A stretch of DNA of 64,000 nucleotides from Schlesneria sp. (GTDB taxonomy: Bacteria > Planctomycetota > Planctomycetia > Planctomycetales > Planctomycetaceae). Each line of letters starts with the position of its first letter. Within the stretch, counting starts at the first letter, position 1. The DNA is taken from positions 62,001 through 126,000 of the forward strand of contig JAQGHU010000046.1 in assembly GCA_028291515.1 (NCBI GenBank), in the 5' to 3' direction. Shown piece by piece: positions 1 through 64,000 of the stretch. The notes beneath the pieces were generated by a model. That model was not told the DNA's origin and searched no databases. It saw only the letters and a program-made list of their open reading frames with translations. The translations under genes and the position numbers were made by a program.

Positions 1-381
1 TCAAAGGCTGCCTGTTCGGCCTGTCACGCGATTGGATATCTGGGTGGAACCGTTGGTCCTGACTTGTCGCGGATCGGGCAGATTCGTTCCGAGCGAGATC
101 TTCTGGAGGCACTGTTGTTTCCCAGTGTCAGTTTCGTTCGCAGCTACGAGCCGATTCTAATCGTCACCAAGTCGGGAAAGTCATTCAACGGGTTGATCCG
201 CCGGGAATCACCAGACGAAATCACCTTGGTGACTGGGGCGAAAGAGGAAACGCGGATTTCCCGTGATGACATTGAAGAGATTCGGCCGGGCACCGTGTCG
301 ATCATGCCGGCGGGGTTGGAAACTCAACTCACGAAAGAGCAACTCGCGGATCTCGTTGCGTTTTTGAAGTCGCGTCAATGA
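1..381 (+). CDS. C-terminal end of a PVC-type heme-binding (c-type cytochrome) protein, partial
   Basis: The frame is open from base 1, so the true start is upstream of the window. A Cys-Ser-Ala-Cys-His motif at residues 5-9 of the visible part is a c-type heme attachment site. It is followed by a GPDLS-type turn, a region with beta-rich character and a C-terminal EQLADLVAFLKS helix, which matches the last domain of the large planctomycete heme-binding proteins that begin with propeller domains. These proteins are exported and are thought to work in periplasmic redox chemistry. Only about 126 residues are visible, so the N-terminal domains cannot be checked. Confidence 0.8.
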   Translation, partial: SKAACSACHAIGYLGGTVGPDLSRIGQIRSERDLLEALLFPSVSFVRSYEPILIVTKSGKSFNGLIRRESPDEITLVTGAKEETRISRDDIEEIRPGTVSIMPAGLETQLTKEQLADLVAFLKSRQ

Positions 382-413
382 TCGCAATCAAGTGGGGCCG
401 GAACGTGCTGCAA

Positions 414-674
414 TCACTTAGGGAAGCCGTCGTGTGTCTTGTTCACCACCAGGCCGCGATCGTCAATTTCGACCGTGATCGAACGAGAGTTTGATCCTTG
501 CCAGGTCTTGATCGATTCGTACGAGTGCGGCTTGCGCCCCCCCAGAATTTTTTCGACCTCTTCCAATTTCATTCCCGTCTCGATGCGTTGGAAGTTCGCC
601 ATGTTGATGGGATCTGAGCATCCCGACAACAACAGCAAGCCGAAGGCCGCAACGAGGGGATAGATTCGGTTCAT
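414..674 (-). CDS. Small lipoprotein with SmpA/OmlA (BamE)-like domain
   Basis: 86 residues. A lysine-poor but clearly hydrophobic signal segment ends in a lipobox (LLLSGCS, Cys about residue 19), so the mature protein should be lipid-anchored. The following segment (RIETGMKLEEVEKILGG) is the characteristic helix pair of BamE-like domains. The start lies 5 bp after the stop of the purine nucleoside phosphorylase gene on the same strand, which suggests co-transcription. A longer reading frame exists upstream, but it is antisense-like sequence over the phosphorylase and is not used here. The precise role is unknown. Confidence 0.7.
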   Translation of the reverse strand: MNRIYPLVAAFGLLLLSGCSDPINMANFQRIETGMKLEEVEKILGGRKPHSYESIKTWQGSNSRSITVEIDDRGLVVNKTHDGFPK

Positions 675-679
675 GGGAT

Positions 680-1504
680 TCACGCCAACTGCTCGACCAC
701 TCGTGGAATCAACTTCGCAAGTTTCTGACCACCGATCGCGGCGTTGGCCAGGATCTTTTGAATGTCGACTGATTCCAGGTGGTCTGGCAGGCACAAGTCG
801 GTCACAACGGAAAATCCCAACACCTGCATGCTGCTGTGAACGGCGACCAACACTTCGGGAACAGTGGACATCCCCACGACATCCGCACCGAATGCTTTGA
901 GCATTCGGTATTCGGCGCGAGTTTCCAGGTTGGGGCCGGGAACCGCTACGAAGACACCTTTGGGTAGGTGAATCCCCAACTCCAGCGCTGCGGCGCGGGC
1001 CAGTCCGATCAGTCTGCGACTGTAGGGCACGCACAGATCCGGCCAGCGTGGTCCCAGGCGATCCTCATTCACACCGCGCAGCGGATTGTCGGGCATCAGA
1101 TTGATGTGGTCTTCGATCACGACGATGTCGGCCAGGTCGAGCTGCGGGTTGATTCCCCCGGCCGCATTCGTCACTAGCAACGTATCGGCCCCCAGCGCCT
1201 TCATGACGCGGACAGGAAAAGTGACCTGTTGTAGCGAATAACCTTCGTAGTAATGAAAGCGTCCCTCCATCGCGACGATGGGGACACCACGCAATGTTCC
1301 GCAGACCAGGCGACCCGCGTGCGATGGGGCGGTGGAGATCGGAAAGTGGGGGATCTCGCCGTAAGGGATTGCGGCTTGAATATCGATCTGTTCTGTCAGA
1401 CCGCCCAAGCCCGTCCCCAGGATCATGCCAACTTTGGCCTGTCCCGTCCAAGACTGCTGAATGAACGAGACAGCAGTTTGAATTTGATCGACAAGCCCAT
1501 GCAC
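680..1504 (-). CDS. punA: Purine nucleoside phosphorylase
   Basis: 274 residues with this start. It cleaves purine (deoxy)nucleosides with phosphate to the free base and (deoxy)ribose-1-phosphate, for purine salvage in the cytoplasm. Visible family motifs are the phosphate-binding GTGLGGL near the N-terminus, a GRFHYYEG segment, TNAAGG followed by an EDHIN motif, and the base-binding [13 protein letters not shown] and GMSTVPE segments. A GTG start at 1504 is preferred because AGGAG lies 8 bp upstream and because family members have about 30 residues before the GTGLGG loop. An ATG at 1585 would add 27 residues without a family match. The lipoprotein gene follows directly. Confidence 0.93.
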
Positions 1505-1646
1505 GATGCCGCTCCTCGTTCCGCGTGCGTCTTCATCAATTAAAAAAGCACCGGCCAACGGTCCGTAGAGACCGACGGCCGGCATTCCAAGCTGTCGTGT
1601 CCACCCGCGGCGCCACAGTCAAGGACGTGACGCCTGGATCAGGCGA

Positions 1647-1958
1647 TTAATAGTCGTCGTCTTCATCGTCTTCTTCTTCGTCATCATCGTCGTCATCGAA
1701 TTCGTCGTCATCTTCGAATTCTTCTTCGTCGTCTTCAAAATCTTCGTCATCGTCGAAGTCATCGAAGTCGTCTTCCAGTTCTTCTTCTTCGAGGTCTTCG
1801 ACTTCCTCTTCTTCGAATTCTTCTTCATCGCCGAATTCATCGCCGCCTGCGGGGCCACCTTCTTCGTCGGCCATGTACGGCGCCACGGCGACATCGGATG
1901 CATCGGTGGGGAACAGGCCGGCCAACGCGTGTTCTTCGTCGAGCACAACTTTGGACAT
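1647..1958 (-). CDS. Protein with extreme acidic Asp/Glu tail
   Basis: About 103 residues. The first 40 look like an ordinary small domain (KVVLDEEHALAGLFP, then PYMADEEGG). The remaining 60 or so are nearly all Asp and Glu with a few Phe and end in Tyr. Such tails occur on RNA-polymerase delta-like and histone-chaperone-like proteins, but no such domain is recognised here. An ATG at 1985 would add nine residues; 1958 is preferred because of an upstream GAGG and a better N-terminus. The GAA/GAT-rich repeat makes the opposite strand and another frame falsely open. Confidence 0.6.
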   Translation of the reverse strand: MSKVVLDEEHALAGLFPTDASDVAVAPYMADEEGGPAGGDEFGDEEEFEEEEVEDLEEEELEDDFDDFDDDEDFEDDEEEFEDDDEFDDDDDDEEEDDEDDDY

Positions 1959-1985
1959 TGGAACAAACCTCAATAACTCGGACAT

Positions 1986-2366
1986 AGGGGGCTAAACGTG
2001 TGAAACGATTTCTGTATTTGGGATCACGTGGTTTTCAGCGGCACTGCTGATGGTCACTGACCAACCACGAGGCTCGCCAACTGGATAGTCGAGACGCGAA
2101 TACTTGTCAAGCGCTCGATTCGAACAGAACTCGAATTCTGCGGGGAACATCGGACAAAACGGGAAGGGGATTCTTGGAAATATCCCCATCTTCTGGAGTT
2201 CTGTGCCGGGTGTTCACGTCAGCTTGCACATTCGGAAAAACCGAATCAATCGTCAAATCGCCGCGCGAGGGCTGCGGTTTCCTGTCTTGTTGAATTGTCT
2301 GTAAACAATATGATCCCGCGAGTCTGCGGGCAGATCTGCACGAATCTTTCCAATCAGGAAAATCCC
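1986..2366. other. Intergenic region between divergent genes
   Basis: About 380 bp without a convincing gene. The frames open here have no initiation signal and no recognisable protein character. It should hold the divergent promoters for the acidic-tail gene (leftward) and the small membrane protein (rightward), but I could not pick confident -35/-10 pairs. Confidence 0.5.
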
Positions 2367-2720
2367 ATGACAGACAGTCATGGAATCGAATTTGAAGGGA
2401 CTCGCTTCTGGGTGATTCATCGCCGCCAGAAATATGGTCCATTTGACTACGAATGGAGTGCCGACTTTCGCGGAGTGGAATTGCTTTACGACGGAGTCAA
2501 ATTTGGCGAATATTGCAGTATTGAGGAACTGTTCGCCGATTTGAAACCTTTTGCCTTACCGATGAGTGTCGTGTCTGTGACATCAATCGTGATGGGCTGC
2601 GTGCTGTTCAGCGTGTTCCACGGGTTCCGTGAAGGAGAGCGCCATGAATTGGTCGCTCATCGCTTGAAAGAACACGGATTCGATCGATTTTGCCCGCAAA
2701 GTTCCGGGCCAAAACACTAA
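2367..2720 (+). CDS. Conserved small protein with one membrane segment
   Basis: 117 residues. The N-terminal part is aromatic- and charge-rich (WVIHRRQKYGPFDYEW) and resembles small planctomycete proteins of unknown function. A hydrophobic stretch at roughly residues 63-85 could cross the membrane, and a basic tail follows. Start 2367 has CAGGAA seven bases upstream; an in-frame ATG at 2295 is less convincing. Function is not recognised. Confidence 0.6.
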   Translation: MTDSHGIEFEGTRFWVIHRRQKYGPFDYEWSADFRGVELLYDGVKFGEYCSIEELFADLKPFALPMSVVSVTSIVMGCVLFSVFHGFREGERHELVAHRLKEHGFDRFCPQSSGPKH

Positions 2721-2806
2721 CGCGGGCCAAATAAAAACCCGGCCGAAATCGAACCATTTGGTCAAATCTCTGCCGGGATTTTGATTTGCTGACGATCGCC
2801 ACATTC

Positions 2807-4972
2807 TTAATGTCTTGGACGTTCCACTTCGTACTTCTTCAGCTTTCGATCCAGTGTGGAACGCTCGATTCCGAGAATATGAGCGGCCTGGGACTTGTTC
2901 CATTTCGTCCACTCGAGCGTTGCCAGAATATGCTCTTGCTCGATGATTTCGACGGAAACGGGTCGGAACGACGTACGAGACTTGTCGTCGGTAATTCGCA
3001 GATCCCCCGCACCCAACGCGGACAACTGGATATCGGAAGGGCCCAGAGTCTCGCCAGAGCACAGGATCACGGCACGTTCGATCGTGTTTTGAAGTTCACG
3101 AACATTTCCGGGCCAGGGATAATTTGCGAGTGCCGTGAGTGCTGCTGGCGACAGGGATTCGACCGGGCGACCGCTTTTCTTGGCGAACTTCACGACAAAG
3201 TGGTTGGCGAGGATCGCGATGTCAGACCGGCGATCGCGCAAAGGCTCGACAAACAACTCCATGACCTGCAACCGGAAGTACAGATCTTTCCGGAATGATC
3301 CATTTTCGACGGAGCGCTCCAGATCGCGATTGGTGGCAGCGACGACTCGAACTTCGACTCGAACTTCGATACCACCGCCGACGCGTTCGAACGGATGGCC
3401 CTCCAGCACTCGTAAAAACTTGGCTTGGATTGCGGGACTCATTTCGCCGACTTCATCCAGGAACAGCGTCCCCTGGTTTGCCTGCTCGAACTTTCCAACT
3501 TTGCGATTAAGTGCTCCTGTAAACGAACCCTTTTCGTGACCGAATAGTTCGCTTTCCAACAGGCTTTCGCTGAGAGCAGCGCAATTCATCGTAATGAAAG
3601 GGCCGTTCTCTTTGCCCGAGTGTTCGTGGATCGCGCGGGCGACCAATTCTTTTCCGACACCGCTTTCGCCACGGATCAATACCGTGGCACCCGTCGGCGC
3701 AACACGCAGGATCTTTTCTCGCAACTTGCGAATCGAATCGCTGTCGCCGACAAGTTCCGTCTCGATTTGGAGCTGGTCTCGCAGCGTTTGATTTTCGTTT
3801 TCCGCTCGGGCCAGGCCGGCCGCCAGACGATGCCGTTCCTGGAGGCTTTCCAGTGCCAAGGCCATTTGGTCAGCCACGGCAAGAGCAAATTCCGAGTCTT
3901 CTGGATCGAGACGATTATCGGGATTTGTCGAATAGAGCTGGATCAAGCCGAACAAGCGGTCATCACGACGGATTGGCGCGCAGATGATACTTTCCGCACG
4001 CATCGCGTTCAGACTGTCGCTCGCCTTGAAGCGGTCGTTGGCGTTGACATCCAGTGCCACGACACCGACTCGCGTTTCGAGCACCACGCCCGAGACGTAA
4101 TCGGAAATACGCTCGAAGGGGCGGGCATCCAGCGACTTATAGGCGGCGAGTTCCAGTTGACTTGGAATTGGCCGCTTAATTGCAGAGTTGGCTGGTAACA
4201 GCAGGACGGCACCAATGTCAGCCGACGTGACATCGAACAGGCCTTCCAGAATGATTTCAGCGAGGGATCGAACATCATTGGCCGCGGCCATCTTCAGCCC
4301 AAGTCGCACCAGACGCTGAGCTTCCTGTCCCGGTCGGTCGCGAGAAGAGATGGCTTCGCTATCACCCATCACGTAGCGTGTGCGACTCGTTCGATGGACG
4401 ATTTCCGGTCGCGATTCCAGATCTTGGCCCACCGTATCTTCGTTCGCCAACACCGGTATTTCGGTGGCGGTGTCGTCTTCGCAATAGTGGCGTGAGTCCT
4501 CGTCGCCCGCTCGCTCCCTTTCAAATGTGAAGGAGAGAAACGTATTGCCGATTTGAAACTGTCTTCCTTCGGTCAGCGCGAAATCGCCGGAAATCGGTTC
4601 GCCGCGGACTCGGGTCCCATTCCGGCTGCCCATGTCACGAAGCTTCCATCGGCCATCATCAAAGAAAATCTCGCAATGATTGCGACTACAGATCTCATCC
4701 GGCACGACGATCTTGTTTGTGGTGGCGCGTCCGATCGTAGCACTTTGTCCTGCGGCAATCGGAATAATCGTACCTTCCATCGGGCCGTTTCGAACGACAA
4801 GATAGGCCGTGTTTTGCTGGGTGGTACGGTCCGATGCGTTCTTCACATTGGTCAAGAGAATTTCCTTCTGGCGAACCTTTGCTTGAGGCGACCGGCTTGA
4901 TCCGGTTGGCTCCTCAATATTGAGACAACTGTCTGATTTCAAGTCATCAGTGAACCGTTGCGGCTTGGGCAA
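2807..4972 (-). CDS. Sigma-54-dependent activator with FHA, GAF, AAA+ and Fis-type HTH domains
   Basis: 721 residues. FHA domain at about 60-150 ([14 protein letters not shown] and GSRNGT phosphothreonine-binding motifs), GAF domain at about 225-378, a short coiled linker, then an AAA+ domain at about 405-650. Walker A is GESGVGKE (435-442), Walker B LFLDEVGE (503-510). The sigma-54 contact loop reads GSFTGA (482-487) instead of the usual GAFTGA. A Fis-type helix-turn-helix ends the protein (about 680-715). It should activate sigma-54 promoters in response to a phosphoprotein and a GAF ligand, so a Ser/Thr kinase is a likely partner. The N-terminal 40 residues are weakly conserved and the true start may be further downstream. 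Confidence 0.92.
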
Positions 4973-5399
4973 AAATCATTCCCGGCTCGTCCCAGAAATT
5001 ATCTTAGAGTGTCGACACCACGATGACAACAATTTATTGGCTAATTGCTGGTCGACCTACCATCACTTGCGTTTCGCAAGCCGAAATGCATTGGGTTCAT
5101 CGGATAAAATGAATGTTGGATTGTGGTGCGTTTGTATGTTGATGATGCATAATTATGCTATTCGGCCGATTTCATTCTCCGAATTTAGCCGGCCGATTCT
5201 GTTTTTTCCGCGATTCTGCGACATTGTTTCGTGGTTAGCGGGAGGGTTTTTGATGGCATGAACGTCGAAGACATTCCTTCGGGTCGTGTTTTGCTGTATC
5301 TCAGCGGGGAATTCTATTAATCTGTTTTTTGAATATGAAATTCCGCATCCAGCAATTCATTGCTCACAATCCATAGACCACAGTTGAAAGTGCTGCACA
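4973..5399. other. AT-rich intergenic region
   Basis: About 430 bp that is more AT-rich than its surroundings and lacks a convincing gene. It separates the divergent sigma-54 activator and zinc-ribbon genes and presumably contains both promoters. No clear -24/-12 element, hairpin or repeat was found. Confidence 0.5.
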
Positions 5400-5834
5400 A
5401 TGCCCGCTTGGCCCGGCGGCCCTTGCCCGAAATGCGGCGAGGAAATGCCCGCGAATATGATTCACTGTCGGGAATGCCGGACGCTCTTGAATCCAGAATT
5501 GGAGCGAGACAGTGTTGAAGTCCCTATTTTTATTCCCCTTCAAGAGGTTGATGCGATGGTTGAGATAGCACCGACCGGACTGTTTGTGGGATGCCCACAC
5601 TGCTCGCAAGAGTTGAAAATCAATCGGAAGTACATCGGTCAACGAGTGCAATGCAAGTTCTGCTCGGCTGACTTTCGACTTGATCCAGCTCACCCTTCCG
5701 TCGTCGATGCCGACGTCTATTCGAAATGTACGCACTGCGATCAGGAATTGCGGTTTGCCAAGAAGTACATCGGCGTCCGGGTCGCCTGCCGTTTTTGCGG
5801 CGGAAAGCTGCATATCCTGCCACCCGAGCAATGA
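5400..5834 (+). CDS. Zinc-ribbon protein with three CxxC modules
   Basis: 144 residues. It has three metal-binding modules: CPKCG...CREC near the N-terminus, CPHC...CKFC in the middle and CTHC...CRFC at the C-terminus. The last two are internal duplicates, sharing the QEL-(K/R)-(I/F)-x-(R/K)-KYIG-x-RV pattern. Proteins of this kind are common in planctomycetes and their role is unknown; a nucleic-acid or protein interaction is likely. It is the last host gene before the tRNA and prophage. Confidence 0.75.
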   Translation: MPAWPGGPCPKCGEEMPANMIHCRECRTLLNPELERDSVEVPIFIPLQEVDAMVEIAPTGLFVGCPHCSQELKINRKYIGQRVQCKFCSADFRLDPAHPSVVDADVYSKCTHCDQELRFAKKYIGVRVACRFCGGKLHILPPEQ

Positions 5835-6012
5835 CTCAAGGACGTTCCGGAAGAGAATGTTACTTGACGATGATTTGCAGGGCTGCTATGGTTCGAAACG
5901 ATTCGATTTGTGAGCGAGAATTGTTATAGTTAACAGATCGAATCTGCCGAGAAATACGGCACACCAACTCGATCCGGTTTCCTGAATCAAGATTGAGAAG
6001 GACTGCCACACT

Positions 6013-6087
<75 letters not shown>

Positions 6088-6761
6088 AGCGGAAAGCCCA
6101 CATTTCAACAGGAAATGTGGGTTTTTTCGTTTCTGCGGCACTGTCTGCCGTTCTCCAGATTTTACGCCGTTTTGGCACTTTTTGCCACACATTCTCTGCC
6201 ATTCTCTGCCGAAACCGGTTCTGCGATTTTCCGCAAAATAGAGTTCCGGTCGTAATGGTTCTGCCGGCGACGGACTCAACGCCTCCACTGGAGGAAGTTC
6301 TGCCAAGAAGAGCAGCAATCGCGAAAGCGGAGGGATGAACCAAGATCCCTCCCGAGAGGGTAGATTTCCAAGGCCAAGGCAAAACCAAGAATCGAGTTAT
6401 CCGGTATTTCCGGTTAACTGAAATCCAATCTCCTCCCGAGGATGTCAACTAACTCGGCATCTGGTAGACATTGACCGTCGGGATGCGTACCGGAAAAAGG
6501 GATTCTCCACGCCCAAGGGAAAGCCAAGAGGGAAGGGTGATCCAATTACGCGGGTTTGGCTCGCGGTCTCCTTCCCAGCCGCGCCCCCGTGCGCTCGCTT
6601 TAGCTCGCTCCCCCACGGGCTTCCCATCCTCTCGAATATGGAAAATCGGCTTCATGCCGATTTCTGATTTGAGCGGGGGCCGCTCATCGTGAAGGAGATC
6701 ACTCGGCCCGCATCGTGCGGGCTGCCCAAACCCGCTCCAGAAGGAATTAGGGGTCAAAGGG
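6088..6761. other. Structured, apparently non-coding left end of the prophage
   Basis: About 670 bp without a convincing gene, between attL and the stop of the first leftward gene. It holds several inverted repeats: 6396-6418 (GTTATCCGG then CCGGTTAAC with one mismatch), 6643-6663 (8-bp stem AAATCGGC, 5-base loop), 6671-6685 (GAGCG/CGCTC) and 6706-6722 (7-bp stem GCCCGCA, 3-base loop). These could be integrase or excisionase arm sites, or the terminator of the leftward early operon. A 68-codon frame on the minus strand (6449-6655) is arginine-rich and not convincing. Confidence 0.45.
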
Positions 6762-7178
6762 TCAGAAGAGTTCGCCTTGGGATTTGGTTCTCGTCGCCGG
6801 TGCTGTTTCAGTAACTTCATCTGCTCTGCACGAGGGACAGGTTCCCAGGTAATTCCATGTGAATCCCTTGGGATCTTCTTGAAGATCGTTCCAGCCTTCT
6901 TTGACGGCCTCTGCCAAGCTGTCCGCGGAGTTGTCGCAATGGAAGCACGTAACGGACTGAGCAAGCGTCTCAGACGATTCCTGAGCCATGACGGGCGTGT
7001 CCATGAGCCGCCGCACCTCATGCACGATTTCAGTACGGGCTTCGTCGACGGCCTGCCACAGGACGTGTGCTTCCATCGTCAGTTCTTCCATCTGTCGGAC
7101 GAGCCGGTCAATGTCAGATCTTTCGAGAGTCATGAGAGCAGACGAGATTGCCATTTCACGATCGGTCTTGAGTGGCAT
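6762..7178 (-). CDS. Phage protein with CxxC pairs, unknown function
   Basis: About 138 residues from this start. A helical N-terminal half (SDIDRLVRQMEELTMEAHVLW) is followed by a CFHC ... CPSC pair that should bind zinc. It is the last gene of the leftward early operon. The start is uncertain: 7178 overlaps the upstream gene by 49 bp, while in-frame ATGs at 7157 and 7136 give smaller overlaps. None has a strong ribosome binding site. Confidence 0.6.
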   Translation of the reverse strand: MPLKTDREMAISSALMTLERSDIDRLVRQMEELTMEAHVLWQAVDEARTEIVHEVRRLMDTPVMAQESSETLAQSVTCFHCDNSADSLAEAVKEGWNDLQEDPKGFTWNYLGTCPSCRADEVTETAPATRTKSQGELF

Positions 7179-7477
7179 TCTGGGCGGGTTGATTTCACGA
7201 ACACGCCGCTGGAAACGCACCAACCGGCTTTGGCCGCGTTCTGCATGATGGCACCGAGAGCCCGCGGTTCTTTCGTGGAACACTCCAGAGCGTCGAGGTG
7301 TGACCACACAAGATCGGTCGTGAACTCGACTCGCGTTTCGCAGAGATACCGGACTCTCGCAGTGGCAGCGTTCCACCATTCTTGGTTAGCAGCCTCTTCG
7401 ACCTTTTCGAGAGCGGAGAACAGATCGAGCTGGTCTTGAGGGTTCTGCCGTTGGATGCTTTGCGAGAATGCAGTCAT
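7130..7477 (-). CDS. Conserved phage protein, probably a winged-helix DNA-binding type
   Basis: 115 residues. The C-terminal half has the pattern PRALGAIMQNAAKAGWC...STRPECHSRPIVKWQS. I recognise this from many actinophage and other phage early-region proteins, where it follows a helical N-terminus. The RALG...A...GW segment looks like the recognition part of a winged helix, and the CHSRP...W end may be a strand. No biochemical role is known to me. It overlaps the downstream gene. Confidence 0.65.
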   Translation of the reverse strand: MTAFSQSIQRQNPQDQLDLFSALEKVEEAANQEWWNAATARVRYLCETRVEFTTDLVWSHLDALECSTKEPRALGAIMQNAAKAGWCVSSGVFVKSTRPECHSRPIVKWQSRLLS

Positions 7478-7479
7478 AG

Positions 7480-7824
7480 TCAGCGGAATGCACGGGTATG
7501 TTGATCTGGATACACGACTCGTAGAGAGAGCATGGCGAAGCCGATGGGCAGATCCTTGTGGTCGAAATCGAAGAGGACGTGGTCAATTTCAGCGATCAAG
7601 AAGTTTCCCGTCTCCTTCTTCTTCTGGATTTCCATAAGAACGACGGCATCACCCTTCCGGAAGTCACGATCGTTCCGCCTGAATTCAGCCTTCTTTCGCC
7701 CGCTCCTCACTTCGTAGAAATACTTGCTTTCGATTTTCAAGAAGTGAATGGCGCAGCCTTTATTTCCGAAATCTTTGTCGTGATCTTCGCGCTTGCCAAT
7801 GATGATTGAAGGAAACTTTGCCAT
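7480..7824 (-). CDS. DUF3850 (ASCH/PUA-like) protein
   Basis: 114 residues. The core IHFLKIESKYFYEVRSGRKKAE followed by RNDRDFRKGDAVVLME is the DUF3850 signature, a compact beta-barrel of the ASCH/PUA superfamily that binds RNA or modified bases. Such genes are frequent in phage early regions, and their exact role is unsettled. Start 7824 is the first Met before the domain; the longer frame upstream is out of phase with the neighbouring gene and is rejected. Confidence 0.8.
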   Translation of the reverse strand: MAKFPSIIIGKREDHDKDFGNKGCAIHFLKIESKYFYEVRSGRKKAEFRRNDRDFRKGDAVVLMEIQKKKETGNFLIAEIDHVLFDFDHKDLPIGFAMLSLRVVYPDQHTRAFR

Positions 7825-7829
7825 AGGGT

Positions 7830-8243
7830 TCAGGAAACTGGGTGTAAATGAGACTGGATGATTGCGTCGACGTTCGCGTCCTTGTCCGCTGAAGCCTTGT
7901 CCACGTCCGGCTCGATGAAGCCGAACAAGGAATCGGCTGACAGAAGCCGGATCATCTGCTCTCGACCCTCGAAGAACGTGCGGCCCATTGCGAGGAAATA
8001 GTCGACGCATTCCTCGCGGGATTTTCCCAAGGTCCAAGGAGTCCCCATTCCGCTGTCGGTGGCAGAGAAGTGGCAGGTGATCGCGAAGCGTCCGTCCGGT
8101 AGGGGGGCGATCTGGTATTCGGCTTTGGCGTTTCCGGCAGTCAGACGACGAGGGCCTTCTGTTGAGGCACGTGCGGGATCTCGGATAGTCTCGCACCAGG
8201 CTGTGAATTTGTCCTGCCGTTCTTGGAGTTCGGGGGAGTTCAC
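7830..8243 (-). CDS. Hypothetical phage protein
   Basis: 137 residues with a GTG start that overlaps the stop of the upstream gene by 4 bp (GTGA), a strong sign of translational coupling. Aromatic and charged residues alternate (RFAITCHF, GTPWTLGKSREECVDYFLAMGRTFFEG). This suggests a small alpha/beta fold, but no family is recognised. Confidence 0.65.
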   Translation of the reverse strand: MNSPELQERQDKFTAWCETIRDPARASTEGPRRLTAGNAKAEYQIAPLPDGRFAITCHFSATDSGMGTPWTLGKSREECVDYFLAMGRTFFEGREQMIRLLSADSLFGFIEPDVDKASADKDANVDAIIQSHLHPVS

Positions 8244-8602
8244 TGGTGGCGTTGGGAACTGAAGGATCGCATTTCAGCTTCGATCAGATTGGATTCTTTC
8301 TTGGCGGCATCGAAGTCGTCCTTGCATCGTTCGTGACGAGCGATCGCCGCGAGATACGCACCGTGGGCTTCAATGACGGCGGCTTCCGCTGAACCTACTC
8401 CAGAGTCGAGATCCACGAGGGCTTGAAGGATCGTCTGGTTCTTGGCGTTCTGGTGATTGATCGTGGCCATTGCACGGGCTTTCTCTGCTTCCCGTTTTGC
8501 TCTGTCGAGTGCCGCTCGTTGCGTGGCGACTTCGTTTGCGGCTTGTTCGATCAGGGATGGTGTTTCTGCCAGCGTGCGATGGATATCAGAAAGGTCAGTC
8601 AT
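8240..8602 (-). CDS. Coiled-coil phage protein
   Basis: 120 residues, mostly alpha-helical. Long Ala/Glu/Lys/Arg heptad-like runs cover roughly residues 20-60 and 85-115. Start 8602 overlaps the stop of the upstream gene by 4 bp (ATGA). The function is not recognised; many early phage coiled-coil proteins accompany the recombination genes that lie upstream here. Confidence 0.65.
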   Translation of the reverse strand: MTDLSDIHRTLAETPSLIEQAANEVATQRAALDRAKREAEKARAMATINHQNAKNQTILQALVDLDSGVGSAEAAVIEAHGAYLAAIARHERCKDDFDAAKKESNLIEAEMRSFSSQRHQ

Positions 8603-8970
8603 ACGAGAAGGGAATGAAGAAACGATTTCAGTTCGTCTGATTGTTCGGAGAGGGGTTTGCCGAGGGACCATTTCGGAAACTTGTTGCTCGAATACCATGT
8701 GTCTGTCACATCAGGGGACACAATCAGGAATTCCCCCTGAATACTGACAACGAGTCTCGGCTTCGATTTGGGGCAAGCCCTCAACACGTCTTCGAGGGTG
8801 ATGGGGCGACTAGCTAGATGAGTTTTTACGTATTCTCCACAGCGGGTGCATGTTCTCCGTTCGTCATACCAATAATACGAACACTTCTCGCACTGGGAAT
8901 AAGAAATCTCAGGGACAGCCTTCACAATCGCTCTTACCAGTTCCGCCGTTGCTGTTTCAGATGATGTCAT
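8599..8970 (-). CDS. Zinc-ribbon phage protein
   Basis: 123 residues. An N-terminal zinc ribbon (CEKC at about 27-30 and CTRCG at about 40-44) is followed by a domain containing a long beta-rich stretch (RLVVSIQGEFLIVSPDV). It belongs to the tightly packed leftward operon. The function is not recognised. Confidence 0.6.
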   Translation of the reverse strand: MTSSETATAELVRAIVKAVPEISYSQCEKCSYYWYDERRTCTRCGEYVKTHLASRPITLEDVLRACPKSKPRLVVSIQGEFLIVSPDVTDTWYSSNKFPKWSLGKPLSEQSDELKSFLHSLLV

Positions 8971-8982
8971 GGGTGAGAGGGG

Positions 8983-9219
8983 TTAATCAGGGCAGCATTT
9001 GGGGCAGAACTTGTGGCCTCCAATTTTTGTCCAGTTCATTCCGATCTTTGCACCACATGAACGACACTCGGACAGATCGGGTTTAGGCTCTTGGTAGAAA
9101 ACACCAGTCTCTCCACATCCACCCTTCGAGAACTTCGCACAACCGTAGAACTTTTGGCGGGTGACCTTGTTGGTTTTTTCCTTCATGGGGATGCCGCAGG
9201 AGCAAAGCGGAGTTGTCAT
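8983..9219 (-). CDS. Small protein with topoisomerase-type zinc fingers
   Basis: 78 residues. The first half, CSCGIPM...FYGCAKFSKGGCG, resembles the GRF/topoisomerase C4 zinc finger used to bind single-stranded DNA. The second half has a further CRSCG...CPKCC ribbon. A ssDNA-binding accessory role next to the ERF recombinase would fit. The start overlaps the upstream stop by 4 bp. Confidence 0.65.
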   Translation of the reverse strand: MTTPLCSCGIPMKEKTNKVTRQKFYGCAKFSKGGCGETGVFYQEPKPDLSECRSCGAKIGMNWTKIGGHKFCPKCCPD

Positions 9220-9701
9220 TTCGTCGGAGCGGAAAGGTATCCGTCAAAGAACGCAGACACCCACTGATCCAGATCACCCGTGACGGTGAAGGACTTGGCC
9301 TTGCGACGGCCTTGGCGGAGCTGAACTGTTCCGTCACGTTCCCAGAGGGCGAACGGAACATCATCGTGTTGGAAGACGGTGTACTTCTTCAGGAAGGAAC
9401 GGGTTTCAGTCACAGTGACGTGAATACCCTGTTCAAAAATGAATTCTGATAGGGAACGCGTCTTTTTCTCGGGATGATTCTTAGACATCCAATCTGAATT
9501 AGAACATCTGAAGTCATCGTACGCATCCACAGATAACCCGCACTCTTCAGCACGCGATGTACCTGCCCAACCTTCGAATTCTGTCGGCTTTTCGCCGCCA
9601 CGCCACTTCCATCCGGCCTCCTCATAAATCGTCATCAGTCTGTCGTACTCTTCACGGCTCTTGCAATGAACAACGGTGTTAGGGAGTTTTCTGAGTTTCA
9701 T
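9216..9701 (-). CDS. Hypothetical phage protein
   Basis: 161 residues. The N-terminus (TVVHCKSREEYDRLMTIYEEAGWKWRGGEKP) resembles a short domain seen in other phage early proteins, where a Trp-rich turn follows two helices. The C-terminal half is mixed alpha/beta. The function is not recognised. Its stop overlaps the start of the zinc-finger gene. Confidence 0.65.
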   Translation of the reverse strand: MKLRKLPNTVVHCKSREEYDRLMTIYEEAGWKWRGGEKPTEFEGWAGTSRAEECGLSVDAYDDFRCSNSDWMSKNHPEKKTRSLSEFIFEQGIHVTVTETRSFLKKYTVFQHDDVPFALWERDGTVQLRQGRRKAKSFTVTGDLDQWVSAFFDGYLSAPTK

Positions 9702-9728
9702 GGGTAGAAAGGAATTGAATAAAGGGGA

Positions 9729-10379
9729 TCAGTCGTTACGTTCGACCATTGGTTCTTCTTTCGGCATTCCCGCGAGTTTCTTCTTCAAGGCGGCGATCAT
9801 GCCGATGGACTGTTGTTTGGTGACTACACCATTTGCGACAAAATAGTGCTCGTAGAGCTTGAGCTTATCCGTTTTCGTCTGGATGCAGAGTTCGTCGATC
9901 AGAACGAGATCGTCATGGGACGCGTCAGTTGCGGCATTGGCCGTCGTCAGGGCGGCAGCAGGCTTAGCGGGAGCTGGCTTGGCGGTTTCCTTCGTGTTGT
10001 CGACCGTGTCGGCATCCTTCGTGTCGTCGATGCAGAACAGACCGTTGAGAGCGTACTTCCGAGCGTAGGATGACGCTGCACCTGTGATCTGTGCTGAATC
10101 CATGCCCTTCTTCTCTTCAGACTCGCGAGCGAAGGCGTCAGTAAAGATTGCCGTATCGCCATCGCGAATTTCTGCGGTAGCCTTCACGTAAACGCGGCCA
10201 CCGACTTCGACAATCGTGTCTGTCAGAGTGACGATACATCCTTGTGCATGAGCGAGAGGCTTCACGGCTTCGAGAATGTCCTCACAGGATCGGTAGTTGT
10301 AATTGCCGAAGGTGTTTCGCTGTCCTTTGGGAGCTTTCAGTTCAGATTGGATGGTCTTGAGTTTTTCGTGGATCGGCAT
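9729..10379 (-). CDS. ERF-family single-strand annealing protein
   Basis: 216 residues. The N-terminal core is typical of the ERF superfamily: a helix (HEKLKTIQSELKAP), NYNYRSCEDILEAVKPLAHAQGCIVTLTD, then an AEIRDGDTAIFTDAFARE segment and ITGAASSYARKYALNGLFCIDD. ERF proteins anneal complementary single strands and let the phage genome recombine or circularise. A flexible Ala/Thr/Pro linker at about 135-160 leads to a C-terminal helical region. Start 10379 is chosen because it precedes the domain directly. It acts with the RusA-like resolvase encoded at 17.4 kb. Confidence 0.88.
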   Translation of the reverse strand: MPIHEKLKTIQSELKAPKGQRNTFGNYNYRSCEDILEAVKPLAHAQGCIVTLTDTIVEVGGRVYVKATAEIRDGDTAIFTDAFARESEEKKGMDSAQITGAASSYARKYALNGLFCIDDTKDADTVDNTKETAKPAPAKPAAALTTANAATDASHDDLVLIDELCIQTKTDKLKLYEHYFVANGVVTKQQSIGMIAALKKKLAGMPKEEPMVERND

Positions 10380-10401
10380 AAAGCAGTGGGGAATTGAATT
10401 G

Positions 10402-10839
10402 TCAGGAAGGCATGATGTCCACGACGGAGATTCCTTCGTCGCGGATGCAGGAGCGGAGATCCCGCTTGTAGGTCGGGTTGTCCTTGATGAAGGTCTCAAG
10501 GCTCTTCTGAGTGACAGTGGCGACGATCATCAGGTTGTCGATATCGCCGTCCATCGCGTGAAGAACAGCATTGGTATCAACAGACCGCTTGGCACGAGTC
10601 TTAAGAACGAATCCAGGCACGTCAGTGATCTTCTCGGCATTTACTGCTTTGAGAACCGCGTCACGGTCCATTTCGTATTCTTCACGAGAGTCAGAGACCC
10701 CGGCGATCATCGCGGTCATTTGTTCTTGCAGAGCGAGATAGGCGGCAGACTCTGTGATCTGCTTGCGTTGTTCGTCCTCGCGTTTGATTGCGGCGTAGGA
10801 GACACGCAGGTCAGCCAAGTGCTGTTCGAGTTCCGTCAT
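10402..10839 (-). CDS. Helical phage protein upstream of the ERF gene
   Basis: 145 residues. The N-terminal 60 residues form a likely coiled coil (EQHLADLRVSYAAIKREDEQRK). The C-terminal part (DVPGFVLKTRAKRSVDTNAVLHAM...TFIKDNPTYKRDL) is alpha/beta. It occupies the position where many siphoviruses carry Gp157- or Gam-like recombination partners, but I could not confirm either family from the sequence. Confidence 0.6.
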   Translation of the reverse strand: MTELEQHLADLRVSYAAIKREDEQRKQITESAAYLALQEQMTAMIAGVSDSREEYEMDRDAVLKAVNAEKITDVPGFVLKTRAKRSVDTNAVLHAMDGDIDNLMIVATVTQKSLETFIKDNPTYKRDLRSCIRDEGISVVDIMPS

Positions 10840-10915
10840 GAGAGGAAAAGAAAAGAAGTAAGCAGAGGGAATCCGGCTGGCTTGGACTCTTTCGGTCCGC
10901 CGCCCGCTCCCGTTC

Positions 10916-11062
10916 TCAGTCAATGACGGTCTCTTCGGAGACGGAGAGTTCCTTTTCAGTCACGCGACCATCGCCGACAGCCTGTCGAAACTTCGTGATT
11001 GCTTCTTCTTTCGACTCTGCGATCACGCGGATGGTGTAACTGGAGATAGAGAATGTCTTCAT
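10916..11062 (-). CDS. Short phage protein
   Basis: 48 residues: an N-terminal beta strand (TFSISSYTIRVIAES) followed by a helix (KEEAITKFRQAV). This is a ferredoxin-like half seen in many tiny phage proteins. It was read by hand from the minus strand. It continues the leftward operon with normal spacing. No function is known. Confidence 0.5.
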   Translation of the reverse strand: MKTFSISSYTIRVIAESKEEAITKFRQAVGDGRVTEKELSVSEETVID

Positions 11063-11080
11063 AGAAATGAGAGAAAGAAA

Positions 11081-11170
11081 TCAAAGTCCCCAAGCAATGT
11101 AGTAGAACGCCATCACTCCCCAGACCAAGATCGAAGGGCCGACGAGTTTGAGGAATTGGTGACGCTGCAT
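11081..11170 (-). CDS. Tiny single-span membrane peptide
   Basis: 29 residues with a central hydrophobic stretch (LVGPSILVWGVMAFYYIAW) and a basic N-terminus (MQRHQFLK), consistent with one membrane span. It was found by reading the minus strand between two other short genes. Initiation signals are weak, so it may not be translated. It is one of several such micro-proteins in this operon. Confidence 0.4.
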   Translation of the reverse strand: MQRHQFLKLVGPSILVWGVMAFYYIAWGL

Positions 11171-11217
11171 TGGATGAGGGAATGACTAGATGATACAGGA
11201 TGCACTGCGGAGCGCAA

Positions 11218-11382
11218 CTAGATCACCTTGATCTTTTCCAGTTCTATGTCCGTCAATGCAATGACCGTTTGCGGGATCATTCGCTTGACCAAAGATAGCT
11301 TCCCGCGGCGGATTCGTCCCTGTACTGACTGCCGCGTGATTCCTGCGGCACGGGCGTATTCTGAAATAGTGAAGTAGTGCAT
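11218..11382 (-). CDS. MerR/excisionase-like helix-turn-helix protein
   Basis: 54 residues. YFTISEYARAAGITRQSVQGRIRRGKLSL is a textbook MerR/AlpA-type winged helix-turn-helix: a strand, a first helix, a turn (AGITRQ) and a recognition helix with RRGK. Such proteins regulate early promoters or assist excision. It is followed on the same strand by the tiny membrane peptide gene. A second HTH protein next to the integrase (56696) is the better excisionase candidate. Confidence 0.65.
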   Translation of the reverse strand: MHYFTISEYARAAGITRQSVQGRIRRGKLSLVKRMIPQTVIALTDIELEKIKVI

Positions 11383-11422
11383 ACGGTTGCAGAGCGTAGC
11401 GCAGCCGTTACGTTAGCGCAAG

Positions 11423-11448
11423 AAAAAACGCCCCGCTTTCGCAGGGCG
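11423..11448 (-). terminator. Rho-independent terminator, minus strand
   Basis: An 8-bp stem (CGCCCTGC/GCGGGGCG on the minus strand with one mismatch) closes a GAAA tetraloop and is followed by six T residues. It lies downstream of the DUF3606 gene and ends that transcript. Confidence 0.8.
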
Positions 11449-11522
11449 TCGTGGCCGATTCGCCAGACACCCCCGCCGACTGCATGCGAGCGCATCTCAT
11501 CGGACGGGGAGTGTTGGCGATT

Positions 11523-11702
11523 TTACTTCCGGCTCGTGAGGTACTCCTCAACTTTCTGTCGGCTCTTACCGACCGCCTGTTCGGCTTGCCTGACTTTCGC
11601 AGGCGAGACGCCGAACTTCTGGGCGAGGTGTTCAACCTCGTATTCCTCGTTCGGGTTTACTTGTGCTCGGTCTTGTCGACCGACCTTCTTGGGATCATCC
11701 AT
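11523..11702 (-). CDS. DUF3606-family protein
   Basis: 59 residues. The pattern DDPKKVGRQDRAQVNPNEEYEVEHLAQKFGVSPAKVRQAEQAVG is the DUF3606 signature, an Asp/Arg-rich lead followed by a helix-turn-helix-like helix pair. Start 11702 is set by GGAGG seven bases upstream; the longer frame is rejected. The gene has its own ribosome binding site and is flanked by terminators at 11423 and 11818, so it looks like a self-contained cassette. The family is common in bacterial chromosomes and its role is unknown. Confidence 0.8.
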   Translation of the reverse strand: MDDPKKVGRQDRAQVNPNEEYEVEHLAQKFGVSPAKVRQAEQAVGKSRQKVEEYLTSRK

Positions 11703-11817
11703 CCGCACCTCCTTGGTTCGTGACTGATCAACCTGGTTTCCTTCGCTGCGGAAAACGCCTTCGATTCGTGTCCCGACAGCGCTTTTTGGAAAACTGCAAC
11801 CACCATGCCGAACAAAC

Positions 11818-11845
11818 AAAAATCCCCCGCCGTGAGGCAGGGGAT
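11818..11845 (-). terminator. Rho-independent terminator, minus strand
   Basis: Ten-base arms ATCCCCTGCC and GGCGGGGGAT (minus strand, one G-T pair) close a short loop and are followed by five T residues. It ends the leftward transcript of the small secreted-protein genes before the DUF3606 cassette. Confidence 0.8.
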
Positions 11846-11888
11846 CATTGCGATAATTTAACTCTGGAAATAAAAAGGAAAGAACGGC

Positions 11889-12209
11889 TTAGTTGAGATT
11901 ACATTCCTTCGTCGCATCGGGACCGACGCGGGGACTGTGCTTGCAGTGGTTCGAGACCGCGATCGCGTTTCGGCCCGCGTTAACCGCGGCTTTCTCTCTC
12001 AGAACACGCTTCTGTTCGGGTGTGGTCTTCGGATCAGCCATCAGGAGCTGATTCGGAGCTTGGACCCGATCGATGTCAAAACAGATCAAGCGATCCAGAA
12101 CGCGTTCGGTCACGAAATTCTGTTTGTCGAAGTAATCGACGGAATGGTAGTTGGCCTTAGTGACCGGAGAGAGAAGTAGAGCCGATGCTGTGATGATAGT
12201 GCAGATCAT
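11889..12209 (-). CDS. Small exported protein of unknown function
   Basis: 106 residues from the start chosen here. An N-terminal hydrophobic segment (ICTIITASALLLSPVTKA) looks like a signal peptide with a cleavage site near Ala-20. The mature part has three Cys residues and a basic helical centre (TTPEQKRVLREKAAVNAGRNA). A prophage-encoded exported protein may alter the host envelope. The function is not recognised. Confidence 0.55.
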   Translation of the reverse strand: MICTIITASALLLSPVTKANYHSVDYFDKQNFVTERVLDRLICFDIDRVQAPNQLLMADPKTTPEQKRVLREKAAVNAGRNAIAVSNHCKHSPRVGPDATKECNLN

Positions 12210-12281
12210 GGGAGAGTTGGGGAAGAGATGAATTGATGCTGCCACACGTTTGCGTGTCTTGTCAAATGTCGTTTGCTGACG

Positions 12282-12596
12282 TTATTTGATGAGGGTGAAC
12301 GAAGTGATCATGTCATTGTTACACGTGGATGCCAGGGCGAAGTGCCGGTCATAGGCGATCTTGATCTGCTGGTTTGGAGATAAGTCCTTTAGCTGTTGTT
12401 TCAGAGTGCCGTCGTCAACGCAGTAGTTGTCACCGTTGCCAGACGAGTTGATACTGTTCTTGATCCAGACGTTGCTGTGGAAGAATCCGTCATCGACAGC
12501 GTAAACGTATCCGGTCTGTTCGCCGGTACCGTATTTCAGGCAAGCCGTGAGGAACAGCAGTGGAACGAGCAATGCGATTCGAGAGAGGTTTTTCAT
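12282..12596 (-). CDS. Prophage lipoprotein
   Basis: 104 residues. The signal peptide MKNLSRIALLVPLLFLTAC ends in a lipobox, so Cys-19 should be lipidated. The mature domain is small, with two further Cys residues (NYCVDD, STCNND) that could form a disulfide. Phage lipoproteins often act in superinfection exclusion or as Rz1-like spanins. It is not next to the lysis genes and lacks the Pro-rich character of Rz1, so exclusion is the better guess. It overlaps the upstream micro-gene by 4 bp. Confidence 0.6.
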   Translation of the reverse strand: MKNLSRIALLVPLLFLTACLKYGTGEQTGYVYAVDDGFFHSNVWIKNSINSSGNGDNYCVDDGTLKQQLKDLSPNQQIKIAYDRHFALASTCNNDMITSFTLIK

Positions 12597-12661
12597 AGAG
12601 GTAAGTGGGTAATGATCGCGACTGCGATGCAGATCGCGGTAAGGATAACAAGTCGTTTCAT
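12593..12661 (-). CDS. 22-residue membrane peptide
   Basis: A basic start (MKRL) and a hydrophobic core (VILTAICIAVAIITHL). Its stop overlaps the lipoprotein start in an ATGA junction, which supports translation. It is too short for family recognition. Confidence 0.45.
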   Translation of the reverse strand: MKRLVILTAICIAVAIITHLPL

Positions 12662-12726
12662 GGTTCCGTTTGGTGCATGGTTTCTGGTGCGGTTTATGGG
12701 GTGTTTCTGGGTACTTTCTGGGCGGT

Positions 12727-13491
12727 TTAGCGACACAATGCCAACACGTCCGCCATTGAGGCGTGTTCCGATATCTGCTGTTTCAGGCGGTCGAGCTTTC
12801 GCTCTTTCTTGGCGGTCTGTTCTTCCAACTTCCGTGTCTTGAAGTCCTGAGTCATCGCCCACCGCTCGAAGGTTCCGTTTCGTTCGGCCCAGACCTGCCG
12901 GTCTTCAGACCAGACAAGCGGGAAGTTGTCGCGGAGCTGGCGGACGAGATTCTCCAGGGAGATCTGCCGGAGGACGCGGGCGTTGTTCTCGCCCCGCATC
13001 AGGACACTGTGCTTCTCCAGTTCGGTTGCGATCGACAGCCATTGTCCTTGTGAGAGGCCGAAGGTCCGGATGGACTCATCACGTTTGAAAGCATTATTCG
13101 TCTTCAGCCAGGATGCGAACTCTCCAACCGGCAGTCCGTGGTAGGTGTGCTGGTTCGCTCCATGCTTTCTGCGGCGGATGAGTCTCACGAGCCGTCTGAT
13201 GTTGAGCGTGAAGGCAAGCAGCCCCAAGAAGAGCGGAATCCTGTAGCCATTCCATTGCGCAGCAGAAGTCAGAATCCCCAGCGTGAACTGCGGGACCAAG
13301 ACGCCCGCGGCGATGAGCAGCACGCACAATCCCCGTGCTGACGTTTTCCAGAGGGCCTGCGGAGAAGCTTTGTCCACCCACCGAAGGATCTTAGACCAGA
13401 GGACGCGGCGGAGCGAAAGTTTCGGATGAGACTGCTGGGCGTGAACCTCGAAAAGCTGTTTGGCCTGTGGTTTGAGGAGAACAGAATTCAT
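12727..13491 (-). CDS. Two-span membrane protein with C-terminal winged-helix-like and coiled-coil regions
   Basis: 254 residues. Two hydrophobic segments (about 52-75 and 83-97) are followed by a basic stretch (RRLVRLIRRRKHG). The cytoplasmic part then has a possible winged-helix domain, GEFASWLKTNNAFKRDESIRTFGLSQGQWLSIATELEKHSVLMRGENNAR, ending in ERW. A Lys/Glu-rich coiled coil (KTRKLEEQTAKKERKLDRLKQQI) follows. This layout could tether DNA to the membrane, and it may work with the conjugation-type ATPase at 52.2 kb. That link is inferred from domain logic, not from gene order. Confidence 0.55.
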   Translation of the reverse strand: MNSVLLKPQAKQLFEVHAQQSHPKLSLRRVLWSKILRWVDKASPQALWKTSARGLCVLLIAAGVLVPQFTLGILTSAAQWNGYRIPLFLGLLAFTLNIRRLVRLIRRRKHGANQHTYHGLPVGEFASWLKTNNAFKRDESIRTFGLSQGQWLSIATELEKHSVLMRGENNARVLRQISLENLVRQLRDNFPLVWSEDRQVWAERNGTFERWAMTQDFKTRKLEEQTAKKERKLDRLKQQISEHASMADVLALCR

Positions 13492-13595
13492 GAGCGGAGG
13501 AAGGGGAAACTACCGTCGAGAATCGAACGGATGATGATCGTGAGGCAATATGCCTCGACGAGTAAACAGCCGATGGTGAAGAGCAGGATGCTCAT
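13488..13595 (-). CDS. 35-residue membrane peptide
   Basis: One hydrophobic span (ILLFTIGCLLVEAYCLTIIIRSIL). The stop overlaps the start of the two-span membrane protein in an ATGA junction, and its own start overlaps the 25-residue leader gene in the same way. The chained overlaps support real translation. Confidence 0.5.
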   Translation of the reverse strand: MSILLFTIGCLLVEAYCLTIIIRSILDGSFPFLRS

Positions 13596-13669
13596 ACCAG
13601 TTCGAGGGTAATCAGTCCGCCGTTGAAGGTGTGGACCCGAACAAACCGAGTGGGGTAGAACGTTTCCAT
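13592..13669 (-). CDS. 25-residue leader peptide, first gene after the early promoter
   Basis: A short, soluble, mixed-strand peptide (METFYPTRFVRVHTF...). It begins 33 bp after the -10 element of the promoter at 13702-13730, and its stop forms an ATGA overlap with the next micro-gene. It may exist mainly to couple translation into the operon. Confidence 0.45.
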   Translation of the reverse strand: METFYPTRFVRVHTFNGGLITLELV

Positions 13670-13701
13670 ATGTGGATGTGGGTATTGAATAAAGTACTAC
13701 A

Positions 13702-13730
13702 ATTATAGCACTTTTCGTATTTTGGCGCAA
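13702..13730 (-). promoter_or_regulatory. Strong sigma-70-type promoter for a leftward operon
   Basis: On the minus strand, TTGCGC (13730-13725) and a perfect TATAAT (13707-13702) are separated by 17 bp. The first start codon lies 33 bp downstream. It should drive the micro-protein and membrane-protein genes down to the terminator at 11818. Confidence 0.75.
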
Positions 13731-13809
13731 GGGGTCAAGCACCTTCACGGACCACCGCAATGGGCCGAGAAAGAGCCTTTTCGCGATGATTTGAAGGGGC
13801 GCTTTCTGA

Positions 13810-13983
13810 TCACTTCTGAGTGTCTCTCCTTTGAGTATCTGTCGCGACAGCACACAGTACCGCAGCGATCCAGCAAGCAGAGGAAGTCCCAAAGAGGCGG
13901 GCATCAAGTGTGACGCCAGCCGAGATCAGGAACGTGAGACACAACAGGAAAGTGACTTCGATGGATGACAGCGGCTTAAACAT
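13810..13983 (-). CDS. 57-residue membrane protein
   Basis: Two hydrophobic stretches (VTFLLCLTFLISAGVTL and ACWIAAVLCAVAT) separated by a short loop, with a polar tail. It was read by hand; its start lies inside the end of the upstream gene (8-bp overlap). It ends about 80 bp before the promoter at 13730. The function is unknown. Confidence 0.5.
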   Translation of the reverse strand: MFKPLSSIEVTFLLCLTFLISAGVTLDARLFGTSSACWIAAVLCAVATDTQRRDTQK

Positions 13984-14143
13984 GGGATGAGGGGGAAGAG
14001 AAAAAACTCACTAAAGCTGACACCGCGTAAAACACTGCAATTATTGCCCACATCGCTGACAGCACAGGAGCAGACGGATCGTCCATTTTCGTGAGGATGA
14101 TGCATCCGAGCATTGCCAGAATGTTGAATTGTCGGTCAGTCAT
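13976..14143 (-). CDS. 55-residue membrane protein
   Basis: Two likely spans (FNILAMLGCIILT and LSAMWAIIAVFYAVSALVSFF). Start 14143 overlaps the upstream gene by 8 bp; the longer frame to 14236 has no support. It is one of a run of small membrane proteins in this operon. Confidence 0.5.
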   Translation of the reverse strand: MTDRQFNILAMLGCIILTKMDDPSAPVLSAMWAIIAVFYAVSALVSFFSSPSSHV

Positions 14144-14402
14144 TAGGTAGAGGGGGAAGTGGATCGAAATCGAGTGCATCATTTGCTTCTTCCGCGAGAT
14201 CTTCTGCGGAGCTTCCATGACATTCTCGGCACTCATGCATGTTCCCTTTGAAGCGACCTATCTTCTGCAATGCCTCTTCCATTCGCTGGTATTTCTCCAG
14301 AACTGCTTTCAGGTATGGATCTACAGCCTGATGTACTGGGGTTGTCGCTGATGCAATGGCGAGCATGTTCTTGACGGCGGCTGATGTTCGGTTGGTGGTC
14401 AT
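14136..14402 (-). CDS. Small phage protein with a Cys/His pair
   Basis: 88 residues. An N-terminal helix (AVKNMLAIASATTPVHQAVDPYLKAVLEKYQRMEEALQKI) is followed by CRECHG and an acidic, proline-rich tail. The CxxCH motif here is unlikely to be a cytochrome site because there is no signal peptide. The function is unknown. Confidence 0.55.
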   Translation of the reverse strand: MTTNRTSAAVKNMLAIASATTPVHQAVDPYLKAVLEKYQRMEEALQKIGRFKGNMHECRECHGSSAEDLAEEANDALDFDPLPPLPND

Positions 14403-14668
14403 GAGCTTGGAAGGGAGCGGATACGGGAGAGGTCTTCATCGAGTAGACAATTCAGATTGTGACGGCCTTCTGAAAGCTGCTTCTCCGCTCCGCACTCTGG
14501 ACAAATGCGGTAGTTGTGCATCCTCTCCAAACGGTTCACAGAAACCACCAGAGCTTCTGCAATTGAAGGAAAATGTTTCGCAAGAGCGAGAGTATCCCAC
14601 CCTCCTTTTTCTGCGTTTTCTGCCTGCAAATCCTTCACCAAGCCGATGATGTCTAGTGATTCACTCAT
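14399..14668 (-). CDS. Small phage protein with a CxxC motif
   Basis: 89 residues. The N-terminal half (DIIGLVKDLQAENAEKGGWDTLALAKHFPSIAEALVVSVNRLE) is helical. CPECG and a second Cys further on could bind a metal. Start 14668 overlaps the upstream gene by 8 bp. The function is unknown. Confidence 0.55.
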   Translation of the reverse strand: MSESLDIIGLVKDLQAENAEKGGWDTLALAKHFPSIAEALVVSVNRLERMHNYRICPECGAEKQLSEGRHNLNCLLDEDLSRIRSLPSS

Positions 14669-14918
14669 TGCAGCGGGGGGAAGCAAGTTCACGGCATTCA
14701 GCAACGTACGGAGGTTCTGGCCATCGCACCTTTCTCGGATTCCAACTCCGCATCCGTACGGGTTCTTCCAGCTTTCCGAACTGTTGTTCGTAGTGGGTTC
14801 TCGCCCTCGACCAGGGGCAGGACTCATTCGTACAGGCGTCGTACCAGAATCGCGTCAGATCGTAGCCGTTCAAACTTTCGGTTCGTTCTGTCGGTGAGTG
14901 GCAGGCGTGGCAGATCAT
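14661..14918 (-). CDS. Zinc-finger phage protein
   Basis: 85 residues. CHACHSPTERTESLNGYDLTRFWYDACTNESC is a compact treble-clef-like finger with four Cys, similar to small phage proteins that probably bind DNA. A Trp/Arg-rich tail follows. It overlaps both neighbours by a few bases. Confidence 0.55.
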   Translation of the reverse strand: MICHACHSPTERTESLNGYDLTRFWYDACTNESCPWSRARTHYEQQFGKLEEPVRMRSWNPRKVRWPEPPYVAECRELASPRCNE

Positions 14919-15310
14919 GCGTTCGACGGAAGGAGATCAGGGTTCTGGTAGATGTTGCCAATGACTTCGATGTCCTTGCATCGACACCACTTGGCAAGTT
15001 CCGGAGATTGATTGTTGAACTGATTGAGTCCGATGAATCCCGCGTAAAACTGACTGTATTCCACGCGAAACGGTTCGTATCTCTTGGCTTCGAAGACAAC
15101 AACATCCCCCTCGAAAATCTCCACCCCGTTCTTGTCGGTGAGGCCGGTGTACTGCATGAGTACGAAAGTGTCAGCTAATCCTACTTGCTGACGGACTTCT
15201 CCGTCTTTCGCACGCCCCATGAATCCGCCCTGCTGGCCAATGTAAACTTGCCAGACTTCGTACATCTTTTTGAATTCATGTTGCCAAGCACGGAATCGGA
15301 GAGGAGTCAT
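14915..15310 (-). CDS. YopX-family protein
   Basis: 131 residues. The motif LMQYTGLTDKNGVEIFEGDVVVFE is the conserved core of the YopX domain (a beta-rich fold common in phages and prophages), preceded by the usual RFRAWQHEFKKMYEVWQVYIG start. YopX proteins have no settled biochemical function. It is co-transcribed with the neighbouring zinc-finger gene. Confidence 0.85.
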   Translation of the reverse strand: MTPLRFRAWQHEFKKMYEVWQVYIGQQGGFMGRAKDGEVRQQVGLADTFVLMQYTGLTDKNGVEIFEGDVVVFEAKRYEPFRVEYSQFYAGFIGLNQFNNQSPELAKWCRCKDIEVIGNIYQNPDLLPSNA

Positions 15311-15312
15311 GG

Positions 15313-15633
15313 TCAGGAGAGGGAAGAAGACTCCGCTTTGGCGATGATTGCTCTTCGTTCTTTTCTGCGAAGGGAAGGGAGTTCTTCAGAAAGACCATTG
15401 GCCACAATGACCGCATAAAGAACTTCTACCACGTCACCTAATTCTCTCAGCTCCCTAAGCAATTCTGGAGCTGCAGCGATCAGACGGGCGTTGGCATGCA
15501 TTTCGGCCATGTGTGGGCCATCTGTAATGCCATCAAAGTCGCATCGAGCGACACGGAGACCTCTTCCGTCAAGAACATTGGTTGGCATTCTTGCCATCAA
15601 GGTCCAAGGGCCGGAAGTGTGTGCAGTAGTCAT
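15313..15633 (-). CDS. Conserved phage early protein (NARLIAAAPELL type)
   Basis: 106 residues. The HTSGPW N-terminus and the MHANARLIAAAPELLRELRELGD helix are a very common phage signature without an assigned function. Start 15633 precedes the HTSGPW motif directly; the longer frame is rejected. It is the first gene of the leftward operon, and the divergent ribbon-helix-helix gene starts 99 bp away. Confidence 0.75.
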   Translation of the reverse strand: MTTAHTSGPWTLMARMPTNVLDGRGLRVARCDFDGITDGPHMAEMHANARLIAAAPELLRELRELGDVVEVLYAVIVANGLSEELPSLRRKERRAIIAKAESSSLS

Positions 15634-15699
15634 GAGCTTGTGGGGGAAGTGACGAGCCCAGCGTATCACTACTATGGAGAAGCGCAATAGCAATTAGCT

Positions 15700-15727
15700 T
15701 GACACGCAATAGGGCAGGAGTATTGTT
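15700..15727 (+). promoter_or_regulatory. Candidate promoter for the rightward accessory operon
   Basis: TTGACA (15700-15705) and TATTGT (15722-15727) with a 16-bp spacer. The ATG of the next gene is only 6 bp past the -10, which predicts a leaderless mRNA. On the opposite strand a TTGCGC plus TACGCT pair could serve the leftward operon, so this 100-bp gap probably holds divergent promoters. Confidence 0.55.
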
Positions 15728-15732
15728 CGGCC

Positions 15733-15873
15733 ATGACAAAACGAGCACGATCCATTTGGATTGAAGACGATGATTGGGCGGATGCAGGTAAGAAGGCAGA
15801 TCAAGTCGACCGCAGCATTTCGAATCTAGTCGCAAAACTTCTACGCGATTACGTACCCGCCCAGCCGAAATGA
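15733..15873 (+). CDS. Ribbon-helix-helix DNA-binding protein
   Basis: 46 residues. A strand (RARSIWI), a first helix (DWADAGKKADQVD) and a second helix (SISNLVAKLLRDYV) match the Arc/CopG ribbon-helix-helix fold. It sits at the divergent switch point between leftward and rightward operons, so it may regulate both. It overlaps the next gene by 4 bp. Confidence 0.65.
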   Translation: MTKRARSIWIEDDDWADAGKKADQVDRSISNLVAKLLRDYVPAQPK

Positions 15874-16037
15874 CTGAAAACTGGACCCTCGACCGTGCAA
15901 TCACTTTCGCTCGCGATCTTGTGAACGATGAAAGACCGCAGTTCCGCAAGATCGGTCGGATGCTTCTGGCGTTGAAGGACGAGAATCTGCTTTTGGGATG
16001 CAAGATGGTTGAGGAACTTGTCACCCCGAAAGAATGA
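15870..16037 (+). CDS. Short helical phage protein
   Basis: 55 residues, helical (LDRAITFARDLVNDERPQFRKIGRMLLALKDE). It begins in an ATGA overlap and ends in another, which supports translation. The function is unknown. Confidence 0.5.
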   Translation: MTENWTLDRAITFARDLVNDERPQFRKIGRMLLALKDENLLLGCKMVEELVTPKE

Positions 16038-16231
16038 CCCGCTCTCCGTATTTCTGGCTGGCCCTGATCGCCGTCTCACTGCTGACGATTCTCTCAGTGC
16101 GGATCTTCGGCAACGGTGCTGACTGTGTCGTGACACTGGCGTTCGGCCAGCTCTCGGGGTTCTACCCGTTGAACACGATCGTGAAGGAATGCTTGGACCG
16201 TGCTTTATTTTCTTTCTTCATTTTCCGATGA
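16034..16231 (+). CDS. Small membrane protein
   Basis: 65 residues. An N-terminal span (YFWLALIAVSLLTILSVRIF) and a second weaker hydrophobic region. It overlaps the preceding and following genes by 4 bp each. The function is unknown. Confidence 0.5.
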   Translation: MTRSPYFWLALIAVSLLTILSVRIFGNGADCVVTLAFGQLSGFYPLNTIVKECLDRALFSFFIFR

Positions 16232-16299
16232 CCGTTCTCGCATTCATTGTCGGGATGTTCGTCGGGGCTTTTCTCTCTCGTGGAAGTGATCCCAATTGA
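16228..16299 (+). CDS. 23-residue membrane peptide
   Basis: MTVLAFIVGMFVGAFLSRG... is a single glycine-containing span. It starts in an ATGA overlap with the preceding gene and is the last member of the short chain before the toxin-antitoxin pair. Confidence 0.4.
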   Translation: MTVLAFIVGMFVGAFLSRGSDPN

Positions 16300-16341
16300 A
16301 TTCCAATTGACTGACCCCCTGAAACTTCCAACAATTAACTC

Positions 16342-16536
16342 ATGGCCACAGACACCCCTATTACCGGCAGACACGAGCTTGAAGAATCCCTGGAACGGGC
16401 AGCCGCTGGCAAGCGCGATCCAGAGAAGATGCGGAAGGCTCTCGACGAGCTGTCCCGCAGCCGCGAGGACACCCGCAAGAAGATTGGGACGGTAGACATC
16501 GCCGTCGAGCTTATCCGTGACGCCCGCGACCAATGA
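16342..16536 (+). CDS. Antitoxin of a VapBC-like pair
   Basis: 64 residues, highly charged and helical (HELEESLERAAAGKRDPEKMRKALDEL). It precedes a PIN-domain gene and overlaps it by 4 bp, the classic toxin-antitoxin arrangement. No ribbon-helix-helix or AbrB motif is obvious, so its DNA-binding mode is uncertain. The assignment rests mainly on context. Confidence 0.7.
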   Translation: MATDTPITGRHELEESLERAAAGKRDPEKMRKALDELSRSREDTRKKIGTVDIAVELIRDARDQ

Positions 16537-16952
16537 AGTACGTCTTGGACGCTTCCGTAGGCCTCAAGACCGTTCTACCAGAGACGGACTCCGACAAAGC
16601 CGAGACTCTCGTCCGCGAGTTCCAGCAGCAGATCCATGAACTGATCGCTCCTGATACCTACCTCGTGGAATGCGCCCACGCACTGACCCGCACGCACCGG
16701 AAAGGTCTGCTCCTGCCGGCAGACGCGGAAGCGAAGTTCACGCTGCTCTCGAACACGGCTCCGGATCTCTTCCCGCACATCCCTCTTCTGGCCCGAGCAT
16801 TCGAAATATCATTGCAGGCCCGTATCGGGGTTTATGATTGCATTTATGCCGCTTTAGCCGAGAGAGAAGGGTGCGAACTGGTGACAGCAGATTTAAGACT
16901 GATCACCAATCTTGGTACGCAGTTCCCGATCATTTCTCTCGACTCTCTGTGA
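16533..16952 (+). CDS. vapC: VapC-like PIN-domain ribonuclease toxin
   Basis: 139 residues. PIN-domain features are visible: YVLDASVGLKTVL at the N-terminus (first Asp), VECAHAL (Glu), VYDCIYAALAEREGCELVTADLRL (two further Asp) and a C-terminal TNLGTQFPII strand. PIN toxins cleave RNA, typically initiator tRNA or rRNA, when the antitoxin is lost. In a prophage it could stabilise the element or abort infection by rival phages. Confidence 0.85.
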   Translation: MKYVLDASVGLKTVLPETDSDKAETLVREFQQQIHELIAPDTYLVECAHALTRTHRKGLLLPADAEAKFTLLSNTAPDLFPHIPLLARAFEISLQARIGVYDCIYAALAEREGCELVTADLRLITNLGTQFPIISLDSL

Positions 16953-17034
16953 TCCCTGACGATCAGTTAGAGGCCGAACTTCTGAAGGCGGGGTATGCTC
17001 GCCTTGCAAACGTGCCACTTCCCAATCTCGCCCT

Positions 17035-17352
17035 ATGGTTGGTATCCCCAAGCCCACGAAGGACAGTCGCCCAGGCATCCAGCGGCGAAAAGAAATCAAA
17101 CGCAAGGACGCCGAAGTCCAGCGTGCAGTCAGTTGCGAGGGGAACTGCTTCAACTGCGGCGAGTACAAAAGTCTCGGAGGCGATCACGCGATTAAACGCC
17201 GATACCTCGCGACGAGACACGACCTCAAGAATATCCGACCGTGTTGCTGGCCCTGCAACGTCGCCCTCGAAAGTCTCTCGGCCAAGCAGCTTCTCGCCCG
17301 CTTCCCCTTGTCCCCGCTTCGTGAAGAGTGGAACGTGCGAATGCAGAAGTAA
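17035..17352 (+). CDS. HNH-type endonuclease-like protein
   Basis: 105 residues. CFNCGEYKSLGGDHAIKRRYLATRHDLKNIRPCCWPCN contains the zinc ribbon Cys pairs, an Asp-His pair and the Asn of an HNH core. The N-terminal 35 residues are basic. In this position, next to RusA, NinG-like recombination nucleases are often found. A GTG at 16949 forms a GTGA overlap with the toxin stop and opens a second frame across this region, so the true upstream boundary is unsure. Confidence 0.6.
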   Translation: MVGIPKPTKDSRPGIQRRKEIKRKDAEVQRAVSCEGNCFNCGEYKSLGGDHAIKRRYLATRHDLKNIRPCCWPCNVALESLSAKQLLARFPLSPLREEWNVRMQK

Positions 17353-17364
17353 CCACTGCCCGCA

Positions 17365-17769
17365 TTGATTCTCCGCTTCACAGTTCCCGGTGCACCCGTC
17401 CCCTGGCAGAGAGCCAGACAGAACGGCAAGCGGTTCTTCACCGACCCGAAGGTTCAGGCATATAAGGACGAGGTCGCGATCCGGGCGAAAGCAGCCGGAG
17501 CCAAGCCCTTTGAATCGCCCTGCACGCTCGTCATCACTGCTGTGATGCCCATTCCCACCTCTTGGTCAGCCCGACGCAGGCAGGAGGCATTGGAAGGGCA
17601 AATCAAGCACACAGTGAAGCCGGATTGGGACAATCTAGGAAAAGGGATTAGTGACGCTCTCAACGGCGTCGCGTGGAAGGACGACAGTCAGGTCTACTGG
17701 TCGAATGTGAGAAAGACCTACGGAGAAAATCCGAGAACCGAGGTGACAATCAGCTACGACCAGTCATAA
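17365..17769 (+). CDS. rusA: RusA-family Holliday junction resolvase
   Basis: About 134 residues with a TTG start. The N-terminal FTVPGAPVPWQRARQNGKRFFTDPKV and the metal-binding KPDWDNLGKGISDALNGVAWKDDSQV motif (catalytic Asp residues) are diagnostic. RusA resolves four-way junctions during phage recombination and replication and pairs functionally with the ERF protein. No ATG lies near the N-terminus in this frame. Confidence 0.9.
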   Translation: MILRFTVPGAPVPWQRARQNGKRFFTDPKVQAYKDEVAIRAKAAGAKPFESPCTLVITAVMPIPTSWSARRRQEALEGQIKHTVKPDWDNLGKGISDALNGVAWKDDSQVYWSNVRKTYGENPRTEVTISYDQS

Positions 17770-17809
17770 TCGGCGGCATCTCAATCGTTCTTCTCTTTCG
17801 GTGGCATCT

Positions 17810-18571
17810 ATGGCATTTCGCATCACGATGGACTGCGGAGTCGGTTGGAACGAGCATCTCGATTCCAAAGCCCCCTACACATGGGGTGTTTCCCAGACTC
17901 AGCAGCGGATCGCGAAGAATATCGCAGAAGGAGACATCCTTCTGCATTACATCGTCCGCCCCCGTGCCTGGGCGGGTTACTCTCTCGTCCTGAATTCGGT
18001 TCAGGGGAATAACCGCGACTCTCTTACTGATCGGGAAGCTCACCCAGTCGTGATACCGATCGAGTGTGGCGTCTGGCTCGACATGGACCAGTGTCCGCAT
18101 ACGAGGGAGATCCCCGGACTCTCGGTCATCCAGTACCACCGCAAGCCGACGTTCACTGTGGTCAACGAGGACGACGCCACCAGAATCAAGGAGGCGATCG
18201 ACGCTGCGAAGACTAAGCAGTCAAAAGCAGACAAGAACTTCACTGACCTCTGGGCGTTCGGATCGGACAACTACTACTGGCCCATCACGAGAGCCGTGGC
18301 GGCAGGCAGATGCTGGCTGTGCGGCGAGACCGCGGCTGACTGGGAGAAGAAGCATCTGAAGCTGCAACTCTCGGAAGACGAACTCAAGAAACTTCGCCGC
18401 GACTTCATCGATATCGCCCACATCAAGGCCAGGGCCGTGGGCGGTCCGATTACTCCGGACAATGTCAGGGCGCTCTGCCCCACATGCCATCGCATGGTTG
18501 ACCGACTATCGCCTGAGCGGAAACTGGAACTGATGGCGGAAAAATCCCATCAATCGCAAACGATCACCTGA
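17810..18571 (+). CDS. EVE-like/HNH endonuclease, possible modification-dependent restriction enzyme
   Basis: 253 residues. The N-terminal domain (about 1-130) has the pattern of an EVE/PUA-like fold: a WGVSQTQ segment, EGDILLHYI, an aromatic WAGYSLV strand and PVVIPIECGVWL. The C-terminal domain is HNH: CWLCG, then DIAHIKARAVGG, PDNVRALCPTCHRMVD. EVE-HNH enzymes cut DNA containing modified cytosine, so this may defend the lysogen against phages with modified genomes. The fold assignment of the first domain is by eye. A GTG at 17801 would add three residues. Confidence 0.7.
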   Translation: MAFRITMDCGVGWNEHLDSKAPYTWGVSQTQQRIAKNIAEGDILLHYIVRPRAWAGYSLVLNSVQGNNRDSLTDREAHPVVIPIECGVWLDMDQCPHTREIPGLSVIQYHRKPTFTVVNEDDATRIKEAIDAAKTKQSKADKNFTDLWAFGSDNYYWPITRAVAAGRCWLCGETAADWEKKHLKLQLSEDELKKLRRDFIDIAHIKARAVGGPITPDNVRALCPTCHRMVDRLSPERKLELMAEKSHQSQTIT

Positions 18572-19121
18572 TCGCGGGGTGTTCCCCGTCTGTCGTTTCA
18601 GCGTGCATCGCTAGAAAATGCTTTGAAAGGTCTGGGGCGATGTGTTCACTGAGATCAATCCCCGAAAGAGCATGGACTCCGGCCCACACGAACAGCACGT
18701 CCTGCGAGAGTGGATACTCTCGGTCATCGACCGTCACGCCCCTGTACCGGATATTCTGGATGACAAACTGTTCCCGATTCGTGTGAATCCACGAGAATGT
18801 CGCCAGATCCTTCTTCCAGTTCGGTTTCGCCCGAGGGAGGTATTTGACCTCGACGATCCCGATGACCTCCCGCGTGTTGCAGATCACGATATCGGGGAAC
18901 CGGAATTCGGGATTCACCTGACCGTCAAGAGCCTTCACTGTAGCTTTCAACTTCGGCTCGATGAACATGCGACGCGACTCGGGAAGAATCACATTCAACT
19001 TCCACCACAGAGAGGCTTGGAGACTCCGTTCCGAGTTGATCCGCTGACGATGATAGTCGTCCGTGATCGCACTCTGCCAAGCATCCTTGAGGTTCTGTCG
19101 CAGAAGGCCACGCCGGTTCAT
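18564..19121 (-). CDS. Putative PD-(D/E)xK-type nuclease-like protein
   Basis: 185 residues. FRFPDIVICNTREVIGIVEVKYLPRAK places an Asp and a Glu-x-Lys on adjacent strands, as in PD-(D/E)xK nucleases and Holliday-like folds. An upstream Trp/Glu-rich helix (SLWWKLNVILPESRRMFIEPKL) is typical of such families. It converges with and overlaps the end of the EVE/HNH gene by 8 bp. A defence role is plausible, but the catalytic residues need structural confirmation. Confidence 0.55.
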   Translation of the reverse strand: MNRRGLLRQNLKDAWQSAITDDYHRQRINSERSLQASLWWKLNVILPESRRMFIEPKLKATVKALDGQVNPEFRFPDIVICNTREVIGIVEVKYLPRAKPNWKKDLATFSWIHTNREQFVIQNIRYRGVTVDDREYPLSQDVLFVWAGVHALSGIDLSEHIAPDLSKHFLAMHAETTDGEHPAIR

Positions 19122-19134
19122 TATAAGTCCTTGA

Positions 19135-19147
19135 AAGTGTGTCACAC
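19135..19147. promoter_or_regulatory. Short palindrome upstream of the nuclease-like gene
   Basis: TGTGT and ACACA arms flank one central base, 15-25 bp upstream of the start codon at 19121. This placement suits a repressor operator. The boundaries are approximate. Confidence 0.3.
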
Positions 19148-19169
19148 ATTCCGAGGCAATTGCAGGGCA

Positions 19170-19376
19170 TCACGAATTCACCCGATTGAAATAGATTTCC
19201 TGCGCATCGAACATCGCGACAGCCACGATTCGTTCCACGGTCGTTTCCTTCCCTTTGATATCCAGAAGCTCCCCGAGACGTTTCACTGTCTCAGCAACCA
19301 GAGCAGCTTCCGGTGATTCAGGGATGAAGGTCTTGCCCAAGGCTTCGTCTTTCCATTCTTCGCTTTGAAAGTTCAT
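19170..19376 (-). CDS. Hypothetical protein
   Basis: 68 residues, helical and acidic (PEAALVAETVKRLGELLDIKGKETTVERIVAVAMFDAQEIY). It resembles the small partner proteins found beside nuclease or toxin genes, and it ends 49 bp before the start of the nuclease-like gene on the same strand. No family is recognised. Confidence 0.5.
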   Translation of the reverse strand: MNFQSEEWKDEALGKTFIPESPEAALVAETVKRLGELLDIKGKETTVERIVAVAMFDAQEIYFNRVNS

Positions 19377-19482
19377 GGTCTTCTCCTGAGCAGACTATCT
19401 GGTATCGGCCTCACCGATCTCAGGTCTGGCGATGAGAAATGTAAAGTGTTTACTTCCACTTTGCTTTCGTTTTACAGATGCC

Positions 19483-20139
19483 TCACCCCTCCGGACGGTC
19501 CTGACCCCGAAACTCCTCTTCCATTTCCGCACGCATCTTGTAGACCGTCTGGAGGTGCTCTTCGAGGCCTGCGCATGTGGCTCCGAGGAAGTGAAATACT
19601 CCGTCCATCGTCTTCTTCAAATTAATAACACTGATCCGGTCCGGGAGCTTCTCGTACTTATTGAGTTTGCCGCCCTTGGCTGACTCGTACCGAAACTTCT
19701 GCCCATCGGGATCGGACTCGTGTAATTCGTTGATAATCGAATCCGTCGCATGGACTGGCCCAGGATCATCTTCCGACCAATGGTCTAGAAGAAGCTTCTT
19801 GGCGTGATTCCAGAGATTCGCGAGATTGTGCCTCTCCAAGTCCTTCGCAACGTCTTCCTTCTTGAAAAACTCCAGTCCGATCCCGACCCTGATGATCGCT
19901 TTAAGATTCAGCTCGATGCCGTGGCGATACAGGTACAAGACCGGAAAGACGAACTTATCATTTGAAGGCATGTCGCCGTCCGCTTCGCACTTGTCGAGGA
20001 TAATCTCGGCAGCGGCTTTGAATGCTCTCACATGTACAGGATTAAAAGCGAGGACCGAAGGCATGTGAAAATATGCCCCGTGTCGGACCGGCACGAATGC
20101 TTTGTTCCCTTTCTCCGGCCAGTTGATATCGTCAGACAT
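19483..20139 (-). CDS. Possible HEPN-domain protein
   Basis: 218 residues. FPVLYLYRHGIELNLKAIIR followed by HNLANLWNHAKKLL is the helical pattern seen in HEPN-like and related accessory proteins of mobile elements. The canonical R-x4-6-H RNase motif is not clear: there is an Arg-His-Gly in the first helix and Glu-Arg-His-Asn further on. HEPN proteins often cleave RNA in abortive infection. The assignment is tentative. Confidence 0.45.
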   Translation of the reverse strand: MSDDINWPEKGNKAFVPVRHGAYFHMPSVLAFNPVHVRAFKAAAEIILDKCEADGDMPSNDKFVFPVLYLYRHGIELNLKAIIRVGIGLEFFKKEDVAKDLERHNLANLWNHAKKLLLDHWSEDDPGPVHATDSIINELHESDPDGQKFRYESAKGGKLNKYEKLPDRISVINLKKTMDGVFHFLGATCAGLEEHLQTVYKMRAEMEEEFRGQDRPEG

Positions 20140-20192
20140 CTGCTTTCCCCTCTAGAGCACAGCCCAATGGACAGACCACATCACCAGAAGGT

Positions 20193-20417
20193 TCAGCGGC
20201 TGATGTATTCCTCTTCGATGGGCGTGCCGTCTTGGAGTGTGCCAGAGATTCTGACCCCTTTCAGCGGTAGCCCCCAGTCGTCACCCAGTAGTTCAGTGAT
20301 GGTCGACTTATCATCCGTTCCATGAAGGCGAATCTGTTGAAGACGATGATAAAACGAATCATCTTTTTCCATGTCCTGGGCACTGCCGTCGACGAATGAG
20401 ATTGAGATTTGAATCAT
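20193..20417 (-). CDS. Small beta-rich hypothetical protein
   Basis: 74 residues. IQISISFVDGSAQDM and LPLKGVRISGTLQDGTPIEEEYI look like strands of a small barrel. Start 20417 overlaps a preceding stop by one base (TGATG), suggesting coupling to an upstream frame at 20417-20677. No family is recognised. Confidence 0.5.
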   Translation of the reverse strand: MIQISISFVDGSAQDMEKDDSFYHRLQQIRLHGTDDKSTITELLGDDWGLPLKGVRISGTLQDGTPIEEEYISR

Positions 20418-20860
20418 CACCTTTGCCTTTCTTGAACTTGAATGCGGAGCCCTGCGGGGACTTTCACGTTCCGTTCGTTGTTGCTGCGAATTGTACCAGA
20501 GACAGTGAGAATTGGTGTTTCTCTTCCGTGATGGGAATTCTCGGTACGACATGCTCTCCCGCTTTCGCGTGAGTTGTCAGAATCGGTTCCGCCGCACCGT
20601 CCTGTAGGACAAGCGCAGAAGAGGGAAGGATCGAAAGCGTGTTCTGCCCGTTCTGTTGTTTCGCGTAGGCCAGTCATCGAGTGATGGAGCCGGTTCGGGG
20701 ACGCTCATTACCTGCTGGACTTTGAGTGCGATCCGAGGGCGTAGACCCAAAACGAGATGAAGGGGCGTTACTCCGTGAGAAACGGTAATCGGAACAATCT
20801 GCTTGCCGATACGAAGGGTGTTGGTATGCTGGTCCCGTCGTCTAAGCATCGACACCCTAC
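20418..20860. other. Unresolved region with two competing minus-strand frames
   Basis: About 440 bp. Two overlapping minus-strand frames are open: 20577-20855, which begins with a plausible beta-rich segment (LRIGKQIVPITVSHGVTPLHLVLG) but ends in an arginine-rich tail, and 20417-20677, whose end is beta-rich and coupled to the next gene. A single gene interrupted by a frameshift would explain both. Neither is called as a gene. Confidence 0.35.
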
Positions 20861-20861
20861 G

Positions 20862-20894
20862 CCCCTCTGAGCCAGAAAATCAAGAGGGGTGTTT
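20862..20894 (+). terminator. Hairpin followed by T run upstream of gene 20909
   Basis: CCCCTCT (20862-20868) pairs perfectly with AGAGGGG (20883-20889), followed by TGTTTT. It lies 15 bp before the start codon at 20909, so it could end an upstream transcript or act as an attenuator in the leader. Confidence 0.5.
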
Positions 20895-20908
20895 TCATTG
20901 GAGCCGTC

Positions 20909-21277
20909 ATGAGTGAAACAAACGGTGATGATCTGGCCGACCCCGCAGATGTGAAGCACATCATTGATCTCCGTCTATTCGAGGCGTTAAAGAAAGAGCT
21001 TCACGGAAGCACGAAAGAGAAGCTGGCGTTGCGGAAGGCATTGCTACTTCTCATTGCCATGTCAGTCGATGACTTGGGGGAGCCTGGGCGACGGTACATT
21101 GACTGGTTGCTAACCGAATTCGCACCGCTGGCCGACAGTTTCAGCAAGGAACACACTCATGATTTCATCGGTGAGAACTTCATTGCTCGTGTACTGGAAC
21201 ACAAAGGCGAACATCTGACTGTTGTTGTCCCAAAGTCACTCTTGGATGATCTGATGAAAGACCTTCTCGACAAGTGA
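20909..21277 (+). CDS. Hypothetical protein
   Basis: 122 residues, mainly helical (HIIDLRLFEALKKELHGSTKEKLALRKALLLLIAMSVDDLG) with a short beta segment near the end (GEHLTVVVPKSLL). It is a stand-alone gene between hairpins. No family is recognised. Confidence 0.55.
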   Translation: MSETNGDDLADPADVKHIIDLRLFEALKKELHGSTKEKLALRKALLLLIAMSVDDLGEPGRRYIDWLLTEFAPLADSFSKEHTHDFIGENFIARVLEHKGEHLTVVVPKSLLDDLMKDLLDK

Positions 21278-21331
21278 TTCTTCAGGCATCGTCCCTCCGG
21301 TTCTGCCCCTTCACTCACCGGAGAAGAAACG

Positions 21332-21529
21332 ATGGACCCAGATGCTTGCTGGAAGGAACTTGAAGAAGCCGTCAACACGGCAATGTGGGGAATCGCGATC
21401 GAACGAGCCGAGTCACTTCTCGAATGGCTCGCGAAGGATGGCTTTCCTCCGACTATTGGAGGCCGTCCGATCTTCGACCGGTTGGTTGCGAGAGCAACCT
21501 GTGAGGCAATCTCCGCCTGGGTGATGTAG
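21332..21529 (+). CDS. Small hypothetical protein
   Basis: 65 residues, helical with several Trp (CWKELEEAVNTAMWGIAIERAESLLEWLAKDGFPPTIGGRP). Followed by a terminator at 21536. No family is recognised. Confidence 0.5.
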   Translation: MDPDACWKELEEAVNTAMWGIAIERAESLLEWLAKDGFPPTIGGRPIFDRLVARATCEAISAWVM

Positions 21530-21535
21530 AACCTG

Positions 21536-21558
21536 CCCCTGTTTCGACAGGGGATTTT
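21536..21558 (+). terminator. Rho-independent terminator
   Basis: CCCCTGT and ACAGGGG close a TTCG tetraloop, followed by ATTTT. It isolates the preceding small gene from the methyltransferase gene. Confidence 0.75.
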
Positions 21559-21639
21559 CGGAATCCAAACCCGTCGATTGCTCCCCTGTACCGTTCCGGC
21601 AACAATGAATCCAGATCTGGGGATTGCAAAGGATGCACG

Positions 21640-22515
21640 ATGCCGACGAAGAAATTGTTTCAGGGACACGATGCGAGTTTTGACGTTCAGCCATTCAGCC
21701 GAAACGGACCACTGAAGCCGCTATTCTGCACGGATCACGGGGCACTCTTCGAAGGTGATTGCGTAAAGATTCTCGGCAAGCTCGCGGATGAATGTGTCGA
21801 CACGGTTTTTGCAGATCCTCCGTTCAACATCGGCAAAGAATACGGAACCAAGGTAAACGACAACCGCGAATCGACCGAATACTTGGAATGGTGTCATTCG
21901 TGGATTCTGGAATGTATCCGTATCCTGAAACCGGGTGGTTCGTTCTTCCTGTACAACATCCCGAAGTGGAACATCCAACTCGGGAATTTCATGATGGAGC
22001 AAGGACTCCACTTCCGAGACTGGATCACGGTCGACATCAAGTTCGGACTACCGCTCGCGGGACGCTTATACCCGAGCCATTACAGCTTGCTCTACTACAG
22101 CAAGGGCCGTCACAAGACGTTTCACAACATCCGCACACCGATTCAAACCTGCCGCCACTGCAAGGGCGAAGTGAAAGACTACGGCGGGCATCGCGACAAG
22201 ATGAATCCGAAGGGCGTGAATCTGACGGATGTATGGACAGACATTCCACCGGTCCGACATTGGAAGTTCAAAACGACAAAGCGGAAAGCCAACGCGCTCT
22301 CGACCAAACTCCTACAGCGGGTGATCCACATGAGTACCGATGCCGGCGATCTTGTGTTGGATCCATTCGGCGGCAGCGGGACCACTTATGCAGTGGCGGA
22401 GCGAATGGGCCGCAGGTGGATCGGGATGGATATGGAATCGACCGATGTCATCATCGAGCGAATGTCAGACGATGACCTGCACTACCACCCCACGACGGAC
22501 GTACTGGAAGTTTAA
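21640..22515 (+). CDS. Beta-class DNA methyltransferase of the restriction-modification pair
   Basis: 291 residues. Catalytic motif IV is DPPF (59-62) and the SAM-binding motif I is DPFGGSGT (241-248). Motif IV preceding motif I defines the beta class. Conserved blocks RILKPGGSFFLYN, LYPSHYSLLYYSKG, a CRHC segment and NLTDVWTDIPPVRH match a group of phage and bacterial site-specific methyltransferases. DPPF usually indicates N6-adenine methylation, but N4-cytosine enzymes can share it. The stop codon overlaps that of the convergent BamHI-family nuclease, so this enzyme presumably protects the nuclease target. Confidence 0.93.
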   Translation: MPTKKLFQGHDASFDVQPFSRNGPLKPLFCTDHGALFEGDCVKILGKLADECVDTVFADPPFNIGKEYGTKVNDNRESTEYLEWCHSWILECIRILKPGGSFFLYNIPKWNIQLGNFMMEQGLHFRDWITVDIKFGLPLAGRLYPSHYSLLYYSKGRHKTFHNIRTPIQTCRHCKGEVKDYGGHRDKMNPKGVNLTDVWTDIPPVRHWKFKTTKRKANALSTKLLQRVIHMSTDAGDLVLDPFGGSGTTYAVAERMGRRWIGMDMESTDVIIERMSDDDLHYHPTTDVLEV

Positions 22516-23120
22516 CGCAACGCCCTGCCGTCCGTTCCTTTGGGAATCAGGGGAACATCGTCGCTGAGTTCGTCGAATGAAACGACAACGACTTCGAGAA
22601 TCCCGTTCCGTATCGGGAGAGCCTTCCAGAGATCAGCGTAGGGCTCAAGTTCTTCCCAATTCCCGACTCGGTCAGTCAGATACTTATACAACTCACGTGT
22701 TGGCAGAATGAGCGTTCCGCTGATGAGTTTTCCTCGCATGAGATGTAACGCCATTTTATTCATCGCACGATGGCTCGATGAGATATTCCCTGTTTCCCAC
22801 TCGACGGCGACATTCCCATAACCGGTCTTCACCACAGCATCAAGCGCCCCTGGACTGGAACGGGACGTTGCGAGTTTGATCTTCAACTCCTTTTCCCATG
22901 AGTTTTTCAACTCTTCCCGAACCAAGTTCGCCGTCAACTGCTTGCGGATAGACGGAACGCCGTTGCCTTTCTTCTGAGGCCGGATTGTGAATTTGTCGCT
23001 TCCGGGTGGCCAGACGATTTTCCCGATTGCTTGCAGCACATCGTCGTGCAATCTTTCGCGTTCCACAGAACGTGCGAAATCCCCTGAATCAATCAGAGTC
23101 TCGACCTTCACGATCTTCAT
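22512..23120 (-). CDS. BamHI-family type II restriction endonuclease
   Basis: 202 residues, close to BamHI (213). Long blocks match BamHI as I recall it: the WP-x-x-S-K-x-FTI segment near residue 37, WETGNISSSHRAMNK (108-122), YLTDRVGNWEELEPY (147-161) and DVPLIPKGTDG (188-198). Catalytic residues are in place: Asp94 and Glu107-x-Glu109 correspond to BamHI Asp94 and Glu111-x-Glu113. BamHI cuts GGATCC; whether this enzyme does is inferred. The gene converges on the methyltransferase gene and the two stops overlap in TTAA. Confidence 0.92.
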   Translation of the reverse strand: MKIVKVETLIDSGDFARSVERERLHDDVLQAIGKIVWPPGSDKFTIRPQKKGNGVPSIRKQLTANLVREELKNSWEKELKIKLATSRSSPGALDAVVKTGYGNVAVEWETGNISSSHRAMNKMALHLMRGKLISGTLILPTRELYKYLTDRVGNWEELEPYADLWKALPIRNGILEVVVVSFDELSDDVPLIPKGTDGRALR

Positions 23121-23146
23121 GTAGTGCCTGTTGACGGCACGGACCG

Positions 23147-23164
23147 GAGGCGTAGTCTCGCCTC
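23147..23164. promoter_or_regulatory. Inverted repeat upstream of the restriction gene
   Basis: GAGGCG and CGCCTC arms with a 6-base centre, about 30-45 bp upstream of the nuclease start. A regulator could bind here to delay nuclease expression after entry into a new host. No controller-protein gene was found next to it. Confidence 0.35.
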
Positions 23165-23313
23165 GGCGGGATCGTGTCGTGAGCCATTGGTGTGTTGCCA
23201 GTGCTCCCGATCGAGGGGCAATCTCCCCAGATCAACCTCATTCGGGAACGGACGATCCCGCCATTGTCCAGACGCATCAATAGATTGCAACGCAAGCAGT
23301 AGGATGGGTTAGA

Positions 23314-23343
23314 TTGACATCCTCACGGACGACTGCGCAGAAT
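23314..23343 (+). promoter_or_regulatory. Candidate promoter for the gene at 23425
   Basis: TTGACA (23314-23319) and CAGAAT (23338-23343) with an 18-bp spacer in a 300-bp divergent gap (23121-23424) that has no gene. Confidence 0.4.
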
Positions 23344-23424
23344 GATTGCGTGCGACGGAAGTCGCTTTGTTTGATTCCGCCCCTGGCGGATACTCAACCG
23401 GCCCCTCGGGCCAAAGGATTTGTG

Positions 23425-23916
23425 ATGGCTACCATCAACGAACGCGCTGAACATGCGGAGTCCGTCCTCTTCGAGAGGTACGACGAACTAAACGCTCTGT
23501 GGCAGAAGGCCGAGAAAGAATTCACGGCTCACCACATCCCGGACACGGTATCTTACGAGTATTACCGTCCAACTTGCTCTGAAGAAGCTGCCGAAGATCC
23601 AGTGGTTAAACTCTTGGGTCTGTCGAAAAAGAACGGCGCGTGGCGAATTTGTCACGGTGAGTATGACTATCAAGCCCCCTACGGCGAGGTTGACTGGACA
23701 CCAATCACCGAGTGTTCTGCAACTCTTCGAGTCTACTCGACGCAGTGGCTTCCGAAACTGCGGGAAGCAATCGTTGCGGCTTCGGAACGCTTCATTCCCC
23801 GAGTGGAAGAGGCTATCGAACGCCTGCGAAAAGAACTGTCCGTAGAACCAGAGGTCTCTATCGAGCAACTCTTGGCTGAACGTGCCAAGTTGAACGGGCG
23901 ACATCCGAAAAAGTGA
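23425..23916 (+). CDS. Hypothetical protein
   Basis: 163 residues. A helical N-terminus (NERAEHAESVLFERYDELNALWQKAEKEF), a central Trp/Tyr-rich beta region (AWRICHGEYDYQAPYGEVDWTPITECSATLRVYSTQWLPKL) and a C-terminal coiled coil. Start 23425 gives the coherent domain; a longer frame is rejected. It has its own promoter and terminator. No family is recognised. Confidence 0.6.
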   Translation: MATINERAEHAESVLFERYDELNALWQKAEKEFTAHHIPDTVSYEYYRPTCSEEAAEDPVVKLLGLSKKNGAWRICHGEYDYQAPYGEVDWTPITECSATLRVYSTQWLPKLREAIVAASERFIPRVEEAIERLRKELSVEPEVSIEQLLAERAKLNGRHPKK

Positions 23917-23923
23917 TCGCTCT

Positions 23924-23953
23924 GCCCCTATCCGATTGCGGGTAGGGGCTTTT
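23924..23953 (+). terminator. Rho-independent terminator
   Basis: GCCCCTA (23924-23930) pairs with TAGGGGC (23943-23949), followed by four T residues, directly after the gene at 23425. Confidence 0.75.
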
Positions 23954-24015
23954 GTTCTTCTCAATCTCATCAATGATTTGCTCATCGAGGTAAGGCACGA
24001 GTACGCTTCCGTACC

Positions 24016-24315
24016 GTGACCCTTGATGAGGCATTCGCGGCCGTCTCTCACGCCTTCCCCAGCACTGCCGATTGGCAGGGAAGACATTTCGTGCAGGCAA
24101 ACCGCAACGGCGTCACGATCATCGAAGTGAAGAAGAGCAGCTTCCGAACGATTTCAACGTGTCCCCACTGCGGACAGACACGAGACGAGAAAGACAGCCG
24201 GTTCTTCTACTGGCTGATCTGGGAAGGCCAGTCGAAGCTCATCCATGCATCTCTGACATCAAGGTTCAAGTCTCTGCGAACGATAGGGGAATCAATCCCC
24301 TCACTCTTACCATAG
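24016..24315 (+). CDS. Hypothetical protein
   Basis: 99 residues with a GTG start. VTLDEAFAAVSHAF and NGVTIIEVKKSSF are followed by CPHCG, so one zinc-binding pair is present without an obvious partner. The final third (SLTSRFKSLRTIG) is basic. No family is recognised. The following 190 bp to the terminase gene holds no gene. Confidence 0.45.
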   Translation: MTLDEAFAAVSHAFPSTADWQGRHFVQANRNGVTIIEVKKSSFRTISTCPHCGQTRDEKDSRFFYWLIWEGQSKLIHASLTSRFKSLRTIGESIPSLLP

Positions 24316-24504
24316 CCCCGCCATACACAGCCCGCTTCCGCTTCTCGGCGTCCCGATACGAGCAAACAGGCCTCGCAGGAATCTCGGTCGCTCGTTTGGA
24401 CGGTTCCTGCGTGCCCACTCTCTGCCGGACGACGCGTGCCCCCGTTGGCAGCTCGCCGGTAAGAGAGGTGGCGGGGATGTCCGGTCAGGTGTAGCCTCGC
24501 GCTG

Positions 24505-24993
24505 ATGACCAGATCGAGAAAACCAGCCAAAGGAAGAAAGCCTGCCCTCACACCTAAGCTCAAGAAACTCGCGTTGCTGCTGCCCGCTGTGGCGGAAGGC
24601 ACGATGACGAAGAAAGCCGCAATGCTCCAAGCGGGATACTCGGAATCGTCTTCAAACCAACAATCGTCTGCGATAGGAGCGATTAGGAACAACACAGTGA
24701 TGCAGGAGGCATTGAGAAAAGCCGGTGTCACCGAAGAGGCAATCGCCCAGGGCGTGAAGGAAGGGATGGAAGCAACTCGATTGTTCTCCGCCAACTTCGA
24801 ACTACATGAGGCACCTGATTTCCATGCCCGTCATGCGTTCGTGAAGACAGGTGCGGAACTACTTGATGCCTTCCCGTCCAAACACATCGACGCTACTGTG
24901 ACGAATCTTGTCGGGTATAACGAACTCGACGCTGCTCCGAAGGCAACATCGCCGGAGGATGCTAGAAAGATTGCGGAGAAACAAAATGAATGA
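24505..24993 (+). CDS. Terminase small subunit
   Basis: 162 residues. An N-terminal basic tail precedes a DNA-binding helix-turn-helix (MTKKAAMLQAGYSESSSNQQSSAIGAI) followed by the FHARHAFVKTGAELLDAFPSKHID block. This arrangement is typical of TerS proteins, which recognise the pac or cos site and load the large subunit. It begins the packaging module. The large subunit gene lies 1.65 kb downstream, separated by four small genes. Confidence 0.8.
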   Translation: MTRSRKPAKGRKPALTPKLKKLALLLPAVAEGTMTKKAAMLQAGYSESSSNQQSSAIGAIRNNTVMQEALRKAGVTEEAIAQGVKEGMEATRLFSANFELHEAPDFHARHAFVKTGAELLDAFPSKHIDATVTNLVGYNELDAAPKATSPEDARKIAEKQNE

Positions 24994-25276
24994 AGATGGA
25001 CCGCTTTTCCAGGATTTTGGAGGTAGTGAGCAATTGCTTGCGTTTATCAAGGAAAGGTCAGATGACATTGAAAAAGTTGTCATTCCTCAGATGGCAAATC
25101 TCGCAATCACAAGAAGTGGAATTCCCGTCGCCGAGACTGACAAAGTTGGAATGATTATCCATATGATCAGTCACCGCTTCCTCATCGTCCCTTCTGATGC
25201 CGAACTTCTCCTGAACGATGGCATTCTGAATCGTATGAATATCAAAATCGAGTTGTGGCATCCGAACAAGATATAG
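24986..25276 (+). CDS. Hypothetical protein between terminase genes
   Basis: 96 residues, starting 8 bp before the TerS stop. Mixed helical (DDIEKVVIPQMANLAITRSGIPVAETDKVGMIIHMISHRF). It is less GC-rich than the flanking phage genes. No family is recognised. Confidence 0.5.
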   Translation: MNEDGPLFQDFGGSEQLLAFIKERSDDIEKVVIPQMANLAITRSGIPVAETDKVGMIIHMISHRFLIVPSDAELLLNDGILNRMNIKIELWHPNKI

Positions 25277-25325
25277 CTCGGATCGAGCAACGTGTCTGAC
25301 AAAAACTCTTTCAAAGCCAGCAGCA

Positions 25326-25841
25326 ATGAAACTACGCGAATTGATGAAGATAATTGTTGATTCAGATCCCAGCCATTGGCACAAGATTGGATGTTGGGGA
25401 GCAGGAACTGGTCCGTCATTCAAGGATCGAATTGAATTCAGTTCCGGGCCAGGCGACCATTGGAGTATTGACACTCCTTCGCATTCGGAAGTTGCCGTAT
25501 ACAAACCGGATGTTTCGATCACGATGGCATGGGGATTCCAGGCGAACGACAATTACGTGGCAGAATGGACGAAAAAGTTCTCAGATGAAAAGGCGAGCAG
25601 TTTTCTTGTCGATGTTTTCTATAACAATGCTTTGGTATTCCGCGAGCACCTCGTTTCAGTCGACGGGGCTCGTGCTTATCTTCCAATGCCCGAAGGTATT
25701 GATAGTCTTACTGTTCCTGTCGCATACAGTTCTTTTGCGCAACTGATCGAGTCATTGGTGACGCGTAGTTCAGATTACTCACAATACTTCAATCGTGCAG
25801 GGTTCGAAGCCGTAGACACGCCGTGGCCCGAGGATATTTGA
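25326..25841 (+). CDS. Hypothetical protein, lower-GC insert
   Basis: 171 residues. Beta-rich and aromatic (SGPGDHWSIDTPSHSEVAVYKPDVSITMAWGF...FLVDVFYNNALVFREHLVSVDG). The base composition is more AT-rich than the structural genes, as expected for a recently acquired moron. No family is recognised. Confidence 0.55.
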   Translation: MKLRELMKIIVDSDPSHWHKIGCWGAGTGPSFKDRIEFSSGPGDHWSIDTPSHSEVAVYKPDVSITMAWGFQANDNYVAEWTKKFSDEKASSFLVDVFYNNALVFREHLVSVDGARAYLPMPEGIDSLTVPVAYSSFAQLIESLVTRSSDYSQYFNRAGFEAVDTPWPEDI

Positions 25842-25984
25842 AAAGCGTCTCATTGAAGAATGCTGGTGAAGGCGACGGGCACAAGACAAGGATCAATAAT
25901 CGTCTGGAATATTTCGGTAGCAACGAGCCACCGGAGGCAACGTCGCGACAAATATCGGATTCCATCATTGAAAAGGAGTAGCTT

Positions 25985-26338
25985 GTGATCGCAACATTTG
26001 TTTTTGTTCCTCCAGGCGGCGGCGAAGCTGATTATTCGCTCGATTTCGAGGTTCCGGGCGTACCGCAGCGCGGGGATTACGTCCAAGTTTGGATAGACGG
26101 CCAAGATGGGACTCGCGATTTCATCGTGCGTAGGACATGGTGGCAACTCGGCCATCCAGATGTCGGTCCATACGTGTCGTCGGGCAACGGCCCGCAGGTA
26201 CACGGGAGAACCAAGGGCTTAATGATCGAATGTGAATACTCGGAAGGGCCTTACTCAAACGATGGGCACAAACGAGCGATCACCGCTAATCAGAACCCAG
26301 AACAGGAACTGACGAAGTTTGAGGCAACAGCGTTTTGA
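25985..26338 (+). CDS. Hypothetical protein, lower-GC insert
   Basis: 117 residues with a GTG start. Beta-rich (IATFVFVPPGG..., DYVQVWIDGQDGTRDFIVRRTWWQLG) with several Gly turns, suggesting a small beta sandwich. It is preceded by 140 bp without a gene. No family is recognised. Confidence 0.5.
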   Translation: MIATFVFVPPGGGEADYSLDFEVPGVPQRGDYVQVWIDGQDGTRDFIVRRTWWQLGHPDVGPYVSSGNGPQVHGRTKGLMIECEYSEGPYSNDGHKRAITANQNPEQELTKFEATAF

Positions 26339-26374
26339 AAACTGCAATAGCATTGGTATTGGGAGTACTGAGTA

Positions 26375-26635
26375 ATGCCGTGGGAAGACACAATCAAATC
26401 ATCGCAATATCACATCGACGAAGCGAAGGCGGCTTTTGAAAAGGCGAAAGCCCTTGAACACAGGGTGGCGAACAATTGGTGCGGCATTGCATTCGCCCAC
26501 TGCAAACTCGCGATTCTGTCCCTCGGAGACAAGGCCACAGATGAATTGAAAATTGCCGCTGAAGAAATTCGCGAGACGGGAACTTGTAAATTCTCTGTGC
26601 CCACTCTGATCGACGAACTCAACAAACTAAAATGA
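26375..26635 (+). CDS. Small helical hypothetical protein
   Basis: 86 residues, two amphipathic helices (QYHIDEAKAAFEKAKALEHRVANN; DKATDELKIAAEEIRETG). It lies directly before the large terminase gene. No family is recognised. Confidence 0.5.
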   Translation: MPWEDTIKSSQYHIDEAKAAFEKAKALEHRVANNWCGIAFAHCKLAILSLGDKATDELKIAAEEIRETGTCKFSVPTLIDELNKLK

Positions 26636-26650
26636 TGGCATACTGCCCAT

Positions 26651-28240
26651 GTGCATCCCGAAGACGCGAAGCGCATCGGCAACTGGATGTGGAGAATCAC
26701 CCACCTCTACAAGATCCAGACCAAGAAATCTCAGAAGATCATTTTTGATCCGAAGCCGATTCAGAAACTGCTGATGCGGTACATGGCTCTGTGGTACCTC
26801 ATCTTGGTCCTGAAAGCACGTCAGGAAGGAGTCTCGACGTTTTTCCTGTTGTTCCATCTGGACCGCACGCTGTTCACTCCGAACTGCACCACGGTCATTC
26901 TCGCCCACAGACGTGACTCCCTTCAGAAGCTCTTCCGCATCATCAAGATCGCGTATGAATCGTGTCCTGAGCGTATTCGCTTGGCTGATGGCAGGATCTG
27001 GGTGAAGCCCAAAGCGAAGTACGACACGAAGAACGAGCTGTATTTCGAGGGACTGGATTCACGCATCTATGTCGCTCTCGAAGTCCGCTCTGACACCGTT
27101 CACGGTCTGCATATCTCCGAATGGGCGCACATCAAGAACGCTGATGATGTCCTGACCGCCACGCTTGGCGCAGTGGTTGAAGGCGGTGTCATTACAGGGG
27201 AATCAACGGCCAACGGTGAAGGAGGATCGTTCTTCGAGGAATGGGAGAACAAGGATTCGGACTTCCTGAAACTGTTCTTCGGCTATCAGCATGATCCCGA
27301 TTATTGTGATGCGATCGAGGGCGAGGCAACATTCCGAGCCACACTGACGGCAGAGGAAGAGAACCTGCTCACAGTTCAGGACATGAAGCTCGGGAACATC
27401 GCATGGAGACGCAGACAACTCCGCATGAAATCCCGCAGGAAGAAGTTCAAGCAGGAATTTCCCTGTACTGCTGATGAAGCGTTCCTCACATCCGGTGCGT
27501 CACCATTCAACCGCGAGAAGATCAATGACTGGCCAACACGGGCACCGGTCGAGACCACGATGGAAGGGATGCTGGAGTATTGGGTCAAGCCGATCAAGGA
27601 CAGACGCTACATTCTCTCCGTCGACTGTTCATCAGGTGCTTCAGGCACTCAGAAGCCCGCAGGGACACAGGAGGAGAAGGGTGGATCGGACTTCACCTCA
27701 ATGGGAGTGTGGGATCTGACCACCTGGCAAAAGGTCGCTCAGTTCAGAGGGCGTTACCCTTATGGTAAGGCCCATCACATCGTCTACAAGCTCGGCAGGG
27801 AATACAACGACGCCTATGTCGCCATTGAGACGTTCCCGTCCGGCCACGGCATGACCGTCTGCAACAATCTCGTGAACAACGTGGGCATCGAGGACGAGCA
27901 GTATCCGCAGTGGATGATCCACACCACCACATCGATCGACAAGAAGACACAAGAGCGGAAGCAGCGGTGGGGATGGGAGACGAACGAGCGCAGCAAGACG
28001 CTGATGGTCGACCACATGACCGATCTGATCGAGGATGAGGAGATCATCGTCTACTCGGAGACAGCCAAGAAAGAATTCAAGCGGTTCATCATCAACGACA
28101 AAGGTCAGTATCAGGCGATGGAGGGATACCACGACGACATCGTCATGGAATCCTGCATTGCTATGTATCTCGTGAAAGAGGCTCTCGCGGCCGGCAGACG
28201 CACGTTCACGAAAGAGGAATTGGGTTTGGGTTCGATGTGA
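26651..28240 (+). CDS. Terminase large subunit
   Basis: 529 residues with a GTG start. The N-terminal ATPase has the terminase-type Walker A KARQEGVST (55-63) and a Walker B-like HISEWAH (154-160). The C-terminal RNase-H-like nuclease shows the ILSVDCSSG strand with its catalytic Asp, a VAIETFPSG segment and the YHDDIV motif near residue 497. It cuts concatemeric DNA and drives it into the prohead through the portal. The portal gene follows 12 bp downstream. Confidence 0.92.
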   Translation: MHPEDAKRIGNWMWRITHLYKIQTKKSQKIIFDPKPIQKLLMRYMALWYLILVLKARQEGVSTFFLLFHLDRTLFTPNCTTVILAHRRDSLQKLFRIIKIAYESCPERIRLADGRIWVKPKAKYDTKNELYFEGLDSRIYVALEVRSDTVHGLHISEWAHIKNADDVLTATLGAVVEGGVITGESTANGEGGSFFEEWENKDSDFLKLFFGYQHDPDYCDAIEGEATFRATLTAEEENLLTVQDMKLGNIAWRRRQLRMKSRRKKFKQEFPCTADEAFLTSGASPFNREKINDWPTRAPVETTMEGMLEYWVKPIKDRRYILSVDCSSGASGTQKPAGTQEEKGGSDFTSMGVWDLTTWQKVAQFRGRYPYGKAHHIVYKLGREYNDAYVAIETFPSGHGMTVCNNLVNNVGIEDEQYPQWMIHTTTSIDKKTQERKQRWGWETNERSKTLMVDHMTDLIEDEEIIVYSETAKKEFKRFIINDKGQYQAMEGYHDDIVMESCIAMYLVKEALAAGRRTFTKEELGLGSM

Positions 28241-28252
28241 TATGCTTGGTCC

Positions 28253-29764
28253 ATGCCGTTCTCAACAAAAGAGTTTCCGACCCGAGCGGAACTCAAGCGG
28301 GTGCAGGATGAACACGAGTACTTCAAGTTCTACGATTCCGAGGTTCTCGATCCCGATGGGACGACTGATCGTGCGAAGTTCCGTCTGAAAGAGTTCTTCG
28401 AGAACGACAGCAAGAAAGCCAAGATCCTCGACATCGCTCTGAACGTTGCCCCTGTCATAATTGATGCCGGGACTGATTTCGCTTTCGGTCGTTTACCCAC
28501 CGTTGAAATCGAAGACAGCGGCGACAGTAACGGTGGAACGCAGAAGCAGATCGACGAGATCGTGGTTCGCAACAGATTGATGCACCGCATGCGGGACTCC
28601 TCGACCCTCTTTCAAGGCGTTGGACACTCGCAGTTCAAACTCTTCGCCGAAAACGGCAAAGCCCTCGTCAATGAGCTGCCCTATCACTACTGGTTCCCGA
28701 ACTGGGAAGGGGTGCCGGTTGACCAGGATACGAAGAACGTCCGCATTGTCTCGTATCTGAGCAAGTTCGACGGATCGATCGAAACGAAATACATCTACAT
28801 CGAGGACTACTACCTCGATTCAGCGAGAGAGAACAAGCTGACGATCGCCCGTTCACTCTGGGAAGACCAAGGTGCAAAGATCGGCGGACAGGTTCCGATC
28901 ACCACGCTCTCGAACCTTAAAGCGCTGGGTGATGCAGATCCCAGCAACAGCCTGACGATCCTCGAAATAACTGAGTTCGATTTCCTTCCGTTCGTGAAGG
29001 TCGATGTCCGCAAGAACGTGATGCGGCGCGAAGCACAGTCGATTCTGAAGAAGTGCAGGCCGCTTTTGTACGAGTTGAACGATCGTCTGACGCAGGTTTC
29101 CATCCAGTTCGTCAAACACCTCAATGCGATTCTGATGATTCCCAACGGAGCGGTTGTACGGAAGAAGGATGGGTCGATTGACCACACGAAGCTCGACGTT
29201 CTGCTTGCGAATCCGGGCGAAGATGCGAAGTACGTCACCAATGAGAACCCGCTGATCGAGCAGGCGTTCGTTCACATCGAGAAATGCCTCAGAGCGATCG
29301 CAAAGGAAACCCAGACACCGGACTCGTTCCTTGTCGAAGATGAAAAGGGTGGTGTTGAAACGGCTGAATCTCTCCGCACCAGGCTTTTCCTGTTCATCAG
29401 CCGCATCGAGCGGTATCAGCAGATCTATGAAGAGGCGATTCTCGACACGATCCGCAAGTGTCTGAAGATCGAAGGGGTGGAGAACGTGGACGCGCTTCCC
29501 ATCACAGTAACGTTTGAATCCTCCCTTCCGAAGGACTGGCAGCATGATGTCGAAGTCTGGGGCAGTGCCAAATCAATGGGACTTGCCTCAAAGGAAACAG
29601 CAGTTTCTCGCTTCCAGGGCATCAAGGGGCAGGAGCTGGAGGATGAGCTTGTCAAGATTGCCGACGAGGAACAACAGCAGCAGGAGAGCATGCTCAAGCT
29701 GATTGATCAGCAGAACCAAGATCCGAAAAGTGATCCAAATGCACCGCCGCCGAAAAAGGCGTAA
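28253..29764 (+). CDS. Portal protein
   Basis: 503 residues, the usual size. It contains the SPP1/HK97-type portal sequence pattern: an N-terminal region rich in charged helices, a central ILEITEFDFLPFVKVDVRKNVM segment, a stem region with YELNDRLTQVSIQFVKHLNAI and DKGG-like IEKCLRAIAKETQTPDSFLVEDEKGGVETAESLR. Twelve copies form the ring at the packaging vertex. The identification relies on position after TerL and on these motifs. Confidence 0.85.
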   Translation: MPFSTKEFPTRAELKRVQDEHEYFKFYDSEVLDPDGTTDRAKFRLKEFFENDSKKAKILDIALNVAPVIIDAGTDFAFGRLPTVEIEDSGDSNGGTQKQIDEIVVRNRLMHRMRDSSTLFQGVGHSQFKLFAENGKALVNELPYHYWFPNWEGVPVDQDTKNVRIVSYLSKFDGSIETKYIYIEDYYLDSARENKLTIARSLWEDQGAKIGGQVPITTLSNLKALGDADPSNSLTILEITEFDFLPFVKVDVRKNVMRREAQSILKKCRPLLYELNDRLTQVSIQFVKHLNAILMIPNGAVVRKKDGSIDHTKLDVLLANPGEDAKYVTNENPLIEQAFVHIEKCLRAIAKETQTPDSFLVEDEKGGVETAESLRTRLFLFISRIERYQQIYEEAILDTIRKCLKIEGVENVDALPITVTFESSLPKDWQHDVEVWGSAKSMGLASKETAVSRFQGIKGQELEDELVKIADEEQQQQESMLKLIDQQNQDPKSDPNAPPPKKA

Positions 29765-29773
29765 TCTTGAGTC

Positions 29774-29965
29774 ATGTGGTTCTTCAATCTCGACAGGATC
29801 AGTGAGCTGATGGATGAAGAGGGAGTGCAGAAGGCGGCAAACGCCTTGCTTCGCCTTCCATCCGTTCCCGTGCTGAAGGCTTTAGCAGTGGTCTGGACCG
29901 TTGCTCTCGTCATGGTCTTCACGATGCTACTGACTATTCGGTTCGCCCTTTCGATCCCGCTGTGA
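29774..29965 (+). CDS. Small membrane protein in the head operon
   Basis: 63 residues. A C-terminal hydrophobic span (VLKALAVVWTVALVMVFTMLLTIRFALSI) follows an amphipathic helix. A membrane protein between portal and MuF genes is unusual. It overlaps the next gene by 4 bp (GTGA). Confidence 0.5.
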   Translation: MWFFNLDRISELMDEEGVQKAANALLRLPSVPVLKALAVVWTVALVMVFTMLLTIRFALSIPL

Positions 29966-30807
29966 ACGTCGGCACACGCCTTCAGCGGCACGGACTCAAT
30001 GACGACGAGATCATTCGTCTCTTCAAGAATGCCGAGAAGCAGGTCATCGATATCATCGAACGTGCAGACCCGAACAGGCCCTTCGCTGTTTACCGAACGT
30101 CTCACCTGCGGGAAATCGAACTCATCATTCTGCAGTTGGAGCGAAAGCTCGGTCGCGAAACAACGCGGACAATCGACACTGTCTATTCAGCAGGAGCGAC
30201 AGAAACAGCAGACGCCATCAAAGCGATGGATGAGAAACAATTCAAATTCAGCTTCTCCGGCGTCAATCAAGAAGCCGTCGCCGTCCTGACGGGCGGAGCA
30301 CTGGCTGAATACGGAACAACCATCCGAGCGATTCGGGCGAACGGTGCCAAAGCTCTCTTCGATAAGAAGAAGTTGAACGACCGGATCATAGAGGGAGTGA
30401 TTCAGGGATCGAGCGTCTCACGCACAACGAGTCAGCTTGTGCAATCGTTCAAACGTGACGGTATCACCGCTCTGGTCACATCGAACGGCCGCAATCTGAA
30501 GGTGGAACCCTATTCCAACACCTTGGTCCGCTCTCAGACCATGAGTGCCTACAACCTGGGGGCGAAGGCCACGATGCTCGACTCAGGCAGACGCTTCGCG
30601 AAGATCGCCAAACTCCGTCCTGATCTGGACGGTCCCGACATCTGCAACAAGTTCGAGGATCAGGTCTACATCGACCTCAAAGATCCGACTCAATTGCCGC
30701 CGTACCATCCGAACTGCCGTCACGTTCTGATTCCGGTGAGCTTTGCGGAGCTGAAGGCGAATCGGCCGGATCTTTATAAATCGGCTTTGAACTACTTTCA
30801 AAATTGA
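29962..30807 (+). CDS. MuF-like head morphogenesis protein
   Basis: 281 residues with a GTG start. The C-terminal block (DICNKFEDQVYIDLKDPTQLPPYHPNCRH) is the diagnostic MuF motif, with the PPYHPNCRH end. The N-terminal half is helical. Such minor capsid proteins are packaged with the DNA and may carry toxins or act in ejection; no extra toxin domain is present here. The position after the portal is canonical. Confidence 0.85.
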   Translation: MNVGTRLQRHGLNDDEIIRLFKNAEKQVIDIIERADPNRPFAVYRTSHLREIELIILQLERKLGRETTRTIDTVYSAGATETADAIKAMDEKQFKFSFSGVNQEAVAVLTGGALAEYGTTIRAIRANGAKALFDKKKLNDRIIEGVIQGSSVSRTTSQLVQSFKRDGITALVTSNGRNLKVEPYSNTLVRSQTMSAYNLGAKATMLDSGRRFAKIAKLRPDLDGPDICNKFEDQVYIDLKDPTQLPPYHPNCRHVLIPVSFAELKANRPDLYKSALNYFQN

Positions 30808-31048
30808 TTTCCATTCCCCGCTTGCTTCCGCCGTTCGCCTGGAACATGTCGCCAACGGCTTCTGTTGAGCTGCATATTGCGTCGGCAACTTTGGAGGGGG
30901 AATAAGAGTTAATGCCTTTGTCATGGTTCTCATTGACGTACTTCGAAAGCTTTTCGGCTAGCTCCATATCCGCCTGTTTCTGCAACAATGCTTTATTGGA
31001 CTTGCCCTTGGAAGGACGCGCAAGGAATGTAAACGTCTTATGTGCCAT
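30677..31048 (-). CDS. Leftward gene antisense to the end of the MuF gene
   Basis: 123 residues. It is basic at the start (HKTFTFLARPSKGKSNKALLQKQADMELAEKLSKYVNENHD) and Ser/Pro-rich at the end. It overlaps the last 131 bp of the MuF gene on the other strand. The N-terminal half, outside the overlap, looks like real protein; the overlapping tail may be incidental. A leftward gene in a rightward late operon is typical of a lysogenic-expression moron. Confidence 0.45.
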   Translation of the reverse strand: MAHKTFTFLARPSKGKSNKALLQKQADMELAEKLSKYVNENHDKGINSYSPSKVADAICSSTEAVGDMFQANGGSKRGMEINFESSSKPIYKDPADSPSAPQSSPESERDGSSDGTAAIESDL

Positions 31049-31108
31049 GATGCTCCTCAAGTCTTCTTGCCCCACTCTTGGGTACAGGTGTAAGCTTCTC
31101 ACGAATCA

Positions 31109-31141
31109 AGAGCAACCCCCTCGGGGGCGTGCTCTTTTTTT
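31109..31141 (+). terminator. Terminator between MuF and scaffold genes
   Basis: AGAGCA and TGCTCT plus an inner CCCCC/GGGGG stem, then seven T residues. It sits in the late operon upstream of the scaffold gene, so the head and capsid genes downstream must have their own promoter or antitermination. Confidence 0.7.
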
Positions 31142-31233
31142 GTCTTCCTGACGGACTTGAAACGTCAGCCCGCTTCCCCGCACAAGCGCAACGTGCGGCC
31201 CGGCGAGATCCGTATCTACTTCCCAAACCGTTC

Positions 31234-31983
31234 ATGCCTAGAAGCATTCACTCAGTTCTTTCATTCCATCCGCTTATCTCAGAGTATCGCGGTCCCCGCA
31301 TTCTCAATGAAGAAGGCGTTACACCTCCTCCGGCTACTCCGCCTGCAACTCCCCCAGCGGGAGAAGGCGCGACTCCGCCAGCAACTCCTCCGACGACTCC
31401 GGCAAAACCGCCCGAGACCGAGGGACGAATCACCGAGCTAGCACGCAAGAACAAGGAACTGCAAGACCAGCTCGACAAGATCGCAACAGATAAAAAAGCT
31501 GCGGACGATGCCAAACTTAAGGAGGAAGGCAAGCTGCAAGAGCTTCTCACCCAAAAGGAGAAAGCCCTGGAAGAGCTGAACGGAACCAGTACCAGCATGA
31601 AGACGAAGCTGGATAACTACGAGAAGCTTGCACAGGAACAGGTCGATTCCACCCTCAAGGCGATCACGGACAAAGAGAAGCAGAAGACCGTGAAGGACAT
31701 GCTCGAAGGGAAGCCGATCGAGGAACAGATAGCCATGATGCCGAAGCTCCTCGCACTGGTCGGCCAGACCGCCGCAAACTTCGGAGGAGCAACCCCGACC
31801 AGCACGACCTCACCAGATAAGACCGATCTTTCTGTCAAAAGGTCTCGTCACGCCGAACTGATCGATAAGACCAAAAAGGGAACGATCACGGGAGCGGAAC
31901 GCGGTGAAATGCACCGCATCCAAACTGAACTCTCCGCAGAGTTCGAAAAAGACGAAGCCGCCAAGAAGGCCGCTACAACGTAA
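31234..31983 (+). CDS. Capsid scaffolding protein
   Basis: 249 residues from the start chosen here. A Pro/Thr-rich linker with repeated PPAT motifs (about 30-70) leads into a long charged coiled coil (RITELARKNKELQDQLDKIATDKKAADDAKLKEEGKLQELLTQKEKALEEL). It ends in a basic, capsid-binding-like tail. This layout and position just before the capsid gene are typical of scaffolds, which are removed after assembly. The frame is open upstream, but the extension reads through a terminator. Confidence 0.8.
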   Translation: MPRSIHSVLSFHPLISEYRGPRILNEEGVTPPPATPPATPPAGEGATPPATPPTTPAKPPETEGRITELARKNKELQDQLDKIATDKKAADDAKLKEEGKLQELLTQKEKALEELNGTSTSMKTKLDNYEKLAQEQVDSTLKAITDKEKQKTVKDMLEGKPIEEQIAMMPKLLALVGQTAANFGGATPTSTTSPDKTDLSVKRSRHAELIDKTKKGTITGAERGEMHRIQTELSAEFEKDEAAKKAATT

Positions 31984-32012
31984 TTCATTTCTAACCACTT
32001 CACCCCATCACT

Positions 32013-33191
32013 ATGGCCATGGACGTAGGAATTCACACGCATTACGACGACCCGAACACCATTATCAATCCCACGATTCTTGGCATGGCTGCCGAGATCA
32101 ATCTCGGTGCATGGGAAGGAGTGCTCTGGAACATGCTCAGCCCTCAGGCTGAAGCTGTCGACAACTTCAAATATGAAATCTATGACCGTTCCCGCACGGG
32201 CCTGACCGGCACCGTCGGTAATGGCTCCGGAACAGGATGGCTGGACGGTTCTGACACAACCGACCTTGCCATGAACGCAGCAGCGATCGGCATCCTCTCT
32301 GTTGGTGACGTGGTTGAAGTCGAGAACGAGCAAGTGATCGTCTCGTCTGTTGATCGTTCAGCCAACACTATTGATGTGTTCGCACGTGGCCACGCAGGAA
32401 CGACCGGCGCATCACACGCTGACACGACTGCCTTCACGATAATCGGTAAGGCCATCAACGATACCGACCTCAAGAACGTCGATCCGTTCGCTGAACGTTC
32501 CGGTATCTACACGAACTACACTCAGACGATCGTGGAGATTATCGAACAGACTTTCACGGACACGATTCAAGCTCGCAAGGCATTCGAGCAGAAGCCGCAG
32601 CTCATCCGCGAAGCAATGGACCGCATGTTCCGCCGTCTCGCTCTCACGGCTATCAAAGGAAAGAAGTCTCTCGGTACGGCATCAGTGCCACAGACGACTG
32701 CCGGTATTCTCCAGCAGCTTGCAGACGGCGGCGGAGTCCGAACACCGTTGCGTTACAACGCGTCTGGTCTGACTTCCCCTGAAACTGTTCTCAAGAACGC
32801 TCTCATTTCCATCTGGAACAATGGAGGCAATCCAACGCACATCGCTCTTTCACCAACGAACAAGAGAAAGTTCGATCCGTTGATGGAGCAGTTCATCCGC
32901 ACCACGCGTTCTGAAGCAAGTGTGATTGGAACAGACAACGGAACCGCCTATCAGTTCCAGGGCAAGCTTCTGCCGTTTGTGCAGGATCAGGCAATGCCAG
33001 ACGACCGCATCGAGATCGTCACCATGTCCAAGCTCCACAAGGGCTGGAGAGTGGGAGACATCATGCGAGGTCCCGTTGAAGAGCCGAAGAACTCTTCACG
33101 TGAGCTTCGTTACTCAATGCAGGGCTCGTTCTTCATTTCCGTCGAAGGAGTGGGTGTCGATCACATCGACCTCTACAACGTTGCAATCTGA
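32013..33191 (+). CDS. Major capsid protein
   Basis: 392 residues, the right size for an HK97-fold capsid protein of the SU10/DUF5309 type. An N-terminal arm (TIINPTILGMAAEINLGAWEGVLWNM) is followed by an inserted domain containing an EQVIVSSVDRSANTIDVFARGHAGTTGASH beta segment. The HK97 core then has ARKAFEQKPQLIREAMDRMFRRLALTAIKGKK and a GTAYQFQG...EIVTMSKLHKGWR end. The position after the scaffold supports the call. Confidence 0.85.
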   Translation: MAMDVGIHTHYDDPNTIINPTILGMAAEINLGAWEGVLWNMLSPQAEAVDNFKYEIYDRSRTGLTGTVGNGSGTGWLDGSDTTDLAMNAAAIGILSVGDVVEVENEQVIVSSVDRSANTIDVFARGHAGTTGASHADTTAFTIIGKAINDTDLKNVDPFAERSGIYTNYTQTIVEIIEQTFTDTIQARKAFEQKPQLIREAMDRMFRRLALTAIKGKKSLGTASVPQTTAGILQQLADGGGVRTPLRYNASGLTSPETVLKNALISIWNNGGNPTHIALSPTNKRKFDPLMEQFIRTTRSEASVIGTDNGTAYQFQGKLLPFVQDQAMPDDRIEIVTMSKLHKGWRVGDIMRGPVEEPKNSSRELRYSMQGSFFISVEGVGVDHIDLYNVAI

Positions 33192-33211
33192 TTCCCTTCC
33201 ACTTCTGACTT

Positions 33212-33817
33212 ATGACCACTGACGTACGATCCCCAGGCGGCTGGCTTACTCTCTTGAACTCCCGCGTTTCACGATGGCTAGTCGTGGGTGCGGTCGCCGT
33301 TGGCGGCGGAGGCGGAGCTGTCGCAATCTACGGGAACTTTCAAGGAGCGCAGGCTGCGTTCTATTGCGAGGGACTGATTCCCTCGACAACTAAGAATACT
33401 GTCGCGGTTTCCTGTTTGAACCCGCTTCCGAATGATATGTCCGGTGCGATCCTTCCCGATGCTGAGAACATCATCGTCGTGAACTCAAACACGGCTCCTG
33501 CCACACGTCTCAACATCGGTACCGCAGCATCCGCCACGGCGGCAGTTGTCGGAACGTCGACAGCAGCGAACGTCGGTTCAGGAATCACCCTTGATGGAGC
33601 TAAACGCATTCTCAGTCTGTCTCAAACTGGTGGGCTCACGGCTCAGAGCGCACATGGTGTCGCTCCAATCGTCCTCGCTCCGCGAAACGACACAAACGGC
33701 AAGCGTTTCTTGAACCTCACTCTTCAGCGTGGTTCCGGTGCGACTGTCTCAGGAGAAGCACCTGCCTACTTCCGCATCAAGATCGTTCCCTGTTCACTCG
33801 CGAACGTCGGTTGCTGA
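33212..33817 (+). CDS. Head-region protein with an N-terminal hydrophobic anchor
   Basis: 201 residues. A basic region and a glycine-rich hydrophobic span (WLVVGAVAVGGGGGAVAIYG) are followed by a beta-rich Ala/Thr/Ser domain (TRLNIGTAASATAAVVGTSTAANVGSG). A membrane-like start in a virion gene is unusual. It could be a decoration or an exported protein; no family is recognised. Confidence 0.55.
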   Translation: MTTDVRSPGGWLTLLNSRVSRWLVVGAVAVGGGGGAVAIYGNFQGAQAAFYCEGLIPSTTKNTVAVSCLNPLPNDMSGAILPDAENIIVVNSNTAPATRLNIGTAASATAAVVGTSTAANVGSGITLDGAKRILSLSQTGGLTAQSAHGVAPIVLAPRNDTNGKRFLNLTLQRGSGATVSGEAPAYFRIKIVPCSLANVGC

Positions 33818-33835
33818 TTCTTTCCACCACTTTCC

Positions 33836-34222
33836 ATGCCTTCACCATTCTATCCCGTCCCGCTTATCGGCTCTTACCAGATGATTACCGTCCCGTTCTC
33901 ACTTGAAACGAGCGAGAAGGGCGCATTCAAACTGGCGACTCTGCCGTATCGCTGCAAAGTCATTAGTGCCAAGACGGCAATGACCAAAGCCGCCGCGGCT
34001 TCTGACGATGCCACGATCACGATTAAGAAGTCTTCCACGACTGTTGCGACAGTCACTATCACGGCATCAGCAGCAATTGGGGACGAAGACGCAGCCCCGA
34101 GCGTGACTGAAACCGTCTTCGAGACATCCGATCAGATCTCCATCACCCCCGCCAAGACGACGGCAGGCGGACGTGGAATGCTTTATCTCACCGTCGAAGT
34201 CCTTCCCTCCCATCAATCATGA
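33836..34222 (+). CDS. Head decoration-like protein
   Basis: 128 residues, nearly all beta strand with repeated Thr/Val pairs (TITIKKSSTTVATVTITASAAIGDED). Small beta-rich proteins after the capsid gene are usually head decoration or fibre proteins. The start of the next gene overlaps its stop by 4 bp. Confidence 0.55.
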   Translation: MPSPFYPVPLIGSYQMITVPFSLETSEKGAFKLATLPYRCKVISAKTAMTKAAAASDDATITIKKSSTTVATVTITASAAIGDEDAAPSVTETVFETSDQISITPAKTTAGGRGMLYLTVEVLPSHQS

Positions 34223-34626
34223 TTAAACGCTTCAAGATCAATCACGGCCTGTTTCTGAAGTCAGCCAATAGGCTTCTGACTCCGAACACGAACTATTCGA
34301 CTGATGACGCGGAACAGCAGAAAGAACTGCTGGAAGTTTTCGGCGAAGCTGCCGAGGAAATCGTCTCAACGCCCATTAAGGCGAAGGTCGAAACGAAACC
34401 AGAAGAAAAGACCGTTAATCCTGATGACGACATCACACTCGCCAAAGGTGTCGGTGCAGCTACGGCCACGAAGCTTGAAGCAAAGGGCATCACGACATTC
34501 AGCGGTTTGAAAGCAGCAATGACCGACAAAGCCCGTGAGGAAGAAATGAAGGAACTTCTCGGGACGGCCTACACCAAGGTTATGGAGAACTTCCAGGAGA
34601 AGACAAATTCCCCCGAAGTTAAATGA
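34219..34626 (+). CDS. Head-region protein with a helix-hairpin-helix motif
   Basis: 135 residues. The central ITLAKGVGAATATKLEAKGITTFSGLKAA segment is a helix-hairpin-helix of the type used to bind DNA. The flanks are charged and helical. Similar HhH segments occur in phage head proteins that contact packaged DNA. The precise role is unknown. Confidence 0.6.
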   Translation: MIKRFKINHGLFLKSANRLLTPNTNYSTDDAEQQKELLEVFGEAAEEIVSTPIKAKVETKPEEKTVNPDDDITLAKGVGAATATKLEAKGITTFSGLKAAMTDKAREEEMKELLGTAYTKVMENFQEKTNSPEVK

Positions 34627-34919
34627 ACGTGTCTTACGCCGAAAACGCCGTCGATTACGAGATTCCGATTACCACGCAGGACACGCAGTATGCGCTTGCC
34701 CTGCCTAACGGCGTGAAAGCCATCGAGATCCAGTGCCGTGACACAACGGACATCCGTTGTTCATTCACTGCCGGCAAAGTTGCAGTCCCCGCTTCTCCGA
34801 TTCAGACAATCAAAGGCGGAGGCAGATACGTCAAAGAACACCTCTATCTCAACGCACACACGCTCTACGTCGCGGCCGGAACGGGTTCAAAGGTCGTGGA
34901 AGTGAGAGTGTGGCTGTAA
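34623..34919 (+). CDS. Small beta-rich structural protein
   Basis: 98 residues (VDYEIPITTQDTQYALALPNGVKAIEIQCRDTTDIRCSFTAGKVAVP). It looks like a compact beta sandwich and is a head or neck component by position. No family is recognised. Confidence 0.5.
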   Translation: MNVSYAENAVDYEIPITTQDTQYALALPNGVKAIEIQCRDTTDIRCSFTAGKVAVPASPIQTIKGGGRYVKEHLYLNAHTLYVAAGTGSKVVEVRVWL

Positions 34920-34928
34920 CAGCTTCGT

Positions 34929-35270
34929 ATGGACACCGAACCGCCAATCGTCGGGACGGCCATGAAGGTCACCCGATTCATCACGGCTATGAAGAAGGCA
35001 GACTTGCTCCTGATGGGCTTCATCGTGATGCTCGTTTTGTCGTTTGGAGTCCTCACGGGTTACGTTCCTTCACCGGTTGTGATAATGGTCGTTCAGCAGA
35101 AAGAACTCCTCGACCTGAGCAAGCTCCAGCTCTATCTCGCCAGAGAGACCTGTAAGAACGGTGCGAAAACAGAAACCGCATTGTCTCGCTGCGACAGACA
35201 GGCGATCACGGACGCGATCTCCGACATCCCAAACGAGACCTTCAGCACGATCGCAAAATCGAAACTGTGA
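34929..35270 (+). CDS. Membrane protein within the head-neck genes
   Basis: 113 residues with a strong hydrophobic span (LLLMGFIVMLVLSFGVLTGYV) and a second weaker one (VVIMVVQ), then a helical tail with two Cys. It could be a superinfection or envelope factor rather than a virion part. No family is recognised. Confidence 0.5.
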   Translation: MDTEPPIVGTAMKVTRFITAMKKADLLLMGFIVMLVLSFGVLTGYVPSPVVIMVVQQKELLDLSKLQLYLARETCKNGAKTETALSRCDRQAITDAISDIPNETFSTIAKSKL

Positions 35271-35282
35271 TATCATAACTGC

Positions 35283-35789
35283 ATGACGATCCCAGACCCG
35301 ACCTACATCACTGAGGCAGAGGTCGCCGCCAACACACTTATCACGGCTTTGGCGAGTCTATCACCTGCAGATCGAACGAAGCTGATTCAGCGTGCTGAGA
35401 GCCAGATTGATAAGTACGTGGGCCAGCAGCAGCACAACCCTGATGATGATAATACCGACCGGGTGTTTCCGCGTATGGAGGATTTCGACGAGGATACGGG
35501 CTATCCGATCGTGCCACTGGCGGTCTCTCAGGCTTGTCTCGCTCAGGTGGAGTACCTCTTTACCCAATGGTGGGGAACAAGCTCCATATCACAACAGACT
35601 GTCCAGAAAACAGTCTCCCAGGAAAGCATCGGAGGCGACGGCAGTTACTCGGCGACTTACGCGAACGACGGTAAGACAACAGGGGTCGATCTGCTCTGCA
35701 CGGATGCCAAAGCCTTTCTCGATGGATACGTTTCCCGTTTCGTCGGGCTGTCCGTGACTGATCCTGACGACGTTCCTCCCGCTACATGA
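35283..35789 (+). CDS. Head-tail connector protein
   Basis: 168 residues. ITEAEVAANTLITALASLSPADRTKLIQRAESQIDKYVG has the helical pattern of HK97 gp6/SPP1 gp15-type adaptors, and LAVSQACLAQVEYLF fits the second helix. It forms a ring under the portal. The next gene overlaps by 4 bp. Confidence 0.7.
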   Translation: MTIPDPTYITEAEVAANTLITALASLSPADRTKLIQRAESQIDKYVGQQQHNPDDDNTDRVFPRMEDFDEDTGYPIVPLAVSQACLAQVEYLFTQWWGTSSISQQTVQKTVSQESIGGDGSYSATYANDGKTTGVDLLCTDAKAFLDGYVSRFVGLSVTDPDDVPPAT

Positions 35790-36124
35790 GCTTTGACGAT
35801 CTGCTCCGTGACCGCTGCACCATCCAGTCGCACACGGTCGATTCCAGCGGCATGACCGACACTGAGACGTTTGCAGACACTGCAACTGATGTTCCGTGCA
35901 GAAAGCTCACCCGGAGTTCCGCATCATTCAATCCAAATAAAGCACAGTACGGGACGGTCATCAGAACACGATTCGCTTTCACAGCCAGTCAATCTATCGC
36001 GATCAGACAACGGATCGTCCAGGCGGGGCGGACCTATGATGTCGTCGATGTCATTCCGGCCGGAGACGCAACAGAAATTCGTCACACGGTGGCGGTGTGC
36101 GAGGCCGTGGCGGGAGACGTGTAG
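35786..36124 (+). CDS. Head closure (head-tail joining) protein
   Basis: 112 residues. MSFDDLLRDRCTIQSHTVDSSG followed by PCRKL and an RIVQAGRTYDVVDVIPAGDATEIRHTVAVCE end is the pattern of SPP1 gp16-like stoppers. It closes the portal after packaging. Confidence 0.75.
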   Translation: MSFDDLLRDRCTIQSHTVDSSGMTDTETFADTATDVPCRKLTRSSASFNPNKAQYGTVIRTRFAFTASQSIAIRQRIVQAGRTYDVVDVIPAGDATEIRHTVAVCEAVAGDV

Positions 36125-36133
36125 ACTGAGTCT

Positions 36134-36757
36134 ATGGCGCAATTCCGCATCAAACCCAACTCGAAACGCAAAGCCAAAGCGGATATGGAGGCTTTCGCCA
36201 AGCGGAAGAAGCAAGCACTGAAGAAGGCACTTGGCTTCTGGATGGGCGATACGGTCGGGGAGATGCAGGACGAACTGGTTCGGATTGGTGCGAATGACAC
36301 CGGACAACTTATTGCCGCGACCAAGCATGATCCCGTTAGAGAAGAAGGCCACAGGATTTCTGCCAGAGGCTATAACGATTCGGAGCATGCACCTGTGATT
36401 GAACACGGACGGAGCCCGCATTCGGGATTGCCGCCGCCTCTTCTGCCGCTTGTCGCCTGGGCGAGCAGAAAAGGAATTATCAGCAGTCTTCCCGTCAACG
36501 TGAGCTTCGACGGAGAGCTTGCGGAGAAGTGGGCAGCGTCAGGATCAATTCTCCGCAACATGAAAAAGGGCGGAGCCAAGAAGGCGAATACCAAACCGTT
36601 GGACCCGCAGATTCGTGATCTGCTGATCGTCCGTTTAATCGCCCGCAAGATCTTCGAGAAAGGGATAGTAGGAAGGCACCCGTTCAGCATCGTTTGGGAC
36701 AGGCGTTCGAGAACCATCAACAAAGACATTGCTTCTCTGCTACGCTTACTCCCGTGA
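36134..36757 (+). CDS. HK97 gp10-like neck/tail completion protein
   Basis: 207 residues. A Lys/Arg-rich helical start, then GEMQDELVRIGANDTGQLIAATKHDPVREEG and EHAPVIEHGRSPHSGLPPPLLPLVAW, match the HK97 gp10 family that completes the tail. It is translationally coupled to the next gene (GTGA). Confidence 0.75.
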   Translation: MAQFRIKPNSKRKAKADMEAFAKRKKQALKKALGFWMGDTVGEMQDELVRIGANDTGQLIAATKHDPVREEGHRISARGYNDSEHAPVIEHGRSPHSGLPPPLLPLVAWASRKGIISSLPVNVSFDGELAEKWAASGSILRNMKKGGAKKANTKPLDPQIRDLLIVRLIARKIFEKGIVGRHPFSIVWDRRSRTINKDIASLLRLLP

Positions 36758-37236
36758 CGATCATCGATGCAATCTATCGGGAGCTTCGCTTCGGACTCTG
36801 CGGTACCGGAGGGGCTCTTGAAAATCTCGTAGCAGAAGATCATATCAAGCAGGACATGCGGAATACGATCGATTCCGGCAAGGCACCGGCAACCTATCCC
36901 TGGATCATTTTCCGACGGATCACAGAGTCTGAGAACAATCAAATCCGCTACTCACGAGAGAGATTCGAGATCGAGATCATCGGTCTACGGAGCAGCCCCA
37001 CAAAAGGTGACGGTCTCATCGAACAGATCAAAGATGCGATCAAAGATCACTTTGCGGGCAAGCTCAAGACATTCGGAAAATTCACCTCAGAGGGGATGGC
37101 AGATCCTGACGGCGGTCTGAAGCTGAAGTCTTTCTACTCCGATACGACCGAAGGGTATGACGTGACACTGACCGAGAAGGCCAAGATCATGGTGTTTTTC
37201 TTCTCGTACATCCGCCGACCGGTTGCGCTCGTCTAA
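36754..37236 (+). CDS. Tail terminator-like protein
   Basis: 160 residues with a GTG start that overlaps the preceding stop. YPWIIFRRITESENNQIRYSRERFEIEIIGL matches the beta-alpha pattern of tail terminator proteins such as lambda gpU and DUF3168. It caps the tail tube and joins the neck. The position is canonical. Confidence 0.7.
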   Translation: MTIIDAIYRELRFGLCGTGGALENLVAEDHIKQDMRNTIDSGKAPATYPWIIFRRITESENNQIRYSRERFEIEIIGLRSSPTKGDGLIEQIKDAIKDHFAGKLKTFGKFTSEGMADPDGGLKLKSFYSDTTEGYDVTLTEKAKIMVFFFSYIRRPVALV

Positions 37237-37261
37237 AGCCAGGTGTATCGTTCATTCGACA

Positions 37262-37293
37262 AGAGCAACCCGTCCGCGGGCCGCTCTTTTTGT
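37262..37293 (+). terminator. Terminator after the neck genes
   Basis: AGAGC and GCTCT with an inner CCCG/CGGG stem and a long T-rich tail (TTTTTGTTTTT). It lies just before the small gene at 37298. Confidence 0.7.
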
Positions 37294-37297
37294 TTTT

Positions 37298-37471
37298 ATG
37301 GCCTCAAAGCGTTCCAAACCGGCTGCTTCAGTTGAGGGGATGATGAATCTCCGACTACGGGAAAACGCTTTCGTCCGAGGCCAATTCACACCGGCAGGCA
37401 CCGTGTTCGAGTTCACGAAGCAAGAGGCTGAACACCGCCTGTCCCGGACCCGACTCTGGGATATCTCTTAA
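37298..37471 (+). CDS. Small structural-region protein
   Basis: 57 residues. NLRLRENAFVRGQFTPAGTVFEFTKQEAEH resembles a small SH3-like or head-completion protein common just before the tail tube gene. The function is unknown. Confidence 0.5.
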   Translation: MASKRSKPAASVEGMMNLRLRENAFVRGQFTPAGTVFEFTKQEAEHRLSRTRLWDIS

Positions 37472-37483
37472 CCACCATCCGCT

Positions 37484-38269
37484 ATGTCAGCTCTCAACGA
37501 CGACGCAATCATCATTGAATACGGCGACCTCTACGTCGGAGACGACGCTGGGTCTGCTGTGAACATGGGTGCTCTCCGAAACATCAAGTTCACGTCAGAA
37601 CCTGTGACTACCGTCGTGAACTCTGACAACCGAGGAGAAATCATCCGCAAATCCCGCATGCCAGGAAAGGTAGAAGCCGAGCTTCTGGAACCGGGAGACG
37701 CAGACACCTTGGAAAACATCTTTAAGGGTTTGATCGTAAAGTCATCCAACGCTGCAAGCGTCGTGAACAATCACCCCCAGGTGGTCGCTTCAGGTGCTTG
37801 GTCCTACAACAAATTCATTCCGTTTGAATTCCAGAACGGCGACGGTTCGGCGATCACGCCCGATAGCGTCACAGCGGGAACAAACGGCGCACTTGTTTCT
37901 GAGACCGATTACTTCATCGGACGCGATGGCGATGGCACACGGGGTATCTTCATCAAAGACAGTGCCACGGTCACGACGCTCTCACAGACGATCACGATCG
38001 TGTTTGACTACACACCGGCCGCATCCAAAGTTCTGACTGGTGGAACGAACCAGACAGCCGTACCACGCTATATCAAAATCGTCGCTCCGTCAGAGGATGA
38101 TTCCAATACGACGCGCGAAATCGTTCTCGAATCTGCGCTCGCCACCAGCCCGATGCTTCTTGCATTCGTGGATGTTGAGAATGCAGGAGATGTCGGAGTA
38201 ATGCCCGTCGTATTTGAGTCGAGAAAGGGAACGGCATGGAGTTACACCGACGAGATCAGCGTAGCGTAA
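37484..38269 (+). CDS. Major tail tube protein
   Basis: 261 residues. It starts with the ALNDDAIIIEYGDLYVGDDAG pattern followed by GALRNIKFTSEPVTTVVNSDNRG, typical of siphovirus tail tube proteins, and contains a beta-rich domain with Asn/Gly turns. Stacked hexamers form the tail tube. The position between neck and chaperone genes agrees. Confidence 0.8.
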   Translation: MSALNDDAIIIEYGDLYVGDDAGSAVNMGALRNIKFTSEPVTTVVNSDNRGEIIRKSRMPGKVEAELLEPGDADTLENIFKGLIVKSSNAASVVNNHPQVVASGAWSYNKFIPFEFQNGDGSAITPDSVTAGTNGALVSETDYFIGRDGDGTRGIFIKDSATVTTLSQTITIVFDYTPAASKVLTGGTNQTAVPRYIKIVAPSEDDSNTTREIVLESALATSPMLLAFVDVENAGDVGVMPVVFESRKGTAWSYTDEISVA

Positions 38270-38293
38270 AGGGAGATCATAGGAGCGGAAGAG

Positions 38294-38319
38294 AGCCCTT
38301 TGCGAGGAGGGGCTTTTTC
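38294..38319 (+). terminator. Terminator after the tail tube gene
   Basis: AGCCC and GGGCT arms with a purine-rich loop and a five-T tail, 25 bp after the tail tube stop. It should give higher levels of tail tube mRNA than of the chaperone. Confidence 0.55.
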
Positions 38320-38345
38320 CGTCATGATCCATTTCTCCATTAATA

Positions 38346-38729
38346 TTGCTTATGGGAAAGTGGGTTCATCGATTAAGTAACATCGACACGGCTCAAAGAA
38401 CGGCACACTGCTCAAATTGCGGCTTCGTATTGATTAAGCAACTCCAGCGAAAATGGAGATGCGCTGTTGCACGCAGCAAGTGGAGAACAAGAACCAAGGA
38501 TGGTAAGACGTATTCAAGATCGTATCTTGAACACCGCGGTCCAATTTGTGAACGATGTGGATTTGTACCAGAGATTCTCAGTCAACTTGATGTTCATCAT
38601 GTTGATTCTGATCCTTCCAACAATGCCAAACAGAATCTTCAGACGCTGTGTGCAAACTGCCATAGATTTGTTACTCACGAGCGGCTGGTCTCTCAAAGAC
38701 GTTTTGCAGGTTGCGACAACATCACGTAA
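38346..38729 (+). CDS. HNH homing-type endonuclease
   Basis: 127 residues. An N-terminal zinc ribbon (CSNCG) is followed by CERCG...LDVHHVDSDPSNNAKQNLQTLCANCH, a complete HNH motif. It interrupts the usual order of tail tube and chaperone genes and is more AT-rich than its neighbours, so it looks like a free-standing homing endonuclease insertion. It is not needed for the virion. Confidence 0.85.
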   Translation: MLMGKWVHRLSNIDTAQRTAHCSNCGFVLIKQLQRKWRCAVARSKWRTRTKDGKTYSRSYLEHRGPICERCGFVPEILSQLDVHHVDSDPSNNAKQNLQTLCANCHRFVTHERLVSQRRFAGCDNIT

Positions 38730-38774
38730 CATCCTTCCATCGAACAGAACCTCACCACGGTCGGCCCGATCATC

Positions 38775-39188
38775 ATGGACCTGGGTGATTTCGTGCCCGA
38801 GAAATATGAGATCCGTTTCTCTATCGAGGGCAGACCTTACGAGGTCCGGTATCAGGAAGCGTGTGTAGACGAAGTGCTGGAACTTCTCTCCCAGGCGGAG
38901 GAAGGGACCAAAGCATCTAAGGAGCTGGCAGAACGCCGCAGACGCTACGTCACCGATCTGTTTGCACGGAACCTGACGACAGGCGATCCTGTTCAACTGG
39001 AATCAGACCTGAAGCTCGTTCCGTATGTCAGCTTCCGTGGTTCACTCGACATCTTCAGCCTCTACACGCTCACTCAGTCCCGCGTAAAAAAAAACTCCGA
39101 ACTTGGGGTGATACCACTTCCGACCAAGGGGCTACGTGGATTTCTCGGCAGATTGCTTTCCTCATCAAAGCCAGCGAAGGCGGTCTGA
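38775..39188 (+). CDS. Tail assembly chaperone, short form
   Basis: 137 residues. DLGDFVPEKYEIRFSIEGRPYEVRYQEACVDEVLELL is the common chaperone N-terminus in siphoviruses. The gene lies between the tail tube and tape measure genes and carries the slippery site at 39086. The short form ends at 39188; a shifted form continues to 39409. Chaperones coat the tape measure protein before the tube polymerises. Confidence 0.8.
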   Translation: MDLGDFVPEKYEIRFSIEGRPYEVRYQEACVDEVLELLSQAEEGTKASKELAERRRRYVTDLFARNLTTGDPVQLESDLKLVPYVSFRGSLDIFSLYTLTQSRVKKNSELGVIPLPTKGLRGFLGRLLSSSKPAKAV

Positions 39189-39409
39189 CCCACAGCGAGA
39201 TCATGCGTCTGACATGGCGGCGTTTTGAAGTGTACTTGGACGCTTTTTCATGGCTGCTGCAAGAGGAATCAGAGGACGGCCGGAAGAAGAATCGCCTGTG
39301 GGATCTTCGCGCAATGCGTGAGGAACCACGCATGAAGGACTGGAAGAACTCCGAGCGGGAGAAGGCCAACAGAGCCTTGGCCAAGATTCGGAAACCTCCT
39401 GTAGTATAG
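38775..39409 (+). CDS. Tail assembly chaperone, -1 frameshifted long form
   Basis: Predicted fusion of 106 residues from 38775-39092 with 105 residues read in the -1 frame from 39092 to 39409. The -1 frame is open with no stop across the whole extension, including past the short-form stop at 39188. The extension (GGLTHSEIMRLTWRRFEVYLDAFSWLLQEE) is helical and resembles the T domain of lambda gpGT. An independent start at 39203 cannot be excluded but lacks a good ribosome binding site. Confidence 0.75.
39086..39092 (+). promoter_or_regulatory. Programmed -1 ribosomal frameshift slippery site
   Basis: Nine A residues (39086-39094) after GT in the chaperone gene. In the reading frame, 39086-39092 is A-AAA-AAA, a canonical X-XXY-YYZ heptamer. 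No strong downstream hairpin was confirmed by eye; the A run may be enough. Confidence 0.75.
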
Positions 39410-39413
39410 GTCT

Positions 39414-41954
39414 GTGCCAAACAATGAAAGGATCGGCGGCGTTGAGTTCGAGGCTTCTGTTGATACGACCAAGCTGGAGAACAGCGGGCAAAAAGTTGAT
39501 GCAGCTTTCACCAAACTCGAACGGTCTACACGCCAGACACAGAAAGCCCTCGACTATACCGAAAAATCGGCAGGATTCCTCGGTGCGACGTTCACGCGAC
39601 TGACCGGCGCGTTCACCGCTGCCAACATCGCCGCCACCGTGATAACACGCGGCATCCGGCTCCTCGCCACGACGTTCATCGACTCCATCAAGAACGCGGC
39701 CAATTTCGAGACGATCCTTGCTCGTATTTCCACGGTCGTTGAAGGAAGCACGAAACCGCAGATAAAGGCTCTCGGTGATCAAGTCATCGAAATGTCGAAG
39801 CGGTTCCCGAAATCCAAAGAGGAGCTTGGAGTCGGCCTCTACAACATCCTTCAGTCAGGCGTCGAAGACACGTCTGACGCAATGAAGATCTTGGAGATTT
39901 CGACGAAAGCAGCCATCGGAGGCGTCACGGATGTGGGGACGGCGACCAAAGTCGTGACCAACATCATGGGTGCCTACAACATTACCGCTGATGAAGCGGC
40001 GAAAGTCATGGACTCTGTTTTCGTCGGAGCGCAGAAGGGAAAGGCAGAGTTCTCTGATCTCGCCGGATCGATGGGAAACGTACTGCAATCTGCAGCCCAG
40101 CTTGATGTCGGCATCCCTGAAGTAGTAGCGGCTATCGAAACAATGGTGAATGCCGGTCTCTCCGCAGACGAGGCATCCACTTCATTGAACGCGTTCTTCA
40201 CGTCCGTCCTCAATGCTTCCAAAGGAACGGGAGACGCTGCGGATCTGGCCAAGAAGCTGAATCTTGAATTCGACAGCACAGCACTGCGCACGAAGGGACT
40301 CCGGAAGTTCATGGAGGACCTGTCCACCGCCGTTGGGGATGACGAGGTCTCGATGCAGATTCTCAGCGGAAACGTCCGCGGATTCAGAGCTGCAGCTTCT
40401 ATTGGAGGAAAGGGTGCTGATTTCTTCACCAGCACCTTGGACGCGATGGGAGACTCAGCAGGTGCTGTTGATGCTGCGTTCAACAAGATGGCGGATACGA
40501 CAGAAGCAAACTTCACTCTGGCCACAAATGCAGCATCGAACGCAGCCGGCACGTTCGGCGGTGAAACACTTCCTGCCGTAAACAGGGCACTCGAACAGTT
40601 CACCGGCTTCATGAACGCTGCTACACCTGTCGCCGCGGCTCTCGGAACGGCCGTCGGATTCATGATCGACGCTATCAGAATCGGATTGAGCGAATTACCG
40701 AAACTGATTCCGTTCATGGATCAGGCACTGCAAATCGCGAACGCCATCCAGTTAGCGATGAATCCGAAGGTAGACCAATCGGGTGTGTTCACGGGAGCAA
40801 TTACATCGACTGGACCCGCACCCAAGACAGTTCCGACTGCTCACCCGCATACGTCCGGATCAGGTGGAGGATCGGGTGACAAAGCCCAGAAGGCATGGGA
40901 CGAAATGCTTTCGGCCTTCAAAGAACAGGCAGACGCAAACAAGGACAATCTTCAGGCGCGGAAAGACGAGCTGATGCTCCGTCAGAAGCTCGGCGTCCTC
41001 ACGAAAGCGGAGAGCACGGAACTAGACCGTATAAACAACCGTCTCGAATTCAGTGACGACAAGATCAAAGACATGACTGACAACTGGGACGACCTCAACG
41101 GAAAGATCAAAGATTCAAAGGACAGGCTCAAAGACCTTCAGCAGCAACTCGACGACCTGAACAAGGATTCCTCAGATGATCGTGTCTCGAAGCTCATGGA
41201 TCTTCTTCGCGAGAAGGCCCAGCTTGAACAGTTGATCGGATCTTCACAGGGAGGACTGACGGGCGACCAGAGCAAACGACTGGGAGACATTCAGGACATC
41301 GTCAATTCCGCACCGCAAGCCGAAGTTAATCAGGCCGGTGCGAAACTCGGCCAGAATCCCGGTCTCGACAATCCAATTCTGCAGAGCCTTCAGGAGGAGT
41401 CCGACAAGAGGAAGGTCATCCAAGATCAGATCGACAAGGAGACGCGGAATCTTAAGGATCTCGAAGCGCAAGGTGTCACCGCACAGCAGCAGATCGTACA
41501 GGCGGTGAATGACCGACAGGTGCAACAGGATAAGACGTTCAAGCTGATCGAAGACCGGCAGACCGATCACGTCAACAAAACGATCGCGGAGTTCAACCGT
41601 CTGAAGGCAGCACTATCCGGAACACCGACGATGCCAACACCCGCATTTGCAACTGGCGGTCCAGTTGTCGGAGCAGGGACAGGGACAAGTGATTCCATCG
41701 CGGCACGGCTGAGCAATAATGAACACGTAATCACATCATCAGAAGTCAGACAGGCAGGCGGACACGCCGGGATCTTTGCCATCCGGAACATGATCCGAAG
41801 GGGAGAACTTCCCATCCAGCGATTTGCCACCGGAGGTCCTGTCACGAACGATCATCGGCGAAACGCCACTTATCACATCACCAACCACGGCCGAGCGGCT
41901 GAGGTCTTCGCAGATCCTCGGCGTGCAAACTGGCTTTCCCGCACTTCATTCTGA
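39414..41954 (+). CDS. Tail tape measure protein
   Basis: 846 residues with a GTG start. The TP901-type core is clear: IEFEASVDTTKLENSGQKV-like start, AANFETILARISTVVEGS, LQSGVEDTSDAMKILEISTKAAIGGVTD, a VVAAIETMVNAGLSADEASTSLNAFF block and a hydrophobic segment near 400-440. A long coiled-coil tail with basic and Gln-rich helices follows, and the C-terminus (ITSSEVRQAGGHAGIFAIRNMI) is compact. Its length sets tail length, suggesting a tail of about 125 nm by the usual 1.5 angstrom per residue rule. Confidence 0.92.
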   Translation: MPNNERIGGVEFEASVDTTKLENSGQKVDAAFTKLERSTRQTQKALDYTEKSAGFLGATFTRLTGAFTAANIAATVITRGIRLLATTFIDSIKNAANFETILARISTVVEGSTKPQIKALGDQVIEMSKRFPKSKEELGVGLYNILQSGVEDTSDAMKILEISTKAAIGGVTDVGTATKVVTNIMGAYNITADEAAKVMDSVFVGAQKGKAEFSDLAGSMGNVLQSAAQLDVGIPEVVAAIETMVNAGLSADEASTSLNAFFTSVLNASKGTGDAADLAKKLNLEFDSTALRTKGLRKFMEDLSTAVGDDEVSMQILSGNVRGFRAAASIGGKGADFFTSTLDAMGDSAGAVDAAFNKMADTTEANFTLATNAASNAAGTFGGETLPAVNRALEQFTGFMNAATPVAAALGTAVGFMIDAIRIGLSELPKLIPFMDQALQIANAIQLAMNPKVDQSGVFTGAITSTGPAPKTVPTAHPHTSGSGGGSGDKAQKAWDEMLSAFKEQADANKDNLQARKDELMLRQKLGVLTKAESTELDRINNRLEFSDDKIKDMTDNWDDLNGKIKDSKDRLKDLQQQLDDLNKDSSDDRVSKLMDLLREKAQLEQLIGSSQGGLTGDQSKRLGDIQDIVNSAPQAEVNQAGAKLGQNPGLDNPILQSLQEESDKRKVIQDQIDKETRNLKDLEAQGVTAQQQIVQAVNDRQVQQDKTFKLIEDRQTDHVNKTIAEFNRLKAALSGTPTMPTPAFATGGPVVGAGTGTSDSIAARLSNNEHVITSSEVRQAGGHAGIFAIRNMIRRGELPIQRFATGGPVTNDHRRNATYHITNHGRAAEVFADPRRANWLSRTSF

Positions 41955-42889
41955 TGTCCGCTCTTGAAATAGCAGTCACCATCGGCTCCGTCACCCTCAA
42001 TGCGAACTACTCGCCCGGTGCGAGCTGTTACGTCTTGCAAAGCACCGAAGAGATTCTGGGTGCTCTCAAAACGAGGCGGACCGAAACCCCGAGGCAGGGC
42101 GAGCACAGTTCGGAAGACAGTATCAGCTTCTTCGAACCGAGAGTTCTTCTCTTCAAGGGGGAAATGCACGCCACCAGCCAGTCGCAAAGAGTCGCGATGG
42201 AGCAAGCACTCGACTCGGCGGTGTCTCTTCCGCGCCAGCAGAGCTTCGCCGGAGACGACGGATACAAACTTGTCTTGATCACAGACGAGGACGGTGTTGA
42301 TAAGCAACTGTACGCGAAGATCGATCAGATGCCGCAATACTCGGTGATAGACGACGGGATGCCCGAATCGAGAACATTCGAGTTCATCATGTTCGCGTCT
42401 GACATCGCCATCTACGCACAGGAACTCACGGAGATCACTGCTCCCGAGTCCTATAATTCGACGACATTCACATTTCAAGACGAGGATCTACCGACATTCC
42501 AAGATGGAGCATTGCCCACAATTCAGGACATTCAAGGGCAGATCCTTCAGGTGAATAATGAAGGAACGTTCGGCTCTCCACCGTTAATCGTATTGAACGG
42601 TCCCACAACGAACCCCGTGATTGAAAACGAGACGACAGGAAAGAAACTCTCCTTCACCAGAAACGGTGGGGTTACTCTTCTCGCGGGTGAAACACTGACG
42701 ATTAACTGTGCGGCACAGACAGCGATGAAAACCGCTTCCGGCGTATCCACGAGCGTTAAATCCAAACTCTCTCTCGACTCAGAGTTCTTCGACATCCTGC
42801 CAGGCACCAACAGTATCACGCTGTTTGACGACAGTCCCGACGACATCACCAGTCAAATGGAAATCTCTTTCCGGTCCTCGTGGGTGTAG
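41954..42889 (+). CDS. Distal tail-like protein
   Basis: 311 residues starting at the stop of the tape measure gene (one-base overlap). Beta-rich, with an ATSQSQRVAMEQALDSAVSLPRQQ segment and a C-terminal domain of repeated strands. It is the first gene after the tape measure, where the distal tail (Dit) protein is normally encoded. Clear sequence motifs are lacking, so the call is positional. Confidence 0.65.
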   Translation: MSALEIAVTIGSVTLNANYSPGASCYVLQSTEEILGALKTRRTETPRQGEHSSEDSISFFEPRVLLFKGEMHATSQSQRVAMEQALDSAVSLPRQQSFAGDDGYKLVLITDEDGVDKQLYAKIDQMPQYSVIDDGMPESRTFEFIMFASDIAIYAQELTEITAPESYNSTTFTFQDEDLPTFQDGALPTIQDIQGQILQVNNEGTFGSPPLIVLNGPTTNPVIENETTGKKLSFTRNGGVTLLAGETLTINCAAQTAMKTASGVSTSVKSKLSLDSEFFDILPGTNSITLFDDSPDDITSQMEISFRSSWV

Positions 42890-42902
42890 GTGTATACTCG
42901 GT

Positions 42903-43364
42903 CTGTTTCCCTCATTTCTTATCGGTTCCAACGCCTTCAACAACGCACTTCAAAAGATCTTCGCCGCCTATCTGGTGAGCGGAGCCGACATCCGTGTCGC
43001 GCTTCTGATGACCAACACCACGGCGGATACGGACAAGGACAATATCAACTTCGTGTCGAACATCGGCACGCTGGATGAATGCGATGCGTCCGGCTATGCC
43101 CGTGTCGCTCTCGGAAGTGAAGCTTCGAACGTCGATAACACGAACGACCGTGCGGAATTTGATGCCAACGACGTTTCCTTTACAGGTCTTGGCGGCAATG
43201 CGACCCGTGCCATTCAAGGAGCGTTGATTTTCAAGTTCGTCACGAACGATTCGGACAGCGTGCCCATTGCGTTCGTAGATTTCGCTTCTGACATTTCAGC
43301 GACATCGACACAGATCGATATTCCGTGGGACGCCGAAGGAATTCTTCAATTGACTCAAGCCTAA
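42903..43364 (+). CDS. Tail-region structural protein
   Basis: About 153 residues. IGSNAFNNALQKIFAAYLVSGADIRVALLMTNTTADTDKDNINFVSNIGTLDECDASGYARVALG resembles a family of phage tail proteins found after Dit. There is no ATG at the N-terminus; a CTG at 42903 is used here, and an ATG at 42825 would overlap the Dit gene by 65 bp. The start is therefore uncertain. Confidence 0.6.
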   Translation: MFPSFLIGSNAFNNALQKIFAAYLVSGADIRVALLMTNTTADTDKDNINFVSNIGTLDECDASGYARVALGSEASNVDNTNDRAEFDANDVSFTGLGGNATRAIQGALIFKFVTNDSDSVPIAFVDFASDISATSTQIDIPWDAEGILQLTQA

Positions 43365-43377
43365 TCCCCTCTTTCTC

Positions 43378-43566
43378 ATGTCCGAAAAGATCTACAAAGC
43401 AGGCGACAAGATAGAAACCATCCACGGCGAACAGCTCGTGGTTCTGGCAGTTGAGCAGACTGAAACCGTCACCAAGAAGGGAGTAGTAATCCAGAAGCCG
43501 AATACGTGGATCGTCGCGGAAAGCGGAGGGCACCTTACTAAGTTTCCGCTGAACAAAATCAAATAG
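43378..43566 (+). CDS. Small tail-region protein
   Basis: 62 residues, beta-rich (KAGDKIETIHGEQLVVLAVEQTETVTKKGVVIQK). It looks like a small barrel and may be a tail accessory protein. No family is recognised. Confidence 0.5.
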   Translation: MSEKIYKAGDKIETIHGEQLVVLAVEQTETVTKKGVVIQKPNTWIVAESGGHLTKFPLNKIK

Positions 43567-43569
43567 CCT

Positions 43570-44079
43570 ATGGCACTGTTTCTGATCGCCAACGGCCCGT
43601 CACCAACAACCGCCGCTCAGGTGCCGGTGACGACAGGAACATCCATCAAGACCCTTCTGCAAGTGAAGCCGAGTGCAACGGCCGTTGCTCGAATTGTGGA
43701 GTGGGGAATTTCCTTTGATGGATTCGCCGCAGCACTTCCTATCCGCGTGGAACTCATTGAAACGGATGTCGCCGCGACCGTCACAGCACACGTTGCCGCC
43801 GGAATCGTGAGAATCGACGCAGAAGCACTTCACGGAGGAGATCCGACGACGAACTTGTTCCCGGTCGGTACGACCAGCACGGGATACACGGCGTCAGGAG
43901 AAGGTTCAATCACGGCATCCCGAGTGCTTGATGTCCAGTTCATCCCTCCAACGAACCAATTCGTCAAACAGTTCCCTCTTGGCCGCGAGCCAATCATCGA
44001 CTTATCAAAATTCGCACGAATCCGCGTGACTGCTGGAACAGCGGTGAACGCCTATTGTTACATGATTGTCGAGATCTAA
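43570..44079 (+). CDS. Tail fibre or baseplate accessory protein
   Basis: 169 residues. ARIVEWGISFDGFAAALPIRVELIETDVAATVTAHVAAGIVR is a conserved beta-sandwich pattern in phage tail regions. It may be an upper baseplate or fibre adaptor. The assignment is by pattern and position. Confidence 0.55.
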   Translation: MALFLIANGPSPTTAAQVPVTTGTSIKTLLQVKPSATAVARIVEWGISFDGFAAALPIRVELIETDVAATVTAHVAAGIVRIDAEALHGGDPTTNLFPVGTTSTGYTASGEGSITASRVLDVQFIPPTNQFVKQFPLGREPIIDLSKFARIRVTAGTAVNAYCYMIVEI

Positions 44080-44097
44080 GCATTTCCAAAAGCAAAG

Positions 44098-44775
44098 ATG
44101 GCTATCGCCTTTGACGCAGTATCCGGCTTTCAACAGGTCGGCGCTCCAGCCAACAGCATAACCCTTGCCCACACGATCGGAGCTGGGAGCGACATGATGC
44201 TCGTTGTCGGTGTCTGTGAAACATCTGGAACATCCGACGTACTCACGGGAGTGACGTACAACGGAGTCGCCATGACGCGATTCACCAACGGATTCTCAGC
44301 CAAAAACGCGAGAGTCTGGATGTACTATCTGGCAAACCCTGCTGTGGGTACTCACAACATCGTCGCTTCTTTCAGCGGTACGCTCGTACCTTCGGTCGGT
44401 GGGATTTCGTATTCAGGTGTGAGTGCTACACCAGATGGCGGTGCCAACAACACCTCGGGACCAGGAGCCAGTTCGGTAACAGTGAATCTCACGACAACGG
44501 CTGACAACTGCTGGATTGTAGGATTGGCTCATGCGGACGGCGCATCTCCTTCATACACTTCCGGTGTGACGGCTAGAGGTACGCTCAGCGGAGACAACAA
44601 CAGATTGGCTGACTCGAATGCAGCGAAGACACCCCCCGGATCGTACAGCATGATCTTCAGTGCGACGAACTCCAGCTTTGAGGCAGTATTGGTGTCGATC
44701 GCCCCTGCAGTCACATTCATCCCGCCTAAGCCTATGTTCATCGGGCAAGCCCTCAATCGTTCCTCTTTCTACTAA
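44098..44775 (+). CDS. Beta-rich tail protein
   Basis: 225 residues. Strand-rich and Gly/Thr/Ser-rich with an NAVGTHNIVASFSG-like motif (AVGTHNIVASFSGTLVPSVGG) seen in secreted adhesin-like phage proteins. It is probably a receptor-binding or carbohydrate-binding tail component. It overlaps the next gene by one base. Confidence 0.55.
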   Translation: MAIAFDAVSGFQQVGAPANSITLAHTIGAGSDMMLVVGVCETSGTSDVLTGVTYNGVAMTRFTNGFSAKNARVWMYYLANPAVGTHNIVASFSGTLVPSVGGISYSGVSATPDGGANNTSGPGASSVTVNLTTTADNCWIVGLAHADGASPSYTSGVTARGTLSGDNNRLADSNAAKTPPGSYSMIFSATNSSFEAVLVSIAPAVTFIPPKPMFIGQALNRSSFY

Positions 44776-46499
44776 TGTCGCGAATTGGTCGTTCCTTTCC
44801 GGCTCGTCCATTTTTCGGGAGACCCCCGAATCTCACGAACGTGCAGACTGCTGTCGTCGCACCTGTGGTGCTTTTGTGTACGGTCGTAACTGTCGCCGCG
44901 ACGTTCCATACATCTGCATCCGTACAACCTGTCGTCCTCAAGATCTCTATTCCCACGATAACGGCGACATACGTCCAGCACGAAACGGCTTCCGTCGCAC
45001 CTGTCGTTCTCAAAGTATCCGTTCCGAGTGTTTCGGCTAGTGAGGTTCATGCGGCGGCGGTGTCGCCGGTCGGGCTTCTGCTCTCGATTCCGAGCGTAAC
45101 GGCGACAAGCCAAAGCGTCAGGACGGCTTCCGTATCGCCTGTCGGTATTCTTCTAACCATTCCCGCTGTTTCTGCGGCTGCTCATGTCAATGCGGTCGTG
45201 ACACCCGTCGTCTTGAACTTGACGGTACCGGCCGTCACGGCCACGGCAAAGCAGACCGCAATCGTCGCACCTGTCGGGTTGCACCTATTAATTCCTGAAG
45301 TTACGGCAACGTCCGAGCTTGCCCCGCTTCCGACCATTACTTCATCCGGCGGGTTCGCCTACGCACTCGATCTGTTTGACGGCGTCGAAGTGATGGAGAC
45401 GCTCCACACCCCGATCATCAATGTCACAGGTTGGAGCAAGCGGATCAACGCCCCTGGGAAAATGGTGTTCCGCATGAACAAACACCATCCCGAGGCGACA
45501 GACGAGAATCTGCGGATGTGGCGGAATATCACCCTCTACCGCCGTCCGCGGAACGGTGGGGCGACGATGGTCCCTGTCTGGTATGGACTCATGCTCGCGA
45601 AGCGGGAAATGGGCGAGTACATCGAAGTCCTTTGCGCAGGAGCCCTGAAGATTTTCGAAAAACGCTATACGAATACCAATGAAGCGTTCACCGAAGGAGG
45701 GTCTGCGGAGTCATTTGGATTGCTCACCGCTGCAAACATCACCGGCCCGACAGGAGTGAGTGAAGGAACTGGCACCGTAACGGCAACTCTCGATCTTGAG
45801 CTGGACTGCGTTGAAATGCTGAGTGCTTTCGAGCAGATCCACGCAGCCACTGGCGGAGAGTTCGAGGTTGATGATTACGGTGCATTCAATTCGGTCCTAT
45901 CTCTCGGGACAGACAAGAGTGACATCATCGAACTGATCTTCAGGCGGGATGGCCAGCAGAGTAATCTGAGTGATTATGAGATCGCCGAAGACGGGGAACC
46001 GATGGCGAACATGATTATTGGAGAGTCGTCGAGTGGAATCGGGCTGACTTCCACCTACTCGCACCCGACCAGTTCCGACACCTATCCTGTTCTCGTCGAG
46101 AGAAAATCATTCAACCAGGCGAACGACCAAGGGACTCTGGATGCTCTCACGGAAGCGTATGGACTTCAGCGAGCCTTCCCCATTCCCGATTTCAAAGCCG
46201 TACCGGCGACAGCCACCAAGAAGTTCAATCCGCTGACCGGGTTGAGAGAGATTTCTGGTCTCCAGTACGAAGATGTATCTGTCGGAGATCTGGTGCTCGT
46301 CACGGTTATCACTCCGAACAGGAACGAGACTGTCGTCAAGCGAATTGCGGAACTCATCGTCGACGTGGACGAAAACATGAACGAGCAGCTTCGCTTCACC
46401 CTCACAGAGGCAAGCGTGTTCGTGACGGAAGGCTACCTGAATGACTCCGTCTTGCCTGATATCAAACGACGGATTCAGGAAATTGAGGGCCAGCTTTAA
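44775..46499 (+). CDS. Minor tail protein with a repeated N-terminal extension
   Basis: 574 residues. Residues about 27-180 consist of seven imperfect repeats of 22-24 residues (consensus V-x-P-V-V/G-L-x-L-x-I/V-P-x-V-T/S-A-T). The rest, from FAYALDLFDGVEVMETLHTP through WRNITLYRRPRNGG and a C-terminal TEASVFVTEGYLNDSVLPDIKRRIQEIEGQL, resembles siphovirus tail proteins of the ReqiPepy6 gp37-like group, which are tail-tip or baseplate hub proteins. The repeats could extend a fibre. Confidence 0.65.
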   Translation: MSRIGRSFPARPFFGRPPNLTNVQTAVVAPVVLLCTVVTVAATFHTSASVQPVVLKISIPTITATYVQHETASVAPVVLKVSVPSVSASEVHAAAVSPVGLLLSIPSVTATSQSVRTASVSPVGILLTIPAVSAAAHVNAVVTPVVLNLTVPAVTATAKQTAIVAPVGLHLLIPEVTATSELAPLPTITSSGGFAYALDLFDGVEVMETLHTPIINVTGWSKRINAPGKMVFRMNKHHPEATDENLRMWRNITLYRRPRNGGATMVPVWYGLMLAKREMGEYIEVLCAGALKIFEKRYTNTNEAFTEGGSAESFGLLTAANITGPTGVSEGTGTVTATLDLELDCVEMLSAFEQIHAATGGEFEVDDYGAFNSVLSLGTDKSDIIELIFRRDGQQSNLSDYEIAEDGEPMANMIIGESSSGIGLTSTYSHPTSSDTYPVLVERKSFNQANDQGTLDALTEAYGLQRAFPIPDFKAVPATATKKFNPLTGLREISGLQYEDVSVGDLVLVTVITPNRNETVVKRIAELIVDVDENMNEQLRFTLTEASVFVTEGYLNDSVLPDIKRRIQEIEGQL

Positions 46500-46518
46500 G
46501 TAGTGCTACACTGTCTAC

Positions 46519-48189
46519 GTGGCACTCCGCGGCGGACCTCTCCGCAGTTCAGCATCGGCCGTCAGCGTCCCAGGCTGGAGAACAGAAGACTTTCACCGTC
46601 TTCTGACTAATTTCTTCGAGCAGGGAGTGGTTCAAGGAGTGGGTAGCGGGCTTGCTGTTGTTCAGCGGGCTGCTGGTGCGAATATGTCGGTGGACGTTGG
46701 AGCAGGGCTCGCCTTGATCCAGTTCACGACCACGCTTCTTTCGCCTAACGAGACAGTTAAATCTTGGCTGAACAGCGATGCTGTCATCAACGTCTCTGTC
46801 CCAGCGGCCGATCTCACGAACCCAAGGAAAGATCGCATCGTCGCCAAGTTCGATACGTCCGTTGATCCGAACACCGCAGCGTCAAATATCGTCAGCATTG
46901 AACTCGTCCAGGGAACACCCGCTGGTTCGCCCTCATTGCCCGCTCTGCCGGCCAACGGCATTCATCTGAAAACAGTGAACGTGGCCGCAGGAGCGACGAG
47001 TATCACCAACGCCAACCTTGCAGACACTCCTGACTATGTGACACTCGATACCGCTGTCTTGGCGGATGTCGTTCGTCATGTCGAACTCGCTTCCACTGCT
47101 ACCGGAAAGGGAGCATCCCTAATTGGAGTTGAGGATGCAGTAGGCAATTACACCGCAACGAACTTGGAGGCTGTACTTGCCGAGATATCCGTTAACATCG
47201 CAGCCGGCAACGTGCTCTTCGGAGACGGATCGGACGGCGCACTGAATGTCACGAGCGGAACGACGACGATTGACGCAACCGGTGCGGTCGACGGCGTTCT
47301 CATCAAGCAGTATACGAGCTTCAACGTTTCGGTGGGTGCGACTCTCGCCTTCTCGAACGTCCCTTCAGGCGGGCTTACATTTGTAGTTCTGTCTCAGGGG
47401 AATTACACGATGGCGGGGGCGTTGTCGCTGGGTTCGTGCGGTGCTGTCGGGGTTAGCGGCTCCACGATCAGTAAAACAAGCAACGGACTGTTGTCATCGA
47501 ACGCAAATACTGGAACAGATTCAAATCTAAGAATCGGACAGACGAGAAAAGGCGGAGCCGGTAACGCAGGCGCCACGACTTCAGGAGGTTCGACCGTCAA
47601 TGCCGCTGCTACAGGCGGAGGAGGTGCAGCAAACTCCGTCAACGACGGCACCGTCTCATTGGCTGCCACCGCGGGCACGGCATCAGCGGCAGCGGCAACC
47701 GCAGGCGCAGCACTCACAATGGCTTTACTTCGAGCCCTCGCGAATGGATTCAACCTGTCGCTCGCCCCAGGTGCATCAGGCGGGACGGGGGGAGTCGCAA
47801 TCGCCATCGATAACTATTCGAGCGGAACGTTCACAGCAACATCCGGAGCTTCTGGTCGAGGCGGTGGATCATGCCTCGTGATGTGTGGCGGTGACTACTC
47901 GATGACGGGAACGGTCAACACTTCCGGTGCAGCTTCAGTTGCAGCATCGACGAGCAACGGCAGCGCGACAAACTACGCTCTCGCAGCAGGAGGAAGTGCT
48001 GGCGGAGCTGCTGGGAGTTTCCTAGCTTGCGTCAGAGGATCGATCGTCAGCAACTCCGGTACTTACACGGTGACTGCTGGCAGCGGTGACTCAGGATCAA
48101 CTCTCGGAAGCGGTACTCACAACAAATCTGCGACATCGTCCGGTAACTCGGCCGATGGTGTCGCCTTGGTTGTACACGTCGCCCTCTAA
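46519..48189 (+). CDS. Tail fibre or receptor-binding protein
   Basis: 556 residues with a GTG start. The N-terminal domain (WRTEDFHRLLTNFFEQGVVQGVGSGLAVVQRAAGANMSVDVGAGLALI) is a known phage baseplate-attachment pattern. The C-terminal 250 residues are extremely Ala/Gly/Ser/Thr-rich, as in fibre tips and beta-helix stalks. It precedes the lysis genes and probably binds the host surface. Confidence 0.7.
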   Translation: MALRGGPLRSSASAVSVPGWRTEDFHRLLTNFFEQGVVQGVGSGLAVVQRAAGANMSVDVGAGLALIQFTTTLLSPNETVKSWLNSDAVINVSVPAADLTNPRKDRIVAKFDTSVDPNTAASNIVSIELVQGTPAGSPSLPALPANGIHLKTVNVAAGATSITNANLADTPDYVTLDTAVLADVVRHVELASTATGKGASLIGVEDAVGNYTATNLEAVLAEISVNIAAGNVLFGDGSDGALNVTSGTTTIDATGAVDGVLIKQYTSFNVSVGATLAFSNVPSGGLTFVVLSQGNYTMAGALSLGSCGAVGVSGSTISKTSNGLLSSNANTGTDSNLRIGQTRKGGAGNAGATTSGGSTVNAAATGGGGAANSVNDGTVSLAATAGTASAAAATAGAALTMALLRALANGFNLSLAPGASGGTGGVAIAIDNYSSGTFTATSGASGRGGGSCLVMCGGDYSMTGTVNTSGAASVAASTSNGSATNYALAAGGSAGGAAGSFLACVRGSIVSNSGTYTVTAGSGDSGSTLGSGTHNKSATSSGNSADGVALVVHVAL

Positions 48190-48190
48190 T

Positions 48191-48796
48191 ATGACCTACG
48201 AAGCCCGCAACGCCGTAACGCTGAACGGAGTTCATCCGTCTCTTCGGTACAAGCTGATTCAGCTTCTGGATCTGCTGAGACTCAACGGTGAAGATGTTTT
48301 GCTGTACGAGGGCTTCCGGACTATCGATCAACAGAACGCAGACTGGCAGGTCGGCAGGGATATCGATGGGAGAGTTATCGGAACGACGATCACAGACGCC
48401 AAAGGCGGGTACAGCTTCCACAACTACGGGCTCGCAGTTGATTTCGCTCCGGTAGGACCGCTGGGAGTTCCGTTGAGCAAGCGGAACATGCTCGAATGGT
48501 CAGCCAAAGCCCGCTACGAGGCGATCGCTCGGCTTGCACAGACTCTGGGCCTGGAGTGGGGCGGAACGTGGCCTAAGCCCGACAAGCCGCACCTTCAGTA
48601 CGCGGATGGATTGTCGATAACAGCAGTAAGAAGCGGCAAGAGACCAGACGCCGAGAAGGCCAAGGCAGGACTCACCGCCTACTATCGGAACAGGATTACG
48701 AACGCGAAGCGAGGGCTCAAACATGCGGACGCAGATCGAACGAAGGAGCTAGACGCGTTCATCGTTGACCTGCAAACGAAGCTCAACGCCCTCTAG
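48191..48796 (+). CDS. Endolysin of the M15 peptidase (L-Ala-D-Glu peptidase) type
   Basis: 201 residues. Motifs of the M15 family are visible: GFRTIDQQNADW, SFHNYGLAVDF (zinc His and Asp) and KPHLQY (second zinc His). These enzymes cut peptide cross-links of peptidoglycan. The presence of such a lysin implies that the host wall contains peptidoglycan. A C-terminal helical region of about 60 residues is basic. The start is ATG at 48191, right after the fibre stop. Confidence 0.85.
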   Translation: MTYEARNAVTLNGVHPSLRYKLIQLLDLLRLNGEDVLLYEGFRTIDQQNADWQVGRDIDGRVIGTTITDAKGGYSFHNYGLAVDFAPVGPLGVPLSKRNMLEWSAKARYEAIARLAQTLGLEWGGTWPKPDKPHLQYADGLSITAVRSGKRPDAEKAKAGLTAYYRNRITNAKRGLKHADADRTKELDAFIVDLQTKLNAL

Positions 48797-48858
48797 ATTC
48801 GCTTGACGGTAAAAGAGCCTGTTCTCTCGCGTATCGTTCTTCGGTGTAGGTTGGGGAC

Positions 48859-49122
48859 ATGGAGAACGTCACCACCATCGCCGGCCAAGCTGTCACTGTC
48901 GGAACCGTTGCCACTCTTCTCGCTCAGTGGGTGAAGGGACTTTCATGGTTCCCGAGGAACGCATTTCTGATCCGCACGATTGTCGCTGCCGTCTGCGTCG
49001 GCCTCAGCGCTGGAGTCACTTTCGTTCAGGGTCAGCCGTTGGACTACCAAACGCTTCTGAACGCATTCTTCTCGTACACGGTGGCTGCAACGGCCTACGA
49101 TCATCTGTTCCGAACCGTCTGA
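48859..49122 (+). CDS. Holin-like membrane protein
   Basis: 87 residues with hydrophobic stretches (VGTVATLLAQWVKGLSWF, LIRTIVAAVCVGLSAGVTFV) and a third weaker one. Following the endolysin gene directly, it fits a holin that opens the membrane for lysis. A further 28-codon hydrophobic frame (about 49118-49205) without a standard start codon follows and could be a spanin or antiholin remnant. Confidence 0.65.
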   Translation: MENVTTIAGQAVTVGTVATLLAQWVKGLSWFPRNAFLIRTIVAAVCVGLSAGVTFVQGQPLDYQTLLNAFFSYTVAATAYDHLFRTV

Positions 49123-49203
49123 TAGTTCGTTTCATCATCCCTGCTGCGTGCATCGGGATTCTCGTCTGGTCACTGATGGCATCGCTTCAGCGTCTGGCAT
49201 CGT

Positions 49204-49231
49204 AAAAACCCCATTCATTGCTGAATGAGGT
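49204..49231 (-). terminator. Terminator facing the late operon
   Basis: Ten-base arms ACCCCATTCA and TGAATGAGGT with one mismatch and a TTGC loop (49208-49231). On the minus strand it is followed by TTTTT (49208-49204). It ends the leftward transcript of the DUF932-like gene pair and meets the late operon end. Confidence 0.65.
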
Positions 49232-49262
49232 AGGGAGTCCATTCCCGTGGGAATAACCGAGG

Positions 49263-49571
49263 TTACTCCCGTCCGTTAAGCTCGTCGGTGATGAAGGCAT
49301 GAGCTTGGTTTAATAGACTAATCAGAATTGGAATGTCCTCACTTCTGAAGCCTTGCACGGACTGATAGCCTTCGTCGGTCTTAAACGTCCTCTTAGTGGA
49401 GACGTTATACGCGGTGAATTCATCGTCCTTACCTTCGTTCACGATCTTGGCAAAGACGGCGACTTCACAATTAGCAGTTCCGGTCCACAACTTGCGGGAC
49501 CATACAGGACGATCATTCTTCTTCTCGGGCGGAGCTTCTTGCGTCGCGCCTTTTCCATTTCGTGCGGCCAT
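49263..49571 (-). CDS. Hypothetical protein
   Basis: 102 residues with a strong GGAGG ribosome binding site. A Lys/Glu-rich start is followed by a beta-rich centre (VAVFAKIVNEGKDDEFTAYNVSTKRTFKTDEGYQSV) and a helix. It accompanies the DUF932-like gene. No family is recognised. Confidence 0.6.
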   Translation of the reverse strand: MAARNGKGATQEAPPEKKNDRPVWSRKLWTGTANCEVAVFAKIVNEGKDDEFTAYNVSTKRTFKTDEGYQSVQGFRSEDIPILISLLNQAHAFITDELNGRE

Positions 49572-49614
49572 AGTACCTCCAAACAGGAAAACATTCGTGT
49601 GACTTCCAGTCAGG

Positions 49615-50382
49615 TCAGACGGCGATTCGTTCGCACGTCGTTTCGATCACATCCTTGGGCTTGAACAGCCCCTGAAGCCGAATCGTTGTCGTAGCGGCTT
49701 TCGCCGGTGCAGTTGATTGCGTGGTCTTTCCAAGGACTGCTGTGTAGGCATTCCAGAGAGACCAGGCAGAACCATCTTTGAAATCTTCATGTTCTGGCTT
49801 TCGCCATTCTTCAATAAGAAGCGGTAGTTGCCGTGTTCCTATCAGGTCAGTCTCGAACGACTGTAAAATGATAGAATCCGCTTCCTCCCGAGAGAGGTGC
49901 CAGGACCGAAGCCTGTCGATCCAGACGGCCTGCGCTTGCTGATACTGGCCGAGAGAGGCCACCGCCTTTGAAATCCCTTCCACATAGCGTTCCTGTCCGA
50001 ATCTAGTGTGCTTCTTAGCAATGACAATTTCCCCATGAAAAGAGAGATTGTCGCAAACCATGACACGGGAGCCGACGGCCATGCCGATAGGGAAACTCTT
50101 ATCAGTGGAGTTTCTAACCCCCACTGCGAGAGTGATTCCATCGGTGATTCTGCTCACGAGATCGAGAGTCCCGAAAAACCTGTGCTTATCGGGCGTGATT
50201 GAGAACGACTGCTTCCGCACTTCGTAGCCTGCCGAGCGAAGAGTCTTGTCTACCGCTCGAAAGACATCGAAATGGGAAGTCGGAAACCATGAGGTCGTTG
50301 GTGGGGGAGATTCTATGAGTGCCAACTCGTTGAGCGTTACTTCTCTTGCCCCTTTGTGATTAATGAGCGTACTTGATGCCAT
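49615..50382 (-). CDS. DUF932-like protein
   Basis: 255 residues. GTLDLVSRITDGITLAVGVRNSTDKSFPIGMAVGSRVMVCDNLSFHGE is the core of the DUF932 group of phage and plasmid proteins. SD AAGGAG lies 8 bp upstream. It is transcribed leftward, opposite to the late operon, so it is probably expressed in lysogeny. The function is unknown. Confidence 0.75.
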   Translation of the reverse strand: MASSTLINHKGAREVTLNELALIESPPPTTSWFPTSHFDVFRAVDKTLRSAGYEVRKQSFSITPDKHRFFGTLDLVSRITDGITLAVGVRNSTDKSFPIGMAVGSRVMVCDNLSFHGEIVIAKKHTRFGQERYVEGISKAVASLGQYQQAQAVWIDRLRSWHLSREEADSIILQSFETDLIGTRQLPLLIEEWRKPEHEDFKDGSAWSLWNAYTAVLGKTTQSTAPAKAATTTIRLQGLFKPKDVIETTCERIAV

Positions 50383-50419
50383 GCCTTCATCTCCTTGTGT
50401 TGTGAATGGACAGTGACAA

Positions 50420-50432
50420 TCGGACGATCCGA
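50420..50432. promoter_or_regulatory. Short palindrome in a divergent gap
   Basis: TCGGA and TCCGA arms with a three-base centre, between the divergent DUF932-like gene and the gene at 50547. It may be an operator. Confidence 0.3.
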
Positions 50433-50546
50433 CTGCCGGTCACACGCTACACGCGGTTGGAGAGAGGCGCAAAAAAGCCGTCTGGCTCTGGCTAGCCGCA
50501 TGTGAGGCTACCAGTTACGATTGCTGGAATCGGAGGGAAAAACGAG

Positions 50547-51281
50547 ATGCCAGAAATCGGTGACATTGTTCAGCAGTACGACAGAGAGGTCGACAAGATC
50601 CGCTTCTACAAAACCGCTGACAAGGGGAAATTGATCCCGACACGGATCTGCATGTACGACATTGTGATTGTTGAGATCACCAAAGCCGAACCACTAGGAT
50701 TGGGTCCGCGGCTACGGCTCATGAGAGCGACGAATTGGAAGTGCGAAGGAGTTTTTGATCCGGAGTATGAGTGTGAGTTGCACCTTGAGCTTCAGGAGCC
50801 GATTAAGACCGATGAGATCATTGGGAGTCGGATCAGAGGCAAAGTTCTCGACGTACACAATAATCGGTTTATACTCACTTTCGTGGATTTTCTTTCTCCT
50901 GAACACGCGACGCTGCACCAGCTTTTTTCACCGACAGTGCAACAAATCGCCCTAATAGGTGAGTACATCAAGAAGATTCACGATCCAGTTGTGGATATGG
51001 TCCGTGATCTTGTCGCACCACTTGAAGGGCGGAGCTTTACCGAAGAAGGGAAGCAGGTGATTGTCGGTGGACTTCAGCAACTGTTCCGAAGTTTGGCGGT
51101 CGGAGTCGTCTGCCCAAAGACCAAGAAAGTGGGCACCCTGCGCCTTAAACGCGCCGGTCGCGACAAGCGACTAGTCTTCGAAATTCAAGTCTGGGAAAAC
51201 GGGCGAAGGACATCTCATTTCTCGTCCTCGACGTTCCCCAAACTGGATGTGCAATATCTTCCAGTCGAAGAGAATTCTTGA
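50547..51281 (+). CDS. Hypothetical protein
   Basis: 244 residues from an ATG with GGAGGG about 13 bp upstream. It has a beta-barrel-like N-terminal region (YDIVIVEITKAEPLGLGPRLRLMRATNW) and an IVEDHSTS-free C-terminal part with a CPKTKKVGTLRLKR segment. It is more AT-rich than the late genes. It carries a GGCTAC motif upstream that is repeated in the palindromes at 51.3 kb. No family is recognised. Confidence 0.55.
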   Translation: MPEIGDIVQQYDREVDKIRFYKTADKGKLIPTRICMYDIVIVEITKAEPLGLGPRLRLMRATNWKCEGVFDPEYECELHLELQEPIKTDEIIGSRIRGKVLDVHNNRFILTFVDFLSPEHATLHQLFSPTVQQIALIGEYIKKIHDPVVDMVRDLVAPLEGRSFTEEGKQVIVGGLQQLFRSLAVGVVCPKTKKVGTLRLKRAGRDKRLVFEIQVWENGRRTSHFSSSTFPKLDVQYLPVEENS

Positions 51282-51297
51282 TTCTCTGAAATCTCGC

Positions 51298-51359
51298 TTG
51301 ACAACTCGCCCCTTTGAGTTAGCATCATCTGCGGCTACCGGTAGCAACATATGATGCTA
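51298..51359 (+). promoter_or_regulatory. Promoter with nested palindromes
   Basis: TTGACA (51298-51303) and TAGCAT (51320-51325) with a 16-bp spacer. Around and after the -10 are two inverted repeats sharing one centre: outer arms TAGCATCAT (51320-51328) and ATGATGCTA (51351-51359), inner 12-bp perfect palindrome GCTACCGGTAGC (51334-51345). A dimeric repressor bound here would block the promoter. It controls the gene at 51394. Confidence 0.7.
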
Positions 51360-51393
51360 CCACGCGGATGTGCTGCGCGTTAAGGAGTTCGAG

Positions 51394-51936
51394 ATGATTC
51401 TTCCCTACATCTGGCGGTATCTCGTTCACTTCGTTCGCCTTTACCGTTCCGCCACATTCTTCGGATCGGTTTATGTCGGGATGACGACCGGATTTCCTAT
51501 CGCGATCGTGATTGCACTATTTCCCTTTTGTCTCATCCCGCTCCCATTCATCTGCGTCTCTGACGGTCTTGTCTATCTGTACAGACGGCGTCGAGCCCGT
51601 ATCAAGGCAAAGTGGGACAAGATTAACGCAGAATTCGGAGTGATGGTGGACCGCTGGTCGGAAGAAGCGCTGGCCCGCATCAAAGTTCAGCGGGAACTCG
51701 AAGAGTCACAGAACTATGTTTTTTATCTGGAAACGGCTCTCGAAAATGCGAAGCGGCCAAAGATCGCGGCTTTGAAGGATGTGGTGGACGATGTCAGCAG
51801 AGATCACTTGGAAACAGTGGAGGTTCTTCAGAATCTTCCGATTCATCCTGCCGACAGACAGTCACTAATTTATGTCGAAGAAGACCTGCTGCTTGATCGG
51901 ATCAGAAATGTCCTCAGGCATCGTGACAAGCGCTAG
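51394..51936 (+). CDS. Membrane-anchored coiled-coil protein
   Basis: 180 residues. AAGGAG lies 6 bp upstream of ATG 51394. An N-terminal helix (YIWRYLVHFVRLYRSA) and two hydrophobic spans (FFGSVYVGMTTGFPIAIVIALFPFCLIPLPFICVSDGLVYLY) are followed by a basic RRRRARIKAKW stop-transfer region and a long coiled coil (LARIKVQRELEESQNYVFYLETALENAKR). It comes first in the operon with the conjugation-type ATPase and may anchor it. Confidence 0.6.
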   Translation: MILPYIWRYLVHFVRLYRSATFFGSVYVGMTTGFPIAIVIALFPFCLIPLPFICVSDGLVYLYRRRRARIKAKWDKINAEFGVMVDRWSEEALARIKVQRELEESQNYVFYLETALENAKRPKIAALKDVVDDVSRDHLETVEVLQNLPIHPADRQSLIYVEEDLLLDRIRNVLRHRDKR

Positions 51937-51946
51937 TCTATGACAT

Positions 51947-52162
51947 GTGAAATGGTTCGCTCGCAAACCAATGGCCCCCGACGAAACACCGGCGCAAATA
52001 GCACTTACATGGGATGTGGTCGTCGCCGCCGGAAACAGGTGCCAATCCGACATCGCCCTCATCGAAGCAACGACACTGCTTACCCCTCAAGAACAGAAAT
52101 CATTGACAAATGACGCTCTCGAAGTCTTTTACGCTGTATTTCAATCCTACATTCAGAGATGA
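51947..52162 (+). CDS. Small hypothetical protein
   Basis: 71 residues with a GTG start. TPAQIALTWDVVVAAGNRCQSDIALIEATTLLTPQEQKSLTNDALEVFYAVF is helical. It overlaps the ATPase gene by 4 bp. No family is recognised. Confidence 0.5.
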   Translation: MKWFARKPMAPDETPAQIALTWDVVVAAGNRCQSDIALIEATTLLTPQEQKSLTNDALEVFYAVFQSYIQR

Positions 52163-53664
52163 ATCCTGTGATCGAACACGTCGTGTTTTCAGGGGTGACA
52201 CGCCACGGCAAGACCAAAGCCTGCATCAAGACAAATTTACCCAGAATGCGTATGCGGGACGGGCCAGCATTTGTCTGGATAGATCCTCCCGGAACGGGCG
52301 TCGAAGAAGCACAGGGACACCTTGTCAGATACGGAATTCCTTTTCTCGCCGATACGCTGCACGAGACAGGCACTACGCTCGGGTACGATTTCTTTTCTCC
52401 CAGCCAGAATCCAGACTCGGAGCAGCGGGAAGCCGAGAATCGGGAAGCGGTCTTCGAAGCGATTGCAGTCGCTATCCGCAGCCGTGGATTAACTTCAGTG
52501 GAAGGGAATCCGATCATCCGGCAGGGATTGCAGGATGCCTTCAGCATTCTCATCAACCAAAAAACAGCCGTTCCCTTCACGATTCTGCGGAATTGCTTCG
52601 TCAAAGAATCAGACAACTTTCAGTATCTCGTGGAACACTGCACCGACCCTCAGACCTATTTGAAGTTCATGTATTACGGTGGACTATCGGCCAAGGACCG
52701 CGAGTATCACTGCGGACCGGCAGAGAGAATCATCCAAGCGATTTGCGACTGTCCGCAGTTCAAGAGGCGTTGTGTACCGACATTCGATTTGGCCGAGTTT
52801 CTGAACGAAGGTGGCAAACTCTTCATCGACGGTCGTTCCGTGGGGAACCTGTCTCGTCCCGATTCAAGTCTTTTGATGGGACAGATCATTCTCACGGTGA
52901 TTCGTCTTGCCCGCAGCGGAAAGCTCAAACGTCGCGTGGTCCTGATAATCGACGAAGGGAAAAACGCCGACCTAATCGACTTGAACCTCGTTCGGGCAAT
53001 GGCCGAGGCGGGTAAATGGGGCTTGGAAATACAAGTACTTATCCAAAATCCATTGTTCAAAGATATGAATATCACGGACGAATTGTTTCAAAACGCGAAT
53101 ACGAGATTCCTCTTCAAGCACACCAATCCGGCATCAGCCCAGTTCGTCGCCGAAATGATCGGATACCCCAAACTCGATCCATTGGTAATCAGGAAGACGG
53201 AATACCGAACCGTTCAACGGCACGACGGATTCGATCTGGAGCAGGTCATCAGTACCGGCGAGTGGAAGTCGGAAGACGGCAAGGCCGGAGCCAGCACAAA
53301 CCACGGCACAGTCGCTCGCCCAAGATACAAAGAAGAAATCGAAGAACACGATGTCCTCTATTCACTCGATGATCTCATCAAACTCAAGCGACGCGATGTT
53401 ACCAATCTAGGAGTCGGGGAATGCCACATCATGCAAGGGAACTCGGTGACAAACCAGCCGGAATATCTTCCGATGCTTCAGGACCCATGGCCCGGACAGA
53501 AGTTTTCACGTCACCCATACATTCCCCGTTGGCAGGAGGAGTTGCGGGTTTACTTGGAACAGCTCAAAGCGACGAATCCAGCTTACCAATGTGGTGTGAT
53601 AAAGTTGCCTGCGTGGACTCCACCGCCTCAACCACCGAAGAAGCGCAAATCAGGCTTGGACTAA
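52159..53664 (+). CDS. TraG/VirD4-type (HerA/FtsK superfamily) P-loop ATPase
   Basis: 501 residues. Walker A is GVTRHGKT (12-19) at the very N-terminus; Walker B is VVLIIDEGKNADL (about 260-272). The pattern MYYGGLSAKDREY and the long stretch AMAEAGKWGLEIQVLIQNPLFKD...FKHTNPASAQFVAEMIGYPKLDP is typical of coupling proteins that move DNA in conjugation. No membrane segment is present, so it would need an anchor such as the product at 51394. In a tailed phage it is unexpected because TerL already packages DNA. Confidence 0.7.
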   Translation: MNPVIEHVVFSGVTRHGKTKACIKTNLPRMRMRDGPAFVWIDPPGTGVEEAQGHLVRYGIPFLADTLHETGTTLGYDFFSPSQNPDSEQREAENREAVFEAIAVAIRSRGLTSVEGNPIIRQGLQDAFSILINQKTAVPFTILRNCFVKESDNFQYLVEHCTDPQTYLKFMYYGGLSAKDREYHCGPAERIIQAICDCPQFKRRCVPTFDLAEFLNEGGKLFIDGRSVGNLSRPDSSLLMGQIILTVIRLARSGKLKRRVVLIIDEGKNADLIDLNLVRAMAEAGKWGLEIQVLIQNPLFKDMNITDELFQNANTRFLFKHTNPASAQFVAEMIGYPKLDPLVIRKTEYRTVQRHDGFDLEQVISTGEWKSEDGKAGASTNHGTVARPRYKEEIEEHDVLYSLDDLIKLKRRDVTNLGVGECHIMQGNSVTNQPEYLPMLQDPWPGQKFSRHPYIPRWQEELRVYLEQLKATNPAYQCGVIKLPAWTPPPQPPKKRKSGLD

Positions 53665-54299
53665 GGCAGAACGTTCTTCGCTTCGCACGACAGCATCCGC
53701 TCACAATCAAGCAGATCCAAGAACTTGGCGAATTCGAGACGTATGCCCGCGCAGCCGTTTGGACGCATACCAAACGCGAACAGGATCTTCTGAAACATGT
53801 CGGAACCTATCGGAACGACTTTGGGACGGGTCGCGGCAGTGATGTCTACTGCAACGGTTGGCAACCCAAGAAAGACAATCTTCGGCACGAGGTGAAGGGG
53901 ACTGAATTCTGTCTCCTCTTTCCGAACGGCACATTTCGACGCGGGTATCACGTCGGCTCGTTTCGGCCGGATGTCGAAATGGAACTGAACGGTCACTCGT
54001 ACCTGACGGAAATAGATTGTGGATCACTCACGAAATCACAGGTCCAACGCCGTTGGGCACGCTATCGAAAATTCGATCCCGAAGCTGGAACAGTCCTAAT
54101 CGTCGCCGTCAGTAATCCCAGGCGAGGAATCGACTCGACTGAACGGTTTCAAGAACTTGTCCGCTGGTCCGGGAGCATGTACGGAATCGCCTGCTTTACG
54201 ACGCTTGAGAGTCTTCAGGCTGACCCTTTCGGACCTGTTCTGTGGGATGCAGAGGAACAACGGTGGCGAGCCATAAAAAGGCCCTCAGAAACACCCTGA
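53589..54299 (+). CDS. Replication-relaxation-like protein
   Basis: 236 residues from the ATG at 53589, overlapping the ATPase gene by 76 bp; a GTG at 53613 is an alternative. An N-terminal helix-turn-helix region (LRFARQHPLTIKQIQELGEFETYARAAVW) precedes a nuclease-like domain with RPDVEMELNGHSYLTEIDCGSLTKSQVQRRWARYRKF. This matches plasmid replication-relaxation proteins (PF13814-like), which are usually encoded beside conjugative ATPases. It may bind and nick element DNA. Confidence 0.65.
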   Translation: MWCDKVACVDSTASTTEEAQIRLGLRQNVLRFARQHPLTIKQIQELGEFETYARAAVWTHTKREQDLLKHVGTYRNDFGTGRGSDVYCNGWQPKKDNLRHEVKGTEFCLLFPNGTFRRGYHVGSFRPDVEMELNGHSYLTEIDCGSLTKSQVQRRWARYRKFDPEAGTVLIVAVSNPRRGIDSTERFQELVRWSGSMYGIACFTTLESLQADPFGPVLWDAEEQRWRAIKRPSETP

Positions 54300-54572
54300 G
54301 AAACGAGACGCTTATTCTACAGCGGACGATCAAATCACTCGGAAAAACATGCACGTAAGCGAGTTTTGCTATGCAGACTAATTCTTATTTGAATCATTCT
54401 CCCCTGCGCCACCGACGGCCCACCCGCTTCGCTGTCACTCCCACCCGAACCAGGAAGGATAGCCTTTTCATCGTAGCACCTTGTCAAGGTAGAACGCGGT
54501 TGCGATTGCCGCGTCTCCACCTCGACTGGCGGTGCTTTGTGCAAGGCATCTATTTCCTACCAAAAACCAATC

Positions 54573-54668
54573 ATGCAAAACGTGATCGAGTTTCTGAGTT
54601 TCGTGTTCATTTGTCTTGTCGCGTTTCTTCCACCTCCGGAAAAGAAGAACCACTTCAAGAAACACTAA
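54573..54668 (+). CDS. 31-residue membrane peptide
   Basis: MQNVIEFLSFVFICLVAFLPPPEKKNHFKKH: one hydrophobic span with a proline-kinked end and a basic tail. It was read by hand; initiation signals are weak. The 270 bp before it (54300-54572) holds no convincing gene. Confidence 0.4.
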   Translation: MQNVIEFLSFVFICLVAFLPPPEKKNHFKKH

Positions 54669-54698
54669 ATCGTCTTATTTCAATTTCCCCTCAAAAAC

Positions 54699-54887
54699 AT
54701 GCTTTGGAAATATTCGCTTCAATTCACTGGCTATCTCGAAGCACCAGCCTCCATTGCCGAGGCCCGCCAAGTCCTCATGGACAAGATGCAGAAAGATCCT
54801 GCGTCGTTCATCTCGCGCGTAGAACCAGCAGAACCCAGTTGTTCCACCATGTTAGACCTGGGCAAGAGAGTCATGGGAATGAAATGA
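54699..54887 (+). CDS. Small hypothetical protein
   Basis: 62 residues. LWKYSLQFTGYLEAPASIAEARQVLMDKMQKDPASFISRVEPAE has a strand-helix pattern found in small phage proteins. It is followed by a short GGGC/GCCC hairpin and four T residues near 54893-54912. No family is recognised. Confidence 0.5.
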   Translation: MLWKYSLQFTGYLEAPASIAEARQVLMDKMQKDPASFISRVEPAEPSCSTMLDLGKRVMGMK

Positions 54888-54971
54888 CTAGAGGGCCGTC
54901 GAGCCCTTTTCCCTAACCACGTAAAACCCACCCTAATTCCAAACTCCGCTTTGAGGAAAGGATCATGACAA

Positions 54972-55310
54972 ATGGCCGAGAACAGAATGAACGGCAATGC
55001 TCTCAAGTTTCCGCAGGCAAACGCATTGTCACCGGAGAACTCCAACCCGCTGGCTACAAGTCAGGCGCAGTCTACCGGCCTAACCTCGCCGATCGATCCG
55101 CAGATGATGCAGGTGATGATCGAGGACATGAAGGCGCAGACGCAGTTGAAGCTGGCAAAAGCCATGGCCCTCATGTCACAGGGACAATTAGCAAAGAGAT
55201 TGTCTGCTCTGATGAATTCGGGGAACAACGAATTGCTGAGGAGTTTGACATCGAGACCGGGAACATCGTTCGAAGACGACAGTTTTGTGGAAATCATATT
55301 CGAGGAGTAG
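54972..55310 (+). CDS. Hypothetical protein
   Basis: 112 residues, Asn/Gln/Met-rich with a helical Lys-rich centre (QMMQVMIEDMKAQTQLKLAKAMALMSQGQLAKRLSALM). An alternative frame (from 54965) is open over the same bases but has an arginine-rich, less protein-like sequence and is rejected. No family is recognised. Confidence 0.5.
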   Translation: MAENRMNGNALKFPQANALSPENSNPLATSQAQSTGLTSPIDPQMMQVMIEDMKAQTQLKLAKAMALMSQGQLAKRLSALMNSGNNELLRSLTSRPGTSFEDDSFVEIIFEE

Positions 55311-55313
55311 ATC

Positions 55314-55514
55314 ATGAAGATGACAGTAAGAGTCGTTCGGAAGATCAGGGGACAGTACAAGCGTCCGACGCACAGCTACAACGGCATGCTCGGATCGGGC
55401 GAAGGGGAAGGAGAACCCAAGAACCCGAACGAACACATGTTCGTCGTCGTTTCATGCGGGGTAGTGATTGTGGGATTGGTCATAGGAGTGATCATCGCAG
55501 CGATCGTCCGATGA
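55314..55514 (+). CDS. Small membrane protein
   Basis: 66 residues. A basic N-terminus and a Gly/Glu-rich linker precede a C-terminal span (HMFVVVSCGVVIVGLVIGVIIAAIVR). It overlaps the next gene by 4 bp (ATGA). Confidence 0.5.
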   Translation: MKMTVRVVRKIRGQYKRPTHSYNGMLGSGEGEGEPKNPNEHMFVVVSCGVVIVGLVIGVIIAAIVR

Positions 55515-55639
55515 TTAGATTCACGAAGAATGTCGTTGGTCTCTTTCTCGGGATCATCGTCACCCTCGCAGTCGGACCGTTTGTTTTGCTGTACCTCGGT
55601 GTTCGTGCATTATCACGAAAGTACCGATGCACTTCGTGA
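55511..55639 (+). CDS. 42-residue membrane protein
   Basis: One span (VVGLFLGIIVTLAVGPFVLLYLGVRAL) flanked by basic residues. Found by hand; it overlaps the preceding gene by 4 bp and the PrimPol gene by 13 bp. Confidence 0.45.
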   Translation: MIRFTKNVVGLFLGIIVTLAVGPFVLLYLGVRALSRKYRCTS

Positions 55640-56340
55640 AACTCAGCAATGGCAAGAAGCCAGTCAAAGGTGAATGGCAGATCAGTGACGATCCGGAGGT
55701 TATTGCCACATGGACGGGAAACAAAGGATTGTTGACGGGAACGGTCAACGGGATTGTCGCGGTGGACTACGACGGCCCCGAGGGACTGGAACTGGCGAGA
55801 CAGGAATTCAGACGGGAGCTTTTCCGCTGTTTGATACGCACTCCGAATGGTCTGCACGTTTACACGCGCATGCCAAATTTTCCAGTTCCAAATGCGGTGA
55901 AGGTCCAAGGGAAACCCAAAGACCTACGATCGGACGGCGGGTATGTCCTGGCAGCAGGTTCCAAGGTCCGAGGGAAAGTTTACGAGTATCTGAAAGGGTA
56001 CGAGTTGCGTTCCGTGGAGGATTTACCTGTGTTCCCAGAGTACTGGCTTCCGCCCAAGAAAGAGGTGCATGTGCAGGCGATCGACGACAACGATCCCTTT
56101 CACAGGATTACGCGGGCGAGGGCTTGGTTAGCTCAAGCCGAACCTGCGGTGATGGGACAGAACGGTTCGAAGAAGTTTTTCTTCTGTTGCTGCCGGATGT
56201 TCCAGATGTTCGAGCTATCGATGGATCAAGCCTACGCGTTGATCCATGAATACAACGCGCGGTGCGTGCCGCCGTTCTCAGTGAAGGAGTTGCTTCACAA
56301 GGTCGAAGATGCGGCGAAGGCCGCAAAGAAAGGTCAATGA
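55627..56340 (+). CDS. PrimPol (bifunctional primase/polymerase) domain protein
   Basis: 237 residues. The AEP/PrimPol core is visible: IVAVDYDG (catalytic Asp47 and Asp49), RTPNGLHVYTR (His77) and KDLRSDGGYVLAAGS (Asp99). A C-terminal helical region follows. It synthesises primers or short DNA at the phage origin. There is no helicase domain and no helicase gene nearby, so host or other phage functions must supply it. Confidence 0.85.
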   Translation: MHFVKLSNGKKPVKGEWQISDDPEVIATWTGNKGLLTGTVNGIVAVDYDGPEGLELARQEFRRELFRCLIRTPNGLHVYTRMPNFPVPNAVKVQGKPKDLRSDGGYVLAAGSKVRGKVYEYLKGYELRSVEDLPVFPEYWLPPKKEVHVQAIDDNDPFHRITRARAWLAQAEPAVMGQNGSKKFFFCCCRMFQMFELSMDQAYALIHEYNARCVPPFSVKELLHKVEDAAKAAKKGQ

Positions 56341-56341
56341 G

Positions 56342-56503
56342 ATGATTGAATCAGTGCAAGATCTAGCGATGGAGTACGTCGGGGTTCCGGTCGCGTTTCC
56401 GCCGTCATGCGGGGATGACGCTCGGAAGTATCTGCTCTCGAAAATCGAGGAGCGCAGACGCGAGCAGGCGTCGAAGGAGCAGGTTCCCGCGAAGGTCGCT
56501 TGA
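56342..56503 (+). CDS. Short hypothetical protein
   Basis: 53 residues, helical (MIESVQDLAMEYVGVPVAFPPSCGDDARKYLLSKIEERRREQ). It follows the PrimPol gene by one base. No family is recognised. Confidence 0.45.
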   Translation: MIESVQDLAMEYVGVPVAFPPSCGDDARKYLLSKIEERRREQASKEQVPAKVA

Positions 56504-56547
56504 ACCGTCCAAACTGGTATTTCGATCAAATTGAAAAGGAGAAAGGG

Positions 56548-56730
56548 ATGTTGGCCATCAAAGGTCCGAGTGACAAGCCTTGTTTTATCTGTTCGTCAAA
56601 GGAGAAGACAGCAGAAGTTGTGTTCGCGGACAAGACGTTCCGCGGAGTGCTGTGCATGGAGCACATCTATGGAAAACTGAAGCCGGAGGCGAAACATGCT
56701 CCGAATAGCTCAGGTCGCGGAGCGGCTTAA
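56548..56730 (+). CDS. Small zinc-finger-like protein
   Basis: 60 residues. AAGGAGAAAGGG before the ATG at 56548 is a strong ribosome binding site. CFICSS and VLCMEHIYG place two Cys, one Cys and one His in a treble-clef-like arrangement. A longer frame from 56500 with a TTG start is possible. Confidence 0.5.
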   Translation: MLAIKGPSDKPCFICSSKEKTAEVVFADKTFRGVLCMEHIYGKLKPEAKHAPNSSGRGAA

Positions 56731-56911
56731 TCACCATGCTTCGACCGTTCGGAAATTAATTGATGATGGGACTCTGGGGCATCATCGATGTCCTGGAATC
56801 CGAGTGAGCGAAGAACAGTTGGAAGCGTATTTAGAAAAGACGAGGCGAGAGTCGGAATCCCCGCGAAGGAAAACCCCCGACTCCCGCCCGCGTCTGCGTT
56901 TCAAACGGTAG
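56696..56911 (+). CDS. xis: Excisionase-like helix-turn-helix protein
   Basis: 71 residues. LRIAQVAERLNHHASTVRKLIDDGTLGHHRCPGIRVSEEQLEAYLE is the MerR/excisionase helix-turn-helix with the G-x-L-x-x-H turn. It lies next to the integrase and converges with it, as excisionases do. A terminator follows. Confidence 0.75.
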   Translation: MLRIAQVAERLNHHASTVRKLIDDGTLGHHRCPGIRVSEEQLEAYLEKTRRESESPRRKTPDSRPRLRFKR

Positions 56912-56917
56912 TTCATG

Positions 56918-56944
56918 GAGCCACCAAGGACGGTGGCTCTTTTT
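56918..56944 (+). terminator. Rho-independent terminator between excisionase and integrase
   Basis: GAGCCACC (56918-56925) and GGTGGCTC (56932-56939) with a six-base loop, then five T residues. It ends rightward transcription, and its T run abuts the integrase stop. Confidence 0.85.
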
Positions 56945-57935
56945 ATTTTGCTTTGGCCAGTTCCTTGCGCAAATGGTCATGGGCTTTCATGAGATGACCA
57001 TAAACGCGTTCAAGCATCCGCGTTGAGCTGTGGCCTAACAGCGTTGCCACAGTCAAGCTGTCGATCCCCGCAGTCAAGGAACGATGAGCGAAGGCATGCC
57101 TGAAATGCGTCAGGCAATAGCGGAAGTGTACCGCCGCTTCGAGCTTTTCAAATCGCTGGCGGACGAGATCTTTGGTGAAAGCCGTTCCACTCCGGGTTTG
57201 GAATATGAGTCCGTTTCCCATTCTGGCCTTCACGATTTTCAGAGCTTCAGGAGGCAGATAGATCACCCGTGCCCGCTTTTTGCCTTTCGCGAGTCTCGCC
57301 GGGATGACGATCCGCTTCTCTTTCAGTTCAACGAACTCGTCAAGAATAATGCATGCTTCTTGCGCCCGTGCCCCCGTCATCCAGATGAATCTGATGAGAT
57401 CCTTGAAGTTCTCGTCCGTGATCGCAGCCAAAAGTTTCTCATAATCTTTCTTCGATACGACGTGATCACGGTTCGTCTCTTCGGGGAGCTTCATCGCAGC
57501 GATGGGAGAGAAGAATTTGCCGTCATTCGCTGCTTTGCGGAAGGCGGACTTGATGCACCGTAATGCCGCCCGTCGCGAGGGAAGGGTGGGCCACCTCTTG
57601 TTGACCCAATCCCGCACTTCGTCCCGAGTCAGCTTGTCCGCTCGTTTCATCCCGTGCGTCTGTTGGAACGGTTCAAGATACTGGAGATACCAATCCAGAG
57701 TCGTCTCGGCGTTCTCTTCCTTGATGAAGCACTTGAACTCATCCACGACCTCGGCCACGTACATCCAGTCGCGGTCGACCGGCAGTGGTTCAGGCTCTTC
57801 GCCTGCCATTAGTAGATGGAATTGCCGGTCTGCCTCTGCTTTGTCGGCACCCAGACGGTGAGTCTCGCCCTTGATCTGCACGTACCATTCACCACGGGAA
57901 GCACGGAACCACGGTTTCGGGGATCGCCCTGCCAT
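56943..57935 (-). CDS. int: Phage tyrosine integrase
   Basis: 330 residues from ATG 57935, which has GGAGG five bases upstream. The catalytic residues of tyrosine recombinases are visible: Arg in TGARAQEA, His-x-x-Arg in LTHFRHAFAHR, His in LLGHSS and Tyr in RVYGHL near residue 313. The core-binding domain is helical (TTLDWYLQYLEPFQQTHG). It catalyses integration at tRNA-Ala. The frame stays open upstream through attR to 58244, but that extension is antisense to the tRNA and is not used. Confidence 0.93.
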   Translation of the reverse strand: MAGRSPKPWFRASRGEWYVQIKGETHRLGADKAEADRQFHLLMAGEEPEPLPVDRDWMYVAEVVDEFKCFIKEENAETTLDWYLQYLEPFQQTHGMKRADKLTRDEVRDWVNKRWPTLPSRRAALRCIKSAFRKAANDGKFFSPIAAMKLPEETNRDHVVSKKDYEKLLAAITDENFKDLIRFIWMTGARAQEACIILDEFVELKEKRIVIPARLAKGKKRARVIYLPPEALKIVKARMGNGLIFQTRSGTAFTKDLVRQRFEKLEAAVHFRYCLTHFRHAFAHRSLTAGIDSLTVATLLGHSSTRMLERVYGHLMKAHDHLRKELAKAK

Positions 57936-58017
57936 AAATCCTCCATTCTCTGCCAGTTTTGGCAGACAATGATTCGCAGAAGTCCAGTAAACATCAATAC
58001 ATCTACTGATTTCCGCT

Positions 58018-58065
58018 TTGCATGGCATGCAAGAGGTCATCGGTTCGATCCCGTTATCCTCCACT
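58018..58065 (+). repeat. attR: right 48-bp copy of the attachment core
   Basis: Identical to 6040-6087. It lies 83 bp upstream of the integrase start on the minus strand, so the phage attP would lie next to the integrase. Confidence 0.92.
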
Positions 58066-58179
58066 TGTTCATAAGCAGTTGCTGAATCGATAGTTACGAA
58101 TACCTTCCCAACGCGGGAAGTGCGGCAAAACCAAAGGGAATCGGTGCAAATTTGCACCAAAACCTCCGGAGTGCCGTAG

Positions 58180-59259
58180 ATGTCTCGACCTCGTAACACG
58201 ATTCCAAAATTCAGCGTTGATCGTAATGGCCGTGCCTTCACCAAGGTTCACGGCTGTTTCATTTCTTTGGGTCGCAGCGACGATCCCCAATCTCGCATCC
58301 GCTACGCTGCCGTGCTGACAGAGCAGGCGAGCGGTCGACCTGCCGTCGTGACTCCCAAGGCTGCGGTTACCCTCAACGAGCTGTTCCTCAAATACGTCAC
58401 CGATGAGCTGCCGCGGTTCTCTTCATCCGAGCGGCATTGCCAGATGACGGTTATCCGAATGGTGCGCCAACTTTTTGGTTTCGTACCCGTTGCTGAGTTC
58501 GGACCGCTCAAACTTCGCGCAGTTCGGGACGCGATGGTCGCTGGTGACCCTAACCAAAAAGACAGGGCAGGAAAGCCGAACCCGAGGAAGCCGTGGTCGC
58601 GAAATACGGTTAACCGACAAGTGAAACGGCTACGTGCGATCATCCGCTGGGGCGTCTCATGGGAGATGGTTTCTTCGACTGTCGTTGATGCGTTGGATAC
58701 CGTCGCAAGCCTCACCGCCGCCGAGACGACTGCGGCTGAGTCGATCCCGCGCGTCGCAGTGCCTGCCGTGGCGTTCCACGCTGTACGTGGGGTTCTCCGT
58801 GAGAAGCATCGCGACATGCTCGATCTGTTAAGCCTGACTGGCGCGCGACCCGGCGAATTGCTCAAATTGACAACCGGGATGATCGATCGGAGTGGGCCAA
58901 TCTGGCGGTGCGAGCTCACCCAGCACAAGACAACTCATCGCGGCAAAACCCGCGTGCTGTTCTTCAACGAAGCCGCTCAGTTGATCCTGCGGAAGTATCT
59001 GCAGGCGGATCCTGACGCCAAACTGCTCAAGATGCGGCGCGACAACTTCGGACACGTCATTCAACGCGCTTGCGATCGTGCAAACGTCGCTCGATTCTGT
59101 CCGCATCAGATTCGGCACACTGTCGCTACCAAGTTGGTTGACGAGATGGGCGAAGAGTTCGCGCAGAGACTGCTGGGACATTCGAAAGCAGCAATGACGA
59201 GAGGGTATTCCAAGGGCGCTGAGAAGAAAGCACAGGAAGCTGTGAAGCGGCTGGGGTGA
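58180..59259 (+). CDS. int: Tyrosine integrase of the second element
   Basis: 359 residues. Catalytic residues: Arg in LTGARPGE, a Lys-like THRGKT segment, His-x-x-Arg in PHQIRHTVATK and the His and Tyr of LLGHSKAAMTRGYSK. The N-terminal part (RYAAVLTEQASG...LNELFLKYVTDELPRFSSSE) is a core-binding domain of the planctomycete type. It is unrelated in sequence to the phage integrase beyond the catalytic core. The start 58180 precedes the first domain directly. Confidence 0.9.
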   Translation: MSRPRNTIPKFSVDRNGRAFTKVHGCFISLGRSDDPQSRIRYAAVLTEQASGRPAVVTPKAAVTLNELFLKYVTDELPRFSSSERHCQMTVIRMVRQLFGFVPVAEFGPLKLRAVRDAMVAGDPNQKDRAGKPNPRKPWSRNTVNRQVKRLRAIIRWGVSWEMVSSTVVDALDTVASLTAAETTAAESIPRVAVPAVAFHAVRGVLREKHRDMLDLLSLTGARPGELLKLTTGMIDRSGPIWRCELTQHKTTHRGKTRVLFFNEAAQLILRKYLQADPDAKLLKMRRDNFGHVIQRACDRANVARFCPHQIRHTVATKLVDEMGEEFAQRLLGHSKAAMTRGYSKGAEKKAQEAVKRLG

Positions 59260-59278
59260 TACAATCGTTGTGTTAACG

Positions 59279-59338
59279 GCTCGCCTTACCTTTGGCCGGG
59301 GACAGCCTGCAATTCCGAGCGGGTTGGCGAGCTTTTTT
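59279..59338 (+). terminator. Terminator-like structure after the integrase
   Basis: GCTCGCC (59279-59285) and GGCGAGC (59326-59332) flank a 40-base loop, then six T residues. The long loop is unusual for a simple terminator and may fold further. It isolates the integrase from the next genes. Confidence 0.55.
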
Positions 59339-59369
59339 AATTCGGATGTCCCCACGGAAAGGGACTTAA

Positions 59370-60275
59370 ATGCGAGACAAGATCCTACCCCTTCTGTTGC
59401 CACATCTTGACCGTGGCCTTCGTGTGATTGATTTGCCGTCTGATCTGCTCGATCCCGACGCCCTAGCGATCATGGATGACGACAAGCTCATCGAATGGGG
59501 GTGCCGTCGACATGATGGACCCAATCATGATGGGACAGTACCTCTATTGAATGGCTGGGAATTCGTCCACATCACTGGACCGAACCGAAAACCAATCGAA
59601 GTGTTTCTTGCCGAAGTGCTGAGTGAGCAACCGCAACATCCCGACCTAGCAATCCGAGTTCGCTTGACCGCCGCCGGACAACTCGAAGCGAGGCGCATTC
59701 GCATCGCGATCAACTCAACATCTCCACCGATCGCCGCGGGTGCTAATTTCATCAGCCAAACATCGGAAAAACAGTCGGGTTTGCCAATTTCAGCTGCCCC
59801 GATGAAGAAAACAGGTGTCGATGAAATTGTTATTCACTTAAAAGCGATGCAAAGCGACAACAACAATCAGCAACCGATCGGTGTGTCGGCAAATCAAATT
59901 GCCAAAGTTCTGAAGTGTTCCCCGCAAACAGTATTGAAGGCGATGCGATTGATTGGCTGGATAGTCGACAGCCCAAAAGTTGAGAAGGCGACGACACATC
60001 GCCGTCGTACAGTCGGCGGACAAGCTGGGCTGATCGCACTTGAAGGAGTTGCGTCGAATCGTGCCGCATTCGATCCGAGCGAGCTCACCGAAAGTGACGC
60101 CAAGGCGAAAATCAGTAGCCTGAATTTAAGACCCGAGGAGAGAGATGCCATTCTCCAGCAACTTGTGGCAGGTGAGACAACGCCGGCGGTGGCAGTGAAT
60201 ATCGCGAGAGAACTTTCTGAGGGCCGTGCGCGCACACCGCCGCGCCGTGCGCACGGAAAAACTTCTAAAAACTAG
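59370..60275 (+). CDS. Putative DNA-binding protein of the second element
   Basis: 301 residues. The middle part (IVIHLKAMQSDNNNQQPIGVSANQIAKVLKCSPQTVLKAMRLIGWIVDSPKVEK) contains a helix-turn-helix (SANQIAKVLKCSPQTVLKAMR). The C-terminus is Arg/Pro-rich and basic. The first 100 residues are beta-like and unrecognised. It may regulate or assist replication of the element. Confidence 0.6.
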   Translation: MRDKILPLLLPHLDRGLRVIDLPSDLLDPDALAIMDDDKLIEWGCRRHDGPNHDGTVPLLNGWEFVHITGPNRKPIEVFLAEVLSEQPQHPDLAIRVRLTAAGQLEARRIRIAINSTSPPIAAGANFISQTSEKQSGLPISAAPMKKTGVDEIVIHLKAMQSDNNNQQPIGVSANQIAKVLKCSPQTVLKAMRLIGWIVDSPKVEKATTHRRRTVGGQAGLIALEGVASNRAAFDPSELTESDAKAKISSLNLRPEERDAILQQLVAGETTPAVAVNIARELSEGRARTPPRRAHGKTSKN

Positions 60276-60366
60276 CTGAAATCGCACCAAAGATGGAAAA
60301 TCTGCGCACGCCATGACCTGCTTGTGAGGACTTCAAACACTCACCATCCCAAGCAGGAATACGAGA

Positions 60367-60588
60367 ATGAGCCAGATTCCACACCTTCTCACGATTGGTC
60401 GAATCGCAGCCGAGGAAGGCGAAACGGTTCGGCGAATCCAGTATGTGCTGACATCGCGACCGCACATCAAACCCATCGCGTTGGCGGGTAACACCCGTCT
60501 CTACAACTCGCAATCCGTCGAGCAAATTCGAGCGGCACTTGCTGAGATCAACTCCCGTCGAGTGAACCGGGAGGCAGTCCCATGCTGA
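60367..60588 (+). CDS. AlpA/MerR-like helix-turn-helix protein
   Basis: 73 residues. LLTIGRIAAEEGETVRRIQYVLTSRPHIKPIALAGNTRLYNSQSVEQIRAAL is a MerR-type HTH with a wing and a helix. It is a likely regulator or excisionase for the second element. It overlaps the next gene by 7 bp. Confidence 0.7.
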   Translation: MSQIPHLLTIGRIAAEEGETVRRIQYVLTSRPHIKPIALAGNTRLYNSQSVEQIRAALAEINSRRVNREAVPC

Positions 60589-60896
60589 TCCCTGCACTTC
60601 AAGACGCTGCCTGTCTCTCGCATGCTGCCCGCCTGTGGCTCCCGAAAGCTCGATCAGGCAAGCCGGTTCACCCTTCGGTGCTGTCTCGCTGGAGTGACCG
60701 AGGCGTTCTCGCCCCTAACGGTGAACGTGTCTATCTCCAGACCTGGCGCGTCGGCGGACAGCGACAAACAACCCAAGCGGCCGTTGAAGTATTCCTCGGG
60801 GCCCTCAACACCGAAGCGGTGGCGCGAGAGTCGAGCAACGCTGCTTCACGTCGCTCTCAGGAGTCCGCCGCTGCACTCGAAAAACTTGGCTGCTGA
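60582..60896 (+). CDS. DUF1580-like protein
   Basis: 104 residues. The pattern AACLSHAARLWLPKARSGKPVHPSVLSRWSDRGVLAPNGERVYLQTWRVGGQRQTTQAAVEVFL is the DUF1580 type, a winged helix-turn-helix largely restricted to planctomycetes and their mobile elements. A DNA-binding role is likely. Confidence 0.75.
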   Translation: MLIPALQDAACLSHAARLWLPKARSGKPVHPSVLSRWSDRGVLAPNGERVYLQTWRVGGQRQTTQAAVEVFLGALNTEAVARESSNAASRRSQESAAALEKLGC

Positions 60897-60947
60897 GAAT
60901 TGTCTCAGCGGTCACCTCTCTGTCCCTGTCTTCGAAAGGTCCTGTCC

Positions 60948-61151
60948 ATGTTCACGCATCCTCATTTGCATCCCTACTTGATCCAGGCACCACAGCAACG
61001 CGAAACACAGCCAGTCGCAGTTCTTTACTCCAAAGGGTCGCGCATCGAATGCAAATCGCCAGGCGACGTCAAAACCGTACTGGACGAGCAAGAAAAGATG
61101 CAGCATCGCCGCCGTCGGCTGGCACTGCTCCAACTGGAAAACGTCCGCTAA
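60948..61151 (+). CDS. Small hypothetical protein
   Basis: 67 residues. A His/Pro-rich start is followed by QPVAVLYSKGSRIECKSPGDVKTVLDEQEKMQHRRRR, a short beta strand and a helix. It precedes the triplet of paralogues. No family is recognised. Confidence 0.5.
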   Translation: MFTHPHLHPYLIQAPQQRETQPVAVLYSKGSRIECKSPGDVKTVLDEQEKMQHRRRRLALLQLENVR

Positions 61152-61178
61152 CCACCGCTCACACCAAAGGAAGTTTAA

Positions 61179-61442
61179 GTGCAAACTCGAACGATCGACA
61201 CACCCACCAACATCACCACCCCAGAGGGCGAACGAGTCGTATATCGCACGATTGAGAAGCGGGTCTCAATCTGTGAACGGGCCAACATCGGGCCCGGCGG
61301 AGCAACCGCGATTCACAATGACTTGGAGAAGATGATCGCCTCAATTGATCTCGAAATCGCAGTACTTCGTGGCCGACGCGAAACATTCGTTGTCTTAGAT
61401 CGTATCGCTCTGGCTGCAATGAACGATACGCCTTCTGTCTAA
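61179..61442 (+). CDS. Paralogue 1 of a three-gene tandem family
   Basis: 87 residues with a GTG start. Shares with the next two genes: a Thr/Glu-rich lead with I-x-Y/I-R-x-T/E-E, a short central loop and an amphipathic helix with a L-x-x-x-I-x-x-L-R-G-R-R-type pattern. The product may form coiled-coil dimers. The function is unknown. Confidence 0.6.
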   Translation: MQTRTIDTPTNITTPEGERVVYRTIEKRVSICERANIGPGGATAIHNDLEKMIASIDLEIAVLRGRRETFVVLDRIALAAMNDTPSV

Positions 61443-61463
61443 CTCCCCCAAGGAACGCATCGA

Positions 61464-61721
61464 ATGAAGACTGCAAATAAGGAAACGCCGAGCGAGCACA
61501 TCGACCAGGCAACCGGCAATAAGATCACTTATAGGGAAACTCAGAAATGGATCCCCATCAGCGAGCGCGGTGGACCTGCGATGGACTCATGTACCGCGAG
61601 CGCCGTAGCCGTTCAGCGGATGCTCGACGAATTGGATGCACAGATCAATACATTGCGAGGGCGGCGAGCGCATCTTGAGACCGCGCATCTGACGCTGCTG
61701 ATCGCAGCACGCGGCGACTGA
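61464..61721 (+). CDS. Paralogue 2 of the tandem family
   Basis: 85 residues. It shows the same lead (ITYRETQKWIPISER) and a closely related helix (VQRMLDELDAQINTLRGRRAHLE). It follows paralogue 1 by 21 bp, so the two are co-transcribed. The function is unknown. Confidence 0.6.
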   Translation: MKTANKETPSEHIDQATGNKITYRETQKWIPISERGGPAMDSCTASAVAVQRMLDELDAQINTLRGRRAHLETAHLTLLIAARGD

Positions 61722-61757
61722 TTCAACCAACTCAGAATTCAAACAGGACTAATCCAC

Positions 61758-62048
61758 ATGTTCGCTACCCGCCAGTTACCCGACCGAGTCTCTGAAACTG
61801 AAACTGGCCCGCAAGGCCAAGACGTCGTCATCCGCGAGACGGAACGCTATCTCGACTTCCCGGCCACGCTCGGGATGACAGTGCAAGACCTCAATGCAGC
61901 GGCACTCAATCTTCAAAGGGGGATCGCCATGAAGAAAGGTGAAATTAATCAGCTCAACATCCAGATAAGTGAAATGGAGGTGTTGATGAGGATCGTATCG
62001 GTGGCTGCACGGGACACGCCGGTGACTTCTGGTCCGTCTTGGCGCTGA
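61758..62048 (+). CDS. Paralogue 3 of the tandem family
   Basis: 96 residues. The lead (DVVIRETERYLDFPA) and helix (AALNLQRGIAMKKGEINQLNIQISEMEVL) are more diverged than in the first two but align along their length. A terminator follows at 62064. The function is unknown. Confidence 0.55.
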   Translation: MFATRQLPDRVSETETGPQGQDVVIRETERYLDFPATLGMTVQDLNAAALNLQRGIAMKKGEINQLNIQISEMEVLMRIVSVAARDTPVTSGPSWR

Positions 62049-62063
62049 TCCAAAGAAGCGAGT

Positions 62064-62093
62064 GAGCCCTTCGGGGGCAAATCCGAAGGGCTC
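62064..62093 (+). terminator. Strong hairpin terminator after the triplet
   Basis: GAGCCCTTCGG (62064-62074) pairs perfectly over 11 bp with CCGAAGGGCTC (62083-62093), followed by TTGT. The T run is short, so termination may be partial. Confidence 0.65.
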
Positions 62094-62134
62094 TTGTCTC
62101 GCATGTCCCAAACCACATCAAGGACGGTCCAATC

Positions 62135-62317
62135 ATGCATGATGTCCAATCAAATATCAAGACGATTTCGCCCCTTGCAACGAAACTGAAGTGCCGGCGT
62201 GAGTCGGTTGCGGTGACGAAGCCCAGCGAATCGGAAATCCGCAATAGCCTCGCATCTGCCGAATCTTGGATCAGTGAACACGGTCTCCCCATCGCGATTG
62301 GCGGTGCGCCGTGGTAA
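62135..62317 (+). CDS. Small hypothetical protein
   Basis: 60 residues, mostly polar with a helical end (NSLASAESWISEHGLPIAIGG). It overlaps the next gene by 7 bp. No family is recognised. Confidence 0.45.
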   Translation: MHDVQSNIKTISPLATKLKCRRESVAVTKPSESEIRNSLASAESWISEHGLPIAIGGAPW

Positions 62318-62559
62318 CGATTCCGAATCATCATGTCTGCGAAATCCACGTCAAAGGTAGCGTAGTTCGCGGCACTCCACGAATCCGACCTCTGCTCGAA
62401 TTCCTTCAAGACTGGCGGAAGGCTGGCGGATTGAAGGCAGGCGATTGGATTGCGCAGGATCGCGGTTACTACGGGGTCATCCATGAACGAGGCGCGTACC
62501 TCGTGAGTGCCAATGGCGACTCCCTGGCTTCGCACCTCGCAGCTGGGGTGCTCCAATGA
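62311..62559 (+). CDS. Small hypothetical protein
   Basis: 82 residues with a GTG start. EIHVKGSVVRGTPRIRPLLEFLQDWRKAGGLKAGDWIAQDRGYYGVI is alpha/beta. It overlaps the next gene by 4 bp. No family is recognised. Confidence 0.5.
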   Translation: MVTIPNHHVCEIHVKGSVVRGTPRIRPLLEFLQDWRKAGGLKAGDWIAQDRGYYGVIHERGAYLVSANGDSLASHLAAGVLQ

Positions 62560-62720
62560 TCACCGCACAGCAGGCAATCAAGAACTGGCATGCCGCTCCT
62601 ATGAATCGCCGGTTCTACTGTGATGGGCCGGATCACGAGAGCGAGATTGCAGAACGAGCGTACCGAGCGGCTTACTCTGCATCCGCACAAGAAGCGACCC
62701 GGAGGAGGGCAGGGCGATGA
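62556..62720 (+). CDS. 54-residue basic protein
   Basis: MITAQQAIKNWHAAPMNRRF... with an Asp/His/Glu centre and an Arg-rich tail. It starts in an ATGA overlap and ends overlapping the primase start in the same way, which supports translation. The function is unknown. Confidence 0.5.
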   Translation: MITAQQAIKNWHAAPMNRRFYCDGPDHESEIAERAYRAAYSASAQEATRRRAGR

Positions 62721-64000
62721 CTGCCAACCGACCGCGATTCAATCGCGACGACGTCGTATGGGCAGCCAAGGGCCGATGGCCCGACATCCTGCAATCGATC
62801 TGCGGTGTCGATTCGCAGCTGTTGGACGGCCGTCATCATCCGTGCCCCATGTGCAAACAGGGGAAAGACTGTTTCCGTGTGTTTTCTGATTTTGCACAGA
62901 CGGGTGGCGCGTTCTGCAACAAATGTCATAGCGAAAAGAATGGCGACGGGTTCGCGGCGATTGAACAATTCCGCGGCGTCGGTTTTCTTGAGGCGTTGGA
63001 ACTGGTCGCGTTGTATCTCAATGTCGCGCCGGAACAACCGAACCGACAAGCAACCCAGTCTTGGCCAATTGAGCGTCCTCAGAAACCGGTGCCCGAACTC
63101 GATGACCTCCGCAAACAGTTCTCGGTCGAGACGGATTCAGTCCTGGTCAATGCTGCGTTTGCCCAGTTCGCCGAGGCCAAGAAGCCGATCACTGTTGCTG
63201 CTCTGCATGCCGTCGGTGCAGAGTTGGTCGAATGGCCGAAGTCCGATGAGCATGGCCGGCCCTGCATCGCGATCCCTGCCTTTGCCGAATCGGGCAAGGT
63301 CTCAGGCTACATTTTGCGGCGAGTCGACGGCAGCGAGTTCCCCGAGTCCGGTCCTCTCGGCGTACGTAAAACACACATGCTGAGAGGTTCGGTCGATGGC
63401 TGGGTGATCCCCGGTGGTTTCGAGCGACTTGAGCAAGCCCATACCGTGTGGCGAGTGGAGGGTGTTCCCGATGCGCTCGCGCTGGCACCGCTGCTTCCCG
63501 ACGATCATTCGGTTGTCACCAACATTGCTGGCTGTCAGTCGATTCCTGCGAAGATCGACATTTTCGAGGGCAAGGCGGTCATCTCTATCGGTGATGCTGA
63601 CCGGCCAGGGCTCCTCGGCGCGGTGAAGTTCGCCAAGTCGATAAGTGGCACCGCTGTGTCTGTCAAATCGCCAAAGCTTCAGTTTCCCATTGTGGCCGAT
63701 CATGGAAGTGATCTGCGGGACCTGCTGTCTGACGGCATGTCATTCGCCGAGTTGATGGCGATTGTGGTGCAGACACCGGAATTTGTCTCTCGAGTGTTCG
63801 TCGTCGAGGATCTGCAATCTTCAGAATCTATCGAACTGCAGAAGTTCGGCTTCGTGGTGCTCAGCAAAGACTCGCGATCGAACAAATTGGCCGAGTTCAG
63901 TCACCTCGTCCTTTGCGAGACGGATGAGTTTTGCAAGTTCGATGAGTATGTTGCGGTCGTCCGCAGGCTCAATACCGGCATCAAGCCATGCTCAATGCGA
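62717..64000 (+). CDS. Primase with P4-type zinc ribbon and TOPRIM domain, truncated by the window
   Basis: At least 428 residues; the frame runs past 64000. A CPMC...CNKC zinc ribbon (43-46 and 67-70) matches P4-alpha/DnaG primases. A TOPRIM domain follows at about 243-305, with the acidic residues VEGVPDALAL (Glu) and IGDADRPG (Asp-x-Asp). The enzyme should lay down RNA primers for replication of the element; a helicase domain may lie downstream. It begins in an ATGA overlap. Confidence 0.85.
   Translation, partial: MTANRPRFNRDDVVWAAKGRWPDILQSICGVDSQLLDGRHHPCPMCKQGKDCFRVFSDFAQTGGAFCNKCHSEKNGDGFAAIEQFRGVGFLEALELVALYLNVAPEQPNRQATQSWPIERPQKPVPELDDLRKQFSVETDSVLVNAAFAQFAEAKKPITVAALHAVGAELVEWPKSDEHGRPCIAIPAFAESGKVSGYILRRVDGSEFPESGPLGVRKTHMLRGSVDGWVIPGGFERLEQAHTVWRVEGVPDALALAPLLPDDHSVVTNIAGCQSIPAKIDIFEGKAVISIGDADRPGLLGAVKFAKSISGTAVSVKSPKLQFPIVADHGSDLRDLLSDGMSFAELMAIVVQTPEFVSRVFVVEDLQSSESIELQKFGFVVLSKDSRSNKLAEFSHLVLCETDEFCKFDEYVAVVRRLNTGIKPCSMR

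Follow-up and report, generated by a model that had tools for sequence, protein, structure and literature searches.

A prophage in a Schlesneria genome encodes an intact endonuclease of the BamHI family together with a convergent amino-methyltransferase, and we consider it likely that the two form a complete BamHI-type Type II restriction-modification pair, which an integrated temperate tailed phage carries as cargo and which is predicted to mark and cut GGATCC. The window, by which we mean the whole stretch of 64,000 nucleotides analysed here, contains a commonplace bacterial defence system of Type II in a prophage, which is a less usual although not unique location for one. It adds a prophage example to a family met mostly in cellular genomes in the present survey, has a tail-to-tail layout with a short methyltransferase that is one of two common layouts in the surveyed loci, and provides a phage in which the presence of a restriction enzyme goes together with loss of the enzyme's target site.

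The gene pair and the prophage that carries it

The two genes, which we refer to as M and R respectively, are positioned as follows.

21640..22515, plus strand: likely cognate amino-methyltransferase (M), 291 aa with a short N-terminus; PF01555, PADLOC MTase_II
22512..23120, minus strand: BamHI-type restriction endonuclease (R), 202 aa; PF02923, OkrAI/BamHI by sequence and fold

As read in the window, the R open reading frame has an ATG start and 202 codons without an internal stop. The first-pass annotation had placed it in the BamHI family, and this is borne out by the PF02923 (BamHI) profile, which matches R well above its cut-off of 22.8 bits (E 2.4e-49, 167.5 bits, profile positions 1–156 of 157) and is its sole Pfam match at E 0.001; a PF02923 search of the entire host genome returned one place, R itself. 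Searches of PDB sequences aligned R 1–202 with OkrAI 1–194 (E 6.7e-47) and also matched BamHI (E 8.6e-26). An AlphaFold2 model of R (mean pLDDT 91.7), for which 22 sequences from the window and the loci were aligned, is predicted to resemble OkrAI most closely among PDB folds (TM 0.88, 42% identity), followed by BamHI (TM up to 0.83, 31% identity). A BFVD fold search with the model gave no match at E 0.001 or better.

Residues were mapped by aligning 91 homologues (OkrAI and 90 locus sequences, among them that of the window), with a BamHI fragment as a ruler. Glu78, Asp94, Glu107 and Glu109 of R fall at BamHI positions 77, 94, 111 and 113, which we take to be the active site, and Asn112, Ser114, Asp150, Arg151, Asp197 and Gly198 fall at positions 116, 118, 154, 155, 196 and 197, which we take to be those for recognition; all ten residues are also the same in OkrAI. 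The Asp94 and Glu-x-Glu residues claimed earlier are therefore present, Glu78 is also kept, and none of the four acidic residues differs from BamHI. BamHI Val58, Lys61 and Lys89 are replaced in R by Pro, Arg and Ser (Arg59, Ser89). OkrAI is described as a BamHI isoschizomer in the available portions of two papers (PMC9416302; PMC4081073). Because the ten residues match both BamHI and this isoschizomer, GGATCC is the expected target of R, which is probably another BamHI isoschizomer of modest practical value. A new or shifted specificity, for which R had been put forward as a candidate, is not suggested by these data and was rejected in view of the conservation of all six recognition positions.

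The adjoining convergent gene, which the first-pass annotation missed, likely encodes the partner of R. M matches PF01555 (N6/N4 amino-methyltransferase; E 2.9e-45) and the PADLOC model MTase_II (Type II methyltransferase; 2e-109), has the motifs DPPF (59) and DPFGGSG (241), and shares 54% and 57% identity with the methyltransferases that lie next to BamHI homologues on plasmids of Desulfocapsa and Geobacillus, respectively. The stop codons of M and R, which meet tail to tail, overlap by 4 bases (22512–22515), and PF01555 is found in one other gene of the host genome, on another contig. From its sequence and position M is the likely cognate methyltransferase of R, and with M alongside, the reading of R as a solitary nuclease was rejected. 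M.BamHI methylates cytosine at N4. Having R and M as adjacent but separate genes is the arrangement of a Type II restriction-modification system, and the window pair is of the kind lacking a helix-turn-helix controller upstream of R: no controller-type gene was found within 500 bases of R, and when 12 controller stretches from eight relatives were searched against 20500–25000, nothing scored below E 0.14.

The pair lies within 52.0 kb bounded by a 48-bp exact repeat (6040–6087 and 58018–58065), with the following features.

6040..6087, plus strand: attL-like 48-bp repeat, at the 3' end of tRNA-Ala(GGC) (6013–6086)
9729..10499, minus strand: ERF-family protein (PF04404, E 7.6e-40)
17365..17769, plus strand: RusA-like resolvase (PF05866, E 7.4e-32)
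26651..28240, plus strand: terminase large subunit (phrog_2, E 2.3e-24)
28253..29764, plus strand: portal protein, SPP1 gp6-like (PF05133, E 2.4e-20; the family's only match in the genome)
29962..30807, plus strand: minor head protein (phrog_4611, E 7.2e-23)
39414..41954, plus strand: tail tape-measure protein (phrog_1533, E 1.1e-45; PF10145, E 6.3e-32)
56943..58244, minus strand: prophage integrase (PF00589, E 3.2e-13; longest open reading frame)
58018..58065, plus strand: attR-like copy of the 48-bp repeat, exact

A weak major-head match and a primase-polymerase domain are also encoded, and R is located 3.5 kb ahead of the terminase gene. The integrase reading frame as given overruns attR, and its true start is probably inside 58018. 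Integrase, att-like repeats, terminase, portal and tail genes together identify a temperate tailed phage, and the earlier placement of R inside one stands; judged from its sequence, this prophage example of a restriction-modification pair is apparently intact. The attribution to a planctomycete host also fits: PSD1, a family that marks planctomycetes, has 70 matches, versus none in 14 control genomes. A terminase search of viral contigs gave 78 loci at 21–24% identity, too distant to name the group to which the phage belongs.

The attR region is overlapped by a second integrase reading frame (58180–59259). Another copy of the att core, the third, has 2 mismatches and is located 43.8 kb further on (contig C31, 163806–163851), near another weak integrase match; tandem elements are apparently integrated at one tRNA-Ala gene. 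At 16342–16952 in the same prophage, a PIN-domain protein (PF01850, E 1.5e-12) is encoded after a small reading frame with no Pfam match, an arrangement resembling that of a VapBC toxin-antitoxin pair. The 17801–19145 region encodes an HNH protein (PF01844, 4e-6), the HNH part of which weakly resembles McrA (E 0.007–0.015), and then, on the other strand, a protein with a PD-x(n)-ExK-like motif and no Pfam match; these are possibly further nucleases beside the restriction-modification pair.

Relatives in cellular genomes, plasmids and phages

An alignment-based scan of one genome per species (84,980 species) identified 185 loci encoding R relatives, the best 80 of which were kept, and later counts rest on those 80. 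With the plasmid loci L002 and L003, seven viral contigs and the window, these make up 90 surveyed loci; the Priestia plasmid locus (L004) is included in alignment A1 only, and a second Geobacillus plasmid record is outside the 90. R matches occur in 4 of 72,556 plasmid records. Labels taken from record titles assign the kept 80 loci to 15 phyla, four being labelled Planctomycetota (L010, L015, L018, L019), and among 392 sampled genomes of the window's phylum PF02923 was found in one, the window's own. The BamHI family is wide yet thinly spread, and the earlier view that homologues are known mainly from Bacillus and a few other bacteria does not hold.

A relative of M is present within the fetched DNA in 81 of the 90 loci, in convergent (45), divergent (32) or tandem (4) layouts, and the other nine have no M above 200 bits there. 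In three of the 77 convergent or divergent loci (L021, L047, L035) M is over a kilobase further off than usual. Among the convergent loci, 8 of 45, including the window, show the exact 4-base overlap of R and M. Controller-like genes are found near the R start in 28/32 divergent, 10/45 convergent, 2/4 tandem and 5/9 M-less loci; the 10 convergent instances are among the 44 loci other than the window. Five of the M-less loci (L030, L034, L044, L053, L056) have R and a controller-like gene; in some of these the contig stops close to R, and others may rely on a different methyltransferase. In convergent loci M is short, at 275–369 aa in 44 of 45 (L027 has 413). In divergent loci it measures 387–423 aa in 29 of 32; the three that depart from this are L035 (290), L020 (cut by the contig end) and L022 (incomplete extension of the reading frame). 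A quick tree was made without L077 and L023, which are fragmentary, and with OkrAI and BamHI included, giving 90 rows. In it the window R clusters with 17 other rows (16 convergent, 1 tandem) with 97% SH-aLRT support, on a rather long branch (0.7). Its highest identity is 57–59%, to a Nitrospira locus.

Neither a tblastn search of 50,697 annotated phage records with R nor single-sequence searches of viral contigs with R and with M gave a match. An alignment-based search of IMG/VR identified seven contigs with R, and all seven have M. Twenty chosen reading frames from six of these contigs were scanned for gene content, L094 being outside the scan. L091 encodes a terminase, portal and major head protein, and L093 an integrase, terminase and portal, with an R identical to that of L094; tail proteins were recognised on L089, and a primase together with a Psu-like protein on L088; L092 gave nothing beyond weak matches, and the two reading frames tried on L090 gave none. 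A prophage as a new setting for the family is therefore not sustained, as L091 and L093 provide at least two other clear examples of the BamHI-type pair in phages.

Near-identical R proteins with the same R–M spacing are seen in L088, an IMG/VR contig, and in L040, L041 and L048, from Salmonella, Photorhabdus and Citrobacter. L088 has a 296-aa reading frame between M and R, with the primase and Psu-like genes coming after, and a locus of this type is probably cargo of a P4-like satellite; P4-like satellites carry defence genes. The spring phage record MW202647.1 (L005) contains a partial M relative at 7406–7894 (57% over 114 residues), which is either left over from such a pair or belongs to a split gene. 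The Bacillus prophage H2 reportedly encodes a BamHI-specific methyltransferase.

The available portion of one survey (PMC4176335) reports that restriction-modification systems are rare in prophages of 2261 prokaryote genomes, with Type II over-represented there, that 831 phage genomes have 9 such systems, and that 2827 prophages have 717 solitary methyltransferases as against 15 solitary endonucleases. Among the matches listed in our literature search, which covered titles and abstract openings, with subscription journals mostly outside its scope, there was no paper on a prophage-borne BamHI-type pair. A complete pair of this type in a prophage is uncommon but not unexpected.

GGATCC in the prophage and the use of the pair

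The prophage has one GGATCC in 51,978 bases, compared with 15.8 expected from a Markov model of shorter words and 13.0 at host density. Across 57 prophage genes (by simple prediction) there is one instance against a codon-shuffle mean of 12.8, with none of 300 shuffles as low.

22359..22364, no strand assigned: the prophage's only GGATCC, in the M gene, in the codons of LDP

Only 9 of 80 relatives' M genes hold a GGATCC, and its position inside M was rejected as a family feature. Host DNA has 90 sites with 124.6 expected (360 kb, from 18 of 20 fetched stretches, the other two belonging to the neighbouring element), and the neighbouring integrated element has 10 with 13.3 expected. The 52-kb prophage (6040–58017) has no copy of four other palindromes (CTCGAG, GAGCTC, CAGCTG and GACGTC), for which 11–20 occurrences are expected, and its 6-base palindromes as a whole reach 0.63 of the expected number, versus 0.86 in the host. 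CCATGG and GTGCAC are also rare in the prophage, and the host too has low counts of GTGCAC and CAGCTG. Because the four other palindromes are equally absent, loss of GGATCC was rejected as proof of self-restriction; the phage has seemingly encountered several restriction specificities, and the absent or rare palindromes are perhaps a record of restriction pressures on the prophage. The seven viral contigs with R together have, in the parts fetched, 14 GGATCC against 25.9 expected, and 82 non-viral loci have 155 against 286, which is the same ratio, with small counts per contig.

We favour a conventional role for the pair, in which M would mark GGATCC in both host and prophage DNA of the lysogen, and R, expected to act as a homodimer with two metal ions as in BamHI, would cut unmarked G^GATCC of incoming DNA. 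Other phages and plasmids would thereby be excluded, and loss of the prophage would be penalised, which amounts to addiction. Several observations count against this explanation: the lack of a controller-type gene upstream of R, the long branch of the window R, the rarity of such systems in prophages as given in the available portion of PMC4176335 together with the absence of R from the annotated phage records, and the depletion of GGATCC, because a fully self-methylating phage would not need it.

An alternative that accepts the same gene identities but differs in use is that the pair acts mainly during infection, with R directed at competing phages or at the chromosome, still unmethylated, of a cell that has just been infected, and the phage being spared chiefly by loss of sites. 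The near absence of GGATCC from the prophage by all three measures, when the neighbouring integrated element keeps most of its expected number, is consistent with this, but the depletion may reflect restriction by many hosts, as the other missing palindromes suggest, a methyltransferase is present, and the GGATCC ratio of the viral contigs is no lower than that of the non-viral loci; we regard this alternative as unlikely. An elaboration, for which we see only a slender chance, is offensive use with two layers of self-protection, methylation and near-total GGATCC loss, where a cut at the sole site, in M, would break the protector first and could constitute a self-timing switch. It is similarly doubtful that M alone matters, protecting phage DNA against BamHI-type hosts with R as a silent passenger: the preponderance of solitary methyltransferases in prophages and the rarity of complete systems there (PMC4176335, available portion) are in keeping with such a role, but R is full length with intact catalytic positions.

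That R has the BamHI fold with another recognition sequence, such as that of BstYI, is more improbable still. BstYI recognises RGATCY and, with BglII, comes directly after BamHI in fold similarity to the R model, but these matches are far weaker (TM 0.48–0.61, 10–16% identity) and the six recognition positions are as in BamHI and OkrAI.

Comparison with known systems

OkrAI (PDB 3odh) is the closest relative of R in the PDB, with 41–45% identity over a full-length alignment, the best-matching fold, and active-site and recognition positions in common. It differs in sitting among mostly divergent-layout systems (support 85–86), whereas the window R is among convergent ones. BamHI itself (PDB 1bam, 2bam) shares the fold, Glu77/Asp94/Glu111/Glu113 and the six recognition positions, but is only 30–36% identical and has lysines where R has Arg59 and Ser89.

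The Desulfocapsa (L002) and Geobacillus (L003) plasmid loci encode homologous R (50% and 37%) as well as M proteins, but there M is divergent from the controller and R and is longer (417 and 414 aa), in contrast to the short, convergent M of the controller-less window pair. More similar are six convergent pairs from Nitrospira and Planctomycetota (L008, L009, L010, L014, L015 and L018), with R 49–57% and M 59–63% identical, and with a short M tail to tail within 16 bases as in the window. The flanks of L010, L015 and L018 differ from those of the window pair: the 34 reading frames examined there matched 24 families (10 of them without description), none of which is described as structural or integration-related. 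The IMG/VR phage contigs L091 and L093 resemble the window in having R and M beside terminase and portal genes, but their portal proteins belong to other families, their R proteins are 41–42% identical, and the L093 pair has a divergent layout with a controller, unlike the window pair.
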